Source: Spirochaetia bacterium (GTDB taxonomy: Bacteria > Spirochaetota > Spirochaetia > Sphaerochaetales > Sphaerochaetaceae). From it: DNA of 64,000 nucleotides. The notes beneath the pieces are model-generated. The model saw only the letters and a program-made list of their open reading frames with translations. It ran no database searches and was not told where the DNA came from. The stretch covers positions 2,714,784 through 2,778,783 of the forward strand of contig JAKVOU010000001.1 in NCBI GenBank assembly GCA_022482625.1, written 5' to 3'. A program made the translations under genes and the position numbers. Shown here one piece after another: positions 1 to 64,000 of the stretch (its first letter is position 1; each line of letters opens with the position of its first letter).

Positions 1-192
1 TGATACTTTTTCATAGCGTCAAGAAGGATTACACATACTTACTGTGTGTTGTTACAGCTTGCAATATAGACAACAAGAAGTAAGGATACTGTACTTCATC
101 ACAATTGCCTTGTAAGGGAATGCAACGGTTTTCTGAACATCGGTATGGGCCATATGTAAGGCTAAGAGAATATTCAATATCGGGAGGTGCGT

Positions 193-1779
193 ATGGAAAC
201 ATACGGCGTGTTTGCATTGTTGCCGCCACTTGTAGCTCTGTTGCTTTGCTTCTTGACGAAGGAAGTCATTGCATCATTGTTCTGCGGTGTACTTGTGGGA
301 GGTCTGATGATCTGCCATGGGAACATTTTTGCTGCGGTAGCTCAGAGCTGGGATTGGTCTTCCCAGCAGTTGATGGACAAGTGGCAGGCAGAGTACTTTC
401 TGTTCTTGTTTGTCATCGGCGGCGCTATCGGCATCATGTACAAGCTTGGCGGTGGCTATGCGCTGGTCAAGAAACTTGAGAAGCATATCAATACCAGCAA
501 AAGGTCTGAATTCCTCATAGCTATCCTTGGCATAGTCATATTTTTTAACGAATATGCCAATACTGCCATCGTCGGTACGGCGACCAAGTCACTTTCCGAT
601 GGAAAGCGTCTGTCCCGTGAGAAATTTGCCTACCTGCTTGATTCCACTGCTGCTCCGGTATCGGGACTGTCCCCGATTTCTGACTGGGCTGGGTTCCAGA
701 CAAATACCATTGCAGTTTCTTTGGCTGGTATTGGTACGATCGGAGCAAGTGCGTATGCCATCTGGTTGCGTTCCATTCCGTATATGTACTATTGCTGGTT
801 TGCCATTGCCTTGGTATTTATCATTGCGCTTACCCAGAGGAACTTCGGTCCGATGCATCTGGCTGAGTACCGTGCAAGGACAACAGGCCAGTTGCTTCGT
901 GATGGTGCCGAACCTGCCGGAAATGTCGAGGCTGAGGTAGGCGAGATAAAAACTGACCATCTTTCAATTTGGACTTTCATCCTGCCGATAGTCGTGTTGG
1001 TTTTTCTTGCACTTTTCGGTATGTGGTGGACAGGTGGCGGTCCCAAGGCTGATTCCTTCTCTGTTGCCCTGGGAGACTCCGATACTGCCTGCGCCCTGCT
1101 GTGGGGTGCCTTCGGTATGGTTATCGTCAGTATGATCATGGGGCTTGTGCTGAAGATCATGAGCTTCAAGGAGATCATGGATACCTTCATGAGCGGAGCC
1201 AAGACAATGTTCGTCGCATTCCTGCTGATGGTATTTGCATGGGCCCTGAAGGCTTCCTGTGATGCCGTAGGAACTGCAGACTTCTGTATCAAGACCATTC
1301 TGCCTTTGGTGGATAATCTTCCTGCCATTCTTCCTGTTGCCGTCTTCATCGTCTGCATGATCCTGTCCTTCGGACTGGGTACTTCTTGGGGAACGATGGC
1401 AATCATCACACCTATTGCCCTTCCTCTTGCTCTCGCTGCTACCGGCAACCAGCTCAACTGGATTGTCTATGCGACCGTAGGTTCTGTACTCAGCGGTTCG
1501 ATATTCGGTGACCATTGTTCTCCGATATCGGATACTACGATCATATCCTCTACCTTTGCAGGCTCTGACCATATGGACCACGTAACCACACAGATTCCAT
1601 ATGCTTTGTTTGCTGCAGTTATTGCAATCATAGGCTACTTCCTGATGCTCATCGGACTACATTGGGCTATCATCCTGCCGCTTGGCATCGTAGCCTTGTA
1701 TTTTGGTACTATCTGGTTCAACAAGAGATCTGCCAAGAAGTATGGGATACCTGAAATCATGCCGGATTTCAAGGAATGA
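193..1779 (+). CDS. nhaC: Na+/H+ antiporter, NhaC family
   Basis: A 528-residue polytopic inner-membrane protein with about a dozen hydrophobic segments and the Na_H_antiporter (NhaC) architecture: a conserved FNEYANTA stretch in the first half and a GTSWGTMAIITPIALPLA stretch plus a GDHCSPISDT motif in the second half. NhaC proteins exchange sodium for protons or a small organic substrate; the exact substrate cannot be read here. I start at the ATG at 193 because GGGAGG lies 5 bases upstream; an in-frame GTG at 187 overlaps that ribosome-binding site. It stands alone, followed by a hairpin. A decayed copy of an internal part of this gene lies near 10.7 kb. Confidence 0.87.
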   Translation: METYGVFALLPPLVALLLCFLTKEVIASLFCGVLVGGLMICHGNIFAAVAQSWDWSSQQLMDKWQAEYFLFLFVIGGAIGIMYKLGGGYALVKKLEKHINTSKRSEFLIAILGIVIFFNEYANTAIVGTATKSLSDGKRLSREKFAYLLDSTAAPVSGLSPISDWAGFQTNTIAVSLAGIGTIGASAYAIWLRSIPYMYYCWFAIALVFIIALTQRNFGPMHLAEYRARTTGQLLRDGAEPAGNVEAEVGEIKTDHLSIWTFILPIVVLVFLALFGMWWTGGGPKADSFSVALGDSDTACALLWGAFGMVIVSMIMGLVLKIMSFKEIMDTFMSGAKTMFVAFLLMVFAWALKASCDAVGTADFCIKTILPLVDNLPAILPVAVFIVCMILSFGLGTSWGTMAIITPIALPLALAATGNQLNWIVYATVGSVLSGSIFGDHCSPISDTTIISSTFAGSDHMDHVTTQIPYALFAAVIAIIGYFLMLIGLHWAIILPLGIVALYFGTIWFNKRSAKKYGIPEIMPDFKE

Positions 1780-1820
1780 CAACGTCTTTTGCCATTTGAT
1801 TGGTGTTTGTTTTGCTATGT

Positions 1821-1870
1821 GCAGTGGCATCGGAAGAGTCCGGTGCCACTGTCGCTTTATGTCATTTTTT
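1821..1870 (+). terminator. Probable terminator after nhaC
   Basis: A 13-bp stem (1821-1833 with 1840-1852, two G-T pairs) with a 6-base loop AAGAGT, followed after about ten bases by a run of T. The T-run is not immediately next to the stem, so efficiency is uncertain. The rest of 1780-2165 holds nothing else I recognise. Confidence 0.5.
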
Positions 1871-2165
1871 TCTTTGATGCTAAGACTTCTGCTTATGAAT
1901 GAAAATTAGAGTTGCCACTCTGAAGGCAAAGGTTCCTGCCTAGCTTGCCGTGCTTGATGGCAGTTCGATACCAGGTACATTCAGTGACGATTTTTCCCAT
2001 TGTAAGCGAAGCGGAAGGTGTCGTTCATATGCTCTTTTCTTCACCAGTCTTGAGGCTTTCAGGAAGAAATTCACGGTAGCCTATGGAAAAACAACAAGAA
2101 TAAGGGATATTTTTTTCAGCATCCTCCATCCTTGTTGATAGTTCTCAATCCGAAAAACCGTTCTG

Positions 2166-3260
2166 TCAAGAATCCAATTTCCGGCAGGAGGCCCTTTCCA
2201 CAAGCTTGACAGGCAGAATCTTATTATCTATAGGCTTTCCCTGCAGCTGATTGATGACTATCTGTGCGGCACAGCGTCCCATCGTAGAGAAATCCTGTAC
2301 GACGGACGTAATGGGGACCCGTTGATACTGGGAAAAGGGTAAACCATCAAAACCGATGAGGGAAAAGTCTCCGGGGATGTGATAACCGAGCAAGCCACAG
2401 GCCCGCAGTATGAATGAGGCCACGATATCATTGATTGCAAATATTGCCGAGACCCCCTGTTCATGAAGATTGGAGATCAACCCACTGTAATAGGCTTCAT
2501 CATAGCTCCGCATGCTTTCCCTTCCACCCTTCTTGAAACTGACATATCGGGGGCAGTACGGCAAGTTGTATTTCTTGAGTGCCTGGCAGTATCCAAGGTA
2601 ACGGTCTCGGATCGAGGATGCATCCTCGAGAGGCAGATCCGAGATGAAAGCTACCTTTCGGTGACCCAACTCGAGAAGATAGGAGGTAGCCAAGTATCCC
2701 CCGTAATGGTTGTCGCTGCAGACATATGGTACATTTAGTGCAAAGAGATACTTATCGAACGTGGCAAACGGAATCCCGTCATAGAGGAACCTATTGACTA
2801 TCTCATAATCGAAGCTCCCTGAACGGGGATAGTAGATGATTCCTTTCGTTCCATCTTCTTTGAGTGAAACCAGCAGTTCCTCGACGGCTTCCGTAGTATC
2901 GAACCGCGTATAGAGATGAGTTACCAAGCCATTTTCTTCGATTACCGAGGATGCTCCGTCAAGAGAAGCAGCAAAACCACCGAAATCCGAATCAGAGGGA
3001 TAAATCAAGGCTATGGCATTCGTAAGCCCATCGGTGACATGGAGGGTGCTTTCCTGCCGAAGGAAAGTTCCCTTGCCCCTGACCCTTTCGACATAGCCTT
3101 GTTTTTCCAATTCCTCCAAAGCCCGTTTGGAGGTAATGCGACTGACATGGTACTGTGCTGACAGTTCCTTTTCCGTAGGCAGTCGGTCTCCGACCTTATA
3201 TATGCTGTAGTTGATCTTCTGCAGCAATTCATTGTAAATCATCTTGTATAGCGTTGCCAT
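2166..3260 (-). CDS. GntR-family regulator with LacI-type sensor domain
   Basis: A 364-residue cytoplasmic DNA-binding protein. Residues about 1-70 form a GntR winged helix-turn-helix (LYKMIYNELLQKI, GDRLPTEKELSAQYHVSRIT, RVRGKGTFL); the rest is a periplasmic-binding-protein-like sugar sensor (YPSDSDFGG, AIFAINDIVASFILRACG, IGFDGLPFSQYQ) as in AraR-type regulators. The open frame extends 95 codons further upstream, but that part overlaps the terminator and the mannosidase 3' end, and an AAGAAGGAAGAGGGA purine block sits before the ATG at 3260, so I use this start. It probably controls the adjacent mannosidase/ABC cluster in response to a mannoside or related sugar. Operator candidates lie upstream of the binding-protein gene near 9.9 kb. 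Confidence 0.85.
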   Translation of the reverse strand: MATLYKMIYNELLQKINYSIYKVGDRLPTEKELSAQYHVSRITSKRALEELEKQGYVERVRGKGTFLRQESTLHVTDGLTNAIALIYPSDSDFGGFAASLDGASSVIEENGLVTHLYTRFDTTEAVEELLVSLKEDGTKGIIYYPRSGSFDYEIVNRFLYDGIPFATFDKYLFALNVPYVCSDNHYGGYLATSYLLELGHRKVAFISDLPLEDASSIRDRYLGYCQALKKYNLPYCPRYVSFKKGGRESMRSYDEAYYSGLISNLHEQGVSAIFAINDIVASFILRACGLLGYHIPGDFSLIGFDGLPFSQYQRVPITSVVQDFSTMGRCAAQIVINQLQGKPIDNKILPVKLVERASCRKLDS

Positions 3261-3377
3261 TGATGTGGGTCCCTCTTCCTTCTTCAAATTGTATGGGATA
3301 AACAAGGCAGATGCAATAGAAGCCACAGCAATCGCCCTTGAGGACATCGTTTGTTTCCCGAAGGTTCCGGCCAGCCT

Positions 3378-3413
3378 GAAAAAAAAGGAGGGGCAATTCC
3401 GATCCCCTCCTCT
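3378..3413 (-). terminator. Rho-independent terminator after the mannosidase gene
   Basis: On the minus strand, a GGAGGGG/CCCCTCC 7-bp GC stem (3387-3393 with 3404-3410) is followed by eight T (A at 3379-3386). It lies 32 bases past the mannosidase stop and separates that operon from the regulator gene. Confidence 0.85.
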
Positions 3414-3444
3414 TTCAAATTGGACTATCGGCACAGCCGGCATG

Positions 3445-6400
3445 CTAAGTGAACTGTACCCGGAATGTCTTGATTTCATAAGGCAGTATGGTGAAGCTTG
3501 CGCTCGTCTCCGACAAAAGGGAAACCGGTTCAAAGCCTTGTTCAATCATGTTGCATTCTACAATCGATGCAATCGGACAAGCGAAATTCAATGTGACTGG
3601 ACAACGTCTGTTGTAGCATTCGTACAGCCGGATGATCATTCCCTTGCCATCTTCCGCTTCCTTGACTACTTCAATCACGACATTCTCACAGTCAACTGAA
3701 ACGAAGGACAATGACAGGGGGAGCTTGCCACCGACTGTCTGCTTCATCCTGACTTCCAGGGGATTGTTCAGCCCATAGGCCTGACCGACCGTGTCGGCAT
3801 CCCTCCAGTTCCCGACATGGGGATAGATTGCATAGGTGAACTCATGCAGTTCCTTGTCAGCTTCCGGATTGGGGTAGATTGCCGACTTGAGCATCGACAA
3901 TCCGACCTTGCCATCCTTGACGCTGCATCCATACTTGCAGTCATTGAGGAAGCTGACACCGAATCCATCCTCGCTAATGTCCAGCCACTTGTGGACACAG
4001 ACTTCGAACTTGGCGAAGTCCCATGAGGTATTGCTGTGGGTTGTCCGTCTGACGTTCCCATACTGTATGTCAAAGGTTGCTTCCTGTGCATGCACATCGA
4101 CAGGGAACCAATCCTTAAGGAATATCTGATGTTCCTTCCAATTGATGACGTTCCTTATGTCAATCCTGTCCAATCCGGCATATATGTAGATATACTGGGT
4201 AATGGTGGAATCCAGATACTTCCGTTCGATCCTGATGCATGCCCTGACCGGGCCTTCCTCCACCACATCCCAGCCTGAGACGTCATCAACCTCCCATGAC
4301 TTCTCAGTATAGTAGTTGTTTACATCCCAGGCATCGAAGTTATGGGGACGGTCCTCATAGCTGACGATCCTGTTTGCACAGCTGCCTTCAGGAACGATTT
4401 CCCGTGAAGCCCGTTTGTCATAGATACTCCGGAGCTGGCCCTTGGCATTGAAGTCCAATGAAAAAAAGTTGTTTTCCAGATGGTCTTTCTTTACGATCAG
4501 CTTTGAAGAAGCCGTCCATTTCTGTTCCGTTTCCGTTTCGAGGGTAAGGTAACCCTTGGACGGAATCTTCGGAGCAAGGCAAATCAGTGTCCCGTCGGCA
4601 AGCCTCTGCACCGGCAGATGGTCGGTACCATCGGTCAAACCCTTGACCTCATTCCCGGCAGTGAAGGCAAAGCATTCACGTGTGCTCTTGCTGTTGGGGT
4701 TGAACAGGATCAGCGAACCTTTCTGGGCCCCGATTGCATCTGTAAGCTGGGAAAGCGAAACATTCCTGAGCTTTTGACTTTTCATGGAAAGGTACTCGTA
4801 GTCGGCCGTGGAATCATCATAGACTTCTTTGATCGAAGATCCGGGAAGAATGTCATGGAACTGGTTGCTCAGGATGAGTTCCCATGCCTGATACAATTCC
4901 TTTCCTGGATAGGCACAGCCCAGCAGTTCGGTGGAAAGAGTTGCATAACATTCATTGTTCTCATAGGCAAATTCACTCTTTCGGTTGTACTTTTTGTTTT
5001 TGGCCATACTGGTGTAGGTCCCACGATGGTACTCAAGATAGAGTTCACCGACCCATTTCGGTAGATACTTGCTGCCCTTGACTTCAGCTTCAAGCTTACG
5101 GAAGAAATCTCCCGCACGGCTCATCACCGTCTGGGGGCAGCCAGGAATACCTTGGGCCAGCCTCCGTTGATTCTCGAGCATGTCTCTCGTCGGTCCACCG
5201 CCGCCGTCTCCATAGCCGAAGCAGCAGAGAGTCTCATTGTTCAGGTCTTTCTGGCTGTAGCGTTCCCAGCTGCCCTTCATCTGGCTCGGGTTGATGTAGC
5301 CGTTGTAGGACGTGAAGTGTTCGGTTTCGACGCTACCTTCCACCGCGGCCCGGTGATAGTCCCGCGTTGGAATGAAGTGCGTCAGGACCTTCGATCCGTC
5401 GATGCCCTCCCATTCGAAGGTGTCATAGGGCATCTTGTTGAATTCATTCCAGCTGATCTTGGTCGTCATGAAGTAAGAAAGCCCGCATTTCTTCATGATT
5501 TGGGGCAGTGCGGCAGAATAGCCGAAGACATCAGGAAGCCAGAGGATACTGTTGTCCTTGCCGAATTCTTCCTTGAAGAAGGAGAGCCCATGCTGGAATT
5601 GCCTGACCAAGGATTCTCCGCTGGCAAGGTTGCAATCTGCTTCGACGTACATGCCGCCTTCGACTTCCCACCGGCCTTCCTTGACCCGTTGCTTGATCTG
5701 TGCATATATATCGGGTGCATTCTTCTTGACATACTGGTAGAGCAGAGGCTGGCTTGACATGAACACGTACTCGGGATATTCCCTCATCAGTTCCAGTACC
5801 GTTGAGAAACTTCTGACAGCCTTGTCTTGTGTAACCCGATGTGTCCACAGCCATGCACAGTCAATGTGGGTATGTCCGATACAATACACCTTGACCGGCC
5901 GGGGACCGCAGAGATTCCCGTAGAGCGTCTGCTTGAGATAGGCATGGGCACGGCCCAGGCTTTCCCTGAATGCAGGAGAATCTTCCTTCCTCATATCCAG
6001 CAGGTTGAGGGATTCATTGAGTGCCTTGATGATGGCAATATAATCCGTGTCATCGGATGGCAACAGCCTGGCGACATCGTAGGGAACCTTCAGGTCATAC
6101 CAATAGAGGTCGACTTCCTTGTCCAAGGGTTTGATGGACCCGTCAAGCTTCAGGGAGAAATTCTGGTCTCCGGTGAAGGCTGAAAGCGTAATGCGGTACG
6201 AAGTACCCGGCACGGCGTCTTTGCACAGTAGGGCAAGGCGATGGTTGACATCCATCCCTTGGGTGAGCTTTCCGTCAACATAGAAGGAAAACTGCGGATT
6301 CGTCGCATCCCACTGGTTTTCCTTTCCCGTACGTAGTTCGAAGAACACCGGCATCCCTGCAAAATCCTCCGGAATGACTACGGAGGTATCGAACCAGTAG

Positions 6401-6591
6401 TAGACCCTGTGACCTCCCCATATCTGGGAATGGTCGAACTCCTTCCACGTCGAAGTGTCCAGCTTAGCGACATCCGTAAATCTTTCGTTGCTTTGAAGCA
6501 TCCTGTAGTGTTCTATCGGCTGAGTCATTGGGTATCTGAGCTTTCCCAGATATTCGATCAGCTTCCCTATTCTTTCTTTGATCAAGACCAT
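3445..6591 (-). CDS. Alpha-mannosidase, glycoside hydrolase family 38
   Basis: A 1048-residue retaining alpha-mannosidase. The catalytic GH38 domain shows GHTHIDCAWLWTHR with zinc ligands His242 and Asp244, and WLPDVFGYSAALPQI with the nucleophile Asp354. C-terminal beta-sandwich domains complete the usual length of about 1000 residues. There is no signal peptide, so it acts in the cytoplasm on mannosides or mannose-containing oligosaccharides delivered by the ABC transporter encoded just upstream in the same direction. A GGGAG lies before the ATG. The gene is last in its operon and ends at a strong terminator. Confidence 0.93.
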   Translation of the reverse strand: MVLIKERIGKLIEYLGKLRYPMTQPIEHYRMLQSNERFTDVAKLDTSTWKEFDHSQIWGGHRVYYWFDTSVVIPEDFAGMPVFFELRTGKENQWDATNPQFSFYVDGKLTQGMDVNHRLALLCKDAVPGTSYRITLSAFTGDQNFSLKLDGSIKPLDKEVDLYWYDLKVPYDVARLLPSDDTDYIAIIKALNESLNLLDMRKEDSPAFRESLGRAHAYLKQTLYGNLCGPRPVKVYCIGHTHIDCAWLWTHRVTQDKAVRSFSTVLELMREYPEYVFMSSQPLLYQYVKKNAPDIYAQIKQRVKEGRWEVEGGMYVEADCNLASGESLVRQFQHGLSFFKEEFGKDNSILWLPDVFGYSAALPQIMKKCGLSYFMTTKISWNEFNKMPYDTFEWEGIDGSKVLTHFIPTRDYHRAAVEGSVETEHFTSYNGYINPSQMKGSWERYSQKDLNNETLCCFGYGDGGGGPTRDMLENQRRLAQGIPGCPQTVMSRAGDFFRKLEAEVKGSKYLPKWVGELYLEYHRGTYTSMAKNKKYNRKSEFAYENNECYATLSTELLGCAYPGKELYQAWELILSNQFHDILPGSSIKEVYDDSTADYEYLSMKSQKLRNVSLSQLTDAIGAQKGSLILFNPNSKSTRECFAFTAGNEVKGLTDGTDHLPVQRLADGTLICLAPKIPSKGYLTLETETEQKWTASSKLIVKKDHLENNFFSLDFNAKGQLRSIYDKRASREIVPEGSCANRIVSYEDRPHNFDAWDVNNYYTEKSWEVDDVSGWDVVEEGPVRACIRIERKYLDSTITQYIYIYAGLDRIDIRNVINWKEHQIFLKDWFPVDVHAQEATFDIQYGNVRRTTHSNTSWDFAKFEVCVHKWLDISEDGFGVSFLNDCKYGCSVKDGKVGLSMLKSAIYPNPEADKELHEFTYAIYPHVGNWRDADTVGQAYGLNNPLEVRMKQTVGGKLPLSLSFVSVDCENVVIEVVKEAEDGKGMIIRLYECYNRRCPVTLNFACPIASIVECNMIEQGFEPVSLLSETSASFTILPYEIKTFRVQFT

Positions 6592-6647
6592 TTGATTTGT
6601 CTCCCAATCGGATTATATCGATGCAGCAAAGCTGCAAGTATGTCATA

Positions 6648-7469
6648 TCAGCCCTTTGAGGCTCCTGCGAGAGTGAAGCCTTTGGACATGTAGTTCTGTG
6701 AGAGTATGTACAGCAGGATCGACGGCAGGGCATAGATGATTGAGAATGCTGCCAATGGTCCGTAGGCAATGGTGCCATGCTGACCGAAGTATTGGTACAG
6801 CAACACCGATGCGGGTAGCTTGTCCTGCGAACTGAGCAGGATATAGGGAACGAAGAAGTTTCCCCAGCTGCCTGAGAACGTGTAGATGAAGGTGACGCAG
6901 ATTCCGGGGAACATCAGCGGAGCTATGACATCCTTCAGTGTGGCCAAGGTCCCCGCTCCTTCTATCTTGGCGGCTTCTTCGAGTTCAAAGGGTACGCCGT
7001 CCATGAAGTTCTTCATCAGCCATATACCGTAGGGCAGTGAAGACGCAGACAGGTAGAGGATTACTCCCGTGATGCTGTCCAGCAGATGGACGCTCAGGAA
7101 CATCTTGTATACCGGGACAATGACGGCGATCATCGGCAGGGCCGTCATGAACAGGATCGAGTACATGAAGGTCTTCTTGTAGCTAAGGTGGTAGCGGGAC
7201 AGGGGATAGGCCGCCAACCCTGACACTACGACTACGATAGAAGACTGAACCAGCGATATCACCAGTCCTACTCCGAAGCCTGAAAGGTTGCGGGCATTGG
7301 AAAGTACGTCGGTAAAGTTGCCGAGCGTCCAATGCCGTGGCAAGTGGAGCGCTTGGCTTGCATTGGTATCCAAGGAAGCCAACACCAGCCAGACATGCGG
7401 CATGAGAAAGGCTAGGGCGATGATTGTCAGGACCACATACTGTGTTGCATTTACTTTTCGTTCACTCAT
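6648..7469 (-). CDS. Carbohydrate ABC transporter permease (MalG/CUT1 type)
   Basis: A 273-residue inner-membrane permease with six hydrophobic segments and the cytoplasmic EAA loop (ELEEAAKIEGAGTLATL, then IAPLMFPG) that contacts the ATPase. It pairs with the upstream permease gene, 16 bases away, to form a CUT1 importer. No ATPase gene is present, so the importer probably borrows a shared MsmK-type ATPase encoded elsewhere (inference). Expected substrate: a mannoside or mannose oligosaccharide, from the neighbouring mannosidase. Confidence 0.9.
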   Translation of the reverse strand: MSERKVNATQYVVLTIIALAFLMPHVWLVLASLDTNASQALHLPRHWTLGNFTDVLSNARNLSGFGVGLVISLVQSSIVVVVSGLAAYPLSRYHLSYKKTFMYSILFMTALPMIAVIVPVYKMFLSVHLLDSITGVILYLSASSLPYGIWLMKNFMDGVPFELEEAAKIEGAGTLATLKDVIAPLMFPGICVTFIYTFSGSWGNFFVPYILLSSQDKLPASVLLYQYFGQHGTIAYGPLAAFSIIYALPSILLYILSQNYMSKGFTLAGASKG

Positions 7470-7485
7470 ACTATCCTCCGCTTTC

Positions 7486-8379
7486 CTAGTCTTCGTTCTT
7501 GAGTATCATCGTATAGACGATGCTGCAGAGAGTACCGACGAACAGCAACACCATGCCGATTGCAGTTCCCTGCCCCAGCTGGAAGTTCTTCAACCCCTGA
7601 TAATACATGTAGATCGGGAGCGTCGTCGTTGCATTCCCAGGTCCGCCTCCAGTCATTGCCCAGATGAGACCGAACACACCGAGTGTCGAAAGCGTGTTGA
7701 GCATGGTGTTGGTACCGATGGTATCCTTGATGCAGGGCAGGATGATCCTGAACAGCGTCTGGAGCCTTGTTGCTCCGTCCACTCGGGCTGCTTCCTCAAT
7801 CGAGGACGAGACATTGCCGAGTGCCGACTGATAGTTCAGCATGGAAAAGGCTGTGCCATGCCAGATGTTTGCAAGGATGATGGTAAGCATCGGATGTCCG
7901 TAGATCCATTTGACGCCGGGAAGGTGGAGGGCCCTGAGCAAGGTGTTCATTGTTCCTGAGGTGTCGAAGAATGCAAAGCAGCATAAGGCAACGACGATTT
8001 CCGGCATGACCCATCCGGCCAGGATGCACGGTCCGACAAAGCTTCTGAATGCCTGGTTCTTCCGTTGCATGAGATAGGCTACGAGGAAACCGATCACGGA
8101 TTGTCCGACCAGGCTCCCCACAAGGAACAGCAACGTGACGCGGATACTGGCCCACATCCTGGGATCGGTGAACATCGTCGTATAGTTTTCGAAACCGATG
8201 AAATGAAAGTTCTTGGCATTCGATCCTGTCAACGCCAGATTGGTAAATGAATAGTATACGGTAAGCAGGATCGGGATGATAAAGAATGCCACCATCAGTA
8301 CAATTGCAGGAATCAGCAATACTGATTTCTTCAGGTCATACCTTATCTTGGCTTTTCTGTCTATGCTGTCAGCAGCCAT
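7486..8379 (-). CDS. Carbohydrate ABC transporter permease (MalF/CUT1 type)
   Basis: A 297-residue inner-membrane permease with an N-terminal cytoplasmic tail, six membrane segments and an EAA loop (SIEEAARVDGATRLQTLFRIILP). I start at the ATG at 8379, which has GGAGG at good spacing; the open frame extends 16 codons further without a comparable site. It is translated together with the MalG-type partner downstream and sits 73 bases after the binding-protein gene. Confidence 0.9.
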   Translation of the reverse strand: MAADSIDRKAKIRYDLKKSVLLIPAIVLMVAFFIIPILLTVYYSFTNLALTGSNAKNFHFIGFENYTTMFTDPRMWASIRVTLLFLVGSLVGQSVIGFLVAYLMQRKNQAFRSFVGPCILAGWVMPEIVVALCCFAFFDTSGTMNTLLRALHLPGVKWIYGHPMLTIILANIWHGTAFSMLNYQSALGNVSSSIEEAARVDGATRLQTLFRIILPCIKDTIGTNTMLNTLSTLGVFGLIWAMTGGGPGNATTTLPIYMYYQGLKNFQLGQGTAIGMVLLFVGTLCSIVYTMILKNED

Positions 8380-8452
8380 GTTTCCTCCAATTGCATCGGG
8401 ACGGCCATTGCATGGCAGCAGCCGCACCGATTGAATCCAGATATTCGTGTAT

Positions 8453-9822
8453 CTACAGTTCTATGACATTTTCCTTGCCGACGGTCCGTGTGACGTCCTT
8501 CCCGTACTGGGAGATGGCATCGTCGATGGATGTCCCGCTCACGACTGATTCGACCATTGTCTGGATACAGGTCGACACTGCTGAATACTGGTCGTTCTGC
8601 GGACGGAAGTCAGCAGTCTGCAACAGATCTGTGGCCTGTCTGAAGAACGGCTGGTCAGCATAGGCCTTGACCGTGCTTACGTCAGTCCGTGTGCAGATGT
8701 TGCCTTGTTCGATGATTGAAGCCGTGTAGCATGGCTCCGGATCCATCAGATGCTTGATGAAGTCGAACGTCAATTCCTTCGCATCGGAATTCTCAGGAAT
8801 GGAGAACGCCCAGCCTCCGGAAAGCGTGATTGTCTTGGGAGCTTGTCCGTGATCGGTCGGCATGGCCGCCAATCCGAACTTGGTGGCATAGTCTGAAACT
8901 GGGGAAGGTCCCGTTTCCTTCCAGTTGCCCGTGATCCAGATGCCGTCAAGCGTCATGGCAAGCTTGTCATTGGGGAAATATTCCCGTGCCGAGGTATTGG
9001 AGGCCTGACCGTTGAGTACGAGGTCCAATGACGGCCCATACCCCTTCGTATAGATGTCCTGGAGGAACTTGAGGGACTTTTCGATTCCCTGGCTCTTGAT
9101 GACCCATTTGCCGTCTGGCGTGATGAGCCTGTCACCGGTTCCGTAAAGCAGCATCTCATAGGTCTGCATTGAAGTGGCTTCGCCGGTAGCTACGCCGGAA
9201 TTGCACCAGAAGGGAATCACACCTGGGCAGTTTGCCTTGACCTTGGCACAGAGGCATCCATGATGTCATCCCATGTAGCAGGCTTCCAGTCTTCACCTTC
9301 GGTGATGACTCCGGCTTTTGTCAGCAGGGCCCTGTTGTACCATAGTCCCCTGGTGTCGGTACAGTACGGGATGCCATAGACGGAACCGGAGGCATCACTC
9401 ACAGCTTTCTTCATGGCACCATAGTATTGTCCGTCGTTCCAGGCCTTGTAATTTTTCACAAAGGGATCGAGATTCGTCAGGTAACCGGCACTGACATCAT
9501 TTGGAAGCTGAAAGGTATCTTCCGTTACCAAGTCAGGACAGGTCGAAGGGTCGGACAACTGAAGGGCTATCTTGGTGAAGTAGTCACCTTCGGAAGCTGT
9601 GATGGGAGCAATCTTCAGATTGACTTGATCTTTCTTGTCCCAAGTATTATAACCTTTGGAAATCCACTGCCAAAGCTGTTGGTTCTCTCCTCTGCCGTCG
9701 TCGCGGAAGCAATAGGTGATCATAGGTTTCCCGTTGTCCGTCGTTTCCTTGTTCCCCTGTGCAAATGTTGCTCCTGTCGTTATCATGGACAGGATAGACA
9801 GCACTACCATGATTTTTTTCAT
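8453..9822 (-). pseudogene. Sugar ABC transporter substrate-binding protein, frameshifted
   Basis: The binding-protein gene of the mannosidase-linked importer. The first frame (9822 to about 9250) gives a Sec signal ending in TFAQG and a typical CUT1 N-lobe up to WDDIMDAS, then runs to an early stop at 9217. The adjacent frame resumes at once with AKVKANCPGVIPFWCNSG and continues through the C-lobe to 8453. Joining them needs one shift (2 extra or 1 missing base) near 9247-9256; the joined product would be about 455 residues, normal for the family. The start ATG at 9822 follows AAGGAG. Either the importer has lost its binding protein or the assembly has an error here. Confidence 0.88.
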
Positions 9823-9908
9823 ACGCTTCTCCTTTTTTAGTTTTTTTGAATATGCATATATCATTTATGGTATTTTCGTTAAATTATAATGCATATACAG
9901 GCTAAATT

Positions 9909-9944
9909 TGATATAATTCTAAGTCTGTTTATATCATATGTCAA
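9909..9944 (-). promoter_or_regulatory. Promoter and inverted repeat of the mannoside ABC operon
   Basis: On the minus strand TTGACA (9939-9944) and TAGAAT (9916-9921) are separated by exactly 17 bases, an excellent sigma-70 promoter for the binding-protein gene. A perfect inverted repeat TGATATAA-N12-TTATATCA (9909-9916 and 9929-9936) straddles the -10 and spacer, as expected for a repressor site, probably for the GntR/LacI-hybrid regulator (inference). Confidence 0.7.
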
Positions 9945-10061
9945 CTAAAAAAATAATGAAACATTTAACAGTCTTTGTTATAATAATACTTATTGCCTTG
10001 AAATAAGTAATTATGGTAACTGATTAACACGTTTTTGTACAAAACTTGGATAGCAGTTGTA

Positions 10062-10090
10062 TATATCATTTAATGAATTAGAATGATATA
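10062..10090. promoter_or_regulatory. Second inverted repeat of the same type (possible distal operator)
   Basis: TATATCATT-N11-AATGATATA, perfect 9-base arms, shares the core TATATCA/TGATATA with the repeat overlapping the promoter about 150 bases away. It may be an auxiliary operator. Confidence 0.4.
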
Positions 10091-10139
10091 GATTTCTCGG
10101 TGGGGTCACTGAGAGAAATGCCGCTTTTCTTCTCTGAGG

Positions 10140-10500
10140 GACTCTTTTGAATCCGAAGTCAAGCTGGTTCCGTGTTCAAGACCACCGATAGCTTCCCTAA
10201 TTATTTGTCGGACAATGGAACGATACGTTGGCGTCTTTCACTGAGATTTTCAGCAGACGATTTTCTTTTACCAGACAATCAGACAGAAGGTTCAGTTGTC
10301 AGTCTGTCGATACCAAGTCAGACATCCGGGTCTTGTTCCATAGCAGATCTACAGGCTTGTCCTTTCTTATCAAACACCATCACAGATGCTGCAGATCAGT
10401 CTTGAAAGCCTCCAGTCTGTATAAGATATCCGCTGGAATGCAGTTTTCAGCAAGATCGTAGTATTTTTACGTTTCTTTCTTATGATAGGTTGTTAACGTG
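10140..10500. other. Decayed non-coding stretch, possibly an old gene or transposon relic
   Basis: No intact reading frame. On the minus strand, broken frames give short protein-like pieces (for example CLVKENRLLKISVKDA) that loosely resemble a piece of the relic near 40.5 kb (RTRLLEISLKHLPDA). At DNA level, 10236-10260 and 40472-40495 share most of a stretch of about 22 bases. Family not recognised. Confidence 0.3.
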
Positions 10501-10505
10501 TATAT

Positions 10506-10670
10506 GATAACCGCTTGATCAATTCCTTCGGGAAGACCGGTTCCGGCATCAGCAGATACAGATGCCGGGGAAAATGCGGCAGGATGTTTACACTTCTCTT
10601 CAATACTATGTTTGACCGCAGGAAGATTCCATTGTCGCAATGGCTCGACTTTCTCCTTTTACTTTTCAGA
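10506..10670 (+). mobile_element. IS1595-like transposase N-terminal fragment (relic)
   Basis: The plus-strand frame reads INSFGKTGSGISRYRCRGKC, then GRMFTLLFNTMFDRRKIPLS and QWLDFLLLLF. This matches the zinc-ribbon start of IS1595-type transposases (GxxRYxCxxCxxxFxxxxxTxFxxxKIPLxxW). The upstream CxxC pair and the whole catalytic domain are missing, so it is a dead fragment. It runs straight into an nhaC-like fragment in the same frame. Confidence 0.5.
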
Positions 10671-10672
10671 CT

Positions 10673-10806
10673 GATACATCTGGTTGAGTACCATGTAAGA
10701 ACGACAAGGAAGTTGTTTCGTGACAGTACCGAACCTGCCGTCAAGTCGAGGCCGAAGTAGGTGAGATGAAAATTGGTCGTCTTTCAAGCTGAATTTTCAT
10801 TCTGCC
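10673..10806 (+). pseudogene. Fragment of a second nhaC gene
   Basis: About 134 bases align with nhaC positions 852-985 at roughly 75-80% identity by eye (shared GAACCTGCCG, TCGAGG, GTAGG and CTTTCAA blocks), with one base missing near 10740. No other part of the antiporter gene is present. It is a decayed partial duplication joined to an IS1595-like fragment. 10807-11001 holds nothing I recognise. Confidence 0.72.
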
Positions 10807-11001
10807 ACTTTGCAAAGATTTGGGTGGACTTTGTATCTATGTGTAGGCTTTTGTAATGTTTTTTCCCTATGATTATTTTTCCAAGGTTGTCTTCGTCATC
10901 GATTGCCCATTGGATTTTTTTCTTATTCCTCATCTATGGGATTTGTTTGTTGCCATACGAATTGTTCAACCTATTGTGTTGGGAAATATGAGGGACAAAA
11001 G

Positions 11002-12027
11002 CTATTGCTTGGAGTGGGATCTGCTTTGAGGTATTACAGACTCTCCCTTTACCCTGGTCGTGTTGATTACCAATTGGATTGAAGAGGATTTTTCGCCTTG
11101 GATCCGTCTCATCAGTATTTCTACGGCAAATTCACATATCTTTTTCTTGTTTGAATTAATCGAATCCATTGAAAAAGGAATAGCAATTCGGCTTTGGATG
11201 TTATCAAAACCAATTATGGAAATATCATGTGGAATCTTTTTACCACTGTTCTTCAGGTATCGCCATGCATTCCATGCCAGCACATCATTGAAAGCAAACA
11301 AAGCCGTAAAGTCCTTTTTTGTAATTGATGAAAGAATTTCATTGAAGTCACTGTCCTTGACCAAGGGGACTTCAACAATCAAGTCCTTGTCTATTGGCAA
11401 GTTTGCTTCCTTGACAGCTTTCAGATAACCATTTTTCCTTTCGATTGCGCTGGAAATGTAATGGGGACCATTCAACAGCAATATTCGTCTGTGGTTATTC
11501 TCAATCAAGTACTTTGTAGCCTGGTAACCCCCAAGTTCATCACTGCAGATAACATAGTCGGTATCAAGTTGATAGAATCTCCTTCCAAGTAATACGAAAG
11601 GAATGTCCGTAGTTTTCAGGTATTCAATGTTTCTGGTGGTTTTTTGTGTCGGACATATGATAATTCCTTCAACCCTGTTGTTTATAGCTGATTGGATAGC
11701 AGCAAATTCACAGTTTTCATCTTCATTGGTATTAAGGAGAAAAGAACTGAACCCGTTTTTTGAAGCAGCATATTCGATTTCCTTCATCTGTATGGCAAAC
11801 AGGGGATTTGACACATCACCTAGAATTACTGCAATTGTCTTGGTCGAACCTGTGCGTAATGAAGAAGCAATATTATTGCCGATCAATCCCATTCTCTGTG
11901 CTGTTTTCTGTATCTTCTTCCTTGTCTGGACTGCAATATCATCCTTTTCCCGTAATGCCCGGGAAACAGTGTTGATGCTATAACCGGTCTCTTGAGCAAT
12001 ATCCTTTAAGGTAACCCTTTTTTTCAT
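11002..12027 (-). CDS. LacI-family transcriptional regulator
   Basis: A 341-residue repressor. The N-terminal helix-turn-helix and hinge read VTLKDIAQETGYSINTVSRALREKDDIAVQTRKKI with GLIGNNIASSLRTGSTKTIA; the sensor is a periplasmic-binding-protein fold (VILGDVSNPLFA, ALFAFNDVLAWNAW, ISIIGFDNIQSR). It lies downstream of, and in the same direction as, the glycyl-radical enzyme operon and very likely controls it together with the sugar ABC transporter. LacI-type palindromes centred on CG are found before the binding-protein gene (19663-19672), before the activase gene (15269-15286) and as a half-match upstream of this gene (12074-12083), suggesting autoregulation. Confidence 0.9.
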   Translation of the reverse strand: MKKRVTLKDIAQETGYSINTVSRALREKDDIAVQTRKKIQKTAQRMGLIGNNIASSLRTGSTKTIAVILGDVSNPLFAIQMKEIEYAASKNGFSSFLLNTNEDENCEFAAIQSAINNRVEGIIICPTQKTTRNIEYLKTTDIPFVLLGRRFYQLDTDYVICSDELGGYQATKYLIENNHRRILLLNGPHYISSAIERKNGYLKAVKEANLPIDKDLIVEVPLVKDSDFNEILSSITKKDFTALFAFNDVLAWNAWRYLKNSGKKIPHDISIIGFDNIQSRIAIPFSMDSINSNKKKICEFAVEILMRRIQGEKSSSIQLVINTTRVKGESVIPQSRSHSKQ

Positions 12028-12220
12028 TATGCAGAATTTTCCTCATTGCATTTCACTTCTGTACATTATAAACAACATTAACGAAAATAGCAATAATCAT
12101 ACGTAATATTCATGACAATGACAGATATGCCGGATTATGAATATCCGTATTATTTTATGATGTTGTTTAGAAAAACAATTGCTTAAGGAAATGACGGCCC
12201 AATTGTCGGCAATCACTTGA

Positions 12221-12239
12221 AATCAAGGGTTGCTTGATT
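12221..12239. other. Hairpin between the glycyl-radical enzyme and LacI genes
   Basis: AATCAAG-GGTTG-CTTGATT, a perfect 7-bp stem with a 5-base loop, 56 bases past the enzyme's stop. There is no T-run after it in the transcribed direction, so it may be an mRNA-end or processing structure rather than a strong terminator. Confidence 0.35.
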
Positions 12240-12294
12240 CTGTTCTGTGGTTTGCCGGTTATATTTTCCCTTGAAATTTAATGTTATCCTTGTA

Positions 12295-14373
12295 TTATGT
12301 CGATAATTCAATACGTTGGATTATATGGTCTTGGTAGCACTTGTCCAATTCTACGAAATAGCCGCTCCATCCCCATACACGTACAATGAGGTTGCGATAT
12401 TTCTCAGGATGTTTCTGTGCATCAAGAAGCGTATCTCTGTCAACGGCATTCAGCTGTAGTTGATGTCCCCCGAGGTCAAAGAAAGATTTTACGAATGTAG
12501 CAACTTTTTCGATGCTTTCGGAATTACGGAACATCGTATCATGCAGTTCCAATGTCAGCGGACCACCGTTGACGCATTTTGAAAGATCACTTTTTGTAAA
12601 ACTTTTTATGATTGACACAGGCCCGATATTCTTGCAGAACAGTGACGGTGAATAATTTGCAGGAATTCCTTCTCCTTTGTGCCTGCCGTCAGCAGTGGCC
12701 ATAAGGTCTTTTGAATGCCAGATATAGTACATGGCAGAACCTGTTCCTGCCCGGAAGATACCTCCACGGTCATTTCTATGTCCTTTCAATGCATTGCTGA
12801 AAGTATCCAGCAGATGAGCGGCTATGGCATCCACTTCGTCATCATTGTTTCCCATTTTCTCAGATTCATAACGAAAGATATTGCATATTCTGTTTTCATT
12901 CTTGAAATCATCATTCAGGGTCATCAGCAATGCTTCCTTCGTCATTGTTTTCTGTTCATAGATGTATTTTCTGATGTTTATCAGTGAATCGGCTGCTGTA
13001 GCAAGTCCTGTCCCATGGAAACCATAGTTATTGTATATACAACCTAAAGAAACATCTTTTCCTTTTTCGACACAACCATCCATCATCAACGACAGAAAAG
13101 GGGCGGGAAACAGAAATACGTTCTTTGTGCTGTCCATCAGGTCATTGCATGCTCCCCGGATATTTGCATCTATGGCATCTTGGAAATCCTGATACGTTTC
13201 GCACTCAAGAAGATGTGCCGTCGTGGCATCTGCAACTGCCCCTGCGAAGGACAAAGCTCCGATATTCGGGATATCCATTCCCTTTCCCGGTACAATGAAT
13301 TCCCAGCAGGCAGCGACGACATAGTTATATGCATCTTCCTTACTATATCCTAACTTGATCAGGCCTGGGATGATGATGTCATCACTGCTATATTGGGGAA
13401 AACCAAGACCCTTTTTTGTGAGGTTCGTTCCAAGGATATATGTAGAAAGGGGCGTGTGCCTGTGTACCCGTACGTTGATCTTCGGATCGATGACATGAAG
13501 GTCATAGGCAGCTTTCAGACAAAGTTCTGAAAGGCTGTTGAACTGATCATGTCCTTCTTCATCCATGCCTCCCAGCACCATGCTTTGTCCGTTGTCACCT
13601 TGCTGCATTCCCGGATACATGTCACTGTCACGGTTGAACGTAAGGAAAAATTCCTCAATAAGTTCCAGTGCAGTCTCTTCTGTATATATGCCGTTGTCCA
13701 TATCTTTTTTGAAATATGGATACATGAACTGGTCAAAACGGCCGATGGTATTATGATAATTCCTGCCACACCACATGCAGAAATGAATGATCCGGAACAT
13801 CTGCAGTGCTTCGAGAAAATTCCTTGGAGCAGCTTGCGGTACCTGTGACAATGTCCGTGCAAGAAATGGATTTTTGTTTTCTTTTGCAGCTTCCTTATAT
13901 TTTTCTGCCAGAGCCTCAATTCCATTTAGGATCCGGATTTGCTGTTTTTCAAGATGGGCTTCGTCGAGGCATCCTCTTTTTTCGAAATCAACGATATTCT
14001 TTTCCAATTCAGTTTTTTTTGCCTCAAAGCCGACTGACAGCAGTTTTGCATAGTCAACATTGATATTGCATACATCGCCTTTTTCATGGATATGATAGTT
14101 ATTGGAGAGTTTGGTCATTTCAGAGTCAGTGTAGATCTCGGGGATGACTGGTATCGTCCTTGTAAAACCGATACGTTCATTTTGGAAAACAACGGCTTTT
14201 TCATGCGCAAGTACGTAGAGCAGCCTTTCAGTGGCACGGTCCAGGGGAGAGGTATCATTTTCCTGGAATTGTTCGGCTAGAATAAAAGGATTCACAGGAG
14301 ATTGTCTGAAGGCTTTTTGTCCTTTTTCTTCTATGAAGAATTTCCTTAGTTTCTTTATATGGTCTGTCATCAT
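12295..14373 (-). CDS. Glycyl-radical enzyme, pyruvate formate-lyase/dehydratase superfamily
   Basis: A 692-residue cytoplasmic glycyl-radical enzyme. The C-terminal radical motif is RVWGWSGYF with the radical glycine at about 668. The thiyl cysteine is in YVVAACWEFIVPG, Cys356 with Glu358 two residues on. That Cys-x-Glu arrangement is shared by glycyl-radical eliminases and decarboxylases (glycerol dehydratase, CutC, hydroxyproline dehydratase, isethionate lyase) and differs from the Cys-Cys pair of true pyruvate formate-lyase. The protein is about 100 residues shorter than most described eliminases. Its ATG overlaps the activase stop by 4 bases (ATGA), so the two are translationally coupled. 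A LacI regulator, a sugar-type ABC importer and a Zn-dehydrogenase surround it, so the substrate is probably a polyol or sugar derivative (inference). I cannot assign the reaction. Confidence 0.92.
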   Translation of the reverse strand: MMTDHIKKLRKFFIEEKGQKAFRQSPVNPFILAEQFQENDTSPLDRATERLLYVLAHEKAVVFQNERIGFTRTIPVIPEIYTDSEMTKLSNNYHIHEKGDVCNINVDYAKLLSVGFEAKKTELEKNIVDFEKRGCLDEAHLEKQQIRILNGIEALAEKYKEAAKENKNPFLARTLSQVPQAAPRNFLEALQMFRIIHFCMWCGRNYHNTIGRFDQFMYPYFKKDMDNGIYTEETALELIEEFFLTFNRDSDMYPGMQQGDNGQSMVLGGMDEEGHDQFNSLSELCLKAAYDLHVIDPKINVRVHRHTPLSTYILGTNLTKKGLGFPQYSSDDIIIPGLIKLGYSKEDAYNYVVAACWEFIVPGKGMDIPNIGALSFAGAVADATTAHLLECETYQDFQDAIDANIRGACNDLMDSTKNVFLFPAPFLSLMMDGCVEKGKDVSLGCIYNNYGFHGTGLATAADSLINIRKYIYEQKTMTKEALLMTLNDDFKNENRICNIFRYESEKMGNNDDEVDAIAAHLLDTFSNALKGHRNDRGGIFRAGTGSAMYYIWHSKDLMATADGRHKGEGIPANYSPSLFCKNIGPVSIIKSFTKSDLSKCVNGGPLTLELHDTMFRNSESIEKVATFVKSFFDLGGHQLQLNAVDRDTLLDAQKHPEKYRNLIVRVWGWSGYFVELDKCYQDHIIQRIELST

Positions 14374-15218
14374 AGTATCTTGCTCCTTATTCCATATTTG
14401 GAAAATATCTTTGTATCGAGAAACACTTTTTGGTTTTCATCGAACGGCGGCATATATTTTTCCCCTATCATCTGGTACTTGGCGCCGGCAGCTTTCTGAT
14501 AGGGGAGTAATTCTACTTCCTGCAGGTTCTTGGCGCCGCTGAGAAAACGCGCAGTTTCCTCAAAATTTCCCTGATTGTCATTTATACCCGGTATGCAGGG
14601 AATACGGATGGTGAAAGGTTTGTTACCTTCGAGAAGGAACGAAGCATTTTTCAGAATGGACATGTTGCTTTTTCCGGTGTATTTCCGGTGCAGTGCATCG
14701 TCCATCATCTTGATATCCATGATGATGAAGTCAACGTTCCTATAAATTTCCCTGAACAGGTTTTCGTTTGCATAGCCACTTGTTTCGATGGCTCTGTGGT
14801 ATTGCTTGATCTGGCTGAGGACATCCAGGAGGAATTCGCCTTGTAGCAACGGTTCCCCGCCGCTGAAAGTGATTCCTCCTCCATACCTTGCATAGTAATC
14901 GGCATCTTTGCCTAAGCGTTTTGCCAATGCTGTACTTGAAATGACTTCACCGCAGATATGACGGAGATGCAAGGGACATTCATCGATACACTTGCCGCAA
15001 AGAATACAATTTTCGGGGGAAGGACAGGCTGCATGGCATTTACCGCAATGAGTACAGGAAGCGACGCTTACCATCAGTTGTGGCTTAGGAGAAATGCCCT
15101 CGGGGTTATGGCACCATAGGCAGTGAAGGGGACAGCCTTTCAGAAAAACTGTCTGCCGGATTCCTGGTCCGTCGAAAATGGCCAATTGCTTGATATCAAA
15201 AATAATTCCGCTGAACAT
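14370..15218 (-). CDS. Glycyl-radical enzyme activase (radical SAM)
   Basis: A 282-residue radical-SAM enzyme that installs the glycyl radical on its partner using S-adenosylmethionine. The CxxxCxxC cluster is KGCPLHCLWC (Cys29, 33, 36). A ferredoxin-like insert with two further 4Fe-4S motifs follows (CTHCGKCHAAC and CILCGKCIDEC), as in activases of glycerol dehydratase or CutC and unlike the short PflA. TFSGGEPLLQ is the SAM-binding GGE motif. The stop overlaps the glycyl-radical enzyme start. Transcription probably starts just upstream, where a LacI-type palindrome is found. Confidence 0.94.
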   Translation of the reverse strand: MFSGIIFDIKQLAIFDGPGIRQTVFLKGCPLHCLWCHNPEGISPKPQLMVSVASCTHCGKCHAACPSPENCILCGKCIDECPLHLRHICGEVISSTALAKRLGKDADYYARYGGGITFSGGEPLLQGEFLLDVLSQIKQYHRAIETSGYANENLFREIYRNVDFIIMDIKMMDDALHRKYTGKSNMSILKNASFLLEGNKPFTIRIPCIPGINDNQGNFEETARFLSGAKNLQEVELLPYQKAAGAKYQMIGEKYMPPFDENQKVFLDTKIFSKYGIRSKIL

Positions 15219-15268
15219 GATACTGTCCTTATGATTTGAGTAGTTTATTGTACATGGATAGGCAAGAA

Positions 15269-15286
15269 TACATTATCGATAATGTA
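15269..15286. promoter_or_regulatory. LacI-type operator before the activase gene
   Basis: TACATTATCGATAATGTA is a perfect 18-base palindrome with central CG. On the minus strand TTGCTA and ATAATG spaced by 17 bases overlap it, a plausible weak promoter. It resembles the CATTAACGTTAA site before the ABC operon, consistent with one LacI regulator controlling both units. Confidence 0.6.
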
Positions 15287-15332
15287 CAAAACGTAGCAAA
15301 CAGATCTATGCTGAAGGCTGTAGTATCTCTTA

Positions 15333-15362
15333 TCCGACCCTTGTGAAAAACAAAGGGTCGGA
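15333..15362. other. Strong hairpin upstream of the activase promoter
   Basis: TCCGACCCTT / AAGGGTCGGA is a perfect 10-bp stem with a 10-base loop. No T-run follows in either direction. It is the second of two hairpins between the dehydrogenase and activase genes; probably part of transcript-end protection. Confidence 0.5.
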
Positions 15363-15382
15363 CAAAGATTCATCAAGACATT

Positions 15383-15414
15383 CTGAAAGCAAAAAAGTTG
15401 TTTTTTGCTTTCAG
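15383..15414 (-). terminator. Hairpin directly after the Zn-dehydrogenase gene
   Basis: CTGAAAGCAAAAAA-N4-TTTTTTGCTTTCAG, a perfect 14-bp stem with a 4-base loop starting 9 bases after the stop codon. The A/T runs are inside the stem, so it could end transcription from either side. It separates the ABC/dehydrogenase unit from the activase/radical-enzyme unit. Confidence 0.55.
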
Positions 15415-15422
15415 GGAGTTGC

Positions 15423-16484
15423 CTATTTCAGTTCCTCATCAAAACAGACGGCTACCTTCCCGCAGTTCCCGCTTGCCATCAGCTGATAAGCATCTGAAGC
15501 TTTCTGCAGGGGGAAACGGTCAGTAATGAGGGTATCCGGATGGATATGCCACCGGACAAGGTGTTCTACAAGGTCTTCCATTTTCCAAATGGAAGTGACC
15601 CAGCTTCCGATCAGGGTCTTCTGTCCATGCAGCATGTCGGGCGATGGATTGAAATGAAGGCTCTTACCTTCCCCGATCATGACGATTTTTCCCCAGTTTC
15701 TCGTTGCCCTTATTGCCGTTTGCCTTCCAGGATCCGAGGCTGAGCAATCAAAAGCTCGCTCTGCACCATGGCCTCCTGTACATTTACGTATGTCTTCGAC
15801 AGTAGTTTCGCAGGGGGTAAATACCTCATCTACCAACCCGAGTGATTTTGCTACGGCAATCCTTTCCTGATTCATTTCCACCCCGATTAGTTTGTTTGCA
15901 CCTAAGGCCTTGCATAGCATCAGGCAGGCAAGACCGACAGGTCCCAATCCCACCACAAGTACTGCATCGTCACCGGATACACCGGCTTTTTCTATTCCTT
16001 CGTAGACAGTACCGAAACCGCAGGCTACTTGTGCTCCGTCCGCATAACTCAATGCATCAGGCAGGGCAATAAGATCCTTTTCGTCTGCAAGGAGATATTC
16101 TGCCATTCCTCCGTCACGTTGCCATCCGTAGGCGGCCCGTCTTGGTGAAGTACAGCTTACCATATATCCCATTCTGCAATCATGGCAGACTCCGCAGCCT
16201 GAGATATGATAGACGATGACCCTGTCACCTTTCTTGAATCTCTTCAGTCCAGGACCTTCTTCGACGATCAGGCCACACGGTTCATGTCCGGCAATGACAC
16301 CTTGATATCTTTCCGGACCGATACCTATGTGTTCGCGGTAAATGCAGCGTATATCGCTTCCGCAGATCGTAGAACACTTCATTTTGAGCAGGACCTGCCC
16401 AAAACCAGGGGTAGGAATATCGTATTCACGCAGTTCCACCGTACTGTTTCCAGGCAATACGGCACCAATCATTTTTCCTTTCAT
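15423..16484 (-). CDS. Zinc-dependent medium-chain alcohol/polyol dehydrogenase
   Basis: A 353-residue MDR-family oxidoreductase. Catalytic-zinc ligands are Cys41 (STICGSD) and His67-Glu68 (AGHEPCG); the structural zinc site is CGVCHDCRMGYMVSC (Cys97, 100, 103, 111); the NAD(P)-binding motif is VVGLGPVGLACLMLC. Such enzymes oxidise sugar alcohols, threonine or similar secondary alcohols. It is transcribed with the sugar ABC genes, starting 15 bases after the second permease, and precedes the glycyl-radical enzyme pair. It probably prepares the imported compound for the radical enzyme or reduces the product of it (inference). Confidence 0.92.
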   Translation of the reverse strand: MKGKMIGAVLPGNSTVELREYDIPTPGFGQVLLKMKCSTICGSDIRCIYREHIGIGPERYQGVIAGHEPCGLIVEEGPGLKRFKKGDRVIVYHISGCGVCHDCRMGYMVSCTSPRRAAYGWQRDGGMAEYLLADEKDLIALPDALSYADGAQVACGFGTVYEGIEKAGVSGDDAVLVVGLGPVGLACLMLCKALGANKLIGVEMNQERIAVAKSLGLVDEVFTPCETTVEDIRKCTGGHGAERAFDCSASDPGRQTAIRATRNWGKIVMIGEGKSLHFNPSPDMLHGQKTLIGSWVTSIWKMEDLVEHLVRWHIHPDTLITDRFPLQKASDAYQLMASGNCGKVAVCFDEELK

Positions 16485-16499
16485 GACAAACTCCTTAAG

Positions 16500-17345
16500 T
16501 TATCCTTTTACGGCTCCGAAACTTAATCCCCTGACTAGGGATTTTTGAATGAAAACAAACATAATTATCAACGGAATTACCAGGATGGTACCGGCAGCTG
16601 CCATACAGTTCCATTCAATACCGGTATCGGTGACAAATGATGAAATAGCTACAGGAAGTGTCTTTGTATGCATGCTGGTGAGGATAAGAGCAAAGATGAA
16701 TTCACTCCATGAGAGGATGAAGATGAATATACCTGTGGCGATGATACCCGGTTTTGCAATTGGATAGATTATCTTTGTCAGTATCTGCAGCTTGTTGCAG
16801 CCATCCAACATGGCAGATTCATCTTCTTCAACCGGAACATCATCAATGAAGCTTTTGATCATCCAGACTGAGTAGGGAAGATTGACGACTGTATAGATAA
16901 GGATTATGCCTGTATATGTATCAAGCAGACGGATTTTTGACAGTATCAGGTATATGGGAATCAGGATGGCAATCGGGGGCAGCATCTTTTGGCTCAATAT
17001 CCAGAATGCAAGATTGTCGGTGAAGTCATTTTTGATTCTTGAAAGTACATAGGAGGCCAAAGAGGCAACTATGACTGAAAAGACAGTAGAAATAACACAG
17101 ATGATCAAGCTGTTTTTGAAGTATCTGAAATAACTCAATGTTGAAAATACCTGGATATAATTTTCAAATGTAGGATGCAGGAACGAATAGAAGAAGGATT
17201 TGTTTCCTTCTATGTAGTTTTTTGATTGGAATGATACTGAGACAAAGTATAGGAACGGAACCAGCACAAACAGAAGTGCTGCAATCAGGATTATCCTTCG
17301 CAGAAGAGTACCTGCAAATCTTTCAATTTTGATTTTTTTTACCAT
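16500..17345 (-). CDS. Carbohydrate ABC transporter permease (MalG/CUT1 type)
   Basis: A 281-residue inner-membrane permease with six membrane segments and the EAA loop (VEEDESAMLDGCNKLQILTKIIYPIAKPG). In that loop, the usual E-E-A-A is D-E-S-A, a mild deviation. It forms a pair with the permease gene 16 bases upstream. No ATPase gene is linked. Confidence 0.9.
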   Translation of the reverse strand: MVKKIKIERFAGTLLRRIILIAALLFVLVPFLYFVSVSFQSKNYIEGNKSFFYSFLHPTFENYIQVFSTLSYFRYFKNSLIICVISTVFSVIVASLASYVLSRIKNDFTDNLAFWILSQKMLPPIAILIPIYLILSKIRLLDTYTGIILIYTVVNLPYSVWMIKSFIDDVPVEEDESAMLDGCNKLQILTKIIYPIAKPGIIATGIFIFILSWSEFIFALILTSMHTKTLPVAISSFVTDTGIEWNCMAAAGTILVIPLIIMFVFIQKSLVRGLSFGAVKG

Positions 17346-17361
17346 GATATGCTATGTCCTT

Positions 17362-18258
17362 TCAATCATTTTTTTTGTATTTGTTTATTGCAATCTGTGA
17401 AATCAGGATCGTAAATACCAGTAGCAGCAGGGATGTCGCGCATGCATAGGAAGTATCAAATAGTTCAAATCCTTGCCGATAGATGAAGTAGCTTACGGTT
17501 TCCGTATTCGTACCTGGTCCACCGTGTGTCATTGTGAAGATCTTATCGTATTCACGGATAGCATCCATTCCGCGGATCAGCATGGTAATGAAGATGGTCT
17601 TCTTCAGTGATGGCAAGGTGATATACCATAGGATCTGATGAGATTTTGCTCCGTCAATTTTTGCAGCTTCAAAGAATTCCACGGGCAGTGCCTGCAGGCC
17701 GCTGTAGAGAAAGAGAATGACGAAAGGTGTCCATTGCCAGATATCCGTTACTATGATTGACGGCAGTGCAGATTCTTTTCTGCCAAGGAACGGATATCGG
17801 TTTAATCCCATTCTTTCAAATAAGTTGTTGAGCATTCCTATGTCGTAGTTGTACATGAAACGCCATAATAAACCGACGATGATAGGTGTCAGCATCATCG
17901 GAAGAAGGAAGAAAACCAACAATCGTCTTCCGAATACTTCTTCCTTGTTCAGAAGCAGGGAAAGAAAGAGACCAAGGCCTAATTCAAACAAAAGACTGAA
18001 AAATACAAAAATGATGGTCCTGGAAAATGACAGCAGGAAGCTTTTTTCCATAAAAGCCTTTTTGTAGTTTGCAAACCCTACGAACGTGGTTTTGTTGAAT
18101 GGTCTTGCCAGTGAAAAGTTTGTACAGCTGACAACTACGGAATAAATCAAGGGGTAAATGTTGATCAATAAAAAAAGTACAATAGTCGGAAGCAGCAATG
18201 TATAGCAGGATCTGTCTTGTTTTTCTTTTATGTCAAGCTTGTTTCTTTTAAATTCCAT
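17362..18258 (-). CDS. Carbohydrate ABC transporter permease (MalF/CUT1 type)
   Basis: A 298-residue permease with six membrane segments and an EAA loop (VEFFEAAKIDGAKSHQILWYITLPSLKK). I start at the ATG at 18258, which follows AGAGGGA; the frame extends 10 codons upstream without a better site. It lies between the binding-protein and second permease genes of the LacI-regulated glycyl-radical cluster. Confidence 0.9.
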   Translation of the reverse strand: MEFKRNKLDIKEKQDRSCYTLLLPTIVLFLLINIYPLIYSVVVSCTNFSLARPFNKTTFVGFANYKKAFMEKSFLLSFSRTIIFVFFSLLFELGLGLFLSLLLNKEEVFGRRLLVFFLLPMMLTPIIVGLLWRFMYNYDIGMLNNLFERMGLNRYPFLGRKESALPSIIVTDIWQWTPFVILFLYSGLQALPVEFFEAAKIDGAKSHQILWYITLPSLKKTIFITMLIRGMDAIREYDKIFTMTHGGPGTNTETVSYFIYRQGFELFDTSYACATSLLLLVFTILISQIAINKYKKND

Positions 18259-18329
18259 GATGTGTTCCCTCTGGCTTTTCATACCCAAGGATATCTTGGG
18301 TATGAAAGGTCGTAAGACAATTTCAGATT

Positions 18330-19631
18330 CTACTTTTTTGTTAATGGCAAGATATCTTCTTCTGCTTTTTCCAAAGCTGCCTTAGGTGACAATTCACCTG
18401 AGATTGCCTGTGCTATCCTTACGTTCAACAGTTCATTGATTTGAGCTCCGCTGATTCCATGGTAGAAAATCACCGATTTTTCAAGGATGTCTACGATTGT
18501 CTTTACATGTGGGTTTACAGCGAGCAGTTCTGGATTACTTGCTTGGGATAACCTGGCTGCATGCTGGCGTCCATGGATTTCCATGTCAGTTGAGTTTGCT
18601 TTGTCTGTCAACCATAGTACCGTGTACGCAGCGGCGGCCTTATGCTTTGAATAACTTGAGACTCCCAGAGCCCATCCTCCAAGGCAAGCTCTGTATTTTA
18701 CTGTAGTATTTTCGGATTGTACCGGAAATACAGTACATGAAATCTTGCCCTTGACCGGGACATCAGAGCTTTCTACTTCAGGTGTAATTGCAGAAGCACT
18801 GACCCCCATGGCAATTGATCCCTCTTTTGCACTTTTGTTCAGCTCATATTCACCGTAGGTGTCAATGTCGGGTGGACAATATTTCTTCAGTTCCCTCAAG
18901 AGATTGATTGCATCTATTCCTGCCTGACTGTTGAATGCCGGCTGATTGTCTTCATCAAACAGTTCACCGCCCGCACTGAACAGGAACGGTACCCATGCCA
19001 GTGTCAGGTTGTTTCCTCTTCTGGCGGGGAATCCGAAGCCATATTGATCGATTTTGCCATCATTGTCAGTATCTTTTGTGAGTGCCTTTGCCACACTTAG
19101 CAGCTCATTCCATGTCTTTGGTGCCTCAAGTCCTGCTTGCTTAAGCAGATCTTTCCTGTAGAAGAAGACCCTGGTATCAGGCTGATATGGGAACCAATAT
19201 GTGTTCTTGCTGCCATTGAATTCTTTCCAGACATAAGGGATGATGTCGTCAATTTCCGGATCAGGGTAGTCGGCTTTACCGATATACTGGTTGAGAGGTT
19301 CTGCAAACTGAGCATATTCAAAGGACCACTCGGTACAGGGATTTATTATGTCATATCGCTTTGCACCGGTAACATCTGCCAATTGCTTGGCCCGGATGTT
19401 GTCGTAGGGAACTTGGTCTATCTGTAGATTTATACCAGTTTCTTCCTTCAGCTTGGGGGCAAGCACATTGATCATGTAGTCAGTGTCACTTGAAGTAAAA
19501 ATCAACGCATTGACTGTTTCCCCTTCAAACATCTTCTTGTTGCCGCTGTCGTCTTCTTGAGCTCCATTGGCAAAGACAGCCAATGAGGCAAAAAACAGGA
19601 CGGCAAAACCTGCCATAACCTTCTTTTTCAT
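18330..19631 (-). CDS. Sugar ABC transporter substrate-binding protein
   Basis: A 433-residue periplasmic binding protein of the CUT1 type. The Sec signal MKKKVMAGFAVLFFASLAVF ends in ANGAQEDD, with no lipobox Cys; the mature part has the two-lobe MalE-like pattern (WFPYQPDTRVFFYRKDLLKQ, TWNELLSVAKALTKDTDNDG). I start at the ATG at 19631, which has AAGGAGG upstream, instead of 32 codons earlier, where the frame overlaps the promoter and operator. It is the first gene of the ABC/dehydrogenase unit and defines the substrate of this cluster. Confidence 0.92.
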   Translation of the reverse strand: MKKKVMAGFAVLFFASLAVFANGAQEDDSGNKKMFEGETVNALIFTSSDTDYMINVLAPKLKEETGINLQIDQVPYDNIRAKQLADVTGAKRYDIINPCTEWSFEYAQFAEPLNQYIGKADYPDPEIDDIIPYVWKEFNGSKNTYWFPYQPDTRVFFYRKDLLKQAGLEAPKTWNELLSVAKALTKDTDNDGKIDQYGFGFPARRGNNLTLAWVPFLFSAGGELFDEDNQPAFNSQAGIDAINLLRELKKYCPPDIDTYGEYELNKSAKEGSIAMGVSASAITPEVESSDVPVKGKISCTVFPVQSENTTVKYRACLGGWALGVSSYSKHKAAAAYTVLWLTDKANSTDMEIHGRQHAARLSQASNPELLAVNPHVKTIVDILEKSVIFYHGISGAQINELLNVRIAQAISGELSPKAALEKAEEDILPLTKK

Positions 19632-19662
19632 AAAATACCTCCTTTGTATCGTTACGAAAACA

Positions 19663-19706
19663 TTAACGTTAACATTATTAATATCACTGATATCTGTATC
19701 CGTCAA
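19663..19706 (-). promoter_or_regulatory. Sigma-70 promoter with LacI-type operator for the second sugar ABC operon
   Basis: On the minus strand TTGACG (19701-19706) and TATTAA (19678-19683) are 17 bases apart. The perfect palindrome TTAACGTTAA (19663-19672) covers the expected start site. AACATTAACG here (19659-19668) recurs upstream of the LacI gene (12074-12083). Confidence 0.68.
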
Positions 19707-20029
19707 GAAAAAAATGTTCTCAGACAAGGGTTATATGATGAGAAAGTATCAGGGAAAAAGAAAATTGGAGATGTCGAAACAGGATTCTTTTTTCCTTGTA
19801 AGCGGATAATAAGTGACATAGAGTTGAAATACGCGGAAAAGGCTGATGTTCATTTCGTAGAATAATCATAGATAGTCGTATATCCAAGGATGTGGGTGGA
19901 TTACCATAGAAAATACTGCATGGGAAAACAAGAGAAAATACGTATGGATGCTATCAGGTTGTCATCGGTGGTCCATGGGAAGGCCAGAAGATACTCTCTG
20001 CAAGACTAGGCAGGAGATTGAAGAGTACT

Positions 20030-20295
20030 TCAAGCACTAGACATCCTCGGGCTTGATGCAAGCCACATACAGGATGCCGACGCCTTACTGCAGCTGCTCT
20101 ACGGAGCACTTGCCCACATCGCCCAAAATAATCTCACCGGCAGATACTCGTTCAGGGATGTCATGCATACCCTTGGAAACATACAGGACAACAGAGGCAA
20201 GGAGACATAATACCACATGTGTTGTTTACCCGCAGAATACGGGGAAGTGCTATCAGAACCTGGGAATCAGGATAGATGATTCCCTGAAAGCATAG
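20030..20295 (+). pseudogene. Degenerate 3' end of an unidentified, possibly transposase, gene
   Basis: The plus strand reads GLDASHIQDADALLQLLYGA, LAHIAQNNLTGRYSFRDVMH and TLGNIQDNRGKE, then a stop and a frameshift before LGIRIDDSLKA and a final stop. It is clearly decayed coding sequence with no start. I suspect a DDE transposase C-terminus from its composition and setting but cannot name a family. The rest of 19707-20327 shows nothing. Confidence 0.4.
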
Positions 20296-20327
20296 GGAAA
20301 ACTAAAACTGAAGGCTACAGCCTGCTA

Positions 20328-21776
20328 CTATTGAATATGACTATTGTTTCCTTCCTTTACATATGTATCATAGTAATCAAGATATTTGCTATAATGTTTC
20401 ATATATAGATCATGATGAGAGGTGATTGGATAGACCGCTTTTCTATCTTGTTGTATATATTCTTTTTCTTGTATGTCAAGTATATCCATTGACAAAGCAA
20501 TTCCACCGACCAATGATCCATGCGTGCTACGATCAATTTCAATAGGACGGTTGAATATATCGGTACACATCTGTACCCAGCTTGGGGAATGCAGGATACC
20601 ACCTGAAAGCTGTATTGAATGAGGTTCGTAATTGATGGAGACCAATGAGTTATAACATTGATAGATATTGAAAAGGATACCTTCTTGGATTGCTGTATAC
20701 AAATCGTATATGGATGTATCCGGCTTAAGATTCATGAATATGCCGGAAGCAGTATCCTGCCAGCCCGGGCAACGTTCACCAAATATAAAGGGAAGAAAAA
20801 CGGGTATGTCGGTCTTTACAGTATATGGTAACTCAAATTCACTGTATTTCCAATTGGCCATAGGGCTTAGTAGATTCTTATACCAGTCAATGCAGTTGCA
20901 GGCTCCTGAGGTTGCAGCTCCAGATAACCATGTTTTGGGAGAGTAATAGCACCATGTACTGTGACTTTTTGATAATGCAGGCTTATCTACCGACAGACGG
21001 ATTGCAGCACTTGTCCCGATTGAAAAGGTCATTGTGCCTTTTCCAAGGGCATCGGTTCCTATTTGGTTGAGTCCACCATCGGAATTGGTTAAGATTACCG
21101 GAGTACCCGACTGTATGCCCAAATAACTGGCAATTTCTTTAAGTAACCCTCTTGTTTCAGTGGATTTGATGATTTCGGGCAAAGGACCTTCGTCGATTTT
21201 TGATTCCTCCAGTAACATAGGATGATATGTCAGTTTCCGTATATCGAGGAATCCGCTTCCTGATGCTTCACATTCTGTTACGGCATACCGGCCGGTGAAA
21301 CGGTAATTATTATAAGTTCCTTGTCCTCCGATACGGCAGTTGCTCAGGTCTTTGATTTGTTTCTTTTTGTTTGCCAATTTTAATTTGAAGAAAGGATAGC
21401 TGGCATTTACCATACAACCGGTCATGTTGTAGTAATTATCTGTATATGCTTTGTCTTTCCGTAATTGCAGGCATAGGTCGGATGCCCAGGTACAGTTCCA
21501 TGGCATCATAGGAATAAGAGGATGCATCTTTTTGTCAAATATACCAAAAGAATGCCACGTTCCACCCAATGATATCATATCAATTCGGGACTCGGTATCA
21601 AGGACAGTCCTTGCGACGTCCAACATTGTTTTGAATATGGTTTCTGCATCTTGTAATGTAATATCGTCATACATATGGGGAAAAGCTTTTGTTTCCAAAA
21701 GGGTCTTCCTTGCAGCTGTATCGAAAAGCATGGCTTTTGCTGCCGATGTAGAAGATTCAAGTGCTAGGATTTTCAT
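20328..21776 (-). CDS. FGGY-family carbohydrate kinase (first paralogue)
   Basis: A 482-residue sugar kinase that transfers phosphate from ATP to a sugar or sugar acid in the cytoplasm. The N-terminal phosphate motif is ALESSTSAAKAMLFD, where the usual Asp is Glu; the C-terminal half has GTMTFSIGTSAAIRL, FGERCPGWQD and the FGGY signature-like SIQLSGGILHSPSWVQMCTDIFNRPIE. It is closely similar, roughly 70-75% by eye, to the kinase at 38.0-39.5 kb. It lies 288 bases downstream of the TTT transporter genes in the same direction, so it probably phosphorylates the imported, desulfated compound (inference). Confidence 0.88.
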   Translation of the reverse strand: MKILALESSTSAAKAMLFDTAARKTLLETKAFPHMYDDITLQDAETIFKTMLDVARTVLDTESRIDMISLGGTWHSFGIFDKKMHPLIPMMPWNCTWASDLCLQLRKDKAYTDNYYNMTGCMVNASYPFFKLKLANKKKQIKDLSNCRIGGQGTYNNYRFTGRYAVTECEASGSGFLDIRKLTYHPMLLEESKIDEGPLPEIIKSTETRGLLKEIASYLGIQSGTPVILTNSDGGLNQIGTDALGKGTMTFSIGTSAAIRLSVDKPALSKSHSTWCYYSPKTWLSGAATSGACNCIDWYKNLLSPMANWKYSEFELPYTVKTDIPVFLPFIFGERCPGWQDTASGIFMNLKPDTSIYDLYTAIQEGILFNIYQCYNSLVSINYEPHSIQLSGGILHSPSWVQMCTDIFNRPIEIDRSTHGSLVGGIALSMDILDIQEKEYIQQDRKAVYPITSHHDLYMKHYSKYLDYYDTYVKEGNNSHIQ

Positions 21777-21978
21777 GATATTTCCTTGATTTATGATTTA
21801 TTTCCAAGTTGCGGCTTGATTGGGGAAAATACAAACGATTTCTATTGCTCGGTTTCTGTGGGTTTGTCTCCATATCAGAAATAACTGTCCTTTCCTAAAA
21901 ACACAAACTTAACTCCAGAACAGATATCCATCAGCTTTAGGAACTGTGCCGGTTGTATCCTGCTATCCGATCAATTAA

Positions 21979-22006
21979 TGTTTCATTGAAAATGACATTG
22001 TTTCAT
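21979..22006. promoter_or_regulatory. Direct repeat TGTTTCATT upstream of the first FGGY kinase
   Basis: TGTTTCATT occurs twice, at 21979 and 21999, 20 bases apart. The same octamer TGTTTCAT forms the inverted repeats upstream of the sigma-54 promoters at 49-63 kb. No sigma-54 promoter was found between here and the kinase, so a regulatory link is uncertain. The remainder of 21777-22063 shows nothing else. Confidence 0.3.
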
Positions 22007-22063
22007 TTCTTGCTCATGCCTCTACATGTTGTCAGCAGTTATGTATGCCTCGTAAAATTTGCG

Positions 22064-23545
22064 TTATGCTTTTTTATGCTTCAGCATGACAAAAATGATA
22101 CTGGCAATTGATGCCAAAATGAAAAAGAGCGAAATCGGAGAAGTAAAAAAAGGAATCAGACTATTGTCACTGTATGAAAGACCCCGTCGCAGATACAATT
22201 CTGCCAAAGGTCCGATAATATACCCGATAATAAAAGGCTGGGTACTAAAATGCCATTTCTTCATAAAAAATCCTAAGATTCCAAACAAAAATATTGTAAA
22301 TACATCAAAAATCCTATAATTCAAACCATAGGCACCGATGATACATAATAAGCTGATAAAAGGTAACAATATATGTTTTGGCAATGAAAGTACGTGTACG
22401 AATCCTCTGATTGCAAAAAATTCTACGACAATCATAAAAATATTTGCAGTTATCAAAATTGCGAATATCAGATAAATCAACGAAGTGTTGTTTCGGAAAA
22501 GCAAAGGTCCCGGTGTCAGTCCTTGCATAGTCATTGCACCAAGTAATAAGGCTGTAACAGCATCTCCAGGGATTCCCAAGGACAAAAGGGGAATCATTGC
22601 TCCTCCTATTGCTGCGTTGTTTGCGGTTTCAGAGGCAACAATGCCCTGATTACATCCTGTACCGAAAATTTCTGGAGTCTTTGAACTTCTTCTGGCAATA
22701 TCATAGGACATCATGCTGGCAAGTGCTCCTCCGATTCCAGGAAGAATACCTATCAAAACTCCTATAGCCGATGAACGGAAGATGTTTCCTGTTTCTTGTT
22801 TCCATTCCTTGAAAGAAAAACCAAATCCTTTGAAAGATAACTTTTTTACTATCTTTTTGACCAGATGTTCACTTTTTTCATCTACATAGAGGAAAAGTTC
22901 GGATACTGCAAAGATACCGATCAAGACTGCAACAAGATTGAAACCATTTGAGAGAGAAGTAATGCCGAATGTCAGTCGTGGAATTCCATCAATCGGAGCA
23001 CCCCCGATCATGGCAAGCAATATACCTAGGAAACCCGATATGATTCCTCGGATGATGTTCTTGGATGACATGGTAATTATCATTGTCAGGGCAAACAGCA
23101 TCAATGAGAAATATTCAAAGCTACCGAATCTGATGGCAATTTTTGCCAAGGCAGGCGAAATGAAAATCAAGGCACAGATGCTCAGCATGCCTCCTACGAA
23201 TGACGAACAGATACCTAATCCAAGAGCCTTGCCAGCATATCCTTTCTTTGCCATCGGATAGCCATCGATCGTCGTAGCTATGGAAGCCGCTGTACCGGGT
23301 ACATTCAATAATATTGCGGCAACAAGACCTCCTGAAAAACCACCGATATATAACCCCAGCAGCAATGATATGCCCATATTGGTATTCATTGAGAATGTCA
23401 AAGGTAAGCAAAGGGCAATTGCCATGGTTGTTGAAAGTCCTGGGATTGCACCAAAGAAGATCCCGATACCGACTCCGAGCAATACCAAGAACAGTATACT
23501 AGGATGCAATACCGTCGAAAAGGCACTTAGAAAAAGATGTAGCAT
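22064..23545 (-). CDS. tctA: Tripartite tricarboxylate transporter large membrane subunit TctA
   Basis: A 493-residue, roughly 12-segment inner-membrane protein. The family-defining stretch GVGIGIFFGAIPGLSTTMAI is near the N-terminus and ATNNAAIGG-type repeats (ASETANNAAIGGAMIPLLSLGIPG) lie mid-protein. It forms the translocation channel of a TTT carboxylate importer with TctB (9 bases upstream) and the binding protein TctC. AGGAGG precedes the ATG. Confidence 0.94.
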   Translation of the reverse strand: MLHLFLSAFSTVLHPSILFLVLLGVGIGIFFGAIPGLSTTMAIALCLPLTFSMNTNMGISLLLGLYIGGFSGGLVAAILLNVPGTAASIATTIDGYPMAKKGYAGKALGLGICSSFVGGMLSICALIFISPALAKIAIRFGSFEYFSLMLFALTMIITMSSKNIIRGIISGFLGILLAMIGGAPIDGIPRLTFGITSLSNGFNLVAVLIGIFAVSELFLYVDEKSEHLVKKIVKKLSFKGFGFSFKEWKQETGNIFRSSAIGVLIGILPGIGGALASMMSYDIARRSSKTPEIFGTGCNQGIVASETANNAAIGGAMIPLLSLGIPGDAVTALLLGAMTMQGLTPGPLLFRNNTSLIYLIFAILITANIFMIVVEFFAIRGFVHVLSLPKHILLPFISLLCIIGAYGLNYRIFDVFTIFLFGILGFFMKKWHFSTQPFIIGYIIGPLAELYLRRGLSYSDNSLIPFFTSPISLFFILASIASIIFVMLKHKKA

Positions 23546-23554
23546 CCTTACCTC

Positions 23555-24025
23555 CTAACGTAGGAATAAAATTCCAATAGGGACATTTATCTTGAAAAGG
23601 AAATCAAAGATAAAATATACACAGACTGTAAAAATCACCGAAAGCATCAGGTAACGTAGTATTTTATTTTTTGTTACTGCTTCTTGATCCAGCAAGCACA
23701 TTTCTCCGAATAAAAAGAAACTACCACAGAGAATCAAACCAAAGATTTGAAGACCCAGACCACAACAACCGAACAAAACGACGGATAGGATGATTTTTTT
23801 ACTGATGGAAATCTTTTCCTCTCCTGGTTTCTTCGTTTTGACATAAAGCACTTGATTGACAATAGCCAAGGAGAACAGTACCAAGATTACGAAACGAGGT
23901 AATGCTGCAGGTCCTACTGAAAGCATCTTATTCCTTTTTACAATGTAAAAAGAATCAATAAAGAAAGATAATGATAAAATTATAAGAAAAAGTGAAGAAG
24001 GCAATATACAAGATTTTTTTCTCAC
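23555..24025 (-). CDS. tctB: Tripartite tricarboxylate transporter small subunit TctB
   Basis: A 156-residue membrane protein with four hydrophobic segments, the normal TctB size. I start at a GTG at 24025 that overlaps the sulfatase stop by 4 bases (GTGA), with GAGAGGAA before it; the frame continues 40 codons upstream inside the sulfatase gene, which cannot be membrane-protein sequence. The overlap means translational coupling of a transporter subunit to a sulfatase. Confidence 0.85.
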   Translation of the reverse strand: MRKKSCILPSSLFLIILSLSFFIDSFYIVKRNKMLSVGPAALPRFVILVLFSLAIVNQVLYVKTKKPGEEKISISKKIILSVVLFGCCGLGLQIFGLILCGSFFLFGEMCLLDQEAVTKNKILRYLMLSVIFTVCVYFIFDFLFKINVPIGILFLR

Positions 24026-25494
24026 CGTATTCCTCTCTGTAATTTCATATCCCGTCCACGGAACAATTTGTTGTTGTCTTTTAGTGAAGATATGAATTGA
24101 TAGTCTTTGCTTGGCAAGCCGACGAATTTTCCATTCTTGATCCAATCAGAATCTTTTCCATGTAACTTAGCTTTTAATTGGTCCTTTAATTCCAGAATTA
24201 TCTGTCGGTAGGCTGGTTCTGCGATAAGGTCGTGCATTTCATTCGGGTCATTGATCCTATCAAAGAATTGGAATTGGTTTCCGACAGCATAATAAATCAA
24301 TTTGTACTTTTGGGTAAGTATCATCCTTGTTGCTCTGTCATCTTCCCATAGTTCACAATAACTATAAGTCCTCTTTTTCTGATCCAACATTGAAATACCA
24401 TCAACATCATCAGGAATTTCCAATCCAGTCAATTTCAGTAGGGTTGGCATGATGTCCTTGAGTTCAACAAGTCTGTCATCCACAACGCCGCATTGGCAGT
24501 CCGAATCATAGGTCGGAATCAGAATCATCGGAATGTTTACAGAGTTTTCATACATGAGGAACTTGCCCCATAGGTTATGGTTACCGAGCATTTCTCCATG
24601 ATCAGCGGTAAACAATAGTATGGTATCTTCCAGGATTCCTTCTTCCCGCAATGTACCTATTACTAGTCTGATCTGATGATCAATATGGGTGCAAGTGGCA
24701 TAATAGGCTTTTTTGGCATTCGCCAATTTTCGTTTGGTATCGATATGATACATTTTGGAATAGTACTGGTAGGCAAATGGCAAAGTATCTGTTTTCATTA
24801 CCCAATCTCCGATATAGGGTTCACGGAATTCTATATCTTCATACATATCCATATAGTCCTTCGGTGGTACTAGCGGCGGATGAGGTGCACTATAGGAAAG
24901 GTACCAAAACGCAGGTCTTGTCGGATCTCTTCTTTTGATTGTTTCACACATGTCCCTGGTTGCCCATGTGGTTGGATGAAAAGCTTCATCCAGGTGAAAA
25001 GGGCGTGCGAAGTAATCATTATTGCACATACCATGGGCAAATTCCAATCCTGGAAAGCCATTTTTCATCAAGAACCTTTCATAATCATCTTGCTGAAGTC
25101 CTTCAAAATGTCTTCCTTCTTCACAGAGATGCACATCATCGAATCCTATTCTGTTCCGTTGCGGAAATACATGTAGCTTACCCGTTGCATAGGCTTGGTA
25201 TCCATTGTTCCGAAATACTTGGGCCAACGTTGGCAAAGTGGAAGGCATTTCAAGCTTGGTGTTGAAAATCCTATCGCCATGCTTGACATCGCCGACACCA
25301 AGCATCAGCTCCCTTCTGGCAGGGATACTGACAGGTGTCGTTGAAATAGCGTTGGTATATCGGATGCCATAATTTGCCAGTTCATCCAAAGATGGCGTAA
25401 GGATTTCATTTTCTCCTGCACAGCCCAAATACTTGCCTGACCATTGGTCGACAGTAATCAATAGTACATTTTTCCGTTTCATTTTAAAGCCCAT
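24022..25494 (-). CDS. Sulfatase, Ser-type, cytoplasmic
   Basis: A 490-residue member of the alkaline phosphatase/sulfatase superfamily. Metal-binding residues appear in LLITVDQ near the N-terminus and TADHGEMLGNHNLWGK later. The active-site signature is S-I-P-A-R at residues 56-60, with Ser as the residue converted to formylglycine; Ser-type sulfatases need a radical-SAM maturase, which is not in this window. There is no signal peptide, so it acts inside the cell. It sits between tctC and tctB, implying that a sulfated carboxylate or sugar acid is imported and then desulfated (inference). A choline-sulfatase or phosphonate monoester hydrolase-like specificity cannot be excluded. Confidence 0.88.
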   Translation of the reverse strand: MGFKMKRKNVLLITVDQWSGKYLGCAGENEILTPSLDELANYGIRYTNAISTTPVSIPARRELMLGVGDVKHGDRIFNTKLEMPSTLPTLAQVFRNNGYQAYATGKLHVFPQRNRIGFDDVHLCEEGRHFEGLQQDDYERFLMKNGFPGLEFAHGMCNNDYFARPFHLDEAFHPTTWATRDMCETIKRRDPTRPAFWYLSYSAPHPPLVPPKDYMDMYEDIEFREPYIGDWVMKTDTLPFAYQYYSKMYHIDTKRKLANAKKAYYATCTHIDHQIRLVIGTLREEGILEDTILLFTADHGEMLGNHNLWGKFLMYENSVNIPMILIPTYDSDCQCGVVDDRLVELKDIMPTLLKLTGLEIPDDVDGISMLDQKKRTYSYCELWEDDRATRMILTQKYKLIYYAVGNQFQFFDRINDPNEMHDLIAEPAYRQIILELKDQLKAKLHGKDSDWIKNGKFVGLPSKDYQFISSLKDNNKLFRGRDMKLQRGIR

Positions 25495-25682
25495 GTGTCC
25501 TTCTAAAACTGATTTTTATTTATGATAAATGAATAAAAGACTTGTTATTTCAGTTTGAAATTTCTTGGCCCAAGATACTGGTTGATATGATTATGTTTTC
25601 TCTGCATTATATGGATTCTTATGCTTGTAAGTGGCATAGGACCCGTTCATTGCACAGTTGTATGATTTTTCCAATTACTTTC

Positions 25683-25713
25683 CTACTTCCATAGTTTTTG
25701 ATTATGGAAGTAG
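25683..25713. other. mRNA hairpin between tctC and the sulfatase gene
   Basis: CTACTTCCAT-N11-ATGGAAGTAG, a perfect 10-bp stem starting 13 bases after the tctC stop, without a T-run in the transcribed direction. Such hairpins often stabilise the binding-protein part of a transport operon message. The rest of the 231-base gap shows nothing. Confidence 0.55.
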
Positions 25714-25725
25714 AAAATAAAACGC

Positions 25726-26673
25726 TTAAATCAACTTGTCTGCATAGCGTTGATAAAGTTGTTCTTTTTGCTGGATTATATCCAAAGCTTCTGATGGAGT
25801 CGTATAGTTGACAATGACTTTGAACTTGCTTATTGCATTCAGCATATCCTTGTTGTCACATGTCTTTTTCAATGCTTCACTTAATTTATTGACTACAGTG
25901 TCCGGTGTCTTCGGAGGAAGTGCAATATAGAAGATCTTTGGGATGACAATATCATATCCCTGTTCTTTCAATGTCGGCACGTCAGAAAAAGCTGGGTTCC
26001 GTTTGTCTGCCATAATTCCTAAGGAAACAAAATCACCATTTTGTACATACTGTTGCATTATTCCATATTGTGAAAAGAATAGATCAATCCTTCCGGCCAG
26101 CATATCTGCAATTCTATCAGAAGCACTTGTTGAATCGACATATTTGAAATTTGCATGTAGCTTTTCCTGAAGAATGACAGGACATAGCTGTGCAAGCGAA
26201 CCAGCTGCTGCACTCACGATGACCTGTTCACCTGAAGATGCCCGTGTGAAAAAGTCCTTTGCATTTTTATATTTCTTTGCGTTTACTACAAATGTTGAAT
26301 TCGGATCTTGGATGCAGACACTGACGATTTTGTAATCAGACAATTTGATGTCAGTCAATCCACAAATTTGTGCAATTACTGCAGCATCATGAAAAAATAA
26401 GAGGGTATATCCGTCAGGTCTTGCATTGTAAACTTGTCTGCCTCCGATTGTTCCAGTTGCTCCATCAATATTTTCGACCGCTATGTTGGTATCAAGTTCT
26501 TGTCCCATATATTGGGCAAGTATACGTCCATAGGTATCAGTGTCACCGCCAGCTTTGACAGGAATGACCATGGTAATATCCCTATTAGGATATTCTTCTT
26601 CCTGAGTACCATTGGCCATTGCAAAGCCAGTACATAACAATAGCAGGACTCCACAAATAAAAATTTTTTTCAT
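25726..26673 (-). CDS. tctC: Tripartite tricarboxylate transporter substrate-binding protein TctC
   Basis: A 315-residue periplasmic binding protein of the TctC/BugE type. The Sec signal MKKIFICGVLLLLCTGFAM ends in ANGTQEEE; the mature protein begins with YPNRDITMVIPVKAGGDTDT, the beta-strand/loop that binds the substrate carboxylate in this family, and has GATGTIGGRQVYNARPDGYT. It captures the ligand for the TctBA channel. First gene of the TTT/sulfatase operon and divergent from an RpiR regulator. Confidence 0.94.
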   Translation of the reverse strand: MKKIFICGVLLLLCTGFAMANGTQEEEYPNRDITMVIPVKAGGDTDTYGRILAQYMGQELDTNIAVENIDGATGTIGGRQVYNARPDGYTLLFFHDAAVIAQICGLTDIKLSDYKIVSVCIQDPNSTFVVNAKKYKNAKDFFTRASSGEQVIVSAAAGSLAQLCPVILQEKLHANFKYVDSTSASDRIADMLAGRIDLFFSQYGIMQQYVQNGDFVSLGIMADKRNPAFSDVPTLKEQGYDIVIPKIFYIALPPKTPDTVVNKLSEALKKTCDNKDMLNAISKFKVIVNYTTPSEALDIIQQKEQLYQRYADKLI

Positions 26674-26968
26674 ATAGGTTTCTCCTTTTGCAATTTATGA
26701 TAAGGCTGTATATTGCTATTCGCAATGGAAACTTTGAACTCAGTTTTTTGAATAAATTCGAACTTTTCTTAATTTGCTTCATTACAGATGCTAAGGTGTT
26801 TTTACGGGGATATCTGTTCTTTCTATATGGAAGAATGATTCTGTCTACTGTAAATGGATAGCTTGGAGTTCTTTGTAAATACCTTGACAGTTTAGTTTGC
26901 TTTTGAAAAAAATACTTTATAGACAAAATAGTTATTTCTTTTATTAAAAAGAAATCGGAGGGAGAAAA

Positions 26969-27805
26969 ATGATTATCAGTTGTTTGAAGAAGGTTGAGGA
27001 CAGTGGTCCGACTTGCAGCTATTCAGAACGTTTGATTCAGAAATATATATTGGAAAATTCAAAAAGTGTCATAGAAATGTCAGTGTATGAATTGAGTAGG
27101 GTGGTAAAAGTTGCTCCTTCAACAATTGTACGTTATATGAAAAAAATGGGATTTTCTGGTTATCGGGATTTCAGGATAAGCTTGCATTCTGAATATCTTT
27201 CTACTTCGCAGCAAAAATGGAATATGATGCCGGTTACCAGCAATGTTTTTCAGAATGTTGTAGAGACCAATTGCAAGTCTTTAGGAAATGCATTCAAGGA
27301 AACTGATATACGTTGCCTGGATGCTGCGGCTTCTCTTTTGGTTTCTGCTAGGCGAATAGTATTTTTTGGAATCGGTACCTCAGCAATAATTGCGAGCGAT
27401 GCCCACGATTTATTACTGAAGTTAGGTTTGAATTGTTCAATAGATAACAATTTGCATCACCAACTCTTGACAGCAGCCTTGATGGACAAGGATGATGTTG
27501 CATTTATTATTTCACAGTCCGGTGTAAACAAGACTATCTTGAAAATTGCTGAAATATTGATAACGAGAAAAATCAATTCTGTCGGAATCTGTAATTATGA
27601 AAAAACACCCTTTCCCAAAATGGTAACCATACCTATTTGTCCATTTGTACAGGAAGAAGATTCGTTTCCCAGTAGGTATCTTTTCCAAATTCCAATTCTG
27701 TGCATCATAGAAACCTTATACTATATGGTCGAAGAACGTTTGGGTACAACTGTAAATGAAGTGTTGGGAAAAACCCGGCAGATCATAGAATCCGAATCAA
27801 TTTAG
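26969..27805 (+). CDS. RpiR-family transcriptional regulator (SIS domain)
   Basis: A 278-residue regulator. An N-terminal helix-turn-helix of the RpiR type (SVYELSRVVKVAPSTIVRYMKKMGFSGYRDF) is followed by a SIS phosphosugar-binding domain (IVFFGIGTSAIIASDAHDLL, VAFIISQSGVNKTIL). It is divergent from tctC with a 295-base intergenic region and most likely controls the TTT/sulfatase operon in response to a phosphorylated sugar. GGAGGGAG precedes the ATG. Confidence 0.9.
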   Translation: MIISCLKKVEDSGPTCSYSERLIQKYILENSKSVIEMSVYELSRVVKVAPSTIVRYMKKMGFSGYRDFRISLHSEYLSTSQQKWNMMPVTSNVFQNVVETNCKSLGNAFKETDIRCLDAAASLLVSARRIVFFGIGTSAIIASDAHDLLLKLGLNCSIDNNLHHQLLTAALMDKDDVAFIISQSGVNKTILKIAEILITRKINSVGICNYEKTPFPKMVTIPICPFVQEEDSFPSRYLFQIPILCIIETLYYMVEERLGTTVNEVLGKTRQIIESESI

Positions 27806-28284
27806 GATGTGCATCATTTTGATTGCCTACGACATGTAGTACGATTCTGCTACTGGAGTTAGGATATTTATATTCAATCGGCTCTTTTGCGGGACAAGAC
27901 CCTTTTCTTGCTGATAAGTCCGGTAGGGGGTCTAAGACATATGAAAACCTTGAAGGAAAATTACACTGGGAATTAACAAAAGGACCTATGGAACTGAAGT
28001 CTTGCAGATAGAATTGCAGGTTTTTGTTCCAAGCCTTCGATTCCATCTGCAAAACTTCGGTTCTGAAAAGATCTTATGCAAGCCGTTTGACAGATGTCTA
28101 GACATTTGTGAAATAAAAGAAGGAAGACATGATTTCTGGGCAGAGAACCAAATGGCCGAGAAATCATGTGTATTTTTATGTCCAGAGCAATAGGACCATG
28201 GCTCTGGTTACTGTACCTAGAGTTTGTAAGAAACAGAACATAGTGATTACTTGTACTTGATCAGTACATCAAATCATATTCATC
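27806..28284. other. Intergenic region without a recognisable gene
   Basis: 479 bases between the RpiR gene and gnd. Short open frames on both strands look random. A short stretch near 28040-28060 (ATCTGCAAAACTT) recurs near 40768-40786 beside another relic, which hints at a shared decayed element. Confidence 0.4.
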
Positions 28285-29730
28285 TTAGGCATTATAAGTA
28301 CTTGATGTAGTCGTTCCTCCGTGTCCTGTCCAATTTGTATGGAAAAATTGTCCGCGTTGCCTGTCTGTCCGTTCATATGTATGGGCACCAAAATAATCCC
28401 GTTGGGCCTGCAATAGATTGATTGGCAATGTTACGCACCGGTAACTATCAAACCAAGAAAGCGCTGCACTGAAGGCAGGGAGAGGGATTCCTGACATAGC
28501 TGCCTGTGCAACTATATGTCGTAACCCTTTTTGTTTTTGTTCTATTGCCTGCTGGAAAAAAGGATCGAAGATCAAATTCGTCAATTTGTCATTCTTTTCA
28601 AAAGCCTGCGCTATTTTTCCTAAGAACACTGAACGAATAATACATCCTCCACGCCAAATAAGCGCAATAGACTCTGGTTGCAGGCTCCAGTTATATTTTT
28701 CCTTTGCTTTTTGGATTAAATCAAATCCCTGGGCATATGAAATGATTCTCGCAACATACAGGGCATCCTTAAGATCTTTGATGGAATCTTCTGTATTTTC
28801 TTTACAAGGCATTTCATCATAAGGAAAAATTTTGTTTGCCTGTTCTCTTTCTTCGCGCAAATCACTTAGGTAACGCATAAATACAGCAGAAGCAATCAAA
28901 TCCAATGGAACACCTTGCTGAAGTGCTTCAATGACGGTCCATTTCCCTGTTCCCTTTTGGCCTGCAACATCAAGGATTTTTTCAACCAGCGGAAGACCAT
29001 CTTCATCTTTGAATTCTAGGATGTCTGCCGTAATCTTGATGAGATATGATGATAGTACACCCTTGTCCCATTCTCTGAAAACAAGCTGGATCTGATTGTT
29101 GTCCAGGTGAAGTATCTTGCGCATGATATCATATGTTTCACAGATAAGTTCCATATCACCATATTCAATACCATTATGGACCATTTTTACAAAATGTCCT
29201 GAGCCGCCTTCACCGATCCAAGTGCAACAGGGGACGCCTTCTACCTTTGCGGCTATGGCTTGCAAAAAGGGTTTTACTGCAGGCCAAGCCTGAAAACTTC
29301 CTCCTGGCATAAGAGCTGGTCCGTGCAAAGCTCCTTCCTCTCCTCCAGAAACGCCTGTACCTACATAGTACATTCCTTTTTTTTCAACTTCATGGACTCT
29401 TCGGTCGGTATCCAGATAATTTGAGTTTCCTCCGTCGATGATGATATCACCAGGTGCAAGAAGCGGTAACAGAAGATCAATCATCTGGTCAATTGGTTTT
29501 CCTGCTTTTACCATAAGGAATATTTTCCTAGGCTTTTCGAGGGAATTGACAAACTCCGGCAAGCTATGTGTTGCAATAAAATTCTTTCCTTTCCCTTTAC
29601 CGGCCATAAAAATATCGACTTTTGTCATGGTCCGGTTACATATGGCTACGGTAAAACCGTTGTGTTCTAAATTCAATGCTAGGTTTTCGCCCATTACGGC
29701 AAGACCGAACAGACCTATTGAAGCTTTCAT
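28285..29730 (-). CDS. gnd: 6-phosphogluconate dehydrogenase, decarboxylating
   Basis: A 481-residue cytoplasmic enzyme converting 6-phosphogluconate to ribulose 5-phosphate with CO2 release. The N-terminal Rossmann motif is GLAVMGENLALNLEHNGFTV, with CNRT after the second strand suggesting NADP use; active-site segments are IIDGGNSNY, GVSGGEEGALHGPALMPGG and KMVHNGIEYGDMEL. Full length, with the C-terminal tail found in the long form. It is 45 bases downstream of an RpiR regulator in the same direction, an apparent two-gene operon. Confidence 0.97.
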   Translation of the reverse strand: MKASIGLFGLAVMGENLALNLEHNGFTVAICNRTMTKVDIFMAGKGKGKNFIATHSLPEFVNSLEKPRKIFLMVKAGKPIDQMIDLLLPLLAPGDIIIDGGNSNYLDTDRRVHEVEKKGMYYVGTGVSGGEEGALHGPALMPGGSFQAWPAVKPFLQAIAAKVEGVPCCTWIGEGGSGHFVKMVHNGIEYGDMELICETYDIMRKILHLDNNQIQLVFREWDKGVLSSYLIKITADILEFKDEDGLPLVEKILDVAGQKGTGKWTVIEALQQGVPLDLIASAVFMRYLSDLREEREQANKIFPYDEMPCKENTEDSIKDLKDALYVARIISYAQGFDLIQKAKEKYNWSLQPESIALIWRGGCIIRSVFLGKIAQAFEKNDKLTNLIFDPFFQQAIEQKQKGLRHIVAQAAMSGIPLPAFSAALSWFDSYRCVTLPINLLQAQRDYFGAHTYERTDRQRGQFFHTNWTGHGGTTTSSTYNA

Positions 29731-29775
29731 TTTTTCCTACCTTTTTTATATAATTATTGTCTGCAGAATATTCTG

Positions 29776-30612
29776 TCAGCTTTTTCTCTTGGCTATGGCT
29801 TCTCTCATTTTGTTTAGATTATTCATACCTCTTTTACCCAATATCTGCATTATTTCAACATATAATATGTTTACTATAGTGGAGTAAGCGATATTTGAAG
29901 TAAAAGCTTCAGCTACGATATTGCTATGGAACAGACTGTCCGTGAAAGAAATATCAGCCATTTTTGCAAGGGGAGAGGATGGATAACTTGTAAAGGCTAT
30001 GATGTAACAACCGTGTGATTTTAATTCTTCCGAAAGTGAAAGTATATCATAATTTGAACCTGTATGGCTGAACACCAGTCCTACATCATCAGTTCCGGCC
30101 TGTGATGCAAGCATTAATTGCATATGGAAGTCCTCCGCAAATTGGCAGGGAATTCCACTTCGTATGAATTTATGAAATGCGTCTCTGGCAGCAATATTGG
30201 AACCTCCCAATCCAAACAGGAATACTGATTTGCTTTGTGCAATTCGCTGTGCAACTTTTTTGATAGCCTGAGGATCTATCAACTTGTAGGTTTCCTCAAG
30301 TATTTTTATAGTATGGTTGAACACAAGGTTGGAAACACTTTGCTTGCCTGTTATTTCTATTTCAAAAAGTTGCTGGGAATCTGTTGTGGATTCTTTTGCC
30401 AATGCAATACGGAAAGCCTGGTAACCAGGAAATCCGAGTTTTTTCACAAAACGTACCAGGGTTGTTTGACTGATGCCGATATTTCTTGCTAACTCTTCAA
30501 TGCTTGGATTAACCGAGTCTTGAGGATGCATAAGAATATAATCGGCGACTTGCCTTTCTTTTTTAGTGAAATTAGGTAAATTACTTTTTATTGCATAGAT
30601 GGCACTGATCAT
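29776..30612 (-). CDS. RpiR-family transcriptional regulator (SIS domain)
   Basis: A 278-residue regulator with an N-terminal RpiR helix-turn-helix (SIEELARNIGISQTTLVRFVKKLGFPGYQAF) and a C-terminal SIS domain (VFLFGLGGSNIAARDAFHKF, VGLVFSHTGSNYDIL). Co-transcribed with gnd, so 6-phosphogluconate or a pentose phosphate is a likely effector (inference). It is a distant paralogue of the RpiR regulator at 27 kb. A GGAG lies before the ATG. Confidence 0.9.
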   Translation of the reverse strand: MISAIYAIKSNLPNFTKKERQVADYILMHPQDSVNPSIEELARNIGISQTTLVRFVKKLGFPGYQAFRIALAKESTTDSQQLFEIEITGKQSVSNLVFNHTIKILEETYKLIDPQAIKKVAQRIAQSKSVFLFGLGGSNIAARDAFHKFIRSGIPCQFAEDFHMQLMLASQAGTDDVGLVFSHTGSNYDILSLSEELKSHGCYIIAFTSYPSSPLAKMADISFTDSLFHSNIVAEAFTSNIAYSTIVNILYVEIMQILGKRGMNNLNKMREAIAKRKS

Positions 30613-30638
30613 TTTTGAGCTCCTTTGTCAGTATGCAA

Positions 30639-30677
30639 TAAAAGAAAAATTTATTCAATAAAAAAAATTTTCTTTTA
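30639..30677. promoter_or_regulatory. Candidate RpiR operator before the rpiR-gnd operon
   Basis: TAAAAGAAAAATTT and AAAATTTTCTTTTA form a near-perfect inverted repeat with an 11-base spacer, immediately upstream of the regulator gene. Being AT-rich it could be chance. The remaining part of 30678-30942 shows nothing. Confidence 0.4.
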
Positions 30678-30942
30678 TAAATAAAATGAAAATGTCACTA
30701 CCTATCATTTCCATGCCGGAAACTTCCATCAGAAGACAATCATAGCAAAGACGTAAAATGGAAAGGAGAGGCATACAGCTATCGGAAAGATTTGGTACCT
30801 TGTTTTTGTTATGAATTTAATCTTTTTATATAAAAGAAATTATGGTATAATTAGCCATCTCTAAGGTACTGAATCAGTAAAACAGTTGCTGTTTTTCCTG
30901 AGTATGCACAAAAGGCTCCGGATATGAAGGATCTGCCGTTTT

Positions 30943-31647
30943 CTATTTGTTCAACTGGGTGATAATGTCCAAATTATGGCCGATATTTTGCAAATGTATG
31001 GTGGCATTTCCTTTTGCTTTTTCAGGCTCTTTATTCTTGATTGCATCATAGATGGCCTGGTGATCCTTATAGGTTTCCCATGCATTGGCAATTGGAAGGA
31101 AATGTTTTACCAGATGTTTCAGACAGATAGCAGTCTGGTTATACAATATCTCATTATGGGTACTTCTTGCTATGAGCTTATGGAAACGTAAATCTTCAAG
31201 TTGATATTGTTTTGTGTCTTCTTTGTCTAGCAGTTCTTTTTGGATTCGCAAGGAATTCTCAAGTAAATCAAGATCATCCGAAGTCGCCCTGAGCGCTGCC
31301 AGGTAAGCTACATCGGCTTCACAGATCTTACGGCACTCGTATGCCTTCTGGTAGTCGATGCTGTTGATTACCACATACAAGTTATACTTTGCAATGAATT
31401 CATTGAGAAGTTTTGTATCACTGGTCAAGTATGTTCCATATCCCGGATGTATTTCAACAATTTTTACAAAAGCCAAGGATTTCAAGGCTTCACGGAGAGA
31501 AGTCCTGCTGATGCCAAGTTGCAGGGCAAGCTCACGTTCACTTGTAAGTTTATCACCTGGGGACAGAATCCTTTCATCTACCATACGAATGATGACAGAT
31601 ATAATTTCATCTACAAGTGTTGTTTTCTTGACAGTATTAAACTTCAT
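30943..31647 (-). CDS. GntR-family regulator, FadR/FCD subgroup
   Basis: A 234-residue regulator. Winged helix: ILSPGDKLTSERELALQLGISRTSLREALKSL with VEIHPGYGTYL; an all-helical FCD ligand-binding domain follows (YECRKICEADVAYLAALRAT, LRFHKLIARSTHNEIL), which typically binds a carboxylate through a metal held by Asp/His residues. Divergent from the TRAP operon, and two copies of a GGTATG-N5-CATACC palindrome lie between them, so it most likely represses that operon. Confidence 0.91.
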   Translation of the reverse strand: MKFNTVKKTTLVDEIISVIIRMVDERILSPGDKLTSERELALQLGISRTSLREALKSLAFVKIVEIHPGYGTYLTSDTKLLNEFIAKYNLYVVINSIDYQKAYECRKICEADVAYLAALRATSDDLDLLENSLRIQKELLDKEDTKQYQLEDLRFHKLIARSTHNEILYNQTAICLKHLVKHFLPIANAWETYKDHQAIYDAIKNKEPEKAKGNATIHLQNIGHNLDIITQLNK

Positions 31648-31717
31648 ATGTCCATGCTCCCCTTAGTCAGTGCACAATCGGAAAACCAGCGTAAGTAATT
31701 AGTATCACGATATTCTA

Positions 31718-31734
31718 GGTATGATAACCATACC
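31718..31734. promoter_or_regulatory. GntR operator copy 1, GGTATG-N5-CATACC
   Basis: Perfect 6-base arms with a 5-base spacer (ATAAC), 71 bases from the GntR start. The same palindrome recurs 121 bases downstream. Confidence 0.65.
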
Positions 31735-31802
31735 GCCATATGTATAGTAGATGTTTTGACTGCAGAGGACAAGGGAGAGAATAAAAATATGTCAAAAAAA
31801 AG

Positions 31803-31856
31803 TTGACAAGATGATAAAAAAGCTTATTATGGACACATGGTATGGCCATCATACCA
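31803..31856 (+). promoter_or_regulatory. TRAP operon promoter with GntR operator copy 2
   Basis: TTGACA (31803-31808) and TATTAT (31825-31830) are spaced by 16 bases. TGGTATG-GCCAT-CATACCA (31838-31856), perfect 7-base arms, begins at the expected start site, an ideal position for repression by the divergent GntR protein. Confidence 0.7.
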
Positions 31857-31870
31857 GTAAAGGAGTGAGT

Positions 31871-32881
31871 ATGAAAAAGCTTTTTACTTGTTTTTTGATT
31901 GCGCTGTTAGGAATGTCTGTCGTAGTTGCACAAGGTAAAACCGAATCTACGAAAAACATTTCCTCTTCACAGAGAAGGGTAATAAAGATTGCCCATGCAA
32001 ATGGAACGACATGGCCTGGGCATAAGGGACTTGTGAAAATGAAAGAGGTGCTCGATTCAGATCCAAATTGTGACATTACCATTGAAATCCTTCCGAATGG
32101 AGTTCTTGGCGGTGAAAATGAAGTGCTCCAACAAGTAATCCTTGGAACAACTGATGCTTCTCTTCTTACAGGATTAGGTTTCTGGCAAGGAATGGATGAG
32201 AGGACTGCGGTTGATGAAATGCCTTTCTTTTTTACGACAAAGGAGCAAGCCAGAAACGCCTATGATGGTAGATTCGGTAATCGAATAAAGGCGATACTCG
32301 ATGCAACAGGTGTAAAAACCATTAATTTCTGGGAATCAGGGTTCAGACATTTTACAAACAATATAAGACCGATAGTGAAGCCTGAAGATATGAAGGGCAT
32401 CAAATTCAGATCATATCAAGGGGAATATCGTATGGCTATGTTCAAAGCTTTAGGAGCTACGGCCGTACCTATGGCTTTGACTGAAGTTTTTGCTGCACTT
32501 CAGCAAGGGACTGTTGACGGGCAGGAGAATCCACTTCCGATGATTGAGGCCAACAAATTCTATGAGGTCCAAAAATATCTTTCTCTGTCAGGGCATATCT
32601 ATAATACCTCTACGCTGATTATCAATCCAAAATTATGGAATTCTCTTTCTGACGAAGACAAGAAAGCTTTCAATACAGCTGCTCAGGCCGGTTGCAAGGA
32701 ATGCAGAAACCTGATGGATGAAGAAGACAGGACTATCATCGAAAAATTCAAGGCTGCAGGAATGCAGGTCAATGAAGTAGATAAGGCTGCTTTTGCAAAA
32801 GCAATGCAACCCATATATGACAAGTACATCAATGCCTGCGGTGATGAACTTATAAAATTAGGTCAGGAATATACCAAATAA
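31871..32881 (+). CDS. dctP: TRAP transporter substrate-binding protein DctP
   Basis: A 336-residue periplasmic binding protein. Sec signal MKKLFTCFLIALLGMSVVVA-QGKTE; mature TRAP DctP features include FWESGFRHFTNNIRPI, KGIKFRS and the conserved LQQGTVDGQENP. It binds an organic acid, probably a sugar acid, for the DctQM channel. I start at 31871, preceded by AAAGGAG; the frame extends 20 codons upstream across the promoter/operator, so the longer form is unlikely. Confidence 0.93.
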   Translation: MKKLFTCFLIALLGMSVVVAQGKTESTKNISSSQRRVIKIAHANGTTWPGHKGLVKMKEVLDSDPNCDITIEILPNGVLGGENEVLQQVILGTTDASLLTGLGFWQGMDERTAVDEMPFFFTTKEQARNAYDGRFGNRIKAILDATGVKTINFWESGFRHFTNNIRPIVKPEDMKGIKFRSYQGEYRMAMFKALGATAVPMALTEVFAALQQGTVDGQENPLPMIEANKFYEVQKYLSLSGHIYNTSTLIINPKLWNSLSDEDKKAFNTAAQAGCKECRNLMDEEDRTIIEKFKAAGMQVNEVDKAAFAKAMQPIYDKYINACGDELIKLGQEYTK

Positions 32882-32907
32882 TCAAAAGAAGATCAGGAAA
32901 AAGAAAA

Positions 32908-33411
32908 ATGAGGAAGTTCATCGAGTATTCCAAAAGGCTATTGGAAATTGTCTGCGGTATCCTGCTGATTGCATTGACAATTGTAATCTTTGCCCAGGTA
33001 TTCAGCAGATTTGTCTTACATCATTCTTTTGCATGGGCAGAAGAAGCTTCCATTTACATGATGATTTGGATGGTCTTCCTGGGAACTTCAGTAAATGTCC
33101 TAAAAGAATCAAATATCCGTATTGATTTCTTCATTCGACTTTTTCCTGAAAGTGTCCAGAAAATCATTGGCATCGTATCAGATCTGATTTGTATCGGCTT
33201 CATTGCAATACTGTGCCGACAATCATTTTTGATTGTAAAATTGAATCTGCATAATTTGGCAGCAGGAATCAAGATACCAATTGCGGTCATGTATGCAGGA
33301 TTCTCAGTAAGTGCAATCATAATGGTTTTGTATTTTCTGATTCGAATAGGTGTCTGTCTCAAACATTTCCCAAAAGCCAAGTGTAAAGGTCAGGTAGAAA
33401 TAAATGATTAG
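32908..33411 (+). CDS. dctQ: TRAP transporter small membrane subunit DctQ
   Basis: A 167-residue inner-membrane protein with four hydrophobic segments and the DctQ pattern SRFVLHHSFAWAEEASIYMMIWMVFLG. It bridges binding protein and channel. Its end overlaps the dctM start by 8 bases, indicating coupled translation. Confidence 0.92.
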   Translation: MRKFIEYSKRLLEIVCGILLIALTIVIFAQVFSRFVLHHSFAWAEEASIYMMIWMVFLGTSVNVLKESNIRIDFFIRLFPESVQKIIGIVSDLICIGFIAILCRQSFLIVKLNLHNLAAGIKIPIAVMYAGFSVSAIIMVLYFLIRIGVCLKHFPKAKCKGQVEIND

Positions 33412-34684
33412 TGTACTTTTTATAACTTTGTTGGTCATGTTGATCATTGGAGTCCCTGTCGGATTTTCCGTCATGATCTGTTGCATGAGCTTTTTGATGG
33501 CTGATGGAACGACTCCGTTGGTAATTGTTGCCCAAAAAATGGTTGATGGTATCGGTTCCTTTACTTATCTTGCAATGCCGTTGTTTATTTTTTCAGGAAA
33601 TCTGATGATTTATGGAAGTACGCCCCGATTGATGAAATTTGCCAATTTGCTTCTTCATCGTGTTCCTGGTGGTTTGGGCGCAGCAGGAATCGGTGCATGT
33701 GGATTGTTCGGATGTGTTTCAGGTTCCGGAGTTGCTACGACAGCAGCAATTGGTTCAGTTGTCGGGCCGGAGATGATCAGTAAAGGCTATGATAAAGGAT
33801 ATACGGCTTCCATTATTGCTGCATCAGGCACACTTGGAGGTATCATACCTCCTAGTATTACGCTGGTACTGTATGCAGTTGCCACAAATCTGTCAATTGG
33901 AAACATGTTGCTCTGTGGATTTGTTCCGAGCATGCTGTGTGTGGTCGGTTTCATTTTCCTCAATGTGATAATCTCGAAACGAAGAGGATACGGGGTTGGC
34001 TCTGAGGGTGATTACAATTATACGGGCAAAGAAAAACTTAAGATCATCGGAGACGCCGTTTTACCTTTGTTTACGCCATTGATTATTCTTGGGAGCGTAT
34101 TGTTTGGAATTGCTACTGCTACTGAATCAGCAGTCGTGGCAACTGTCTATGCAGCAATCCTTTCAATATGTGTATACAAGGAACTGGGACTTAAACAATT
34201 CTTCAAAGCTGCAGAGGAGAGTGCTATATCTGCAGCATCCATCATGATTATCATTTCTGCTGCTTCACCTTTCGGTTGGATTATGACTTCAAAGAATGTA
34301 ACTTCAGCAATGGCACAGTTCATTATGAAGATAAGTTCTGAACCTTTGGTGGTGTATAGCCTGATAATTGTACTGTTGATTTTTTTGGGTACGTTCATGG
34401 AAGGTCTGAGTACCATTGCAGTCCTTTCTCCGATGTTGCTTCCGATCGTGCAGAATTATGGTATGAATCCTTATCATTTTGGTATCCTCATTGCAATCGC
34501 TACTTGCATTGGTTCCTGTACGCCACCCATGGCTACCTGTTTGTTTACTTCTTGTAGAACGCTGAAACTGGAAGTGTCAGATACCTTCCCTGATATTTTT
34601 ATAGTCTGCGGATATTTCATCATTATGGAATTCATTCTTCTATTGGTACCGCAGATTACGACATTTATCCTGAATTTCGTTTGA
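33404..34684 (+). CDS. dctM: TRAP transporter large membrane subunit DctM
   Basis: A 426-residue channel protein with about 12 membrane segments. Family motifs: IGSFTYLAMPLFIFSGNLM, GCVSGSGVATTAAIGSVV and GGIIPPSITLVLYA. It uses the sodium gradient to import the ligand captured by DctP. The enzyme genes start 28 bases downstream. Confidence 0.94.
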   Translation: MISVLFITLLVMLIIGVPVGFSVMICCMSFLMADGTTPLVIVAQKMVDGIGSFTYLAMPLFIFSGNLMIYGSTPRLMKFANLLLHRVPGGLGAAGIGACGLFGCVSGSGVATTAAIGSVVGPEMISKGYDKGYTASIIAASGTLGGIIPPSITLVLYAVATNLSIGNMLLCGFVPSMLCVVGFIFLNVIISKRRGYGVGSEGDYNYTGKEKLKIIGDAVLPLFTPLIILGSVLFGIATATESAVVATVYAAILSICVYKELGLKQFFKAAEESAISAASIMIIISAASPFGWIMTSKNVTSAMAQFIMKISSEPLVVYSLIIVLLIFLGTFMEGLSTIAVLSPMLLPIVQNYGMNPYHFGILIAIATCIGSCTPPMATCLFTSCRTLKLEVSDTFPDIFIVCGYFIIMEFILLLVPQITTFILNFV

Positions 34685-34712
34685 TTGTCAATTTTACTTT
34701 GGAGAAAATACT

Positions 34713-35801
34713 ATGAAAAAAATCAGAACTGCCATTATTGGCTGTGGTAAGGTCGCGGCTTCCCATGCCCAGGCATACCAGGACATTCCTGCTTCTGAAT
34801 TCACTGCTGTATGCGATGTGGACGAAAGAAGAGTACATGGATTTGCCCAGGGCCATGGGGTAAAAGGCTATACAAGCATTACCAAGATGATTGAAGACGA
34901 AGGAATTGAAGCCGTCAGTGTCTGTACTCCGCATCCTATACATGTCAAAGCATGTGTTGAAGCTGCAAGTTGTGGTTGCAACGTAATAGTCGAAAAACCT
35001 TTTGCAGTGAACAAGGCTGATTGTGATGCGATGATTGAAGCAGGCGAAAAAAACAATGTTCTTATCGGAACTGTTTTCCAAAGAAGGTTTTATGCCCCAT
35101 GTCAAAGGATAAAAAAGGCAATTGTGGATGGAAAGATCGGCAAACCGGTCCTGGGAAATGTAACAATGCTGGGATGGCGGGATAAAAGATATTATGCATC
35201 TGACCCATGGCGTGGTACGTGGAAAGGAGAAGCTGGAGGAGTTCTGCCGACACAGGCCTGCCATCAATTGGATTTGCTTCTTTGGTTCATGGATTCCGAT
35301 ATTGCTGAAGTATACGGGACATGGAGGAATTTCAACCATCCGTATATTGAAGTAGAGGATACTGCCATAGCTGTCATAAAATTCAAGAATGGAGCGGTTG
35401 CAACAGTGACGGCAAGCAACTCACAGAATCCTGCACTGTTTGGGAAAGTCCGGATAAGTGGTGATAATGGTGCAACGGTAGGTGTCCAGACAGATGGTGG
35501 CGCTATGTTCATTGCTGGTATGACTCCAATTACTGAATCTCCTTACAATGATATCTGGACCGTAGATGGTGAAGAAGGTTGCCTTGATTTATGGAAAAAA
35601 GAAGACCATGACAGGTTTTTCAAAAATGATCCTACAGAGCATTATCACAGGTTGCAAATTGAAGATTTTATCCATGCAGTGATTGAAAAACGTAGTCCGC
35701 TGGTAAGTGGTATTGATGGAAGGAAGTCTGCAGAACTGATGCAGGCAATTTATCAGAGTTCAAAATTAGATAGACCAGTGAAATTTCCTCTGGAATTTTG
35801 A
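34713..35801 (+). CDS. Gfo/Idh/MocA-family oxidoreductase
   Basis: A 362-residue NAD(P)-dependent dehydrogenase. The N-terminal Rossmann motif is AIIGCGKVAASHAQAY, and the family's EKP motif is present as VIVEKPFAVNKADCD. The C-terminal alpha/beta domain provides GGVLPTQACHQLDLLLW, where the His is a typical catalytic residue. These enzymes oxidise a ring or chain hydroxyl of sugars, inositols or sugar acids. First enzyme after the TRAP genes. Confidence 0.9.
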   Translation: MKKIRTAIIGCGKVAASHAQAYQDIPASEFTAVCDVDERRVHGFAQGHGVKGYTSITKMIEDEGIEAVSVCTPHPIHVKACVEAASCGCNVIVEKPFAVNKADCDAMIEAGEKNNVLIGTVFQRRFYAPCQRIKKAIVDGKIGKPVLGNVTMLGWRDKRYYASDPWRGTWKGEAGGVLPTQACHQLDLLLWFMDSDIAEVYGTWRNFNHPYIEVEDTAIAVIKFKNGAVATVTASNSQNPALFGKVRISGDNGATVGVQTDGGAMFIAGMTPITESPYNDIWTVDGEEGCLDLWKKEDHDRFFKNDPTEHYHRLQIEDFIHAVIEKRSPLVSGIDGRKSAELMQAIYQSSKLDRPVKFPLEF

Positions 35802-35804
35802 AAG

Positions 35805-36671
35805 ATGAAGCTTGGTTTCAATGAAGCGACAGGAATGGGCTGTTCGGACTTGGAGACAGATATTCGCTTATGCTGGAAAGCTGGATTCGATTATCTTGAA
35901 ATCCGTTTGGATATGCTGCATGACTATTTGCTTACTGGTACATTTGATGATTTACGGTCTTTATTGGAAAAATATCCGATCAAGCCCCATGCGTTGAATG
36001 CTGTATATATTGACTCTGGTTTGATCACGTCATACCAAGACTCTCAGTTGCAGCTCAATGAGTTGTTGGCACAGTTTCAACATGTTTGTTCCGAAGCAAA
36101 GGAAATAGGCTCAAACTATGTAATTGTCGTGCCTCCCTTGGAAAAGACAGATTTTTCTACGCTTTTTAGGATTGATTGGAAAACTGTTTGTAAGAAATGT
36201 ACCGACATACTCAAATGGATGTCAGATATAGCTTGCAGATATTCGGTGAATATTTGCTTTGAACCTGTCGGAGCGCCTAAAAGCAGCGTTCGGTCAATTG
36301 CCCAGGCGAATATGATCATCAACTTGGTAAACAGGCTTAATGTCGGTTTTGTACTGGATGCATATAACCTCTATATGTACCACATGTCGAGTGACTATGG
36401 TGATATCGCAACGTTGCCGCCGGAAAAAATCTTTGCTGTCCATATCAACAATGCAGATGCAGTCAAGCCAAGCCTTGAAGCTAGACGCTTTTGTGATTCA
36501 GGAGTAATTGATTTGGGCTTTTTCTTGTCTGAAATCAAGAAGAAAAACTATCAGGGTATGGTTTCTATTGAAACATTCAGGCCGGAATACTGGGAAATGA
36601 CACCAGAAATCGTCATCAACAGAGCCTATCAGACGACCCATGAGATTTTGGAACATTACCAATGTATGTAG
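35805..36671 (+). CDS. Sugar phosphate isomerase/epimerase (xylose isomerase-like TIM barrel)
   Basis: A 288-residue cytoplasmic AP-endonuclease-2-like TIM barrel. Metal-site segments: NICFEPVG, VGFVLDAYNLYMYHM, IFAVHINNADAV and GMVSIETFRPEYW, giving the Glu/Asp/His/Glu set usual for the fold. Probably isomerises or epimerises the keto intermediate made by the preceding dehydrogenase. Starts 3 bases after it. Confidence 0.85.
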   Translation: MKLGFNEATGMGCSDLETDIRLCWKAGFDYLEIRLDMLHDYLLTGTFDDLRSLLEKYPIKPHALNAVYIDSGLITSYQDSQLQLNELLAQFQHVCSEAKEIGSNYVIVVPPLEKTDFSTLFRIDWKTVCKKCTDILKWMSDIACRYSVNICFEPVGAPKSSVRSIAQANMIINLVNRLNVGFVLDAYNLYMYHMSSDYGDIATLPPEKIFAVHINNADAVKPSLEARRFCDSGVIDLGFFLSEIKKKNYQGMVSIETFRPEYWEMTPEIVINRAYQTTHEILEHYQCM

Positions 36672-36687
36672 TGGCAGGAGAAAAAAT

Positions 36688-37971
36688 ATGTCAATTTATG
36701 ATCAACTGTTAAAATCTGTAAAAATTCCGAAATTTGTAAAGGTCCATTATAATATTCAGCAATCTTGCATCAGAGAACCCGCTGAAGAAACACAAAAGGT
36801 CATTGATGCCAGCAAGGTTATGGATGTCATCAATCCTGGAGCTTCTGTATGTATCGCTTGTGGAAGCAGGGAAATTGCGAATCTGAAGACGATTGTAAAA
36901 AATGTTGTAGCAAAGGTAAAGGGAAAAGGGGGGATACCCTTTATTATACCGGCAATGGGTAGCCATGGTGGAGCGACAGCTGCAGGGCAACGAGAAATAT
37001 TGGTTACCTATGGACTTGGAGATGCTGATGTCGGTGCACCGATTAAAGCCACAATGGAAACGACAAAACTCGGAGAAACTGAGAGTGGACTAGAAGCCAG
37101 GATTGATCAGTTTGCAGCGGAAGCAGATGTCATCATTCTCGTAGCCCGAATAAAACCTCATACGGATTTCCGAGGCAAAGTAGAAAGTGGACTTATGAAA
37201 ATGATCAGCATAGGCATGGGAAAACAATATGGAGCTAGCATCTGTCACTCGAAGGGTTTTGAGAATATGGCTCGGAATGTTCATGATATTGCAAGTGTCG
37301 TAATAGAAAAACATCCAAATATAATAGGAATCGGAATTATTGAAAATACATTCCATGAGACATATAGAATTGTTGCATTACCTGGGGAAAGGTTCGACGA
37401 CGAAGAACCTAGGCTTCTGGAACAGGCCAAGATGCTGATGCCTAAGATTCCTTTCAAGAAATGTGATACGTTGTTTGTCGATGAAATTGGAAAGAATATA
37501 AGTGGCCCGGGAATGGACCCCAATATTACAGGGCGTTCTGTTTTCCTAGGTAGGTCTGAACCTTTCTTTGACGGTATTGCTGTCTTCGATCTGACCGATG
37601 AATCTCATCATAATGGCAACGGTATCGGAAATGCCGATGTGACTACAAGACGTTTTTTCAATAAGTTCAGCATGGAAGTGACATATCCCAATTCAATTAC
37701 CTGTCTTGATCCTTCAGGAGTCAAGCTTCCTGCGATAATGCCGAATGATTACCTAGCCATGAAGTTTGCTTTGAATCTGGCATACCTTGCTGATGCAAAA
37801 ACGGGACCAAGAGTCGTTTGGCTGCATAATACCCTGTGTATGTACAGTTTCCTGATTTCTGAAAACCTAATTCCATCGGCATTGAAGATAAAAGGGATAT
37901 CTATTGAGACAAAACCACAGGAAGCCAGATTTGATGACAATCAAAATCTTATACCTGTTGACTGGTCATAG
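36688..37971 (+). CDS. LarA-superfamily (nickel-pincer racemase-like) protein
   Basis: A 427-residue protein of the lactate racemase LarA/DUF2088 superfamily. The residues corresponding to LarA His108, His174, Lys184 and His200 are visible: GSHGG His93, KPHTDF His158, GLMKM Lys171, CHSKG His187. The 93-to-158 interval of 65 residues equals the interval in the second LarA protein of this window. It is therefore probably an active Ni-pincer 2-hydroxyacid racemase or epimerase acting on the imported sugar acid (inference). I start at 36688 (GGAG before it); the frame opens 16 codons earlier inside the preceding gene. No larB/C/E cofactor genes are present. Confidence 0.8.
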   Translation: MSIYDQLLKSVKIPKFVKVHYNIQQSCIREPAEETQKVIDASKVMDVINPGASVCIACGSREIANLKTIVKNVVAKVKGKGGIPFIIPAMGSHGGATAAGQREILVTYGLGDADVGAPIKATMETTKLGETESGLEARIDQFAAEADVIILVARIKPHTDFRGKVESGLMKMISIGMGKQYGASICHSKGFENMARNVHDIASVVIEKHPNIIGIGIIENTFHETYRIVALPGERFDDEEPRLLEQAKMLMPKIPFKKCDTLFVDEIGKNISGPGMDPNITGRSVFLGRSEPFFDGIAVFDLTDESHHNGNGIGNADVTTRRFFNKFSMEVTYPNSITCLDPSGVKLPAIMPNDYLAMKFALNLAYLADAKTGPRVVWLHNTLCMYSFLISENLIPSALKIKGISIETKPQEARFDDNQNLIPVDWS

Positions 37972-38003
37972 TTTCGGAATGGATCACAAGTAAGGTAAAT
38001 ATC

Positions 38004-39464
38004 ATGAAAATTCTAGCAATTGAATCCTCAACATCAGCAGCAAAGGCTATGCTATTTGATACGAAGACAAGGAAAACATCCATGCAGACAAAAACTTTTC
38101 CGCGAATGTACGAAGATATTACCCTACATGACCCGAAAGTTGTTTTCATGACGATGCTTGATGTTGCAAAGACCGTTCTTTGTGCCGAGTCTCGGGTCGA
38201 CATCGTGTCATTGGGCGGAACATGGCATTCCTTCGGACTGTTTGACAAAAAAATGCATCCTCTGGGTCCTGTGATGCCATGGAACTGTACCATGGCGTCT
38301 GAATTATGCATGAAACTACGGAAAGACGGAAAATATGTAGATGATTACTACAACATAACCGGCTGTATGGTAAATGCCATCTACCCGTTTTTTAAATTGA
38401 AATTGGTGAAGGACGATGTAACTGACATCCATGCATGCTATATAGGGGGGCAGGGAACTTTCAACAACTATCGTTTTACCGGTCGACATATCGTAACGGA
38501 ATGTGAGGCATCAGGAAGCGGTTTTCTGGACATACGAAGATTGTCATACCATCCTGCGTTGCTGGCAGAGTCGGAAATAGACGAAAGTTCTTTGCCAGAG
38601 ATTGTAAAATCTACTTCAACATATGGATTGCAGAAGGAGGTTGCTGATTATCTGGGCATATTGCCGGGTACTCCGGTGATTCCAACGAATTCCGACGGTG
38701 GACTCAATCAGATCGGTACAGGTGCCATCGAAAAAGGAATAATGACTTTTTCAGTCGGTACAAGTGCTGCAATCAGATTGTCGGTTGATAAGCCGATCTT
38801 GCCAGCAAATCACAGTGTGTGGTGCTATTATTCCCCAAAAGGCTGGTTATCTGGGGCTGCAATATCTGGAGCATGTAATTGTATCGATTGGTACAGGCAA
38901 TTGCTGAGTCCCTTGGCTTCTTGGAATTATGACAGATTTGAATTGCCATATACCAGCAAGGCTGATATTCCCATTTTTCTTCCTTTCATATTCGGCGAAC
39001 GCTGCCCTGGCTGGCAAGATACAGCATCTGGCAGATTAATGGATCTTAAACCAAATACATCCATCTATGACTTATATATTGCAATCCAAGAGGGAATCCT
39101 TTTCAACATCTACCAATGCTACAGTTCTTTGGTCCGCATCGATTCCGAACCTCAGCTGATAAAACTTTCCGGTGGTATCCTGCATTCTTCTGGGTGGACT
39201 CAAATGTGTGCGGACATATTCAATCGCCCAATTGAAGTTGACCGGAGTATGCAGGGGTCGTTGACTGGAGGAGTTGCTCTTTCAATGGACGTACTCAACA
39301 TGCAAGAAGCCAAGAGTGAATATGTGCACCAAGATGGGAAAATCATTTATCCAATTGCCTCTCGCCATGAGTTGTATATGAAGCATTATGGAAAATACCT
39401 TGAATACTATAGTGAACTTGCAAATGAAGAGAATAAGGAGTCAGGATGTCAAAATATTTTGTGA
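38004..39464 (+). CDS. FGGY-family carbohydrate kinase (second paralogue)
   Basis: A 486-residue sugar kinase with the same signatures as the 20.3-21.8 kb copy: IESSTSAAKAMLFD (Glu for the usual Asp), GIMTFSVGTSAAIRL, FGERCPGWQD and LIKLSGGILHSSGWTQMCADI. Roughly 70-75% identical by eye to it, so the two arose by duplication and serve different operons (TRAP here, TTT/sulfatase there). It commits the substrate to phosphorylated central metabolism. Its end overlaps the next gene by 19 bases. Confidence 0.9.
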   Translation: MKILAIESSTSAAKAMLFDTKTRKTSMQTKTFPRMYEDITLHDPKVVFMTMLDVAKTVLCAESRVDIVSLGGTWHSFGLFDKKMHPLGPVMPWNCTMASELCMKLRKDGKYVDDYYNITGCMVNAIYPFFKLKLVKDDVTDIHACYIGGQGTFNNYRFTGRHIVTECEASGSGFLDIRRLSYHPALLAESEIDESSLPEIVKSTSTYGLQKEVADYLGILPGTPVIPTNSDGGLNQIGTGAIEKGIMTFSVGTSAAIRLSVDKPILPANHSVWCYYSPKGWLSGAAISGACNCIDWYRQLLSPLASWNYDRFELPYTSKADIPIFLPFIFGERCPGWQDTASGRLMDLKPNTSIYDLYIAIQEGILFNIYQCYSSLVRIDSEPQLIKLSGGILHSSGWTQMCADIFNRPIEVDRSMQGSLTGGVALSMDVLNMQEAKSEYVHQDGKIIYPIASRHELYMKHYGKYLEYYSELANEENKESGCQNIL

Positions 39465-40399
39465 TAATTACTGCACGGTCTTTTGGGTTAAGTGATGATC
39501 TTGCTTACCGATGTTTAGAGAATGCAGGCTGTGAATGGATAAAAATTGATGAAAAAGATGGACCGATCGGGAAACAGCTTGAGAGGATGATTCCTAGAGC
39601 CGATGCCGTTATTGCCGGTCTGGAACCAATTGACAGAAATCTGATCAGTAAGGCTTGCAGGCTCAAAGTAATTTCCAGATATGGCGTTGGGTATGATAAT
39701 ATTGACTATGAAGCCGCCAAGGGTAGACATATTCAGATAACGATTACCCCGGGTACAAACGGAGATTCTGTTGCCGACTTGGCTTTTGGTCTGTTGTTGG
39801 CAGTTGCGAGGAATATTCCTTTGATGGATGCATCAATAAAAAATTTGCATGCTTTACGACCACAGGGACTTGAATTGTATGGGAAGACCTTGGGGGTAGT
39901 AGGAACCGGGAGAATCGGACAGAGTATGGCAGAGAGAGGAAAAGGCTTCAATATGAAAGTACTTGCCTATGATATTTATCCAAATAAGATGTTGGAACAA
40001 ACTCTCGGATTACAATATGTTGATTTTGATTCTTTACTTCGTAATGCAGATTGCATTTCTGTCCATGCTCCGTTGACACCGGAAACAGAAAACATGTTTT
40101 CCTTGGAGCAGTTCCAAAAGATGAAGAGTTCCACAATCTTTGTGAATACTGCACGGGCTGAGATCGTAAATGAAATGGATTTGGCCAAGGCTTTGAGCAA
40201 GAAAATCATTTATGGTGCAGGGCTTGATGTTGTCCGTGAAAGAAATATAAGCGAAAGTCCTTTTGTCTCTTGCCCTAACTGTATATTGACTCCTCACGCG
40301 GGAGCTGCAACACGTGAGGCTTCTTCAAAGATGAGCCTGTTGGCGGTTCAAAACGCCATCGAAGTGTTGGAGGGAAAGGTATGCAAATACAGTGTGTGA
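39446..40399 (+). CDS. D-isomer-specific 2-hydroxyacid dehydrogenase (SerA-like)
   Basis: A 317-residue NAD-dependent dehydrogenase. The nucleotide-binding motif is GVVGTGRIGQSMA, with the catalytic Arg in FVNTARAEI and the catalytic His in LTPHAGAATREASSK. It lacks an ACT domain, so it is catabolic rather than biosynthetic SerA. Substrate probably a phosphorylated or free 2-hydroxy acid from the operon. It overlaps the kinase gene and has AAGGAG before its ATG. Last gene of the eight-gene TRAP operon. Confidence 0.92.
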   Translation: MSKYFVIITARSFGLSDDLAYRCLENAGCEWIKIDEKDGPIGKQLERMIPRADAVIAGLEPIDRNLISKACRLKVISRYGVGYDNIDYEAAKGRHIQITITPGTNGDSVADLAFGLLLAVARNIPLMDASIKNLHALRPQGLELYGKTLGVVGTGRIGQSMAERGKGFNMKVLAYDIYPNKMLEQTLGLQYVDFDSLLRNADCISVHAPLTPETENMFSLEQFQKMKSSTIFVNTARAEIVNEMDLAKALSKKIIYGAGLDVVRERNISESPFVSCPNCILTPHAGAATREASSKMSLLAVQNAIEVLEGKVCKYSV

Positions 40400-40951
40400 T
40401 CCTCCTTTTGAGATGATTTCTGATGAAGTCCTGCAGTTGATTTCAGGTTCTCTCCGACGGCATCGGGAAGGTGTTTCAGGGAGATTTCCAGCAGTCTGGT
40501 ACGGTCTGGTTCAGAAAGAAGGGATGACACCTTGATGTCATCAAAGATAGTCCTGAAGATGAGCGCCAAAGCTGTCTTTGCAGAGATGTCTGCAAGCAGG
40601 TTGCACATGCAGAAGAACAGCTAGCCGGTCGTCGTGAGATAAGTTCTCCTGCATGGTTTGTTTGTCAATTGAATGATCGGTAAAGGACTTATATCAGGAT
40701 AAAACAATAAAACAGATGATATTTTGAATCGAGCTTATGGCCTTTTGAAGTTTTGTTTCAGACCGCTGATTTTATCTGCAAAACTTTAGATACCAATTTG
40801 GTTTGGAGTACAACAGGTGATTTTTGGTATTTTCCTTTGATATCGGACCGATATCCCTTCGGTGATCCGGCAGATTTCTGTCCGGTTAGGATAGGCGATT
40901 CCTGTTGGTCCTGTGCCAGCTGTATACGTATGCAATCAAGAGCAAAGGCAA
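40400..40951. other. Intergenic relic region
   Basis: 552 bases between convergent genes. Minus-strand pieces such as LLADISAKTALALIFRTIFD and SEPDRTRLLEISLKHLPDA look like protein but lack start and end; the first part overlaps the preceding dehydrogenase gene. It partly resembles the relic at 10.2 kb. Probably a decayed mobile element; family not recognised. Confidence 0.35.
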
Positions 40952-41602
40952 TCACTTGTCGGTATCAGACAGCTTCTGTACCATGTCATGCAGAATATGT
41001 TTTTTCAGCAATTCCTTGGCTTCTTGTTTTTTGTTATCCTTGAGCAGCTGCATGAGTGTACCATGTTGTCCTATGTACATGGATAGCTCCTCGTCTGGTT
41101 CATCTTGTTCGATTCTCAGTTGCTGGACCTTTGCGTCCAACCGGTTGTAGAGATCCATCAAGGCGTTATTGCCTGTTGTCTTGATTAGTGCCGAATGGAA
41201 AAGGGAATCATATTCAAAGGCCTCTGCACGTTTCCCTGTGGAGAAAGCAAAAAAACAGTCTGCGGCATGCCGTGAAAGTGTGGGGAAGTTCAGTTCCAAT
41301 ATCTTCTGATCGATGTTATCGATTGCAAAGCACTCCAATGCGATGCGTACCTTGGCTATATCAAGTGCCTCCCTGTCATTTATCTTGTTCACCTCGGCAT
41401 GTGTCCGTGGGTTCAAGGTTACCAAACCATATTCACTCAGTCGCCTGATGGCTTCCCTTATGGGGGTACGAGATACCCCGAACTGGCGGGCCAGTTCTTC
41501 TTCCTGTATTTTTTCTCCTCCTTTGATTTCCTTGCTCAGGATCTTTTCCTTGAGTACTTCATATACTTGATCCGCGAGACTTGTCTGTTTGATTAATGAC
41601 AT
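40952..41602 (-). CDS. GntR-family regulator, FCD subgroup
   Basis: A 216-residue regulator. Winged helix: GEKIQEEELARQFGVSRTPIREAIRRLSEYGLV; helical FCD domain with RIALECFAIDNIDQKI and EYDSLFHSALIKTTGNNAL. Divergent from the transketolase operon. GTATAC-based operators lie before that operon, before this gene and before larA at 62.8 kb, so it probably controls all three. Confidence 0.9.
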   Translation of the reverse strand: MSLIKQTSLADQVYEVLKEKILSKEIKGGEKIQEEELARQFGVSRTPIREAIRRLSEYGLVTLNPRTHAEVNKINDREALDIAKVRIALECFAIDNIDQKILELNFPTLSRHAADCFFAFSTGKRAEAFEYDSLFHSALIKTTGNNALMDLYNRLDAKVQQLRIEQDEPDEELSMYIGQHGTLMQLLKDNKKQEAKELLKKHILHDMVQKLSDTDK

Positions 41603-41624
41603 TTGTTTCCTTTGATTTATTGTT

Positions 41625-41636
41625 TTGTGTATACAA
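41625..41636. promoter_or_regulatory. Probable GntR autoregulatory site
   Basis: TTGTGTATACAA, containing the half site GTATACAA seen in the other two operators, 22 bases upstream of the GntR ATG. Confidence 0.5.
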
Positions 41637-41731
41637 TAAACATAATGCCTTATTTCGTCAAGTTTAATTCATTTTGAAAAGAATTCAATAATTTACATTT
41701 TATTCCAGGAGAAAAATTTCAACTGTTTTTC

Positions 41732-41787
41732 TTGACAAAAGAACGAAACAATGATAGGTGTATTGTATACTGTATACTGTATACAAT
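41732..41787 (+). promoter_or_regulatory. Transketolase operon promoter and overlapping GTATAC operators
   Basis: TTGACA (41732-41737) is followed 17 bases later by a weak -10, TAGGTG. Three GTATAC units at 41765, 41772 and 41779 repeat with a 7-base period between ATT and AAT ends. This reads as two overlapping operators of the form TTGTATAC-N-GTATAC and GTATAC-N-GTATACAA, just upstream of the start codon. Confidence 0.65.
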
Positions 41788-41807
41788 AGTAACAGCAAGG
41801 AGATGAG

Positions 41808-42698
41808 ATGGACAAAGGAATATCAGAATTGCTGGCAGATCCTTCCAGAAAGATGAATGCCGAGGAACTGGCTGTCCTTGCGGCAGTGTTTCGGGGAAAA
41901 ATGTTTGAAATCCTGCATCAGAGGGGAACAGGTCATTGGGGAGGAGCTTCTTCCTGTGCAGAACTGATTACCTCGCTTTATTTCAACAGGCTGAACATAA
42001 AGGCCGATTGTCCGGAATGGGAAGATCGTGATCGTTTCATACTGAGCAAAGGACATGCTTCCGTGAATCTATATACCGTCATGGCATACAGGGGATTCTT
42101 TTCTACAGGCATGCTCCCTGAGTTCAGGACGTTGGGCTCCTGCCTGCAGGGACATCCCTGCATGACGAAACTGAAAGGTGTGGATATGTCTACGGGGGCT
42201 TTGGGACATGGTATTTCCGTAGGATTGGGTATGGCCTTGGCCGCACGGATTGCCCATAGGAACTATTGGACGTATGTACTGACCGGAGAAGGTTGTCTGG
42301 ATGAAGGTTCGAGCTGGGAAGCACTGATGGCGGCATCCAAGTATAAGCCTGAGCACTTGGTACTGATGATTGATTACAATAAAGTCCAGTTGGACGGTAC
42401 TGAGGATGAAATAATGCCGTTGGAACCTTTGGATGACAAACTGAGGGCCTTTGGATGGAATGTCTGTCCCTATGGACTTGACGGCAACAATACGTCTGAT
42501 ATCCTGCGGTCCTTTGAATGGATGGATGAAGAAGGCTCATGGCCGAAGGCTGTTATCTACAATACCGTCAAAGGGAAAGGCGTGTCTTTTACTGAAGGAG
42601 ACCATAAGTGGCATGGGGCTGTCATTACGGATGATGCCTTCGAGAAAGGCATCGTTGAACTGAATGCGGATATCGTTTCAAAGGAGGCGGCATTATGA
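41808..42698 (+). CDS. Transketolase, N-terminal (thiamine diphosphate) subunit
   Basis: A 296-residue subunit carrying the TPP-binding half of a split transketolase: ILSKGHAS, GALGHGISVGLGMA and the metal/TPP motif TGEGCLDEGSSWEA ... IDYNKVQLDG. It transfers two-carbon units between sugar phosphates together with the C-terminal subunit encoded next; the ATGA overlap gives coupled translation. Split transketolases in catabolic operons often belong to special sugar pathways. AAGGAG before the ATG. Confidence 0.94.
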   Translation: MDKGISELLADPSRKMNAEELAVLAAVFRGKMFEILHQRGTGHWGGASSCAELITSLYFNRLNIKADCPEWEDRDRFILSKGHASVNLYTVMAYRGFFSTGMLPEFRTLGSCLQGHPCMTKLKGVDMSTGALGHGISVGLGMALAARIAHRNYWTYVLTGEGCLDEGSSWEALMAASKYKPEHLVLMIDYNKVQLDGTEDEIMPLEPLDDKLRAFGWNVCPYGLDGNNTSDILRSFEWMDEEGSWPKAVIYNTVKGKGVSFTEGDHKWHGAVITDDAFEKGIVELNADIVSKEAAL

Positions 42699-43621
42699 GT
42701 GAAGCAATGAGGGATGCATGGGGTATGGCACTTGTCTCCTATGGAGAAGAGCACCCGGAGCTTGTCGTACTTGATGCTGATGTTTCTTCTTCGACCAAGA
42801 GTCGGCTCTTCGGTGAAAGATATCCCGAACGTTTCTTTAATCTCGGAGTAGCAGAAGGCAATATGGTCGGTACCGCAGCAGGCCTTGCAACGGCGGGTTT
42901 CCATCCTGTGGTCAATGCTTTCGCAATTTTCCTGGCATTGAAAGCCAGCGATCAGATTCGCAATGATATCTGTTACAACAGCTTGCCGGTAGTCATAGCA
43001 GGGGCTTATGGAGGACTTTCCGATTCCTTTGATGGTGCAAGTCATCAATCAATTGCCGATATAGCTATCATGAGGGCTTTTCCCAACATGCAGGTGATCG
43101 TTCCTGCCGATGCCGGGCAAGCGGAAGCTGCTCTTGCATATGCCATGGTCCAGCATGGACCGGTGTATGTGCGGTTGAACCGGAATGCGATGCCTGACCT
43201 TCCTTTTTCGGCTGATTTCGCCAAGGGCAAGGCCATATGTTGCCGAAAGGGCAGTGATGTGACCATTGCTGCCAACGGCATTACGGCTTCCCTTGCCATG
43301 GAAGCTGCTGAAAAGCTTTCAAAGGATGGTATCGAGGCTGAAGTCCTTTCCGTTCCCTTTGTGAAACCTTTGGATGTCGATGGCCTTGCCGGAAGTGTTG
43401 TGAAGACTGGTCGGATTCTGACCGTCGAGGAACATAACCTCATCGGAGGTTTTTCAGGAGCGGTAAGCGAGGCTTTCATGAAGAAAGATATCTGCTGCCG
43501 TTTTGACAGCATCGGAATCGAGGATAGATTTACAGAAACAGGTCCATATCTGCCGTTGTTGGCGGCCTATGGAATCAGCAGTGAACATATCGCAAAACGT
43601 GCAACCGCACTTTGCAAATAG
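42695..43621 (+). CDS. Transketolase, C-terminal subunit
   Basis: A 308-residue subunit with pyrimidine-binding and C-terminal domains: FFNLGVAEGNMVGTAAGLATAGF, SFDGASHQSIADIAIMRAFPNM and VLSVPFVKPLD. Pairs with the preceding subunit to form a complete transketolase. Confidence 0.94.
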   Translation: MSEAMRDAWGMALVSYGEEHPELVVLDADVSSSTKSRLFGERYPERFFNLGVAEGNMVGTAAGLATAGFHPVVNAFAIFLALKASDQIRNDICYNSLPVVIAGAYGGLSDSFDGASHQSIADIAIMRAFPNMQVIVPADAGQAEAALAYAMVQHGPVYVRLNRNAMPDLPFSADFAKGKAICCRKGSDVTIAANGITASLAMEAAEKLSKDGIEAEVLSVPFVKPLDVDGLAGSVVKTGRILTVEEHNLIGGFSGAVSEAFMKKDICCRFDSIGIEDRFTETGPYLPLLAAYGISSEHIAKRATALCK

Positions 43622-43632
43622 GAGAGGATATC

Positions 43633-44913
43633 ATGGATTATAGAAAGAAAGCTTATGATTTGCTGAAGGCTTGGAAAGGTGAGAGCTATGTCTTCGGTAT
43701 GGGAGTACTTGACCAAGTAGGAAGTATAGCAGCGGGGTATGGGAAAAGAGCTTTGGTGGTATGCAATGATACCTATATGAAACCAGTGCTTGACAGGATT
43801 CTCCAGTATCTGGATGCTGCTGGTGTCGAACTGGTCGGAGGGCGTGTGGCTCCGGATGCAAAGCCGAATGCACCGAGGGAAGATGTCTACCGGCTCGTCA
43901 CCTATATCCTTGACTATAAGCCTGATTCAATCATTGCCGTCGGCGGTGGTTCCACCATTGATGCCTGCAAATGTGCCGGTGTCCTCGTGACGCTCGGTGG
44001 AAAGGTAACGCCGGAAGTCGACCATTACTTCGGAACCGGGATTGTCAGCGAGGAACTGGCAAAGACAGACAGCAGGTTGCTTCCTGTCATTGCCGTGGAG
44101 ACTTCTGCTTCCAGTGGAGCCCATCTTACCAAGTATTCCAATATTACGGATCCTGTGGTTGGACAGAAGAAACTCATCGTGGACGAAGCTGTCATACCTG
44201 CTACCAGTATCTTTGACTATGAAGTGACAGCTACGATGCCCGTACGTGTGACGATTGACGGCGCTTTGGATGCCATTGCACATACCTTTGAGGTCTATTG
44301 CGGGGCGAAGGATGAGAAACTGGAGCTGTGCAGGCAACTAGCGGAAACTGCTATCAACCTATGTGCAGAGAATGCGCACAAGTTGGTCGATGACCCGACA
44401 GATCTGAAAGCACGCGAGGCCATAGGTCTGGCAACTGACCTTGGTGGTTATGCAATCATGGTCGGTGGAACCAGCGGTGCCCATCTGACGAGCTTCTCCT
44501 TGGTCGATATCGTGGGGCATGGAACGGCCTGTGGCATCATGAACCCATACTATGCCATATTCTATTCCAAGGCCATCCAACCTCAACTTAGAGTCGTAGG
44601 TAATATCTTTGCAACCCATGGATATGCCGATACAGACATCGGGCATCTGGAAGGCCGTGCCTTGGCTGAGGCTGTCGCACGGGCGATGATTGCCTACGGG
44701 AAGAGCATCAATGCACCTACGACACTGGGCGAGCTCAGGGGCTTTACCGAACAGCATATCCAGCGGGCACTGAAAGCTGCAAAAGATCCTCAGCTGAAGA
44801 TGAAGTTACAGAATATGCCGGTACCGATGCGTGCAGAGGATGTCGATACCTATATGGAACCGATACTCCGGGCTGCTGTAGCAGGTGATTTCAGTCTCAT
44901 CAAGGAGATGTGA
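43633..44913 (+). CDS. Iron-containing alcohol dehydrogenase
   Basis: A 426-residue NAD(P)-dependent group III alcohol dehydrogenase. NAD-binding GGGSTIDACK and iron-ligand segments IDGALDAIAHTFE and DIVGHGTACGIMNPYY are present. It likely interconverts an aldehyde or ketone with its alcohol in the transketolase-linked pathway. I start at the ATG at 43633, preceded by GGAGAGG; the frame also opens 7 codons earlier within the transketolase gene. Confidence 0.93.
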   Translation: MDYRKKAYDLLKAWKGESYVFGMGVLDQVGSIAAGYGKRALVVCNDTYMKPVLDRILQYLDAAGVELVGGRVAPDAKPNAPREDVYRLVTYILDYKPDSIIAVGGGSTIDACKCAGVLVTLGGKVTPEVDHYFGTGIVSEELAKTDSRLLPVIAVETSASSGAHLTKYSNITDPVVGQKKLIVDEAVIPATSIFDYEVTATMPVRVTIDGALDAIAHTFEVYCGAKDEKLELCRQLAETAINLCAENAHKLVDDPTDLKAREAIGLATDLGGYAIMVGGTSGAHLTSFSLVDIVGHGTACGIMNPYYAIFYSKAIQPQLRVVGNIFATHGYADTDIGHLEGRALAEAVARAMIAYGKSINAPTTLGELRGFTEQHIQRALKAAKDPQLKMKLQNMPVPMRAEDVDTYMEPILRAAVAGDFSLIKEM

Positions 44914-44977
44914 CGATTGTCGCAGTATCCGCTGGACAGGCGGATGCTGTTCTTGAAAACTGAAAAGGAGGTGACCA

Positions 44978-45796
44978 ATGAAGATTTCAGTTGCAATTGC
45001 TGGCAGCGAAGCGATGCCGGATGCCTTTGTCGTGTTCCGTGGTCTTGAGACTTCGATTGAAAAAGCTGCCCGGTTGGGATATGACGGCGTTGAACTTGCG
45101 TTGAAGCGTCCGGATGAAATCGGGAGGAAAGACCTGAAGGCTTTGCTGGATAAGTACGGTATGGAAGTGTCCGCAATATCCAGCGGTCAGGTATGGGCAG
45201 CACGGGGATTGAGTTTTATGGAAGAAGATCCATGCAAGCGGGAGGAGTTGTCCAGGACGTTCAAGGGATTCATTGACCTTGCTGCAGACTTCGGTGGCTT
45301 TGTGAATATCGGCCGTACAAGAGGAAGCATTGGTGAAAGAGATCGCGGCCATTGTATTCAGCTGTTCCTTGATATGGCTGGAGAGCTGAGTGTGTATGCA
45401 CAGGCGAAGGGCGTCGGGCTTATATTGGAGCCTGTAAATCGATATGAGATTGATTTTGTCAACACCCTTGATGAGGGCGCAGAACTGGTACGTATGGTCA
45501 ATCAACCGAACTTTTGTATGATGCCCGATGTATTTCATATGAACATCGAGGACAGGGATTTGCATGGAGCATTGCTGGAAAATCAAGAAATGATACGTTA
45601 CATACATTTTGCTGATTCAAACAGACATGCACCGGGGGATGGGCACCTTGACTGGAATCAGATATTCGAAGCTCTCTCAGAGATGGCATACAATGGGTGG
45701 ACGACCGTAGAAATATTGCCTTGGCCTGATCCTGAAACCGCTGCCCGGCGTTCGATTGAATTCCTTCGTGGCACATACGGCAGGTTTTATACATAA
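44978..45796 (+). CDS. Sugar phosphate isomerase/epimerase (TIM barrel)
   Basis: A 272-residue xylose isomerase-like barrel. Ligand segments GLILEPVNRYEIDF, FCMMPDVFHMNIED, IRYIHFADSNRHAPGDGHLDW and TTVEILPWPDPE supply the Glu/Asp/His metal site; the GDGHLDW motif is typical of hydroxypyruvate isomerase/tagatose epimerase relatives. AAAAGGAGG before the ATG. Separated from the dehydrogenase by 64 bases. Confidence 0.88.
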   Translation: MKISVAIAGSEAMPDAFVVFRGLETSIEKAARLGYDGVELALKRPDEIGRKDLKALLDKYGMEVSAISSGQVWAARGLSFMEEDPCKREELSRTFKGFIDLAADFGGFVNIGRTRGSIGERDRGHCIQLFLDMAGELSVYAQAKGVGLILEPVNRYEIDFVNTLDEGAELVRMVNQPNFCMMPDVFHMNIEDRDLHGALLENQEMIRYIHFADSNRHAPGDGHLDWNQIFEALSEMAYNGWTTVEILPWPDPETAARRSIEFLRGTYGRFYT

Positions 45797-45798
45797 AT

Positions 45799-46866
45799 AT
45801 GTCGGAACTGGTAGCATGTGTTGTAATTTCCATCATAGGAGGATTTGTAGCCCGAAAGCTTCATATACCGGCACCTTTCCTTGTCGGAGGCATCCTTGCT
45901 GTCGGTGGCTATAGCATCCTGCTTCGGCTTCATTGCCATTTTCCAGTGGTCAAGTTCTGGGTACAGGTCATAAGCGGGACATATATCGGCAGTACCATTG
46001 ACAGACATTACCTTGCGCAGAGTCGCAAATTGCTTTTTCCCATTGTATTCCTGGTGAGTGGGATGTTGGTCGTGAACCTAGGAATGGGAAGCTTGATTCA
46101 CTTTATGTCTGGCTATGATCTGCTGACGTGCCTGATGGGGACGATACCTGGGGGTGTGACCGAGACTGCTGTCATTGCCGAGCAATTCGGTGCTGATGTG
46201 TCGGTTGTCGCATTGCTTCAGCTGTGCAGATCGGTATTTTCCATCATGCTGTTCCCTTTCGTGATAAAGTGGTTGCTTCGTAAGCACCGCCACGGTCTTG
46301 AAGAACAGCTCCATGAGTTGCCTGCTCCTGCTGGAAAGGTAGGATCTGACGAGAGTGTTCGAACGAAGCTGCCACGGTTGTTGGCATCATTGTCCATCGG
46401 GACCATCGGTGGTTTCCTTGGACAGTATGTCCAGTCAATTCCTGCATCGGTCCTCGTGTGCTCCCTTCTTTGTGTCGGAGTTTACAACCTGAGTGTCCAC
46501 AAGGCCTACTTGCCCATGCAGGTGAAACGGGCAGGACAGGTCCTTACCGGTGTGTTCGTCGGTACGAAAATGACTTATGAGACGATTCTCAACCTAAGGT
46601 CGATCTTGCTTCCCGTGGTCATGCTGTTGACCGGATTCCTTGTCTTCCATACGCTCTTGGCTTTGCTGGCTTCCCGTGTATTCCGAATGGATTTAGGGAC
46701 TATGCTTTTTTCCTGCATTCCTGCCGGAGCCAGTGATGTAGCCTTGATTGCAGGAGACTTGGGTTGTGACGATCCCGGTATTACCCTGTTCCAGCTATCA
46801 CGTTTGATCTCCTGCATTCTTCTTTTCCCTGTGGTGCTTCTTCGCTTTGCGTCTCTGTTTTCCTAG
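45799..46866 (+). CDS. AbrB-family membrane protein
   Basis: A 355-residue inner-membrane protein with about ten hydrophobic segments, in two homologous halves (MGTIPGGVTETAVIAEQFGADVSVVALLQLCR and FSCIPAGASDVALIAGDLGCDDPGITLFQLSR), characteristic of the AbrB (formerly ammonia monooxygenase-like) family. Function is poorly defined; members are often found beside TTT transporters and may export or take up small carboxylates. Two bases after the isomerase stop, thus in the transketolase operon. Confidence 0.85.
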   Translation: MSELVACVVISIIGGFVARKLHIPAPFLVGGILAVGGYSILLRLHCHFPVVKFWVQVISGTYIGSTIDRHYLAQSRKLLFPIVFLVSGMLVVNLGMGSLIHFMSGYDLLTCLMGTIPGGVTETAVIAEQFGADVSVVALLQLCRSVFSIMLFPFVIKWLLRKHRHGLEEQLHELPAPAGKVGSDESVRTKLPRLLASLSIGTIGGFLGQYVQSIPASVLVCSLLCVGVYNLSVHKAYLPMQVKRAGQVLTGVFVGTKMTYETILNLRSILLPVVMLLTGFLVFHTLLALLASRVFRMDLGTMLFSCIPAGASDVALIAGDLGCDDPGITLFQLSRLISCILLFPVVLLRFASLFS

Positions 46867-47090
46867 AAACGGCTTTGATGATATTTTCTTCTGGGTCAGC
46901 ATTGAAAAAGGTTTACTTCCAGAGTGTTCGTGTTAGAATGGCATGCATATGAAAGAAGGCCTATCTCCGATTGAATGGAACGTGATGGCTGCCAGGTGGT
47001 ATGCACTGGCATATCTACTGCAGGTGAAGGTCCCATATGGATGTTCCTTTCTGATGATGGCAGGATTACATGCTTTGTAGGATATAACAG

Positions 47091-48956
47091 ATGACGAAGA
47101 TATTCTTTATTGTACCATATGAGGAACTTGAGGTGCTATTCCGTGAGGAAGCCTCCGTATACAATGTATCGAACATTGTGTGTGAATTCAAACATATCTA
47201 TGGAAGTGACTATACAAAGCTTTCTTCCATAGATGCCGACATCATCGTGGCTCGTGGAATTACTGCCCGAGCTGTGGAGGCTTGCCATCCTGATGCCAAT
47301 GTAATACCCATACCGATGGGTACGAATGACTTGCTGGAGGCATTGTACAAAAGCCGGGAACATTCGGCCAAGTGCATTGGTCTCCTTGCAGAAAGCAGAG
47401 AAGTATGCGATGCTGCCCATGTTTCACGGATGATAGGCAAAAAGGTAATCATGTACATTGCCAATGATCAGGAAGAAGTCAGGGCAGGAATCGACCTGTT
47501 GCGTTTTAAGGGTTGCTCTCTGTTCGTCGGAGGATTGACCATGGCACGCATCTGTGAAGAGAAGGGCTATGACTATATTTCCATCCAGACAGGACGACAT
47601 GCGGTCAAACGTGTGGTAAGGGATGCCATAGCTTCTGCCCGTTCCTTGGAGAAGGCAAAGGTCAGGACCAATCTGCTGGTTTCTTTGCTCAACAAGGGAG
47701 ATGATGCGATCGTGGCAATCGATAGCAAGGGTATGGTCATGGAAAGCAACCTGCTTGCTGACAATCTGTTTGGGAAAAAACTGACGGGAACTATTCTTGA
47801 GAAAGTATATTGCAATCAGGCTGTCAATCTGGCAATGGAGCTCGGTACAGAGAATGAGTTCATTGACGATATCGGCAAGGATCCGATGTTCATCACTTGC
47901 CAGCCCATCGGTAAGGATCCTATAGGATATAAGGTCCTGTTGATTTTCCATAGGATCGAAGCGATACGGAATGAAGAGAGCAAGATTCGCCGTGAATTGA
48001 GTAAGAAGGGACTCATTGCTCATTATACCTTTGGGAACATCATCACGGACAATGCACAGATGAAATTGCTGATTCTCAAGGCCAAGAGATATGCGTCGGT
48101 CGAAGGGTCAATCCTGCTTGTCGGCGAAACTGGAACAGGTAAGGAAATGTTCGCCCAGAGTATCCACAATGCTTCATCAAGACGTAACGGCCCGTTCGTT
48201 GCTCTCAACTGTGCTGCTTTGTCAGAACAGTTGTTGGAAAGTGAACTGTTCGGATATGCTCCAGGAGCCTTTACCGGTGCACGGAAAGAAGGCAAGGTCG
48301 GTTTGTTCGAACTGGCACATACGGGTACGATTTTCCTTGATGAGATAGGAGAGATGCCGATACAGTTACAGGCCAAGCTGCTGCGGGTACTGCAGGAACA
48401 TGAGATAATGCGTGTAGGTGGGGATTCGGTGATTCCGGTTGATGTCCGGGTCATCAGTGCGACGAATGTCGATATCAGTGAGCGGATCAAACACAATACG
48501 TTCAGACTTGATCTGTTCTATCGGCTGGGGCTGTTCATACTAAGTCTTCCTCCCTTACGGTCAAGGGAATCTGATATACCCTTGCTGTTTACATATTTTC
48601 TCAGGCAGTATTGCATTGCGGCCAAGCGTGAAGTCCCCCGGCTTACAACTTCTGCCTGTCGATTGCTAGAGGAGTATGCATGGCCCGGCAACATTAGGGA
48701 GCTGAAGAATGGAGCACAGCGGTTGGCTGTGTTGAATCGTTCCTCGATTGTCGATGAAACTGCTGTCCGTGACTTGGATATCAATACATCGATGTTCCAG
48801 AAGCAGGCCGTCGAACAGAAATCCACTCGGAAAATGAGTGCATGTGAGATTGCCATGCTATACAAGGAAAGCGGCTTGAGCAAGGAAGAATTTGCTGAGG
48901 AATTCGACATGAGTAGGACAACGCTATGGCGGAAACTGTCTGAAGCAAAGAAATAA
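47091..48956 (+). CDS. Sigma-54-dependent transcriptional activator, PrpR type
   Basis: A 621-residue enhancer-binding protein. Residues about 1-195 are a PrpR_N sensor domain; a PAS-like segment follows (DAIVAIDSKGMVMESN). The AAA+ domain has Walker A GETGTGKE (345-352), the sigma-54 contact loop GAFTGA (392-397) and Walker B GTIFLDEIGEM; a Fis-type helix-turn-helix ends the protein (GLSKEEFAEEFDMSRTTLWRKL). It activates sigma-54 promoters; two near-consensus examples and one degraded one lie downstream at 49.2, 63.1 and 56.2 kb. Preceded by a 224-base gap and a modest GGAT ribosome site. Effector probably a carboxylate (inference). Confidence 0.95.
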   Translation: MTKIFFIVPYEELEVLFREEASVYNVSNIVCEFKHIYGSDYTKLSSIDADIIVARGITARAVEACHPDANVIPIPMGTNDLLEALYKSREHSAKCIGLLAESREVCDAAHVSRMIGKKVIMYIANDQEEVRAGIDLLRFKGCSLFVGGLTMARICEEKGYDYISIQTGRHAVKRVVRDAIASARSLEKAKVRTNLLVSLLNKGDDAIVAIDSKGMVMESNLLADNLFGKKLTGTILEKVYCNQAVNLAMELGTENEFIDDIGKDPMFITCQPIGKDPIGYKVLLIFHRIEAIRNEESKIRRELSKKGLIAHYTFGNIITDNAQMKLLILKAKRYASVEGSILLVGETGTGKEMFAQSIHNASSRRNGPFVALNCAALSEQLLESELFGYAPGAFTGARKEGKVGLFELAHTGTIFLDEIGEMPIQLQAKLLRVLQEHEIMRVGGDSVIPVDVRVISATNVDISERIKHNTFRLDLFYRLGLFILSLPPLRSRESDIPLLFTYFLRQYCIAAKREVPRLTTSACRLLEEYAWPGNIRELKNGAQRLAVLNRSSIVDETAVRDLDINTSMFQKQAVEQKSTRKMSACEIAMLYKESGLSKEEFAEEFDMSRTTLWRKLSEAKK

Positions 48957-48977
48957 TTCAGCATAGGACACGTTTTT

Positions 48978-49014
48978 GGCATGCTGCGTCAGAAGTCATT
49001 TACTTCTGTATGCC
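48978..49014 (+). terminator. Possible terminator hairpin after the sigma-54 activator
   Basis: CAGAAGT-N5-ACTTCTG stem nested inside GGCAT/ATGCC, 22 bases past the stop. No clear T-run follows, so this is weak. Confidence 0.35.
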
Positions 49015-49078
49015 GATGGGTCGTATGACCTTTCCTTATCTTTCTGTGTGGCTATGTTTTATCTGACTGTTCAGAACG

Positions 49079-49103
49079 TGTTTCATAGGTATTGAATGAA
49101 ACA
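49079..49103. promoter_or_regulatory. Upstream activator site, TGTTTCAT-N9-ATGAAACA
   Basis: A perfect inverted repeat with 8-base arms centred 146 bases before the -24 element of the sigma-54 promoter, the classic enhancer distance. The same arms recur at 54425-54438 and 62956-63002. Probably bound by the PrpR-type activator encoded just upstream. Confidence 0.7.
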
Positions 49104-49234
49104 TTCCATTGGTCCCAAGAGAAAAGTTGACAAATATGTCTAAGTAAATTTTTATATTTAATTTATTCTTGTATTTGTAAATAATCAAATATTTTCAATG
49201 ATTTTCAAGAGAAGGCCAACATGCGTATGTGCAG

Positions 49235-49251
49235 TTGGCATGTGTCTTGCT
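49235..49251 (+). promoter_or_regulatory. Sigma-54 promoter of the second TTT operon
   Basis: TTGGCATGTGTCTTGCT matches the -24/-12 consensus TTGGCACG-N4-TTGCW, with GG (49237-49238) and GC (49249-49250) separated by exactly 10 bases. The expected start near 49262 leaves an untranslated leader of about 330 bases before tctB. Confidence 0.82.
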
Positions 49252-49286
49252 GTAGTACTCCTTGAAAACAAAAGGGAGGAGTGTCT

Positions 49287-49319
49287 ATGGAAGTATCCGG
49301 ACCAATCCTAAGGATTTGA
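49287..49319 (+). CDS. Possible leader peptide of 10 residues
   Basis: ATG with a strong GGGAGGAG site 6 bases before it opens a frame encoding MEVSGPILRI and a stop. It lies in the long leader between the sigma-54 promoter and tctB. It could be a regulatory leader or the relic of a lost first gene. 49320-49587 contains no other recognisable feature. Confidence 0.3.
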   Translation: MEVSGPILRI

Positions 49320-49596
49320 CTGGGAAATACAACCGAAGTCAAACCGGAAGTAATTGTAAAATTATCGAATAGCAGCCTTCTTGTGAAGTATTGTCGTCCG
49401 TTGGCTACCGACGATTACAGGAGCCTTGACAGGATCCCGATGCTTACTGGAAAAACTTGCCTTATATATGGCGTCTAAGCTTTTATGTTTGGATATATAG
49501 TAGGATTCTGCTTTGTACCGTTGCACAGGATGGTTTTCAGACAATATGGCTGCAGATTTTAAGTGAAGAACAGATTGACGGAAAAGGATGCAAAAT

Positions 49597-50052
49597 ATGA
49601 GTAAGCTCGGCAGATTAAAGACGAAGATCATCATTCCGATTGTTGCTTTTGTCTTCGGTGCTGTTTTTTCTTTTCTTGGGATAACCAAGTATGGCTTTTA
49701 CCATGCAACAAAGGGGCCATTGCCCGGCTTTTTCCCGTCGATTGTCGGCATTTGCCTCATGATTGTCAGCGTGATGACATTGTTGCAGGTCAGATCGGAT
49801 GATGATCAACACAGCAGGAAGGAAAACTGGTATCCGGTTCTTGGTACCTTAGCCATCTTGCTAGGATGCTTGGTTTTTGGCATGTATCTGTCACTTGGGA
49901 TATTCCTGTTCTGGTGGGTACGTATCTATGAAAGGGCCAGCTGGAAGGCCACCATAATATGTTTCGTCATCATGGGAAGTATTGTGATCGGGGTCTTTGG
50001 CTGTTGGCTCAACATAGCTTTTCCCAAAGGTCTGCTGTTTAGCTGGATGTAA
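49597..50052 (+). CDS. tctB: Tripartite tricarboxylate transporter small subunit TctB
   Basis: A 151-residue membrane protein with four hydrophobic segments (IIIPIVAFVFGAVFSFLGI, LPGFFPSIVGICLMIVSVMTLL and two more). I prefer the ATG at 49597, with AAGG 9 bases upstream, over the ATG at 49588, which abuts that site. First transporter gene behind the sigma-54 promoter. Confidence 0.88.
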   Translation: MSKLGRLKTKIIIPIVAFVFGAVFSFLGITKYGFYHATKGPLPGFFPSIVGICLMIVSVMTLLQVRSDDDQHSRKENWYPVLGTLAILLGCLVFGMYLSLGIFLFWWVRIYERASWKATIICFVIMGSIVIGVFGCWLNIAFPKGLLFSWM

Positions 50053-50065
50053 AGGGGGTAGGTGA

Positions 50066-51565
50066 ATGCATAATCTCATGTTGCTGGGCAATGGTCTGCT
50101 CAATGTCCTGTCGATACAGAATCTATTGGTTACCGGCCTAGGGGCAATCCTTGGCTTGATGGTCGGAGCCATGCCTGGGATAGGTTCCTTGGCAGGTGTC
50201 GCATTGTTGCTTCCGCTTACCTATAAGTTCAATCCGACGACGGCAATCATCATGCTGGGGGCACTATATTATTCGAATATGTACGGAGGTTCATTCAGTG
50301 CCATTCTGTTGAATATTCCCGGGGACAGTCCTGCAGTTATGACGACATTGGACGGCTACCCTATGGCTACAGTAAAGAAACGACCTGGGCAAGCCTTGTA
50401 TACATCCAATCTATCCTCATTCATCGGTGGATTCATCGGTATTGGAATTCTCATATTCATGGGACCTGCATTGGCCGAGTTCGGATTGAAGTTTGGTCCT
50501 GTTGAAATGACAGCCCTGCTCTTGGTCGCTATGACCAGCATCGGATGGTTGGTGGGTGACAACCCTACGAAAGGTATTGTCCTTACACTTGCCGGAATAT
50601 TGGTTGCGACTGTAGGCATGGATACGCTGACGGGGTCACCGAGATATGATTTTGGCAACGTGTTCCTGCTGGGTGGTATACCTTTTATCCCGTTTGTTAT
50701 CGGTACTGTCGGTTTTGCCCAGGTCATGAAGTTGATTGATGAAAAGGATGTCGGTACAAAAACCATGGTCGAGGGAAAGATGTCCCTGAAGGGTTCCCTG
50801 CTGTCTCTACATGAGCTGCGCAGGCTGTTGCCTCCTGCCATCAGAAGCGGTTTCATGGGAACGTTCGTAGGAGTGTTACCCGGAGCCGGAGCTACGACGG
50901 GTTCATTCCTTGGCTATGCCATGCAGAAGGGTTTCAAGAGCGAAGAACCTTTGGGGACCGGTGCCATCGAAGGCATTGCTGCATGCGAAGCTGCGAACAA
51001 TGCCGCAGCTGCCGGTTCTTTTGCACCTTTGCTTGCCCTTGGAATCCCTGGCTCGGGTACAGGAGCTGTTCTTCTCGGTGGCTTGATGATGTGGGGGTTG
51101 AATCCCGGGCCTCTTCTGTTTTCCTCCCAACCCGAATTCTGTTGGAGTCTGATTGCTTCCTTGGTGTTGGCAAATCTGCTGACGCTGGCTATTGCCTTGG
51201 GAATCATTCCATGGATAACCCGGATTCTATCAGTTCCGATCAAGTTGATGGTTCCCTGTATCACGATCGTCTGTATCGTAGGTTCCTACAGCAGTACCAA
51301 TTCTCTGTACGGTGTCATCGTCATGTTGATATCCGGAGTCATCGGTTATCTCTGTGAGAAGAACGGGTATACTACGGCCCCTATGCTGCTTTCATTTGTA
51401 CTTGCGCCTCTGCTGGAATCAAACATGAGGAAATCCTTCATCATAAGTCACGGAAGCATCTCTATATTCTTTACAGAACCGATTGCTTGCTGTTTTATGG
51501 TTGTCTTGTTTGCAATCATTGCTACCCCAATCATCAGAGGGATACTATCAAGGGAAAAACGATAA
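50066..51565 (+). CDS. tctA: Tripartite tricarboxylate transporter large membrane subunit TctA
   Basis: A 499-residue channel protein with the TctA stretch GLGAILGLMVGAMPGIGSLAG and the AACEAANNAAAAGSFAPLLALGIPG motif; about 12 membrane segments. It forms a carboxylate importer with the flanking TctB and TctC. A GGGGGTAGGTG lies before the ATG. Confidence 0.94.
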   Translation: MHNLMLLGNGLLNVLSIQNLLVTGLGAILGLMVGAMPGIGSLAGVALLLPLTYKFNPTTAIIMLGALYYSNMYGGSFSAILLNIPGDSPAVMTTLDGYPMATVKKRPGQALYTSNLSSFIGGFIGIGILIFMGPALAEFGLKFGPVEMTALLLVAMTSIGWLVGDNPTKGIVLTLAGILVATVGMDTLTGSPRYDFGNVFLLGGIPFIPFVIGTVGFAQVMKLIDEKDVGTKTMVEGKMSLKGSLLSLHELRRLLPPAIRSGFMGTFVGVLPGAGATTGSFLGYAMQKGFKSEEPLGTGAIEGIAACEAANNAAAAGSFAPLLALGIPGSGTGAVLLGGLMMWGLNPGPLLFSSQPEFCWSLIASLVLANLLTLAIALGIIPWITRILSVPIKLMVPCITIVCIVGSYSSTNSLYGVIVMLISGVIGYLCEKNGYTTAPMLLSFVLAPLLESNMRKSFIISHGSISIFFTEPIACCFMVVLFAIIATPIIRGILSREKR

Positions 51566-51608
51566 CCTGAAAATTGAGGTTATCTTATTTACATAAAAGG
51601 AGTTGATT

Positions 51609-52592
51609 ATGTATAAAAAAATCTTGACAGTCGTTGCTGTCGCCTTATTGGCTTTTCCTGTCTTTGCAAACGGAGATAGTGAACAGAAAGCTGGAGGTAC
51701 CTTTGTCCCGACGCAGAACATCGAGTGGTACTGTACTTCGTCACCTGGAGGCGGAAGTGACATCTTTACCAGGACCCTTCAGGATATCATGACATCTGAA
51801 AAGCTAGTGAACGGCCAGAATATCATTATCCAGTATAAGACCGATGGGGCAGGAGAAGTCGGCAGGGCATTGGTCTCGACAGTAAAGGGTGTCAAGGCCG
51901 ACCACACCTTGCTGACATTCAACAGCGGAGATCTGATGCCGATGGATAAAAATACTGACCGCCGATTCTCTGATTTCCAGCCTATTGCCCATATGGCAGT
52001 CGACAACCATTTGATTTTTGTTACTCCTGATTCCCGGTTCAAGGACTTCAAGGAAGTCCTTGAAGCTCTGCAGAAGGGAGAAGATGTCGTGATGGCTGGT
52101 TCCAAGGGAGATGACATTGCCTGTCACGCTGCTTTGGTCAAGGAACTGGGTGTTTCTGCCGATCAGTTTGCTTTCATTGTGAATGATTCTTCAGGTACTG
52201 CCATTACCTCAATCCTAGGGAACCATGTGGATCTTCTTATCTGCAAACCTGCAGCTGCTTCCCAATATGTAGAAGCAGGACGTTTGATACCGATACTTGC
52301 ACTTGCTTCGAAACGGTTCCCTGGCAATCTGCAATCTGCACCGGTCCTTTCAGAGTTGGGATATCATGATGTTGAGGTGCCGAACTGGAGATCCGTCGTC
52401 GGTTCGAAGAACATGAGCCCTGAAGCAGTTGCCTATTGGAGTGACGTGTTCAAGAAAGTATCCCAGTCCTCTGCTTGGCAGGAGGGATATATCAACAAAC
52501 AGAAACTGGTTGCCGATTATATGGACTGTGTAACTTTCAAAGCATATGGAAGCAAGTTTGAAGCAGATTATCTGACTTCAATCGGGAAATGA
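51609..52592 (+). CDS. tctC: Tripartite tricarboxylate transporter substrate-binding protein TctC
   Basis: A 327-residue periplasmic binding protein. Sec signal MYKKILTVVAVALLAFPVF-ANGDSEQ; the mature protein starts NIEWYCTSSPGGGSDIFTRTL, the ligand-loop region in this family. It captures the TTT substrate. The ATG at 51609 follows AAAGGAG. Gene order tctB-tctA-tctC differs from the first TTT cluster. Confidence 0.93.
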   Translation: MYKKILTVVAVALLAFPVFANGDSEQKAGGTFVPTQNIEWYCTSSPGGGSDIFTRTLQDIMTSEKLVNGQNIIIQYKTDGAGEVGRALVSTVKGVKADHTLLTFNSGDLMPMDKNTDRRFSDFQPIAHMAVDNHLIFVTPDSRFKDFKEVLEALQKGEDVVMAGSKGDDIACHAALVKELGVSADQFAFIVNDSSGTAITSILGNHVDLLICKPAAASQYVEAGRLIPILALASKRFPGNLQSAPVLSELGYHDVEVPNWRSVVGSKNMSPEAVAYWSDVFKKVSQSSAWQEGYINKQKLVADYMDCVTFKAYGSKFEADYLTSIGK

Positions 52593-52669
52593 ATCATGGG
52601 TTCATCAATGATTTTGATATCAACTGCAGTACCTATACTGCAGGTCGATGTCAGTAAGGAGCGATCGAT

Positions 52670-53338
52670 ATGAAAAGTATCGGACTTATCTATACGGTAC
52701 GGCCAGTCCTGGACAGTTTTGTTCCACAATTGTCCAGGTTGGTCAAAGGACAGGTTACCTATCACAACCTGCTTGACGATTTCCTGGCTTCTGATCCTGG
52801 TCTGCGAGGATGTTTCAGCATAGACAACAAACTTCGTCTGTTCAACGATATCAGGAATATGGAAATGACAGGAGCTGGACTGATTGTAGTCACTTGCTCT
52901 ACCTTGACTCCGGCCGTGGAAGAAATACGGCCATTCATAAAAGTGCCTGTAATAGCCATCGATGATGCAATGTGTGAGTTGGCAGTGAAATCGGGCAGCC
53001 GAATCAGAGTCATCGCTACGGCCCGTAGTACGGTTGGACCCACTGAACAACATCTGCGTGCGACTGCTGTTCGATATGGTCTTCCCTTACCAGAAATCAT
53101 GTCTTCTGATGATTCCGAAGCCTATGAGGCGATGAAACGTGGCGACATGGAACTTCATGACAAACATGTATTGCAGACAATTGCCGATACATCTGGGTAT
53201 GATGTCATTGTCCTTGCCCAGGCATCCATGGCACATCTGGCCGATCAAGGTACCAGATTGTCTGGGATTCCTGTCCTTGGTTCGGTCCCGTCGTGTCAAG
53301 CGACTATTGCCGCTATGCTCAATAAGGAGAATGATTGA
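52670..53338 (+). CDS. Aspartate/glutamate/hydantoin racemase-family protein
   Basis: A 222-residue cytoplasmic protein of the Asp/Glu racemase superfamily. The first catalytic Cys is in IVVTCSTLTPAVE; the second-half cysteine position (usually GCTE-like) appears as VLAQASMAHL, with Ser/Ala instead of Cys, so a standard two-base racemase mechanism is doubtful; it may be a maleate isomerase-like or decarboxylase-like member. AAGGAG before the ATG. Probably converts the substrate of the adjacent TTT importer (inference). Confidence 0.8.
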   Translation: MKSIGLIYTVRPVLDSFVPQLSRLVKGQVTYHNLLDDFLASDPGLRGCFSIDNKLRLFNDIRNMEMTGAGLIVVTCSTLTPAVEEIRPFIKVPVIAIDDAMCELAVKSGSRIRVIATARSTVGPTEQHLRATAVRYGLPLPEIMSSDDSEAYEAMKRGDMELHDKHVLQTIADTSGYDVIVLAQASMAHLADQGTRLSGIPVLGSVPSCQATIAAMLNKEND

Positions 53339-53339
53339 A

Positions 53340-54251
53340 ATGAAGGTTCCTATCCGTTCATACTGCAGGCTCGGTATTGTCCATTCCATGGCTTATCCTG
53401 AAGCTGCCCAAGCTTCTTCATCGTTCATCCAGACTTTGCATCATCTCATGGAGGATCCTTGGTTTGACATCATTGAGCTGGGACAGCTGCCGTTTCCTGA
53501 ACAAGAAGCTGTTGTGGTGGAGAGCTGTGCCCAGGCCCATGTCGGCTGTACATACAGCGCACATGGAAGACTGTTCAGGACAGGGCTGAACATCAATTCC
53601 CTTGATGAAGCAGAACGACTTCAGGCAATCCGGGAACTTGAAGCCGGAGTGGATGAGGCTTATCGTCTCGGAGCTTTGGACTTTCAGTTTCTGTCACGGG
53701 GATGGTCTTCCGATGCTATTGATGAGCATTTGGCTGCCTTGGTTGATTCCACAGTTACGATTTGCAGATATGTAGCGGAAAAGGGTCAGATGCCTGTAGT
53801 ATTGGAGATATTCGACAACGATATTGATAAATGTTCTCTCATCGGACCTGCTCCGTTAGCCGCGCGATACGCTCAGGCCGTATGCCGGGAAGTGGACAAC
53901 TTCGGGCTTATGGTTGACTGCAGCCATATACCTATGCTGCGGGAGACGTTGGATGAGGCTATCGATCCTATACGAAAATATATCCGGCATGCTCATATGG
54001 GCAATACGTTGATTTCTGATCCATCGAATCCTTGTTATGGTGACCTTCATCCCCGCTTTGGATATCCTGGCAGTGAAAATAATACGGAATATCTTGCGGC
54101 CTATCTGTCAAAGCTTCTGGAGATAGGATATCTCAATCCTGTTTCGCGTCCTATTTTGAGTTTTGAAGTGAAGCCACGTCCCGATGAAAATCCGGAACTT
54201 GTCATCGCCGGTTGCAAGAGGATCCTGGATGAAGCTTGGCTGATGGTATAG
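53340..54251 (+). CDS. TIM-barrel isomerase/epimerase-like protein
   Basis: A 303-residue AP-endonuclease-2-like barrel: MPVVLEIFDNDIDK, FGLMVDCSHIPMLRE, KYIRHAHMGNTLIS and RPILSFEVKPRPDENPE supply Glu, Asp/His, His and Glu metal ligands. I start at the ATG at 53340, with AAGGAG 10 bases before it; an ATG 9 bases earlier is too close to that site, and the long open extension overlaps the racemase gene. Last gene of the second TTT operon; only a few bases separate it from the racemase. Confidence 0.8.
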   Translation: MKVPIRSYCRLGIVHSMAYPEAAQASSSFIQTLHHLMEDPWFDIIELGQLPFPEQEAVVVESCAQAHVGCTYSAHGRLFRTGLNINSLDEAERLQAIRELEAGVDEAYRLGALDFQFLSRGWSSDAIDEHLAALVDSTVTICRYVAEKGQMPVVLEIFDNDIDKCSLIGPAPLAARYAQAVCREVDNFGLMVDCSHIPMLRETLDEAIDPIRKYIRHAHMGNTLISDPSNPCYGDLHPRFGYPGSENNTEYLAAYLSKLLEIGYLNPVSRPILSFEVKPRPDENPELVIAGCKRILDEAWLMV

Positions 54252-54423
54252 TGCAGACTTGCCTGATGTTTTTCCAAGATAGTGAAGATGCAAACTAATC
54301 CTATTGTTGGTTCAGTCTGAAATCATTCTTATGCTTCTTTTTGAACATTGGCTGAACGTCATGTGATTTGCATAAAGGTATGAAGGGAATACCTTGTGAA
54401 TCTGTTTATTTGAATGATGGCTG

Positions 54424-54439
54424 TTGTTTCATGAAACAA
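54424..54439. promoter_or_regulatory. Upstream activator site TTGTTTCATGAAACAA
   Basis: A perfect 16-base palindrome made of overlapping TGTTTCAT/ATGAAACA arms. If the insertion sequence and one target copy are removed, its centre lies about 146 bases before the -24 element at 56197, the same distance as at the TTT promoter. The remainder of 54252-54541 shows nothing else. Confidence 0.6.
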
Positions 54440-54541
54440 TATTTGTAACATTGATAAAGGTATGATATTTTTCATTGATTTGAATTTTAGTAGAATATGA
54501 TAAGTAAGTTATGTTGGTTACAGTAAATAGTATATATATCA

Positions 54542-56156
54542 GAGGTTTTTGCAAAACTCACGGATGCCTGAATAAATATTCACGGATGATGCATATCCAT
54601 GCAGAAGCCATGCCTGACAGCTGCAGGGGATGGAAACCGGCCGCATCATGTAGCCTTTATGGCCTGTCGCAGGCCTGCGCGCACACGCAGGACGGACGCC
54701 CTCCCGGGTGCCTGCCTCTGTCATCATTTCCGTTCCTTCCTGCTATGCGCTCTTCCCTGCTGCCTGCCGTGCTTCCAGCACCTTGCCCATCCGCTTGACG
54801 GTCAGCATCAGCACCGCAAGCCGCAGGTCGAAATGTGCCCTCGGCCCCCGGCCGTACAGCACCTTCGGCAGGAAGCACTCCTTCAGCTCGCTGTTGGTAC
54901 GCTCCACCGTGGTCCGTGCCCCGTACCTGGCGCGTTCGGCAGGGTCCATCTCCTCCTTGGCCCCGTTGCGGTCGGCCTTGAAGTCGATGAGCGGCACCCT
55001 GCCCATGGCAAGCACCCTGTCCCTGATTGCCCCGCTGCTGTAGCCGCCGTCCATGAGGGCATACAGCCAGGTGCACCGCCCTGCGGCGATGCGCAGCAGG
55101 GGGATTGCCGGCTGCGTGTCATGCACGCACGCCCCCGTCACCGCACTGGCCACCGGGATGCCGCTGTCGTCCACTGCCAGGTGTACCTTGTAGCCCACGC
55201 GCCACTGCATGTGCCCCCTGCTGTTCCGCTTCCCGGTGACCGTACACCGCTGTTCCAGCGTGGCCAGGTAGGCATGGGGGTCCCCGCTGTCGCGCAGCTG
55301 CACCAGGCGTGCCTCCTGCCCCTTCCTTTCCTGCACCGCCTTCTCCTCTGCGCTGCCGGCCTTCGGGCGGCCCCTCCGGCCCTTCTGCCGCTTCGCCCTC
55401 ACCGCAGGCTTCTCCCGTGCATCCACGGGCGTGCTGTCAAGGCTCAGGTGGCACACCGTCCTGCCTGCATAGAACTGCCTGCACAGCCGGTCATGGATCC
55501 CCCGGAAGTCCATCTCCTCCAGCAGCCGTGCCGTCCGCCTGCTCACCGACGACGGGCTGGGTACCCGTCCCAGCTGTGTCACCGTCCTCAGGTTCGGGCT
55601 CGAGCGCAGCAGGGCAACCGCCGCCGTGACGGTGTCCAGGCGGAAGAAGAGCAGCACCGCACGCACCGCCAGTATGTCCATCAGGCTGTAGCCCCTGCGC
55701 CCGGTACGCCCTCCCGCAGGCCGGGAAAGCCGCGTGGGGACCAGGGCAACCAGTGCCTGCCAGTAGCGCAGGAACTCCACCTCCTTCGGGGTGGGCTCAA
55801 GGAAGAAGCAGCCGCACAGGTCCTGCCGGTCGAAGAGGAGGGGTTGCAGTGAAAGGCGGTTCGGTGTATTATCCATGGTAAAGGCTCCTTTTATTCTTTT
55901 TTACAATCAAAGTATATCAAAAGCGAGCCTTTTTTCATACCCTAAAAAGAATTGTTTTTCAAAGAAAAGAATGACGGTGCACCTGTCCTTTGCCGTACGG
56001 GGCGGGGCTGTCCTCCCGGCACCATGGCATGCTGGTGCAGCCTTTCCCTCAGTTCCTCCCTCTTCTTTCCCTTCCGGACACAGGCCGGGAATCCTGCTGA
56101 GAAAACTGCATATTTATGCACCCTGACCAATCAGTTTCGAGTTTTGCAAAAACCTC
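54542..56156 (-). mobile_element. Complete DDE insertion sequence, IS5/IS1182-like
   Basis: A 1615-base element bounded by perfect 18-base inverted ends GAGGTTTTTGCAAAACTC (54542-54559 and complement at 56139-56156) and flanked by ATCA on both sides (54538-54541, 56157-56160), a 4-base target duplication. One transposase gene on the minus strand. Much richer in GC than its surroundings, so recently acquired. It separates an activator site from the second TRAP operon promoter. Confidence 0.92.
54743..55876 (-). CDS. DDE transposase, IS5/IS1182-like
   Basis: A 377-residue transposase. Catalytic DDE residues lie in LSLDSTPVDAREK, LYALMDGGYSSGAI and ARTTVERTNSELKE; the N-terminal part resembles the DUF772 helical domain (RGYSLMDILAVRAVLLFFRLD). 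Arg- and Ala-rich with high-GC codons unlike host genes. AAAAGGAG before the ATG. Appears intact. Confidence 0.92.
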   Translation of the reverse strand: MDNTPNRLSLQPLLFDRQDLCGCFFLEPTPKEVEFLRYWQALVALVPTRLSRPAGGRTGRRGYSLMDILAVRAVLLFFRLDTVTAAVALLRSSPNLRTVTQLGRVPSPSSVSRRTARLLEEMDFRGIHDRLCRQFYAGRTVCHLSLDSTPVDAREKPAVRAKRQKGRRGRPKAGSAEEKAVQERKGQEARLVQLRDSGDPHAYLATLEQRCTVTGKRNSRGHMQWRVGYKVHLAVDDSGIPVASAVTGACVHDTQPAIPLLRIAAGRCTWLYALMDGGYSSGAIRDRVLAMGRVPLIDFKADRNGAKEEMDPAERARYGARTTVERTNSELKECFLPKVLYGRGPRAHFDLRLAVLMLTVKRMGKVLEARQAAGKSA

Positions 56157-56194
56157 ATCAAAAAAATATAAAATTTTTATATAGTAAGCAGGAC

Positions 56195-56212
56195 TTGGCA
56201 CGGAATATGTTT
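56195..56212 (+). promoter_or_regulatory. Degenerate sigma-54 promoter of the second TRAP operon
   Basis: TTGGCACG is a perfect -24 element; at -12 the expected TTGC is ATGT, so the C is lost (GG-N10-GT). It lies 34 bases past the insertion-sequence target copy and 57 bases before the cyclase gene. Confidence 0.45.
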
Positions 56213-56268
56213 ATATGTGGTAAGTGTTGGAAATGGTGTTATCCAACCAGTAAAAGGAGAGTGGTAGA

Positions 56269-56934
56269 ATGTATATTGATTTAAGTTGGCCGATTATAGA
56301 AAATCATTGGCGATACCCGAAGTTCCATAGGGAAGAGATTTCTTCATTTGAACGTGGAGATATGTGGCAGATCACAGGATTCAATCTGACTTCCCATTGG
56401 TTTTCACACATTGATTTTCCACGTCATACCGGTGCTGAATTTCCAGACAGTACGGCTTTTCCTCTGTCATATTTCAATGGGGAAGCCCGGGTTGTTGACC
56501 TTGTGTTGCCTCATGGATGTGCTGACCATGCTTATACAGCAGAGGAAATTGAAAAGGCAGTCACTGCTGGACCCCAGGCAAAGATTTTGTTATTGCGAAC
56601 AGATTGGGGTGTACAAATGGATTGGAAAAGTAAGGATTTTTGGGATCATGCACCATATATAACACCTGAAGGATTGTCCTATATTGCATCCATACACCCT
56701 CAGACAGTGGCTTTTGATTTTCCCCAGGATTATGCAATTAGATTGTTGAAAGAACGTAAGGTAGGCCCTGAAGAACAACCTTCTCATACTATATTGCTTC
56801 GAAATAATATTCTCTTGGTAGAGTATCTTACTAATTTTGACAAGATCGGCAGTGACCGTTGTGAATTCATCTGTATGCCATTGCATTTGGAGCATGTGGA
56901 TGGTTGCCCTGTGCGTGCAGTTGCAAAGGTATAG
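56269..56934 (+). CDS. Cyclase-family metal-dependent hydrolase (kynurenine formamidase-like)
   Basis: A 221-residue protein of the cyclase family. The metal-binding motif is SHIDFPRHTG (family HxGTHxDxPxH) preceded by GFNLTSHWF, and KILLLRTDWG with HTILLRNNILLVEYL are typical later segments. Members hydrolyse amides or lactones. First gene of the second TRAP operon; may open a lactone or amide in the imported acid (inference). AAAAGGAGAG before the ATG. Confidence 0.83.
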   Translation: MYIDLSWPIIENHWRYPKFHREEISSFERGDMWQITGFNLTSHWFSHIDFPRHTGAEFPDSTAFPLSYFNGEARVVDLVLPHGCADHAYTAEEIEKAVTAGPQAKILLLRTDWGVQMDWKSKDFWDHAPYITPEGLSYIASIHPQTVAFDFPQDYAIRLLKERKVGPEEQPSHTILLRNNILLVEYLTNFDKIGSDRCEFICMPLHLEHVDGCPVRAVAKV

Positions 56935-56937
56935 GTT

Positions 56938-57438
56938 ATGGATGCAAAAAAATATGCTCGTTTGGTTTATGATTTTAAAATTTTTCTCGGTATTCTCGTA
57001 TTATTGTGGATTATTTTGGAAAATATAGTCATCGTTACCCGATATGTACTTAAGATATCCATTCCTTGGAGCAATGAACTGTTTATTCTCATGTTCGTTT
57101 GGTTCGTTTTCATTGGTGCTGCTTTGGAGAGCATTGACGAAAAACATATAGCAATTACATTGCTGCATGATGCACTCAAGACATCCCGATCAATTTATAT
57201 TTTGAAATTGGTTCAGGATTTTCTGTTTCTTGTATTTATTGCTATTGTCTGTTATGAAAGCTGGAATGTTTGTTTGCTTCAGCATCATTCAGGGCAGATT
57301 ACGTCTATATTGAAACTGCCTGTTTATATTTCCACGATGTCTCTTTCAGTGGGATCAACAGCTTGGGCAGCCATTCTGATACAGAAGATTCGACTTGATT
57401 TCAAAGGAATAAAGGAAGGAGACAATATCCATGAGTAG
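56938..57438 (+). CDS. dctQ: TRAP transporter small membrane subunit DctQ
   Basis: A 166-residue membrane protein with four hydrophobic segments and the DctQ pattern TRYVLKISIPWSNELFILMFVWFVFIGAAL. Begins 3 bases after the cyclase stop and overlaps dctM by 8 bases. Confidence 0.91.
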   Translation: MDAKKYARLVYDFKIFLGILVLLWIILENIVIVTRYVLKISIPWSNELFILMFVWFVFIGAALESIDEKHIAITLLHDALKTSRSIYILKLVQDFLFLVFIAIVCYESWNVCLLQHHSGQITSILKLPVYISTMSLSVGSTAWAAILIQKIRLDFKGIKEGDNIHE

Positions 57439-58708
57439 TTTGTTGATGATTGTTTTCTTTTTGGTTTTATTGCTGTTAGGGGTACCTGTTGTTGCTTCAA
57501 TGGGTCTTGCTGCAATTGGATATGTGCTCGGTTTTATGAATTTACCCTTGAATATTGTTGCAAATCAGATGATGACCGGAGTTGGATCCGTCCCTCTTAT
57601 GGCGATACCATTCTTTATCATTTCTGGTGCATTGATGGAATATGGGGGTATTTCGAGAAGAATCATTGGCTTTGCCGAAGCTCTGGTCGGACATTTGCCT
57701 GGTGGTATGGGTCTTGTGGTTATCGTTGCCAGCGCATTTTTTGCTGCCATGACTGGTTCTGGAGCCGCCTGTGTGGCTGCAATAGGTGGAATGATGATTC
57801 CTGCAATGACCAAGAATGGTTATGATATTGATTTTGCCTGTGCACTTCAAGCTTCAGGAGGTTCTCTTGGACCGATTATCCCGCCAAGTATTCTGATGGT
57901 GCTGTATAGTTGCAGTACAGGAAATTCTGTTGGGGATATGCTTCTTGCAGGGCTTTTCCCTGGCCTGTTGATTGCAATTTTGATGATGGTCCTTACGGTG
58001 CTGATTTCAAAAAGGGAAGGATATAAAGGCAGCGGTTCTTTCTCGATGAAAAAAGTCTGGCATAGCTTCAAAGAATCCATTTGGGCATTGCTGACACCCG
58101 TAATTATTTTGGGTGGTATCTATTCCGGGATATTTACACCGACGGAGGCTGCTGCCGCCAGCTGTCTCTATGCCATTATCATTGGACTATGGGTGTATAA
58201 GGAATTAAAGTTCAAGGAGCTTATGCTATGTCTTTATAATTCTCTGAAAAGTGTCGGAATGATTCTTAGCATTGTTGCTGTAACACAATTATTCAGTTGG
58301 ATTCTCACGCGGCAAGGATTGCCTCAGATGATTGCACAGATGTGTACTCATATTTCCGATGATCCAAAAGTGTTCATGATTTTGGTAGGCATGATATTGC
58401 TTGTCGTCGGTTGTTTCCTGGATCCTGTTCCTGCTGTATTGATTTTTGCACCTATCCTTACACCAGCAGCAGGTGCAATGGGTATTGATCCTATACAGTT
58501 TGGCGTAGTAATGGTGGTGACATTCTGTATCGGCCTGGTAACACCTCCTGTCGGCATGACACTTTTTGTTGCTTCGGGTATCGGTGAACGTCCTGTGATG
58601 TCAATAAGCAAGAAAATCTGGCCTTTTGTCCTCGTAATGTTATTTGCTGTCATATTATTGATTATTTTCCCGCAAATCAGTCTGTGGTTACCACAGATGG
58701 CAAAATAA
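57431..58708 (+). CDS. dctM: TRAP transporter large membrane subunit DctM
   Basis: A 425-residue channel protein with about 12 membrane segments and motifs GVGSVPLMAIPFFIISGALM, FAAMTGSGAACVAAIGGMM and LGPIIPPSILMVLYS. The binding-protein gene of the same transporter lies on the far side of an IS110 element. Confidence 0.94.
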   Translation: MSSLLMIVFFLVLLLLGVPVVASMGLAAIGYVLGFMNLPLNIVANQMMTGVGSVPLMAIPFFIISGALMEYGGISRRIIGFAEALVGHLPGGMGLVVIVASAFFAAMTGSGAACVAAIGGMMIPAMTKNGYDIDFACALQASGGSLGPIIPPSILMVLYSCSTGNSVGDMLLAGLFPGLLIAILMMVLTVLISKREGYKGSGSFSMKKVWHSFKESIWALLTPVIILGGIYSGIFTPTEAAAASCLYAIIIGLWVYKELKFKELMLCLYNSLKSVGMILSIVAVTQLFSWILTRQGLPQMIAQMCTHISDDPKVFMILVGMILLVVGCFLDPVPAVLIFAPILTPAAGAMGIDPIQFGVVMVVTFCIGLVTPPVGMTLFVASGIGERPVMSISKKIWPFVLVMLFAVILLIIFPQISLWLPQMAK

Positions 58709-58756
58709 AAAAGGAGGAGTGATAAAAAGTAAATAGTTGGTGATTACCTAGGAGCT

Positions 58757-58967
58757 GGAGGGCCTATACTGGAAGGTACAGGCAGGAAGGCTGAGATGCA
58801 AGTCCGGCATATCTAATGGCACTTGATGTCGCAAAGGAGAATGGAAGGGTTTACATCGAATCACTCAGTGGTCCGCCGCAGCGATGCGGCTGAGGCCGGA
58901 TAGGAGATTGGAAGGAATCACCGAACGGAAGCCGTCCTGCCCGGAAACTGAAGCGAGGAGGCCTGAT
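58757..58967 (+). ncRNA. Candidate bridge-RNA region of the IS110 element
   Basis: IS110 elements carry a structured bridge RNA in the non-coding part before the recombinase gene. Here a GCCGCA/TGCGGC stem capped by a GCGA tetraloop is visible at 58875-58890, with other short inverted repeats nearby. Identity rests on position and one hairpin only. Confidence 0.4.
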
Positions 58968-60113
58968 ATGGCAAACGGCATGGAAGAAGGGACGGAGAGG
59001 CTGGACGTAGGCGTGGACCTGCACAAGACGCAGGTGACGGTATGCGTCCTTGCGGACGGAGACGAGGAAAGGCCCGTGGAGGAGAAGGCATACGTCACCA
59101 GGGGACATGACGGGCTGGGACAGCTGGCAGCGAGGCTGCATGGCCTGCAGGAGGCATACGGCTGCCCGGTACGGCTTGCCGTGGAGACGACGGGCAACGC
59201 CCGGTACTTCAAGAACAGGTTCGAGAAGGAAGGCTTTGCCGTGACGGTGGTGAACACGAACAGGTTCAAGGTCATCAGCGAGAGCACGAGCAAGAACGAC
59301 AGGAACGACGCGAGGACGCTGGCCTATTACCTGTACAAGGACATGCTCCCGCAGAGCCACCTGTGCGACCAGCAGAGCGAGGAGGCCAGGCGGCTGCTGA
59401 AGGCCAGGAGCATCCTGGTGAGCACGCAGGTGAAGGTGAAGAACCAGGTCCACGGGATGATGCTCGGCTACGGGGTCGACACGAGGCACAGCCAGCTGCA
59501 GAGCAAGAGGAAGCGGCAGGGACTGCTGAAAGATCTCGAAGACCATGGATTCACGCAGACCGCCGCCGCTTCGCTCAAGCTTCTGTTCGGCATTATAGAC
59601 GACCTGGCGGAGCAAATCAAGGCAGTGGAGAAGCAGCTGGCCGAGACGGCCGGGGAGAACGAGGACGTGGCGCTGCTCAGGACGGTGCCGGGGATCGGCG
59701 CGGTCACGGCGATGACGATCGCGGCCTATGCGGGGGACCTGCAGGGACGGTTCGGGGGAGACTTCAGGAAGTTTGCCTCGTATGCGGGGCTGGTGCCGTC
59801 GGTGCACAACTCGAACGACACGGTCCTGCTGGGGAGGATAACGAAGCACGGGCCGCAGATGCTGCGCACGGCGCTGGTGCAGGCGACGATGGGGATGCTG
59901 CGGCTGTCCAAGAAGACGGGCAGCTGGCGGCTGATGGTGGCTTACCGAAGGATGAAGGAGACGAAGGGGTCGGGGAAGTCCATCATAGCCACGACGCGTA
60001 AGCTGGCGAGGGTCATCTTTGCGATCCTGAACAGCAGGAGGCCGTTCGACGAATCCCTGATGGTAAGGGAAGTCGGGGGGTCACTGAGTGCGGAGGAGGT
60101 CATAGGGGCCTAA
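58968..60113 (+). CDS. IS110-family transposase (DEDD recombinase)
   Basis: A 381-residue transposase. The N-terminal RuvC-like DEDD domain has DVGVDLHKTQ, AVETTG and KNDRNDARTLA; the C-terminal Transposase_20 domain has LLRTVPGIGAVTAMTIAAYAGDL and KFASYAGLVPSVHNS, with the catalytic serine probably in that second domain. I start at the ATG at 58968, preceded by GAGGAGG; the frame opens 28 codons earlier. Looks intact. Confidence 0.94.
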   Translation: MANGMEEGTERLDVGVDLHKTQVTVCVLADGDEERPVEEKAYVTRGHDGLGQLAARLHGLQEAYGCPVRLAVETTGNARYFKNRFEKEGFAVTVVNTNRFKVISESTSKNDRNDARTLAYYLYKDMLPQSHLCDQQSEEARRLLKARSILVSTQVKVKNQVHGMMLGYGVDTRHSQLQSKRKRQGLLKDLEDHGFTQTAAASLKLLFGIIDDLAEQIKAVEKQLAETAGENEDVALLRTVPGIGAVTAMTIAAYAGDLQGRFGGDFRKFASYAGLVPSVHNSNDTVLLGRITKHGPQMLRTALVQATMGMLRLSKKTGSWRLMVAYRRMKETKGSGKSIIATTRKLARVIFAILNSRRPFDESLMVREVGGSLSAEEVIGA

Positions 60114-60152
60114 AGGTAAGGTCTCCTATGAGGAGAAAACAAACGGAGCTTG

Positions 60153-60181
60153 ATAGTTTCCGTAGAAACTATTGACTTTTT
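60153..60181 (+). other. Hairpin at the right end of the IS110 element
   Basis: ATAGTTTC-CGTA-GAAACTAT, a perfect 8-bp stem with a 4-base loop, followed by TTGACTTTTTA. It sits just before the dctP ribosome-binding site and might damp read-through into dctP. Confidence 0.4.
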
Positions 60182-60194
60182 ATAGGAGCTCTAT

Positions 60195-61187
60195 ATGAAA
60201 AGAAAAAGTATGATGATGTTGGTATTGCTTTGTGCTTTGCCTATGCTGTTTGCAAATGGAACAGGTGAAGCTGGAAGTAAAAAAGGGATTGAACTTTCTG
60301 CTGCAACAGGTGGTATGTCCGCAAATAGCCCGGCTGGAAGAGCCATGGCAAAATTTGCAGATAAGGTACAGGAATATTCACAGGGATCTGTGGATATAAA
60401 GGTTTTCTATGATACGACCTTAGGTAATGCCTCTTCGATGATCAACGGATTCCAACAGGGTACTGTTGATATCGGAGTATGCGGTGATTCCTACTATTCA
60501 GGTCTGGTTCCTGAAATTCAAGCTTTTGAGTTGCCATATGTCTTTGACTCACTTAAGGATGCCCGTACTGCTGTAGCAGGTAAAGCTGGTGATTATATCA
60601 AAGATAAGTTGCAACAGAAAGGAATACATCCCTTGACTTTTTGGGAGATTGGTTTCAGGGAGTTGACAAATAACAAGCGTCCGGTGACTGTGCCAGCTGA
60701 TCTCAAAGGAATCAAATTACGCTGTTTGCCTGCAAGTTTTCAAGTCAAAGCCTGGGAAGCCGCAGGAGCCATTCCCGTGCCGATGGATGTTTCAGAGCTT
60801 TATTCATCTCTGCAGCAAGGAGTAGTCGATGGGCAGGAAAATCCTTTAAGCGAGATATATAACCAGCGATTTTATGAAGTGCAGAAGTATTTGTCTTTGA
60901 CTGATCATGTGTACACGCCGATGCTTTTCAGTATCAGTAACATTGCATGGAATAAGCTTGATGCTTCCCAACAGGATGCACTTGTCAAAGCTGCAAAAGA
61001 TGCGCAGAGCGAAGTGTATAGGATCAATGACGAGGAATCAACGATATTGCTGAAAAAGATTGAAGATGCAGGGGTGAAGGTCGAACAACATCCTGATAAA
61101 GCAGCTTTCAAGGTTGCCATGGCTCAATCCTTGGTATTATTTAAAAATGAATATGGTGATACAATGTTTACCCTAATGGGAAAATAA
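60195..61187 (+). CDS. dctP: TRAP transporter substrate-binding protein DctP
   Basis: A 330-residue periplasmic binding protein. Signal MKRKSMMMLVLLCALPMLF-ANGTGE; mature features FWEIGFRELTNNKRPV, KGIKLRC and LQQGVVDGQENPLSEIY. It serves the DctQM channel encoded before the IS110 element. Its ribosome site AGGAG is in the 8-base sequence duplicated at the element's edges, so translation can still start, but transcription must pass through the element. A strong terminator follows. Confidence 0.92.
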   Translation: MKRKSMMMLVLLCALPMLFANGTGEAGSKKGIELSAATGGMSANSPAGRAMAKFADKVQEYSQGSVDIKVFYDTTLGNASSMINGFQQGTVDIGVCGDSYYSGLVPEIQAFELPYVFDSLKDARTAVAGKAGDYIKDKLQQKGIHPLTFWEIGFRELTNNKRPVTVPADLKGIKLRCLPASFQVKAWEAAGAIPVPMDVSELYSSLQQGVVDGQENPLSEIYNQRFYEVQKYLSLTDHVYTPMLFSISNIAWNKLDASQQDALVKAAKDAQSEVYRINDEESTILLKKIEDAGVKVEQHPDKAAFKVAMAQSLVLFKNEYGDTMFTLMGK

Positions 61188-61204
61188 CCGATATTGTTTC
61201 ATAG

Positions 61205-61239
61205 AAGGCATGGAAAATGGTTTCCCATGCCTTTTTTTT
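61205..61239 (+). terminator. Rho-independent terminator after dctP
   Basis: AAGGCATGG pairs with CCATGCCTT, extended by AAA/TTT across a bulged C, and is followed by eight T. The rest of 61240-61553 holds no recognisable gene. Confidence 0.88.
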
Positions 61240-61553
61240 ACAAAAAACTAAGCAGAAATTTTGGAATATGCAGGATTTTGTGAAAGGTTTTTTTCGGTTA
61301 TGTTTTTGTCATCGAATCAGGATCGGTATTCTTGATTCCGACATTTCGAAAAGTAACCGCTATCCTTTAGCCATTGCAATATACCGGGAGTATCGTTCCG
61401 GTAAGCCTGATATGAGCTTTCCTGGCAGACGGCGAGCCATGCCAGTTACTTTTTCAGCATACGGGATCCGATGAAAAAGTCTGTCGTTTGGTTAAGTTCA
61501 CTGATTTGCTGCAAAAACAGATTTAGAAATCATACTACATTTGGACAGCGGAG

Positions 61554-62837
61554 CTAGATATGTTTTTTGTTGCTGACTATCACAGAGACTCCGTCTGGGA
61601 TTGCTATGATTTTTGCCTGGGGATTGCCTACTATGTCTTCTGCGAGTTTCAATGCTTCCCCAATGCTGTGAGCCGGGATCATGTGCAGAGCACGTATCAT
61701 ATCGTCGGGAGCTTCTGATATGTAGATGACCGTTGCCTTTTGTAGGATCCTGATGAAAATCTGCGTCTGCCATTGATCGGGAACGGTAGCTGTCCTGTTT
61801 CTGCTCATAAACAGCTTGAGTGTCTTGTTGATATCCGGTTCATCTGCCATCTGATGGTAGAAAGCATCTCCACCGGTACCGTCGTCTGATCGTGCGATCA
61901 TGATGATGACTCCTGATTTGGTCACGGCAGCTTCAGCGGCGGTCATTCCTTTGACAGCCTGGTAGATGTTCTGATCAAGCGGGTAACCGCCGTTGGTGGA
62001 GATGACTATAGGGGCTGGGGCCGTTTCAACCTTGCACAAGTTGTCCAGGAACCGACAACCTGTCTCATGTGCTGCTTCCATATCTCCTGCGACTGCATAT
62101 ATGGGAGATTTCCTGGCATCTATGACTACGTTGACGATGAAGGCCAGCTTTGCCTGGCGGGCGGCCCAGACCATGTCCTTGTGTATCAGGTTACCTTCAA
62201 GAATCCCTGTCCTGGAATGGGAGTCTGCAATGAACTCTGAGCAATGGTTGGCCAGTACCGTTGTCCTGGAGGCGACTCCGGGCAGAACACTTTTCCGTGA
62301 TCCTGAGTATCCGGCAAAGAAGTGAGGTTCTATGAACCCTTCGGATACCAGCAGGTCAGCTTCAACGGCCAACTTGTTGATCAGGCAGGTACCGCCGCTT
62401 GGCAGTGTACCGATGTCCACTACAGGAGAAGTGTCACAGTCGTGGATGACAATATGTTCTTTGCTGACTATTTCTGTTCCGAATTTTGCAATCAGTTCCT
62501 GTTTTGTCGTTCCACGATGACAGCCGGTTGCAATCAATATAGTAATTTCAGCTTCGGGGTTGCCTTTACGTATTTCCCTTAGCATTGCAGGAATGATAAA
62601 TCTGCTTGGTACTGGTCTGGTATGATCACTGGCCAACAGGACGATGTGTTGGCGATTTTCCGAAAGTTCGCACAGTTTCTTGCTGCCGATGGGATGTTCC
62701 AGGGCCTCATCGATGAGTTCCTGTGGGGAGGCAGGCGCCTTGTATTCGTGCAGGGGTGATACCAAGATATTCTGTATCCTGTCTTCAGGGATATCGGCAT
62801 GGATTGTGTTTTTTCCGAATGGGAAGTCAATGATCAT
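61554..62837 (-). CDS. larA: LarA-family nickel-pincer racemase (lactate racemase-like)
   Basis: A 427-residue LarA homologue. SDHTRPVPS near residue 70 and ATGCHRGT are signature segments. The LarA catalytic and nickel-ligand residues are kept: His107 (GCHRG), His172 (EPHFFAG), Lys182 (GSRKSVLPG) and His198 (ANHCS). It interconverts 2-hydroxyacid stereoisomers using the nickel-pincer cofactor; the cofactor genes larB/C/E are not in the window. The exact acid is unknown. Divergent from a PdxA-family gene, and preceded by the same TTGTATAC/GTATACAA operator found at the transketolase operon. Confidence 0.88.
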   Translation of the reverse strand: MIIDFPFGKNTIHADIPEDRIQNILVSPLHEYKAPASPQELIDEALEHPIGSKKLCELSENRQHIVLLASDHTRPVPSRFIIPAMLREIRKGNPEAEITILIATGCHRGTTKQELIAKFGTEIVSKEHIVIHDCDTSPVVDIGTLPSGGTCLINKLAVEADLLVSEGFIEPHFFAGYSGSRKSVLPGVASRTTVLANHCSEFIADSHSRTGILEGNLIHKDMVWAARQAKLAFIVNVVIDARKSPIYAVAGDMEAAHETGCRFLDNLCKVETAPAPIVISTNGGYPLDQNIYQAVKGMTAAEAAVTKSGVIIMIARSDDGTGGDAFYHQMADEPDINKTLKLFMSRNRTATVPDQWQTQIFIRILQKATVIYISEAPDDMIRALHMIPAHSIGEALKLAEDIVGNPQAKIIAIPDGVSVIVSNKKHI

Positions 62838-62854
62838 ATGCTACCTCTTATTTT

Positions 62855-62871
62855 TTGTATACAGTATACAA
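62855..62871. promoter_or_regulatory. GntR operator before larA
   Basis: TTGTATACAGTATACAA: 8-base arms TTGTATAC and GTATACAA around one base, identical in its arms to the transketolase operator ends. Located 17 bases upstream of the larA start codon. Confidence 0.65.
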
Positions 62872-62955
62872 TATACTTCAATAGTAATTCTTTGTGATGC
62901 TTTGTTCAAGATGAAATTGAATGTTTCCATAGGCTGTAAAAGTTCCTGATCGAAG

Positions 62956-63002
62956 TGTTTCATTGGTCCGTTTATGGTCTCAAATGAACAGCGATTGAAA
63001 CA
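62956..63002. promoter_or_regulatory. Candidate activator site upstream of the PdxA-family gene
   Basis: TGTTTCAT (62956-62963) and TTGAAACA (62995-63002) form an inverted repeat with a wide spacer that also holds ATGAACA. A variant half site TGTTTCCAT is at 62922. Same arms as the activator sites at 49.1 and 54.4 kb. Confidence 0.5.
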
Positions 63003-63139
63003 AATAGGTGAGCGTTTTATCTGAAATCAAATGAATTATATTTTGAATAGGGATTTTTTTTTCTGCTAACTACTGGTTATATGCTAATTACGTAACAATA
63101 CCTACTTATAAGACAGAAAGGTTGTTTCTTCCATGGATT

Positions 63140-63157
63140 TTGGCATGGAAGTTGCTT
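63140..63157 (+). promoter_or_regulatory. Sigma-54 promoter of the PdxA-family gene
   Basis: TTGGCATGGAAGTTGCTT matches the sigma-54 consensus, with GG (63142-63143) and GC (63154-63155) exactly 10 bases apart. The expected start near 63167 leaves a leader of about 93 bases. Confidence 0.82.
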
Positions 63158-63259
63158 GGAGAATGATACGGATGGAGTACCGTTGGATGTGGGACACTAG
63201 TACCTAAGCTGATGCTGCGATTCGTCCGTTTCATATTTAACATAAGGAGATTCCAGAGT

Positions 63260-64000
63260 ATGAATGAAAAACCTGTTCTAGGTATATTGCTCGGCGATGC
63301 TGCTGGTGTTGGTTCAGAGATACTTGCCAAGTTGGCTTCTTCCCATTTCTTCGATGCATATTGCAGACCTTTGTTCATCGGTGACATACGTGTTATGCAA
63401 AGAGGATTCGATATCATCGGAAAAACTTCATGCATCAATGCAATTGAGGATGCTCATGAGGCTTCATGGGAACAAGAAGGATGTTATCCCCTCTTGGACC
63501 GAAAAAATGTTGATCCTTGTAAGGTTCCATTCGGGAAGATATCCCTCATTGCAGGACGTGCCTGCATCGATATGCTGGCGACAGCAGTGCAATTGAGCAA
63601 GGAAAAACTGATTGCAGGATTTTGCTTTGTTCCATTGAACAAAGCCGGCTTGCGTGAAGCTGGCTGTCTCTATGAAAGTGAACACCATTTTCTTGCCCAT
63701 GCCTTTGGTGTGACCGGGCCTTTCGGTGAGATAAATGTCGTCGATGACTTATGGTCCACAAGGACAACCAGCCATATTCCTATCAAGGATGTGAGTAGCA
63801 GTCTTTCTGTCGAAAGGATCGACAATTCGATTCTCTTATGTAATGAAGCCTTGAAATCGAGTGGAGTCAAGAAGCCTAGGATTGCCATCTGCGCTTTGAA
63901 TCCCCATTGTGGCGAGAACGGCAAGTGCGGCACTGAAGAAATTGAAATCATCACACCGGCCATTGAAAAAGCAGAAGCTATGGGTATTGATGTTACAGGG
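63260..64000 (+). CDS. PdxA-family dehydrogenase (4-hydroxythreonine-4-phosphate dehydrogenase-like), cut by the window end
   Basis: The first 247 codons, open to the window's last base. PVLGILLGDAAGVGSEI matches the family start (GDPAGIGPEI), VPLNKAGL and LNPHCGENGKCGTEEIEIITPAI match later motifs. At the usual GHTE metal-site position the sequence is SEHHFLAH, a deviation. With LarA and transport genes beside it and a sigma-54 promoter before it, it is more likely a catabolic PdxA2-type enzyme for a phosphorylated four-carbon sugar acid than a vitamin B6 enzyme (inference). AAGGAG lies 12 bases before the ATG. Confidence 0.85.
   Translation, partial: MNEKPVLGILLGDAAGVGSEILAKLASSHFFDAYCRPLFIGDIRVMQRGFDIIGKTSCINAIEDAHEASWEQEGCYPLLDRKNVDPCKVPFGKISLIAGRACIDMLATAVQLSKEKLIAGFCFVPLNKAGLREAGCLYESEHHFLAHAFGVTGPFGEINVVDDLWSTRTTSHIPIKDVSSSLSVERIDNSILLCNEALKSSGVKKPRIAICALNPHCGENGKCGTEEIEIITPAIEKAEAMGIDVTG

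Follow-up and report, generated by a model that had tools for sequence, protein, structure and literature searches.

A short glycyl-radical enzyme subfamily of spirochaetes and Clostridia with a possible role in plant pentose catabolism

Substrates are known for only a few subfamilies of glycyl-radical enzymes (GREs), and the subfamilies concerned mostly act on small polar molecules. The described systems closest to the locus analysed here are the B12-independent glycerol and 1,2-propanediol dehydratases, in which H164 and D447 (numbering of the glycerol dehydratase 1r8w) are presumably the two acids that expel water in diol dehydratases. Further points of comparison are YbiW and PflD of E. 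coli, which are 1,5-anhydrohexitol 6-phosphate GREs, and the trans-4-hydroxyproline dehydratase HypD. The solved relatives are mostly about 759-897 residues long, and a preliminary description of this locus, made from the DNA letters alone, had correctly held the known dehydratases and lyases to be longer than its enzyme. No paper on a GRE tied to arabinose, sugar importers or anhydroglucitol was found in the open-access literature, and the substrate class of the subfamily described here is possibly new.

The cluster in its spirochaete genome

The window, a 64,000-nucleotide stretch of a contig from a Spirochaetia bacterium, carries the GRE gene within three minus-strand units (Table 1): a sugar-binding protein gene followed by two permease genes and an MDR dehydrogenase gene (19631-15423), the activase-GRE pair (15218-12295), and lacI (12027-11002). 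The end of the activase gene overlaps the start of the GRE gene as ATGA, and the activase sequence contains two CxxCxxCxxxCP ferredoxin motifs. The preliminary reading of a 692-residue GRE with a Cys-x-Glu site, coupled to a two-ferredoxin activase and grouped with a Zn dehydrogenase, a CUT1 importer and a LacI repressor, thus stands in each of these parts, with Pfam matches far above the curated thresholds for every member. A terminator was sought between the dehydrogenase and activase genes, and only an inverted repeat lacking a T-run was seen. There is no arabinose gene within the window's own cluster. The LacI protein is approximately 50-52% identical to the LacI proteins adjacent to the GRE in loci L006, L007 and L039 and is the probable regulator of the importer unit and the activase-GRE unit.

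Table 1. Features of the cluster, in window coordinates
Feature	Position	Strand	Basis or remark
LacI-family repressor	11002..12027	-	PF00356 and Peripla_BP
Degenerate operator-like half-site ACATTAACGAAAATAG ahead of lacI	12075..12090		Three mismatches; weak
GRE, 692 aa, short subfamily	12295..14373	-	Pfam PFL-like 306.7 bits (threshold 24.3) and Gly_radical 77.5 bits (threshold 22.2)
Codon of Gly668, expected glycyl-radical residue, in loop RVWGWSGYF	12370..12372	-	Alignment
Codons of Cys356-Trp357-Glu358, thiyl-radical site	13300..13308	-	Alignment to C-x-E of glycerol dehydratase 1r8w
Radical-SAM glycyl-radical activase, 282 aa, two ferredoxin motifs	14370..15218	-	TIGR02494 277 bits (cut-off 174); Pfam radical SAM
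Operator ACATTATCGATAATGT ahead of activase-GRE unit	15270..15285		Consensus 16-mer, exact ahead of GRE-regulon genes in five other genomes and locus L008
Zn-dependent MDR dehydrogenase	15423..16484	-	PF08240/PF00107 (ADH_N/ADH_zinc_N); role uncertain
CUT1 ABC permease	16500..17345	-	PF00528 (BPD_transp_1); GlcU-type 124 bits, below cut-off
CUT1 ABC permease	17362..18258	-	PF00528; GlcT-type 115 bits, below cut-off
Sugar-binding protein of the importer	18330..19631	-	PF01547 (SBP_bac_1) 122 bits; PDB matches mostly sugar-binding proteins, e.g. 5iai, 1eu8
Operator-like ACATTAACGTTAACAT ahead of importer-dehydrogenase unit	19660..19675		Two mismatches to ACATTAWCGWTAATGT

An FGGY kinase gene (20328-21776) was considered as a member of the cluster and left out, as it lies about 700 bp away, beyond the importer promoter, beside TctA-, sulfatase-, TctC- and Gnd-like genes. 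This row on one strand (20328-29730) encodes the kinase, a TctA-like membrane protein, a sulfatase-like protein, a TctC-like binding protein and a 6-phosphogluconate-dehydrogenase-like protein, and may constitute a distinct system that handles a sugar acid or sulfated compound. Lying on the plus strand between the kinase and the importer promoter, a reading-frame fragment (19740-20250) looks like a remnant of a transposase or other open reading frame. To the left of the cluster, a second CUT1 importer has its binding-protein gene (8453-9864) split over the frames 9217-9864 and 8453-9220, apparently through a frameshift or a sequencing error; the permease that follows is intact when read from an upstream start. 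Elsewhere in the same genome (L163:7025-7684, in the C1:3024942 region), the araD gene next to araA is likewise split between two frames, and another, intact araD is found at C1:2556510. The several frameshifts in this genome suggest indel errors or decay.

A separate clade of short enzymes and its active site

The window GRE has approximately 48 relatives at 44-61% identity, borne by spirochaetes of the Treponema type and by Clostridia of the gut or rumen. Among species genomes, a scan yielded 38 loci, almost all of which hold homologues that are 46-61% identical, while a genome search among the window's relatives gave six high-scoring matches (some of them perhaps in genomes already counted) and a search within the family of one clostridial genome gave four more. 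The subfamily is rare (6/150 relatives, 5/400 genomes) and its members are about 670-692 residues long. They are sharply set apart from other GREs, since members are at least 44.5% identical to the window enzyme and the next GREs in the same comparison at most 30.4%. None of the other GREs compared exceeds 31% identity; a plasmid collection held other GREs only (best about 31% identity), and no GRE relatives were found in the viral contigs searched.

A tree of 77 sequences, which included YbiW, PflD, HypD, CutC, the microcompartment propanediol dehydratase and several PFL-like enzymes, places the 42 short sequences in one clade with support of 100, on a stem 1.34 changes per column long. Its closest outgroup is the GRE of locus L050 (support 91). 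Grouping with a characterised family that matches it in length and context, which would have spoken against the preliminary placement of the enzyme outside known families, does not occur in this tree. Profile scores agree, as no NCBIfam equivalog cut-off is reached by the window GRE: TIGR01774 (PFL2-3), a general match only, gives 325.6 bits (cut-off 678.2), the HypD profile NF043068, second best in NCBIfam, 304 bits (cut-off 1100), the sulfopropanediol dehydratase profiles NF048009 and NF048011 (HpfG/HpsG) 273.6 and 240.5 bits (cut-off 1000), and the choline lyase profile TIGR04394 (CutC) 243.9 bits (cut-off 1050). An AlphaFold2 model of the window GRE (pLDDT 86.5, pTM 0.88, with a poorly predicted C-terminal loop) has 5i2a, 1r8w and 5fau as its nearest solved folds. 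About 60 residues fewer ahead of residue 100 and further shortened loops account for the small size, and the model still aligns from residue 1. On this sequence evidence, the short GREs form a subfamily of their own within a known superfamily and belong to none of the characterised families tested.

Two other GRE contexts came to light. One (L167:8728-11846) encodes a 736-residue GRE with the loop RVWGFNAYF and an activase, and has an FGGY-like kinase and a sugar-type ABC importer nearby. The other (L100:1018-4216) is a Parabacteroides GRE with its activase beside an N-acetylmannosamine-6-phosphate 2-epimerase and a ROK protein, possibly an amino-sugar GRE, and L089 is a spirochaete relative.

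In the alignment of 34 members, C356, W357, E358 and the loop RVWGWSGYF with G668 are invariant, and C356 is the sole invariant cysteine. The loop is unusual, as most other GREs carry RVaGYSa. Also invariant are H207, N208, K298, N300 and H453, several of which differ from most other GREs, and two asparagines, N103 and N370, which occupy the positions of H164 and D447 of 1r8w in an alignment that is ungapped around both. An Asn at each of the proton-donor positions of the dehydratases argues against a plain loss of water, and with these acids missing, the leaving group could be something other than water or be absent altogether. With its abundance of Asn, His and Lys, the presumed pocket would be well suited to a polyhydroxylated substrate.

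Arabinose genes, a shared operator and co-occurrence

Approximately 12 of 46 loci, some of them closely related to each other, have arabinose-related genes within 9 kb of the GRE. Pfam and NCBIfam checks place GH127 near it in L006, L007, L023 and L024, GH51 in L017, L021 and L033, and AraA, AraB or AraD in L010, L012, L027, L065 and L066. Several loci are packed closely enough to suggest operons: a GH51 arabinofuranosidase gene stops just 1 nt short of the GRE gene in L017 and 6 nt short of it in L033, a gene of the beta-L-arabinofuranosidase family GH127 lies 11 nt before it in L024, an isomerase gene is directly upstream in L019 (within 1-11 nt), and AraD is directly downstream in L066, starting 25 nt after it. 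AraA-AraB-AraD genes are divergent from the GRE gene in L010 and L012, L027 has an AraB-like kinase and an isomerase in the same gene row, and in L065 a YtfQ-type furanose-binding protein (263 bits, below cut-off) follows the GRE. A second recurrent set, found in spirochaetes and one clostridium, consists of an isomerase, an RbsABC-like importer, the activase and the GRE; in L054 it is extended by LacI and, after the GRE, by a class II aldolase and an FGGY kinase, and in L022 an aldolase follows the GRE. Many loci (e.g. L008, L009, L011, L013 and L025) have no arabinose gene nearby. The other neighbouring glycosidases (GH88/GH105, GH28, GH39 and one lacto-N-biose phosphorylase) mean that the sugar could be another cell-wall sugar.

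The sugar connection proposed from the window is thus upheld by importers, glycosidases, isomerases and sugar kinases beside the GRE in relatives and is narrowed, most likely, to L-arabinose or a related pentose, but the CUT1 importer is not a general feature, importers at other loci being RbsABC/YtfQRT-like or MFS. The Zn-polyol dehydrogenase, read at first as a pathway member, did not hold up: it belongs to the importer's transcription unit, and an MDR dehydrogenase is near the GRE in only 2/46 loci, the window and, at 7 kb, L065. Directly after the GRE in L053 (11309-11950) lies a DUF4867 gene, and a protein of similar sequence lies between the isomerase and xylulokinase in L165; DUF4867 is perhaps a pentose-processing protein.

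The CG-centred palindromes that had been noticed ahead of both transcription units are indeed present (Table 1). Their pattern is not above chance within the window alone; across 46 loci, 21 sites with at most three mismatches were found where a first-order Markov model expects 4.9. Exact ACATTAWCGWTAATGT palindromes occur in the window (15270), L006 (1299, 5398), L007 (8024, 12127), L008 (1198) and L055 (15730, 17288). When eight genomes were searched at up to one mismatch, seven had one to three sites each, and all ten exact ACATTAWCGWTAATGT sites, found in six of the eight, precede GRE, sugar importer, isomerase or GH127 genes. The L053, L054 and L056 genomes have additional sites in other places, ahead of GH127-CUT1, isomerase or binding-protein genes, which makes the co-regulation of these genes with the GRE probable as far as sequence can tell. 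On the same kind of evidence, the GRE, importer, isomerase and GH127 genes share one putative operator in several genomes, spirochaetes among them.

The gene content of whole genomes points in the same direction. AraD, scored by the NF006047 cut-off, is present in 27/30 GRE genomes and in 68/200 background genomes of one clostridial family (Fisher p = 4 × 10−9, uncorrected for relatedness); with the spirochaetes left out the enrichment persists (p = 5 × 10−7, likewise uncorrected). Most relatives are metagenome-assembled genomes, and many are incomplete. Of the 30 GRE genomes, 18 lack AraA and 28 have a fucose-isomerase-like protein. In the L006 genome, the gene for this protein shares an operon with those for an AraB-like kinase and AraD, and the protein may therefore replace AraA there; in the L018 genome, it lies beside a xylulokinase (570.9 bits, cut-off 380). 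A takeover of the entire arabinose pathway by the GRE was considered and rejected in view of how often AraD and the isomerase-like protein are present, and the loss of AraA is a weak explanation of the GRE, because the isomerase-AraB-AraD operon of L166 speaks for a replacement of AraA. The fucose-isomerase-like proteins of about 490 residues in the XylB and AraB-AraD operons (L165:8883-12535 and L166:6114-9857) have hardly any curated NCBIfam match, and perhaps replace XylA or AraA.

Proposed role, competing readings and relation to known enzymes

The arabinose-gene operons, the shared operator and the excess of AraD together tie the GRE to a pentose, most likely L-arabinose, and we regard this link as somewhat better than an even bet. 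An early step on an unphosphorylated sugar is the likeliest role. Whether the short GRE helps to break down L-arabinose from plants, or a pentose close to it, at such a stage and in the manner set out here is about evenly balanced; standard arabinose enzymes already suffice for L-arabinose, which counts against the arabinose reading. In the proposed mechanism, the CUT1 importer would bring a small saccharide into the cell, and LacI would repress both the importer unit and the activase-GRE unit through the matching palindromes. The activase would use SAM to set a radical on Gly668, from where it would pass to Cys356. The Cys356 thiyl radical would then abstract a hydrogen from a hydroxyl-bearing carbon of an unphosphorylated sugar while Glu358 accepts the hydroxyl proton, and the neighbouring C-O bond would break as in related dehydratases and lyases, this being the most economical chemistry. 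The product would enter pentose metabolism by way of an isomerase, an FGGY kinase, and AraD or a class II aldolase. The repressor binding, substrate, broken bond and product of the window GRE are what we infer; cleavage of a C-O bond by radical chemistry, with an unphosphorylated pentose or a small pentoside as substrate, is favoured, and any one specific reaction is, taken singly, unlikely. It is doubtful, if worth entertaining, that the GRE acts directly on a free unphosphorylated pentose by chemistry new to the superfamily, through loss of a non-water substituent or through radical isomerisation or epimerisation; gut and rumen anaerobes would then have a further way into arabinose metabolism, by radical chemistry.

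Among the specific alternatives, a lyase that opens the ring of an anhydro-sugar or another cyclic ether, and would take hydrogen next to the ring C-O bond to give a deoxy-ketose, is improbable yet survives best. The analogy is with YbiW and PflD, solved relatives with a bound sugar-like ligand according to the titles of 8id7 and 8id0; E. coli ybiW adjoins the fsaA aldolase gene, and the aldolase and kinase of L054 and the aldolase of L022 would be in keeping with it. A tethered ring oxygen might also make the loss of the water-expelling acids tolerable. However, YbiW and PflD fall in other clades, neither a PTS nor FsaA was noted next to short GREs, and we know of no anhydro-pentitol that is a common plant carbon source.

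Slightly less probable is a radical isomerase or epimerase of a free pentose, which would abstract a hydrogen and return it without a leaving group. Such an activity would fit the presence of N103 and N370 in place of both diol-dehydratase acids, and the frequent lack of AraA, but the fucose-isomerase-like protein could itself stand in for AraA, C356 alone is invariant so that no second conserved cysteine is evident as a hydrogen donor, and no GRE with such an activity is known to us. It is rather improbable, too, that the GRE is a small-diol dehydratase that clears a sugar by-product, for example ethylene glycol made from glycolaldehyde by the window dehydrogenase: the glycerol and propanediol dehydratases are its nearest solved enzymes by sequence and fold, and the L054 kinase and class II aldolase could make glycolaldehyde from a pentose, yet the H164/D447 pair is replaced, the short GREs lie outside the propanediol dehydratase clade, microcompartment genes were not noted beside them, the dehydrogenase is not conserved, and the AraD route yields no glycolaldehyde. 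Cleavage of the Hyp-O-arabinose bond of plant cell-wall glycoproteins by chemistry resembling that of HypD is very improbable, for although GH127 enzymes, neighbours in four loci, are known for extensin-type arabinosides and HypD ranks high among the profiles, its cut-off is far from reached, the GH51/GH43 loci point to arabinan rather than hydroxyproline, and no proline-pathway gene was noted beside the GRE.

The operon and operator ties to plant pentose use cut the substrate search to a short list. If the proposed role in early pentose catabolism is true, a radical step would be added to plant-fibre fermentation.

The window GRE shares its fold, C-x-E thiyl site, glycyl loop and two-ferredoxin activase with the B12-independent glycerol and 1,2-propanediol dehydratases (1r8w, 5i2a/5i2g, 9rco), and its model superimposes on the propanediol and glycerol enzymes with Z-scores of 38.9 and 38.6 (rmsd 3.4 and 3.1 over 662 and 653 residues, 26-28% identity). 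It differs from them in being about 100-150 residues shorter, in the asparagines at H164 and D447, in the loop RVWGWSGYF, and in that no microcompartment was noted. The short GREs likewise fall outside the clade of the microcompartment-linked propanediol dehydratase of Rahnella (L097), their own clade having full support. HypD, for all its rank among the profiles, differs in its motif residues and sits on a separate branch. The GRE of L050/L167, from a spirochaete of the same class, has RVWG in its glycyl loop and a comparable neighbourhood of kinase and importer, but is only 29% identical and likewise uncharacterised. YbiW (8id7) and PflD (8id0) resemble the short GREs in fold and in a sugar-like substrate class but are approximately 24-31% identical and belong to other clades; their genes have PTS genes (around pflD) and fsaA (beside ybiW) as neighbours rather than importers of free sugars.

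Follow-up and report, generated by a model that had tools for sequence, protein, structure and literature searches.

A TTT transporter operon with an embedded, predicted cytoplasmic sulfatase suggests uptake of a sulfated sugar acid in a Spirochaetia bacterium

In a 64,000-nucleotide stretch of DNA from an anaerobic Spirochaetia bacterium (hereafter the window), the genes of a TTT transporter are interleaved with the gene of a predicted cytoplasmic sulfatase and followed by an FGGY kinase gene. We consider it likely that this operon imports a sulfated sugar acid and desulfates it internally, which is the best-supported reading of the sequence and had been suggested in the initial annotation of this DNA. 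It is favoured by a TTT-sulfatase adjacency about ten-fold over chance in the bacterial family, by the recurrence of the pairing in other bacteria, and by sister loci in which sugar-acid enzymes, a maturase and TauE/SafE exporters are encoded beside the same pair. Within the window operon, the kinase is the sole gene hinting at the acid.

Organisation and regulation of the operon

Five genes were identified on the minus strand from position 26673 to 20328, in the order tctC, S1-type sulfatase, tctB, tctA and FGGY kinase (Table 1). ORF lists, Pfam searches and the sequence itself confirmed this gene set as initially annotated. TctA, TctB and TctC are encoded together and their PF01970, PF07331 and PF03401 domains score above cut-off. 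The nearest solved homologues of TctC are 4x9t, BugD (2f5x) and terephthalate-binding proteins.

Table 1. Features of the operon, its surroundings and the two other TTT-sulfatase loci of the genome. Positions refer to the window unless a contig is given.
Feature	Position	Strand	Evidence or content
tctC, TTT solute-binding protein with signal sequence	25726..26673	-	PF03401, E 2.7e-30
15-bp RNA stem-loop just 3' of tctC	25679..25717	-	Fold -17.8 kcal/mol (centroid)
S1-type sulfatase, predicted cytoplasmic	24022..25494	-	PF00884, 1.9e-38; SGSH_C PF16347, 1.7e-21
tctB, 156 aa, GTG start	23555..24025	-	PF07331, 1.8e-11
tctA, 12-TM permease of TTT	22064..23545	-	PF01970, 4.7e-149
FGGY-family sugar or sugar-acid kinase	20328..21776	-	PF00370/PF02782, both FGGY domains
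RpiR/MurR-type regulator (HTH_6 + SIS), divergent from tctC	26969..27805	+	Pfam
Second FGGY kinase, 73% identical	38004..39464	+	Inside run 31811-40399
L151	G000:C1:371545-377001		Two sulfatases flanking TctCBA; TauE, LarA-type and glucose-6-phosphate-isomerase-like genes
L152	G000:C1:1600384-1608314		Two sulfatases with maturase between, TctCBA

The sulfatase stop codon TGA (24024-24022) overlaps the tctB start codon GTG (24025-24023) in a GTGA, with AGAGGA ahead. The sulfatase is separated from tctC by 231 bp and the kinase from tctA by 287 bp, which restricts translational overlap to the sulfatase-tctB junction. The 231-bp gap contains the stem-loop, whose stretch has a z-score of -4.26, none of 200 shuffled sequences being equally stable. 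Its role is probably that of a 3' stabiliser or attenuator, letting TctC outnumber the products of the downstream genes. A scan of the operon gaps for promoters and terminators yielded no more sites than in shuffled sequences, and only this stem-loop stood out. The kinase is likely co-transcribed with tctA, the intervening 287 bp being devoid of a convincing promoter or terminator. The divergent RpiR protein is probably the regulator of the operon, and RpiR homologues are likewise divergent from the sulfatase in four sister loci (L063, L064, L066 and L067).

The G+C content of positions 10000-42000 of the window, operon included, is mostly lower (0.37-0.45) than that of the flanks (mostly 0.45-0.52), and this stretch may be an acquired island. 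It also holds, at 12295-15218, a short glycyl radical enzyme (692 aa, under every curated cut-off) and its activase, adjoining an alcohol dehydrogenase and an ABC sugar importer. A large segment at about 45000-64000 is present a second time in G000:C1:2824000-2845000, most of its proteins being 87-98% identical between the two copies.

Location and active site of the sulfatase

No export signal precedes the sulfatase, in agreement with the initial annotation: the core strand KNVLLITVDQ runs from residue 8 and the formylglycine motif lies at residue 56. Because the protein begins directly at the core strand, it is predicted to be cytoplasmic. An N-terminal signal sequence was likewise found in 0 of 39 TTT-linked sulfatases inspected by eye. 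A cytoplasmic sulfatase had been presented as a departure from the norm; this did not hold, cytoplasmic sulfatases being ordinary in this lineage.

The protein combines the PF00884 fold with the C/S-x-P/A-x-R motif of S1 formylglycine sulfatases, here of Ser type (SIPAR, residues 56-60, with the Ser56 codon at 25329-25327). Its best scores were obtained with the PRK13759 arylsulfatase (404.5 bits, under the 481 cut-off) and a Mn-dependent arylsulfatase model (280 bits), followed by choline-sulfatase TIGR03417 (174 bits, under the 433 cut-off) and a PehA-type phosphoric/sulfuric ester hydrolase (157 bits, under the 900 cut-off). An AlphaFold model with a mean pLDDT of 71, and below 50 in the active-site loop 54-78, was used for the fold and not for the pocket. 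The closest folds were 9koq (EfAS of Enterococcus faecium, Foldseek 6e-33) and 7oz8 (BT1918, S1_46), the latter, at 28% identity, being among the best structure matches. The active-site residues of EfAS, as named in PMC12421950, were mapped onto the window sulfatase by alignment. Nine of these ten positions are identical: D16, Q17, R60, K106, H108, H205, D298, H299 and K311, corresponding to D20, Q21, R65, K110, H112, H220, D311, H312 and K324 in EfAS. The exception is the replacement of Cys by Ser.

Among 139 sulfatases compared at the formylglycine site, 131 have Cys, 6 are unreadable by pattern and the window sulfatase is the only confident Ser-type, one other apparent Ser being probably a misreading. 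Ser56 could mean a lost or changed sulfatase chemistry. The genome encodes an anSME-like maturase, located between two other sulfatases (TIGR03942, 341 bits, 8 below the curated cut-off of 349). The two substrates of dual-substrate maturases are Cys and Ser. Anaerobic sulfatase maturases are reported as dual-substrate enzymes in a title cited in PMC10838667. EfAS cleaves sulfates, phosphates and phosphonates (PMC12421950). The window sulfatase may similarly be promiscuous, and its substrates could extend to phosphate or phosphonate esters.

Linkage of TTT transporters and sulfatases in the family

We calculated how often sulfatase and TctA genes are neighbours in the bacterial family to which the window belongs, using 14 genomes. 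These contain 87 TctA genes and 102 sulfatase hits, the latter grouped into 71 sites. Of these sites, 16 lie at most 3 kb from a TctA gene, whereas genome sizes predict 1.66 (Poisson-binomial P 1.6e-12). As some of the 14 genomes had been chosen for having hits, the count was repeated without the window and three loci seen beforehand, leaving 12 against about 1.7 expected. The TctA-sulfatase pairs are spread over 8 genomes and 22 of 23 are on the same strand. As a control, FGGY kinases were found near TctA in 3 of 90 cases (1.76 expected), and each of these three clusters also contains a sulfatase. This control speaks against generic catabolic clustering as the source of the linkage.

Three TTT-sulfatase loci were detected in the window genome; L151 and L152 belong to other sulfatase and TctA branches than the window operon. 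The same genome also encodes a TctCBA-UlaG-UlaF-UlaE cluster, without sulfatase or kinase, showing that a TTT beside an ascorbate-type pathway occurs in this organism. UlaG was searched for beside the window operon and was absent. Elsewhere in the genome (G000:C1:3248177-3250346), sulfatase hits are split over several frames with a stop, and probably correspond to a decayed sulfatase.

Distribution across phyla

Scanning GTDB genomes yielded 80 loci. The TTT-sulfatase pairing spans Clostridia, Alpha- and Gammaproteobacteria and a termite spirochaete (L065); it was found in Rhodospirillales (L078), Granulosicoccus (L086), Halomonas (L135), and in Silicimonas, Phaeobacter and other Rhodobacteraceae (L079, L091, L097, L125 and L140). 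The nearest relatives are Clostridia, namely an Enterocloster bolteae MAG (65%) and a rabbit Oscillospiraceae MAG (66%), in which an RpiR gene is divergent from sulfatase-TctC-TctB-TctA. The initial annotation had proposed searching for its gene order in other genomes: the pairing recurs, and the exact tctC-sulfatase-tctB order is restricted to the window among the loci examined. As far as sequence can tell, the outcomes that it had named as able to overturn its proposal, an exported sulfatase, or a gene order unique to this genome combined with a TctC binding only unsulfated acids, are not what was found, the sulfatase having no export signal and the pairing being shared with other genomes.

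In the sulfatase tree and in the TctA tree alike, the window operon groups with the clostridial loci L063 and L064 in a single clade with a support of 100, indicating that the module moves as a unit. TTT genes are missing beside many members of the sulfatase clade; some members adjoin ABC importers together with heparinase II/III and GH29, others GH88. When linkage was used as a label on the sulfatase tree, at least 16 changes fell on well-supported branches, a rough count given the long branches present. Thus, TTT linkage has been repeatedly gained and lost.

Enzymes encoded in sister loci

The neighbours of the pair in other genomes point to polyhydroxy acids. L164 (4927-14679) is organised as TctCBA-sulfatase-FGGY-UlaG-(351 aa)-UlaE-UlaF, with a UlaG scoring 636 bits (cut-off 306), and L161 (2773-9917) as TctCBA-sulfatase-FGGY-UlaG-(351 aa). 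From their gene content, both loci are candidate pathways for L-ascorbate 2-sulfate or a related acid. A protein of 336-351 aa is conserved beside UlaG (L164:12101-13156, L170:9045-10055 and L179:2581-3618), and its L164 copy of 351 aa has no Pfam or NCBIfam match.

Enzymes of four-carbon acids are encoded in two other loci. L163 reads TctCBA-sulfatase-GntR-maturase-TauE-OtnK-OtnC. In Phaeobacter sp. J2-8, L125 (9968-21407) reads sulfatase-TctC-TctB-TctA-alpha/beta hydrolase-TauE-LtnD-OtnK-OtnC-second sulfatase; its sulfatase and that of the window share a clade, and the reading frame of its threonate dehydrogenase (LtnD) looks interrupted. We regard L125 as a candidate sulfated-tetronate operon. 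Further sugar-acid genes include an IlvD/Edd-family dehydratase, followed by a maturase, in the continuation of L064, an enolase-superfamily (MR/MLE) gene resembling arabinonate/galactonate dehydratases in the Halomonas locus, and LarA-type genes in L162 and L151, while Paenibacillus orthologues adjoin a D-galactonate/GudP-type carrier (TIGR00893, 480 bits, cut-off 395). TauE/SafE exporter genes are present in six of the TTT-sulfatase loci, as would be expected if a sulfur oxyanion were freed inside the cell.

The FGGY kinase and its second copy

The best solved homologue of the operon kinase is 3gbt, labelled gluconate kinase (3.6e-47). The kinase scored 168 bits against gluconokinase TIGR01314, under the 649 cut-off, and reached no equivalog cut-off. 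A copy with 73% identity is found in a run encoding a TRAP transporter, a Gfo-Idh protein, a sugar epimerase, a LarA-type (nickel-pincer) racemase and a 2-hydroxyacid dehydrogenase. This shared kinase leads us to propose that the TRAP operon serves the free acid and the TTT-sulfatase operon the ester. Orthologues of either copy that could name the substrate were sought in 196 relatives, and none was found outside the window's own genome.

Proposed pathway and alternative explanations

These elements can be assembled into an inducible uptake-and-desulfation operon. Outside the cytoplasm, TctC would bind a small dianion with both a carboxylate and a sulfate-ester group; a sulfated sugar acid is the most likely one. 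TctAB would then bring it into the cell as an ion-coupled symporter. The anaerobic maturase of the genome would convert Ser56 into formylglycine, and the sulfatase so activated would strip the sulfate in the cytoplasm. The FGGY kinase would then phosphorylate the freed sugar acid or its product, directing it to central metabolism. Most simply, the organism would possess one sugar-acid pathway with two entries, the ester taken up through the TTT-sulfatase operon being that of the same acid as in the TRAP operon, or of a related one.

Part of the sequence context would also suit a sulfated uronate, or a short uronate-containing oligosaccharide, released from a sulfated glycan, instead of a free aldonate-type acid. 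Relatives of the same family lie beside GH88 (L044 and, by sequence similarity, a homologue in L051) or in clusters that also encode heparinase II/III and GH29-like proteins (L045 and loci like it), and unsaturated alginate oligosaccharides are a known TTT cargo (PMC13390454). However, the lyase-bearing relatives use ABC importers and the sister TTT-sulfatase loci encode enzymes for sugar-acid monomers, which makes a uronate cargo rather unlikely in our opinion. A glycan-lyase context for the window operon was itself rejected, no lyase or glycosidase being found among the called genes of this operon, L063 or L064.

Another alternative, in which the TTT carries a phosphorylated or phosphonylated acid and an enzyme of this fold hydrolyses phosphonate monoesters or phosphodiesters, appears very improbable. 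The mixed activity described for EfAS (PMC12421950) speaks for it, Gln17 and His299 fit a PMH-like metal site, and an unmodified Ser could serve as a phosphatase-type nucleophile; yet the arylsulfatase models score far above PehA (404 and 280 bits versus 157), and the loci repeatedly include a maturase and TauE/SafE exporters. We give hardly any credence to a sulfated carboxylate that is not a sugar acid, for example an aromatic one such as the sulfate of a gut phenolic acid. Although TTT binding proteins for terephthalate exist and the NCBIfam label is arylsulfatase-like, the kinase and the sister-locus enzymes act on polyhydroxy acids, and we noticed no gene for degrading aromatics in the vicinity of the operon.

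Comparison with known systems

To our knowledge, the known ula and OtnK/OtnC pathways comprise no sulfatase. UlaG/UlaE/UlaF or LtnD/OtnK/OtnC of the E. coli ula (L-ascorbate) and four-carbon pathways are found in L164, L161, L163 and L125, but E. coli ula uses a PTS and not a TTT, and the window operon itself has no ula or Otn enzymes. EfAS and BT1918 resemble the window sulfatase in fold and active-site set, at about 30% identity and with Cys instead of Ser; a further difference is that BT1918 takes part in host-glycan degradation.

The window transporter resembles other TTT transporters (TctCBA, TC 2.A.80), such as SlcHFG for sulfolactate and the alginate TTT of Vibrio C42, in having all three subunits with their Pfam domains and in its expected acid cargo. 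It differs in the interleaving of its permease genes with a sulfate-ester hydrolase gene, the known TTTs being described with unsulfated acids or a sulfonate. Published cargo comprises citrate, sulfolactate, terephthalate, aldarates and unsaturated alginate oligosaccharides (PMC5812351, PMC13390454), so that a dianionic sulfated sugar acid is plausible. The initial view of TTT systems as usually linked to unsulfated carboxylates needs qualifying accordingly, TTTs for sulfolactate, aldarates and unsaturated uronates being already known. Our literature search, which covered open-licence papers, retrieved no paper on the TTT-sulfatase pairing. The component families are known, and their recurrent combination and the predicted pathways look undescribed in the open-licence literature searched.

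Biological implications

A TTT coupled to a cytoplasmic sulfatase could be a general route, repeatedly assembled by bacteria, for small sugar-acid sulfate esters, a proposal whose chances we judge to be even. It would exist in an ascorbate-type version (TctCBA-sulfatase-FGGY-UlaG-UlaE-UlaF), perhaps for L-ascorbate 2-sulfate, in a version for four-carbon acids (sulfatase-TctCBA-TauE-LtnD-OtnK-OtnC) and in that of the window for its own acid. Mentions of sulfated sugar acids as nutrients of bacteria are scarce, and this reading supplies named candidate substrates, e.g. ascorbate 2-sulfate and threonate sulfate. If it is true, a widespread transporter-sulfatase-exporter unit would allow gut, termite and marine bacteria to use sulfated acids without a secreted sulfatase, and the little-studied TTT family would gain a new class of cargo. 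The pairing in unrelated bacteria points to a little-noticed route for sulfated organic acids.
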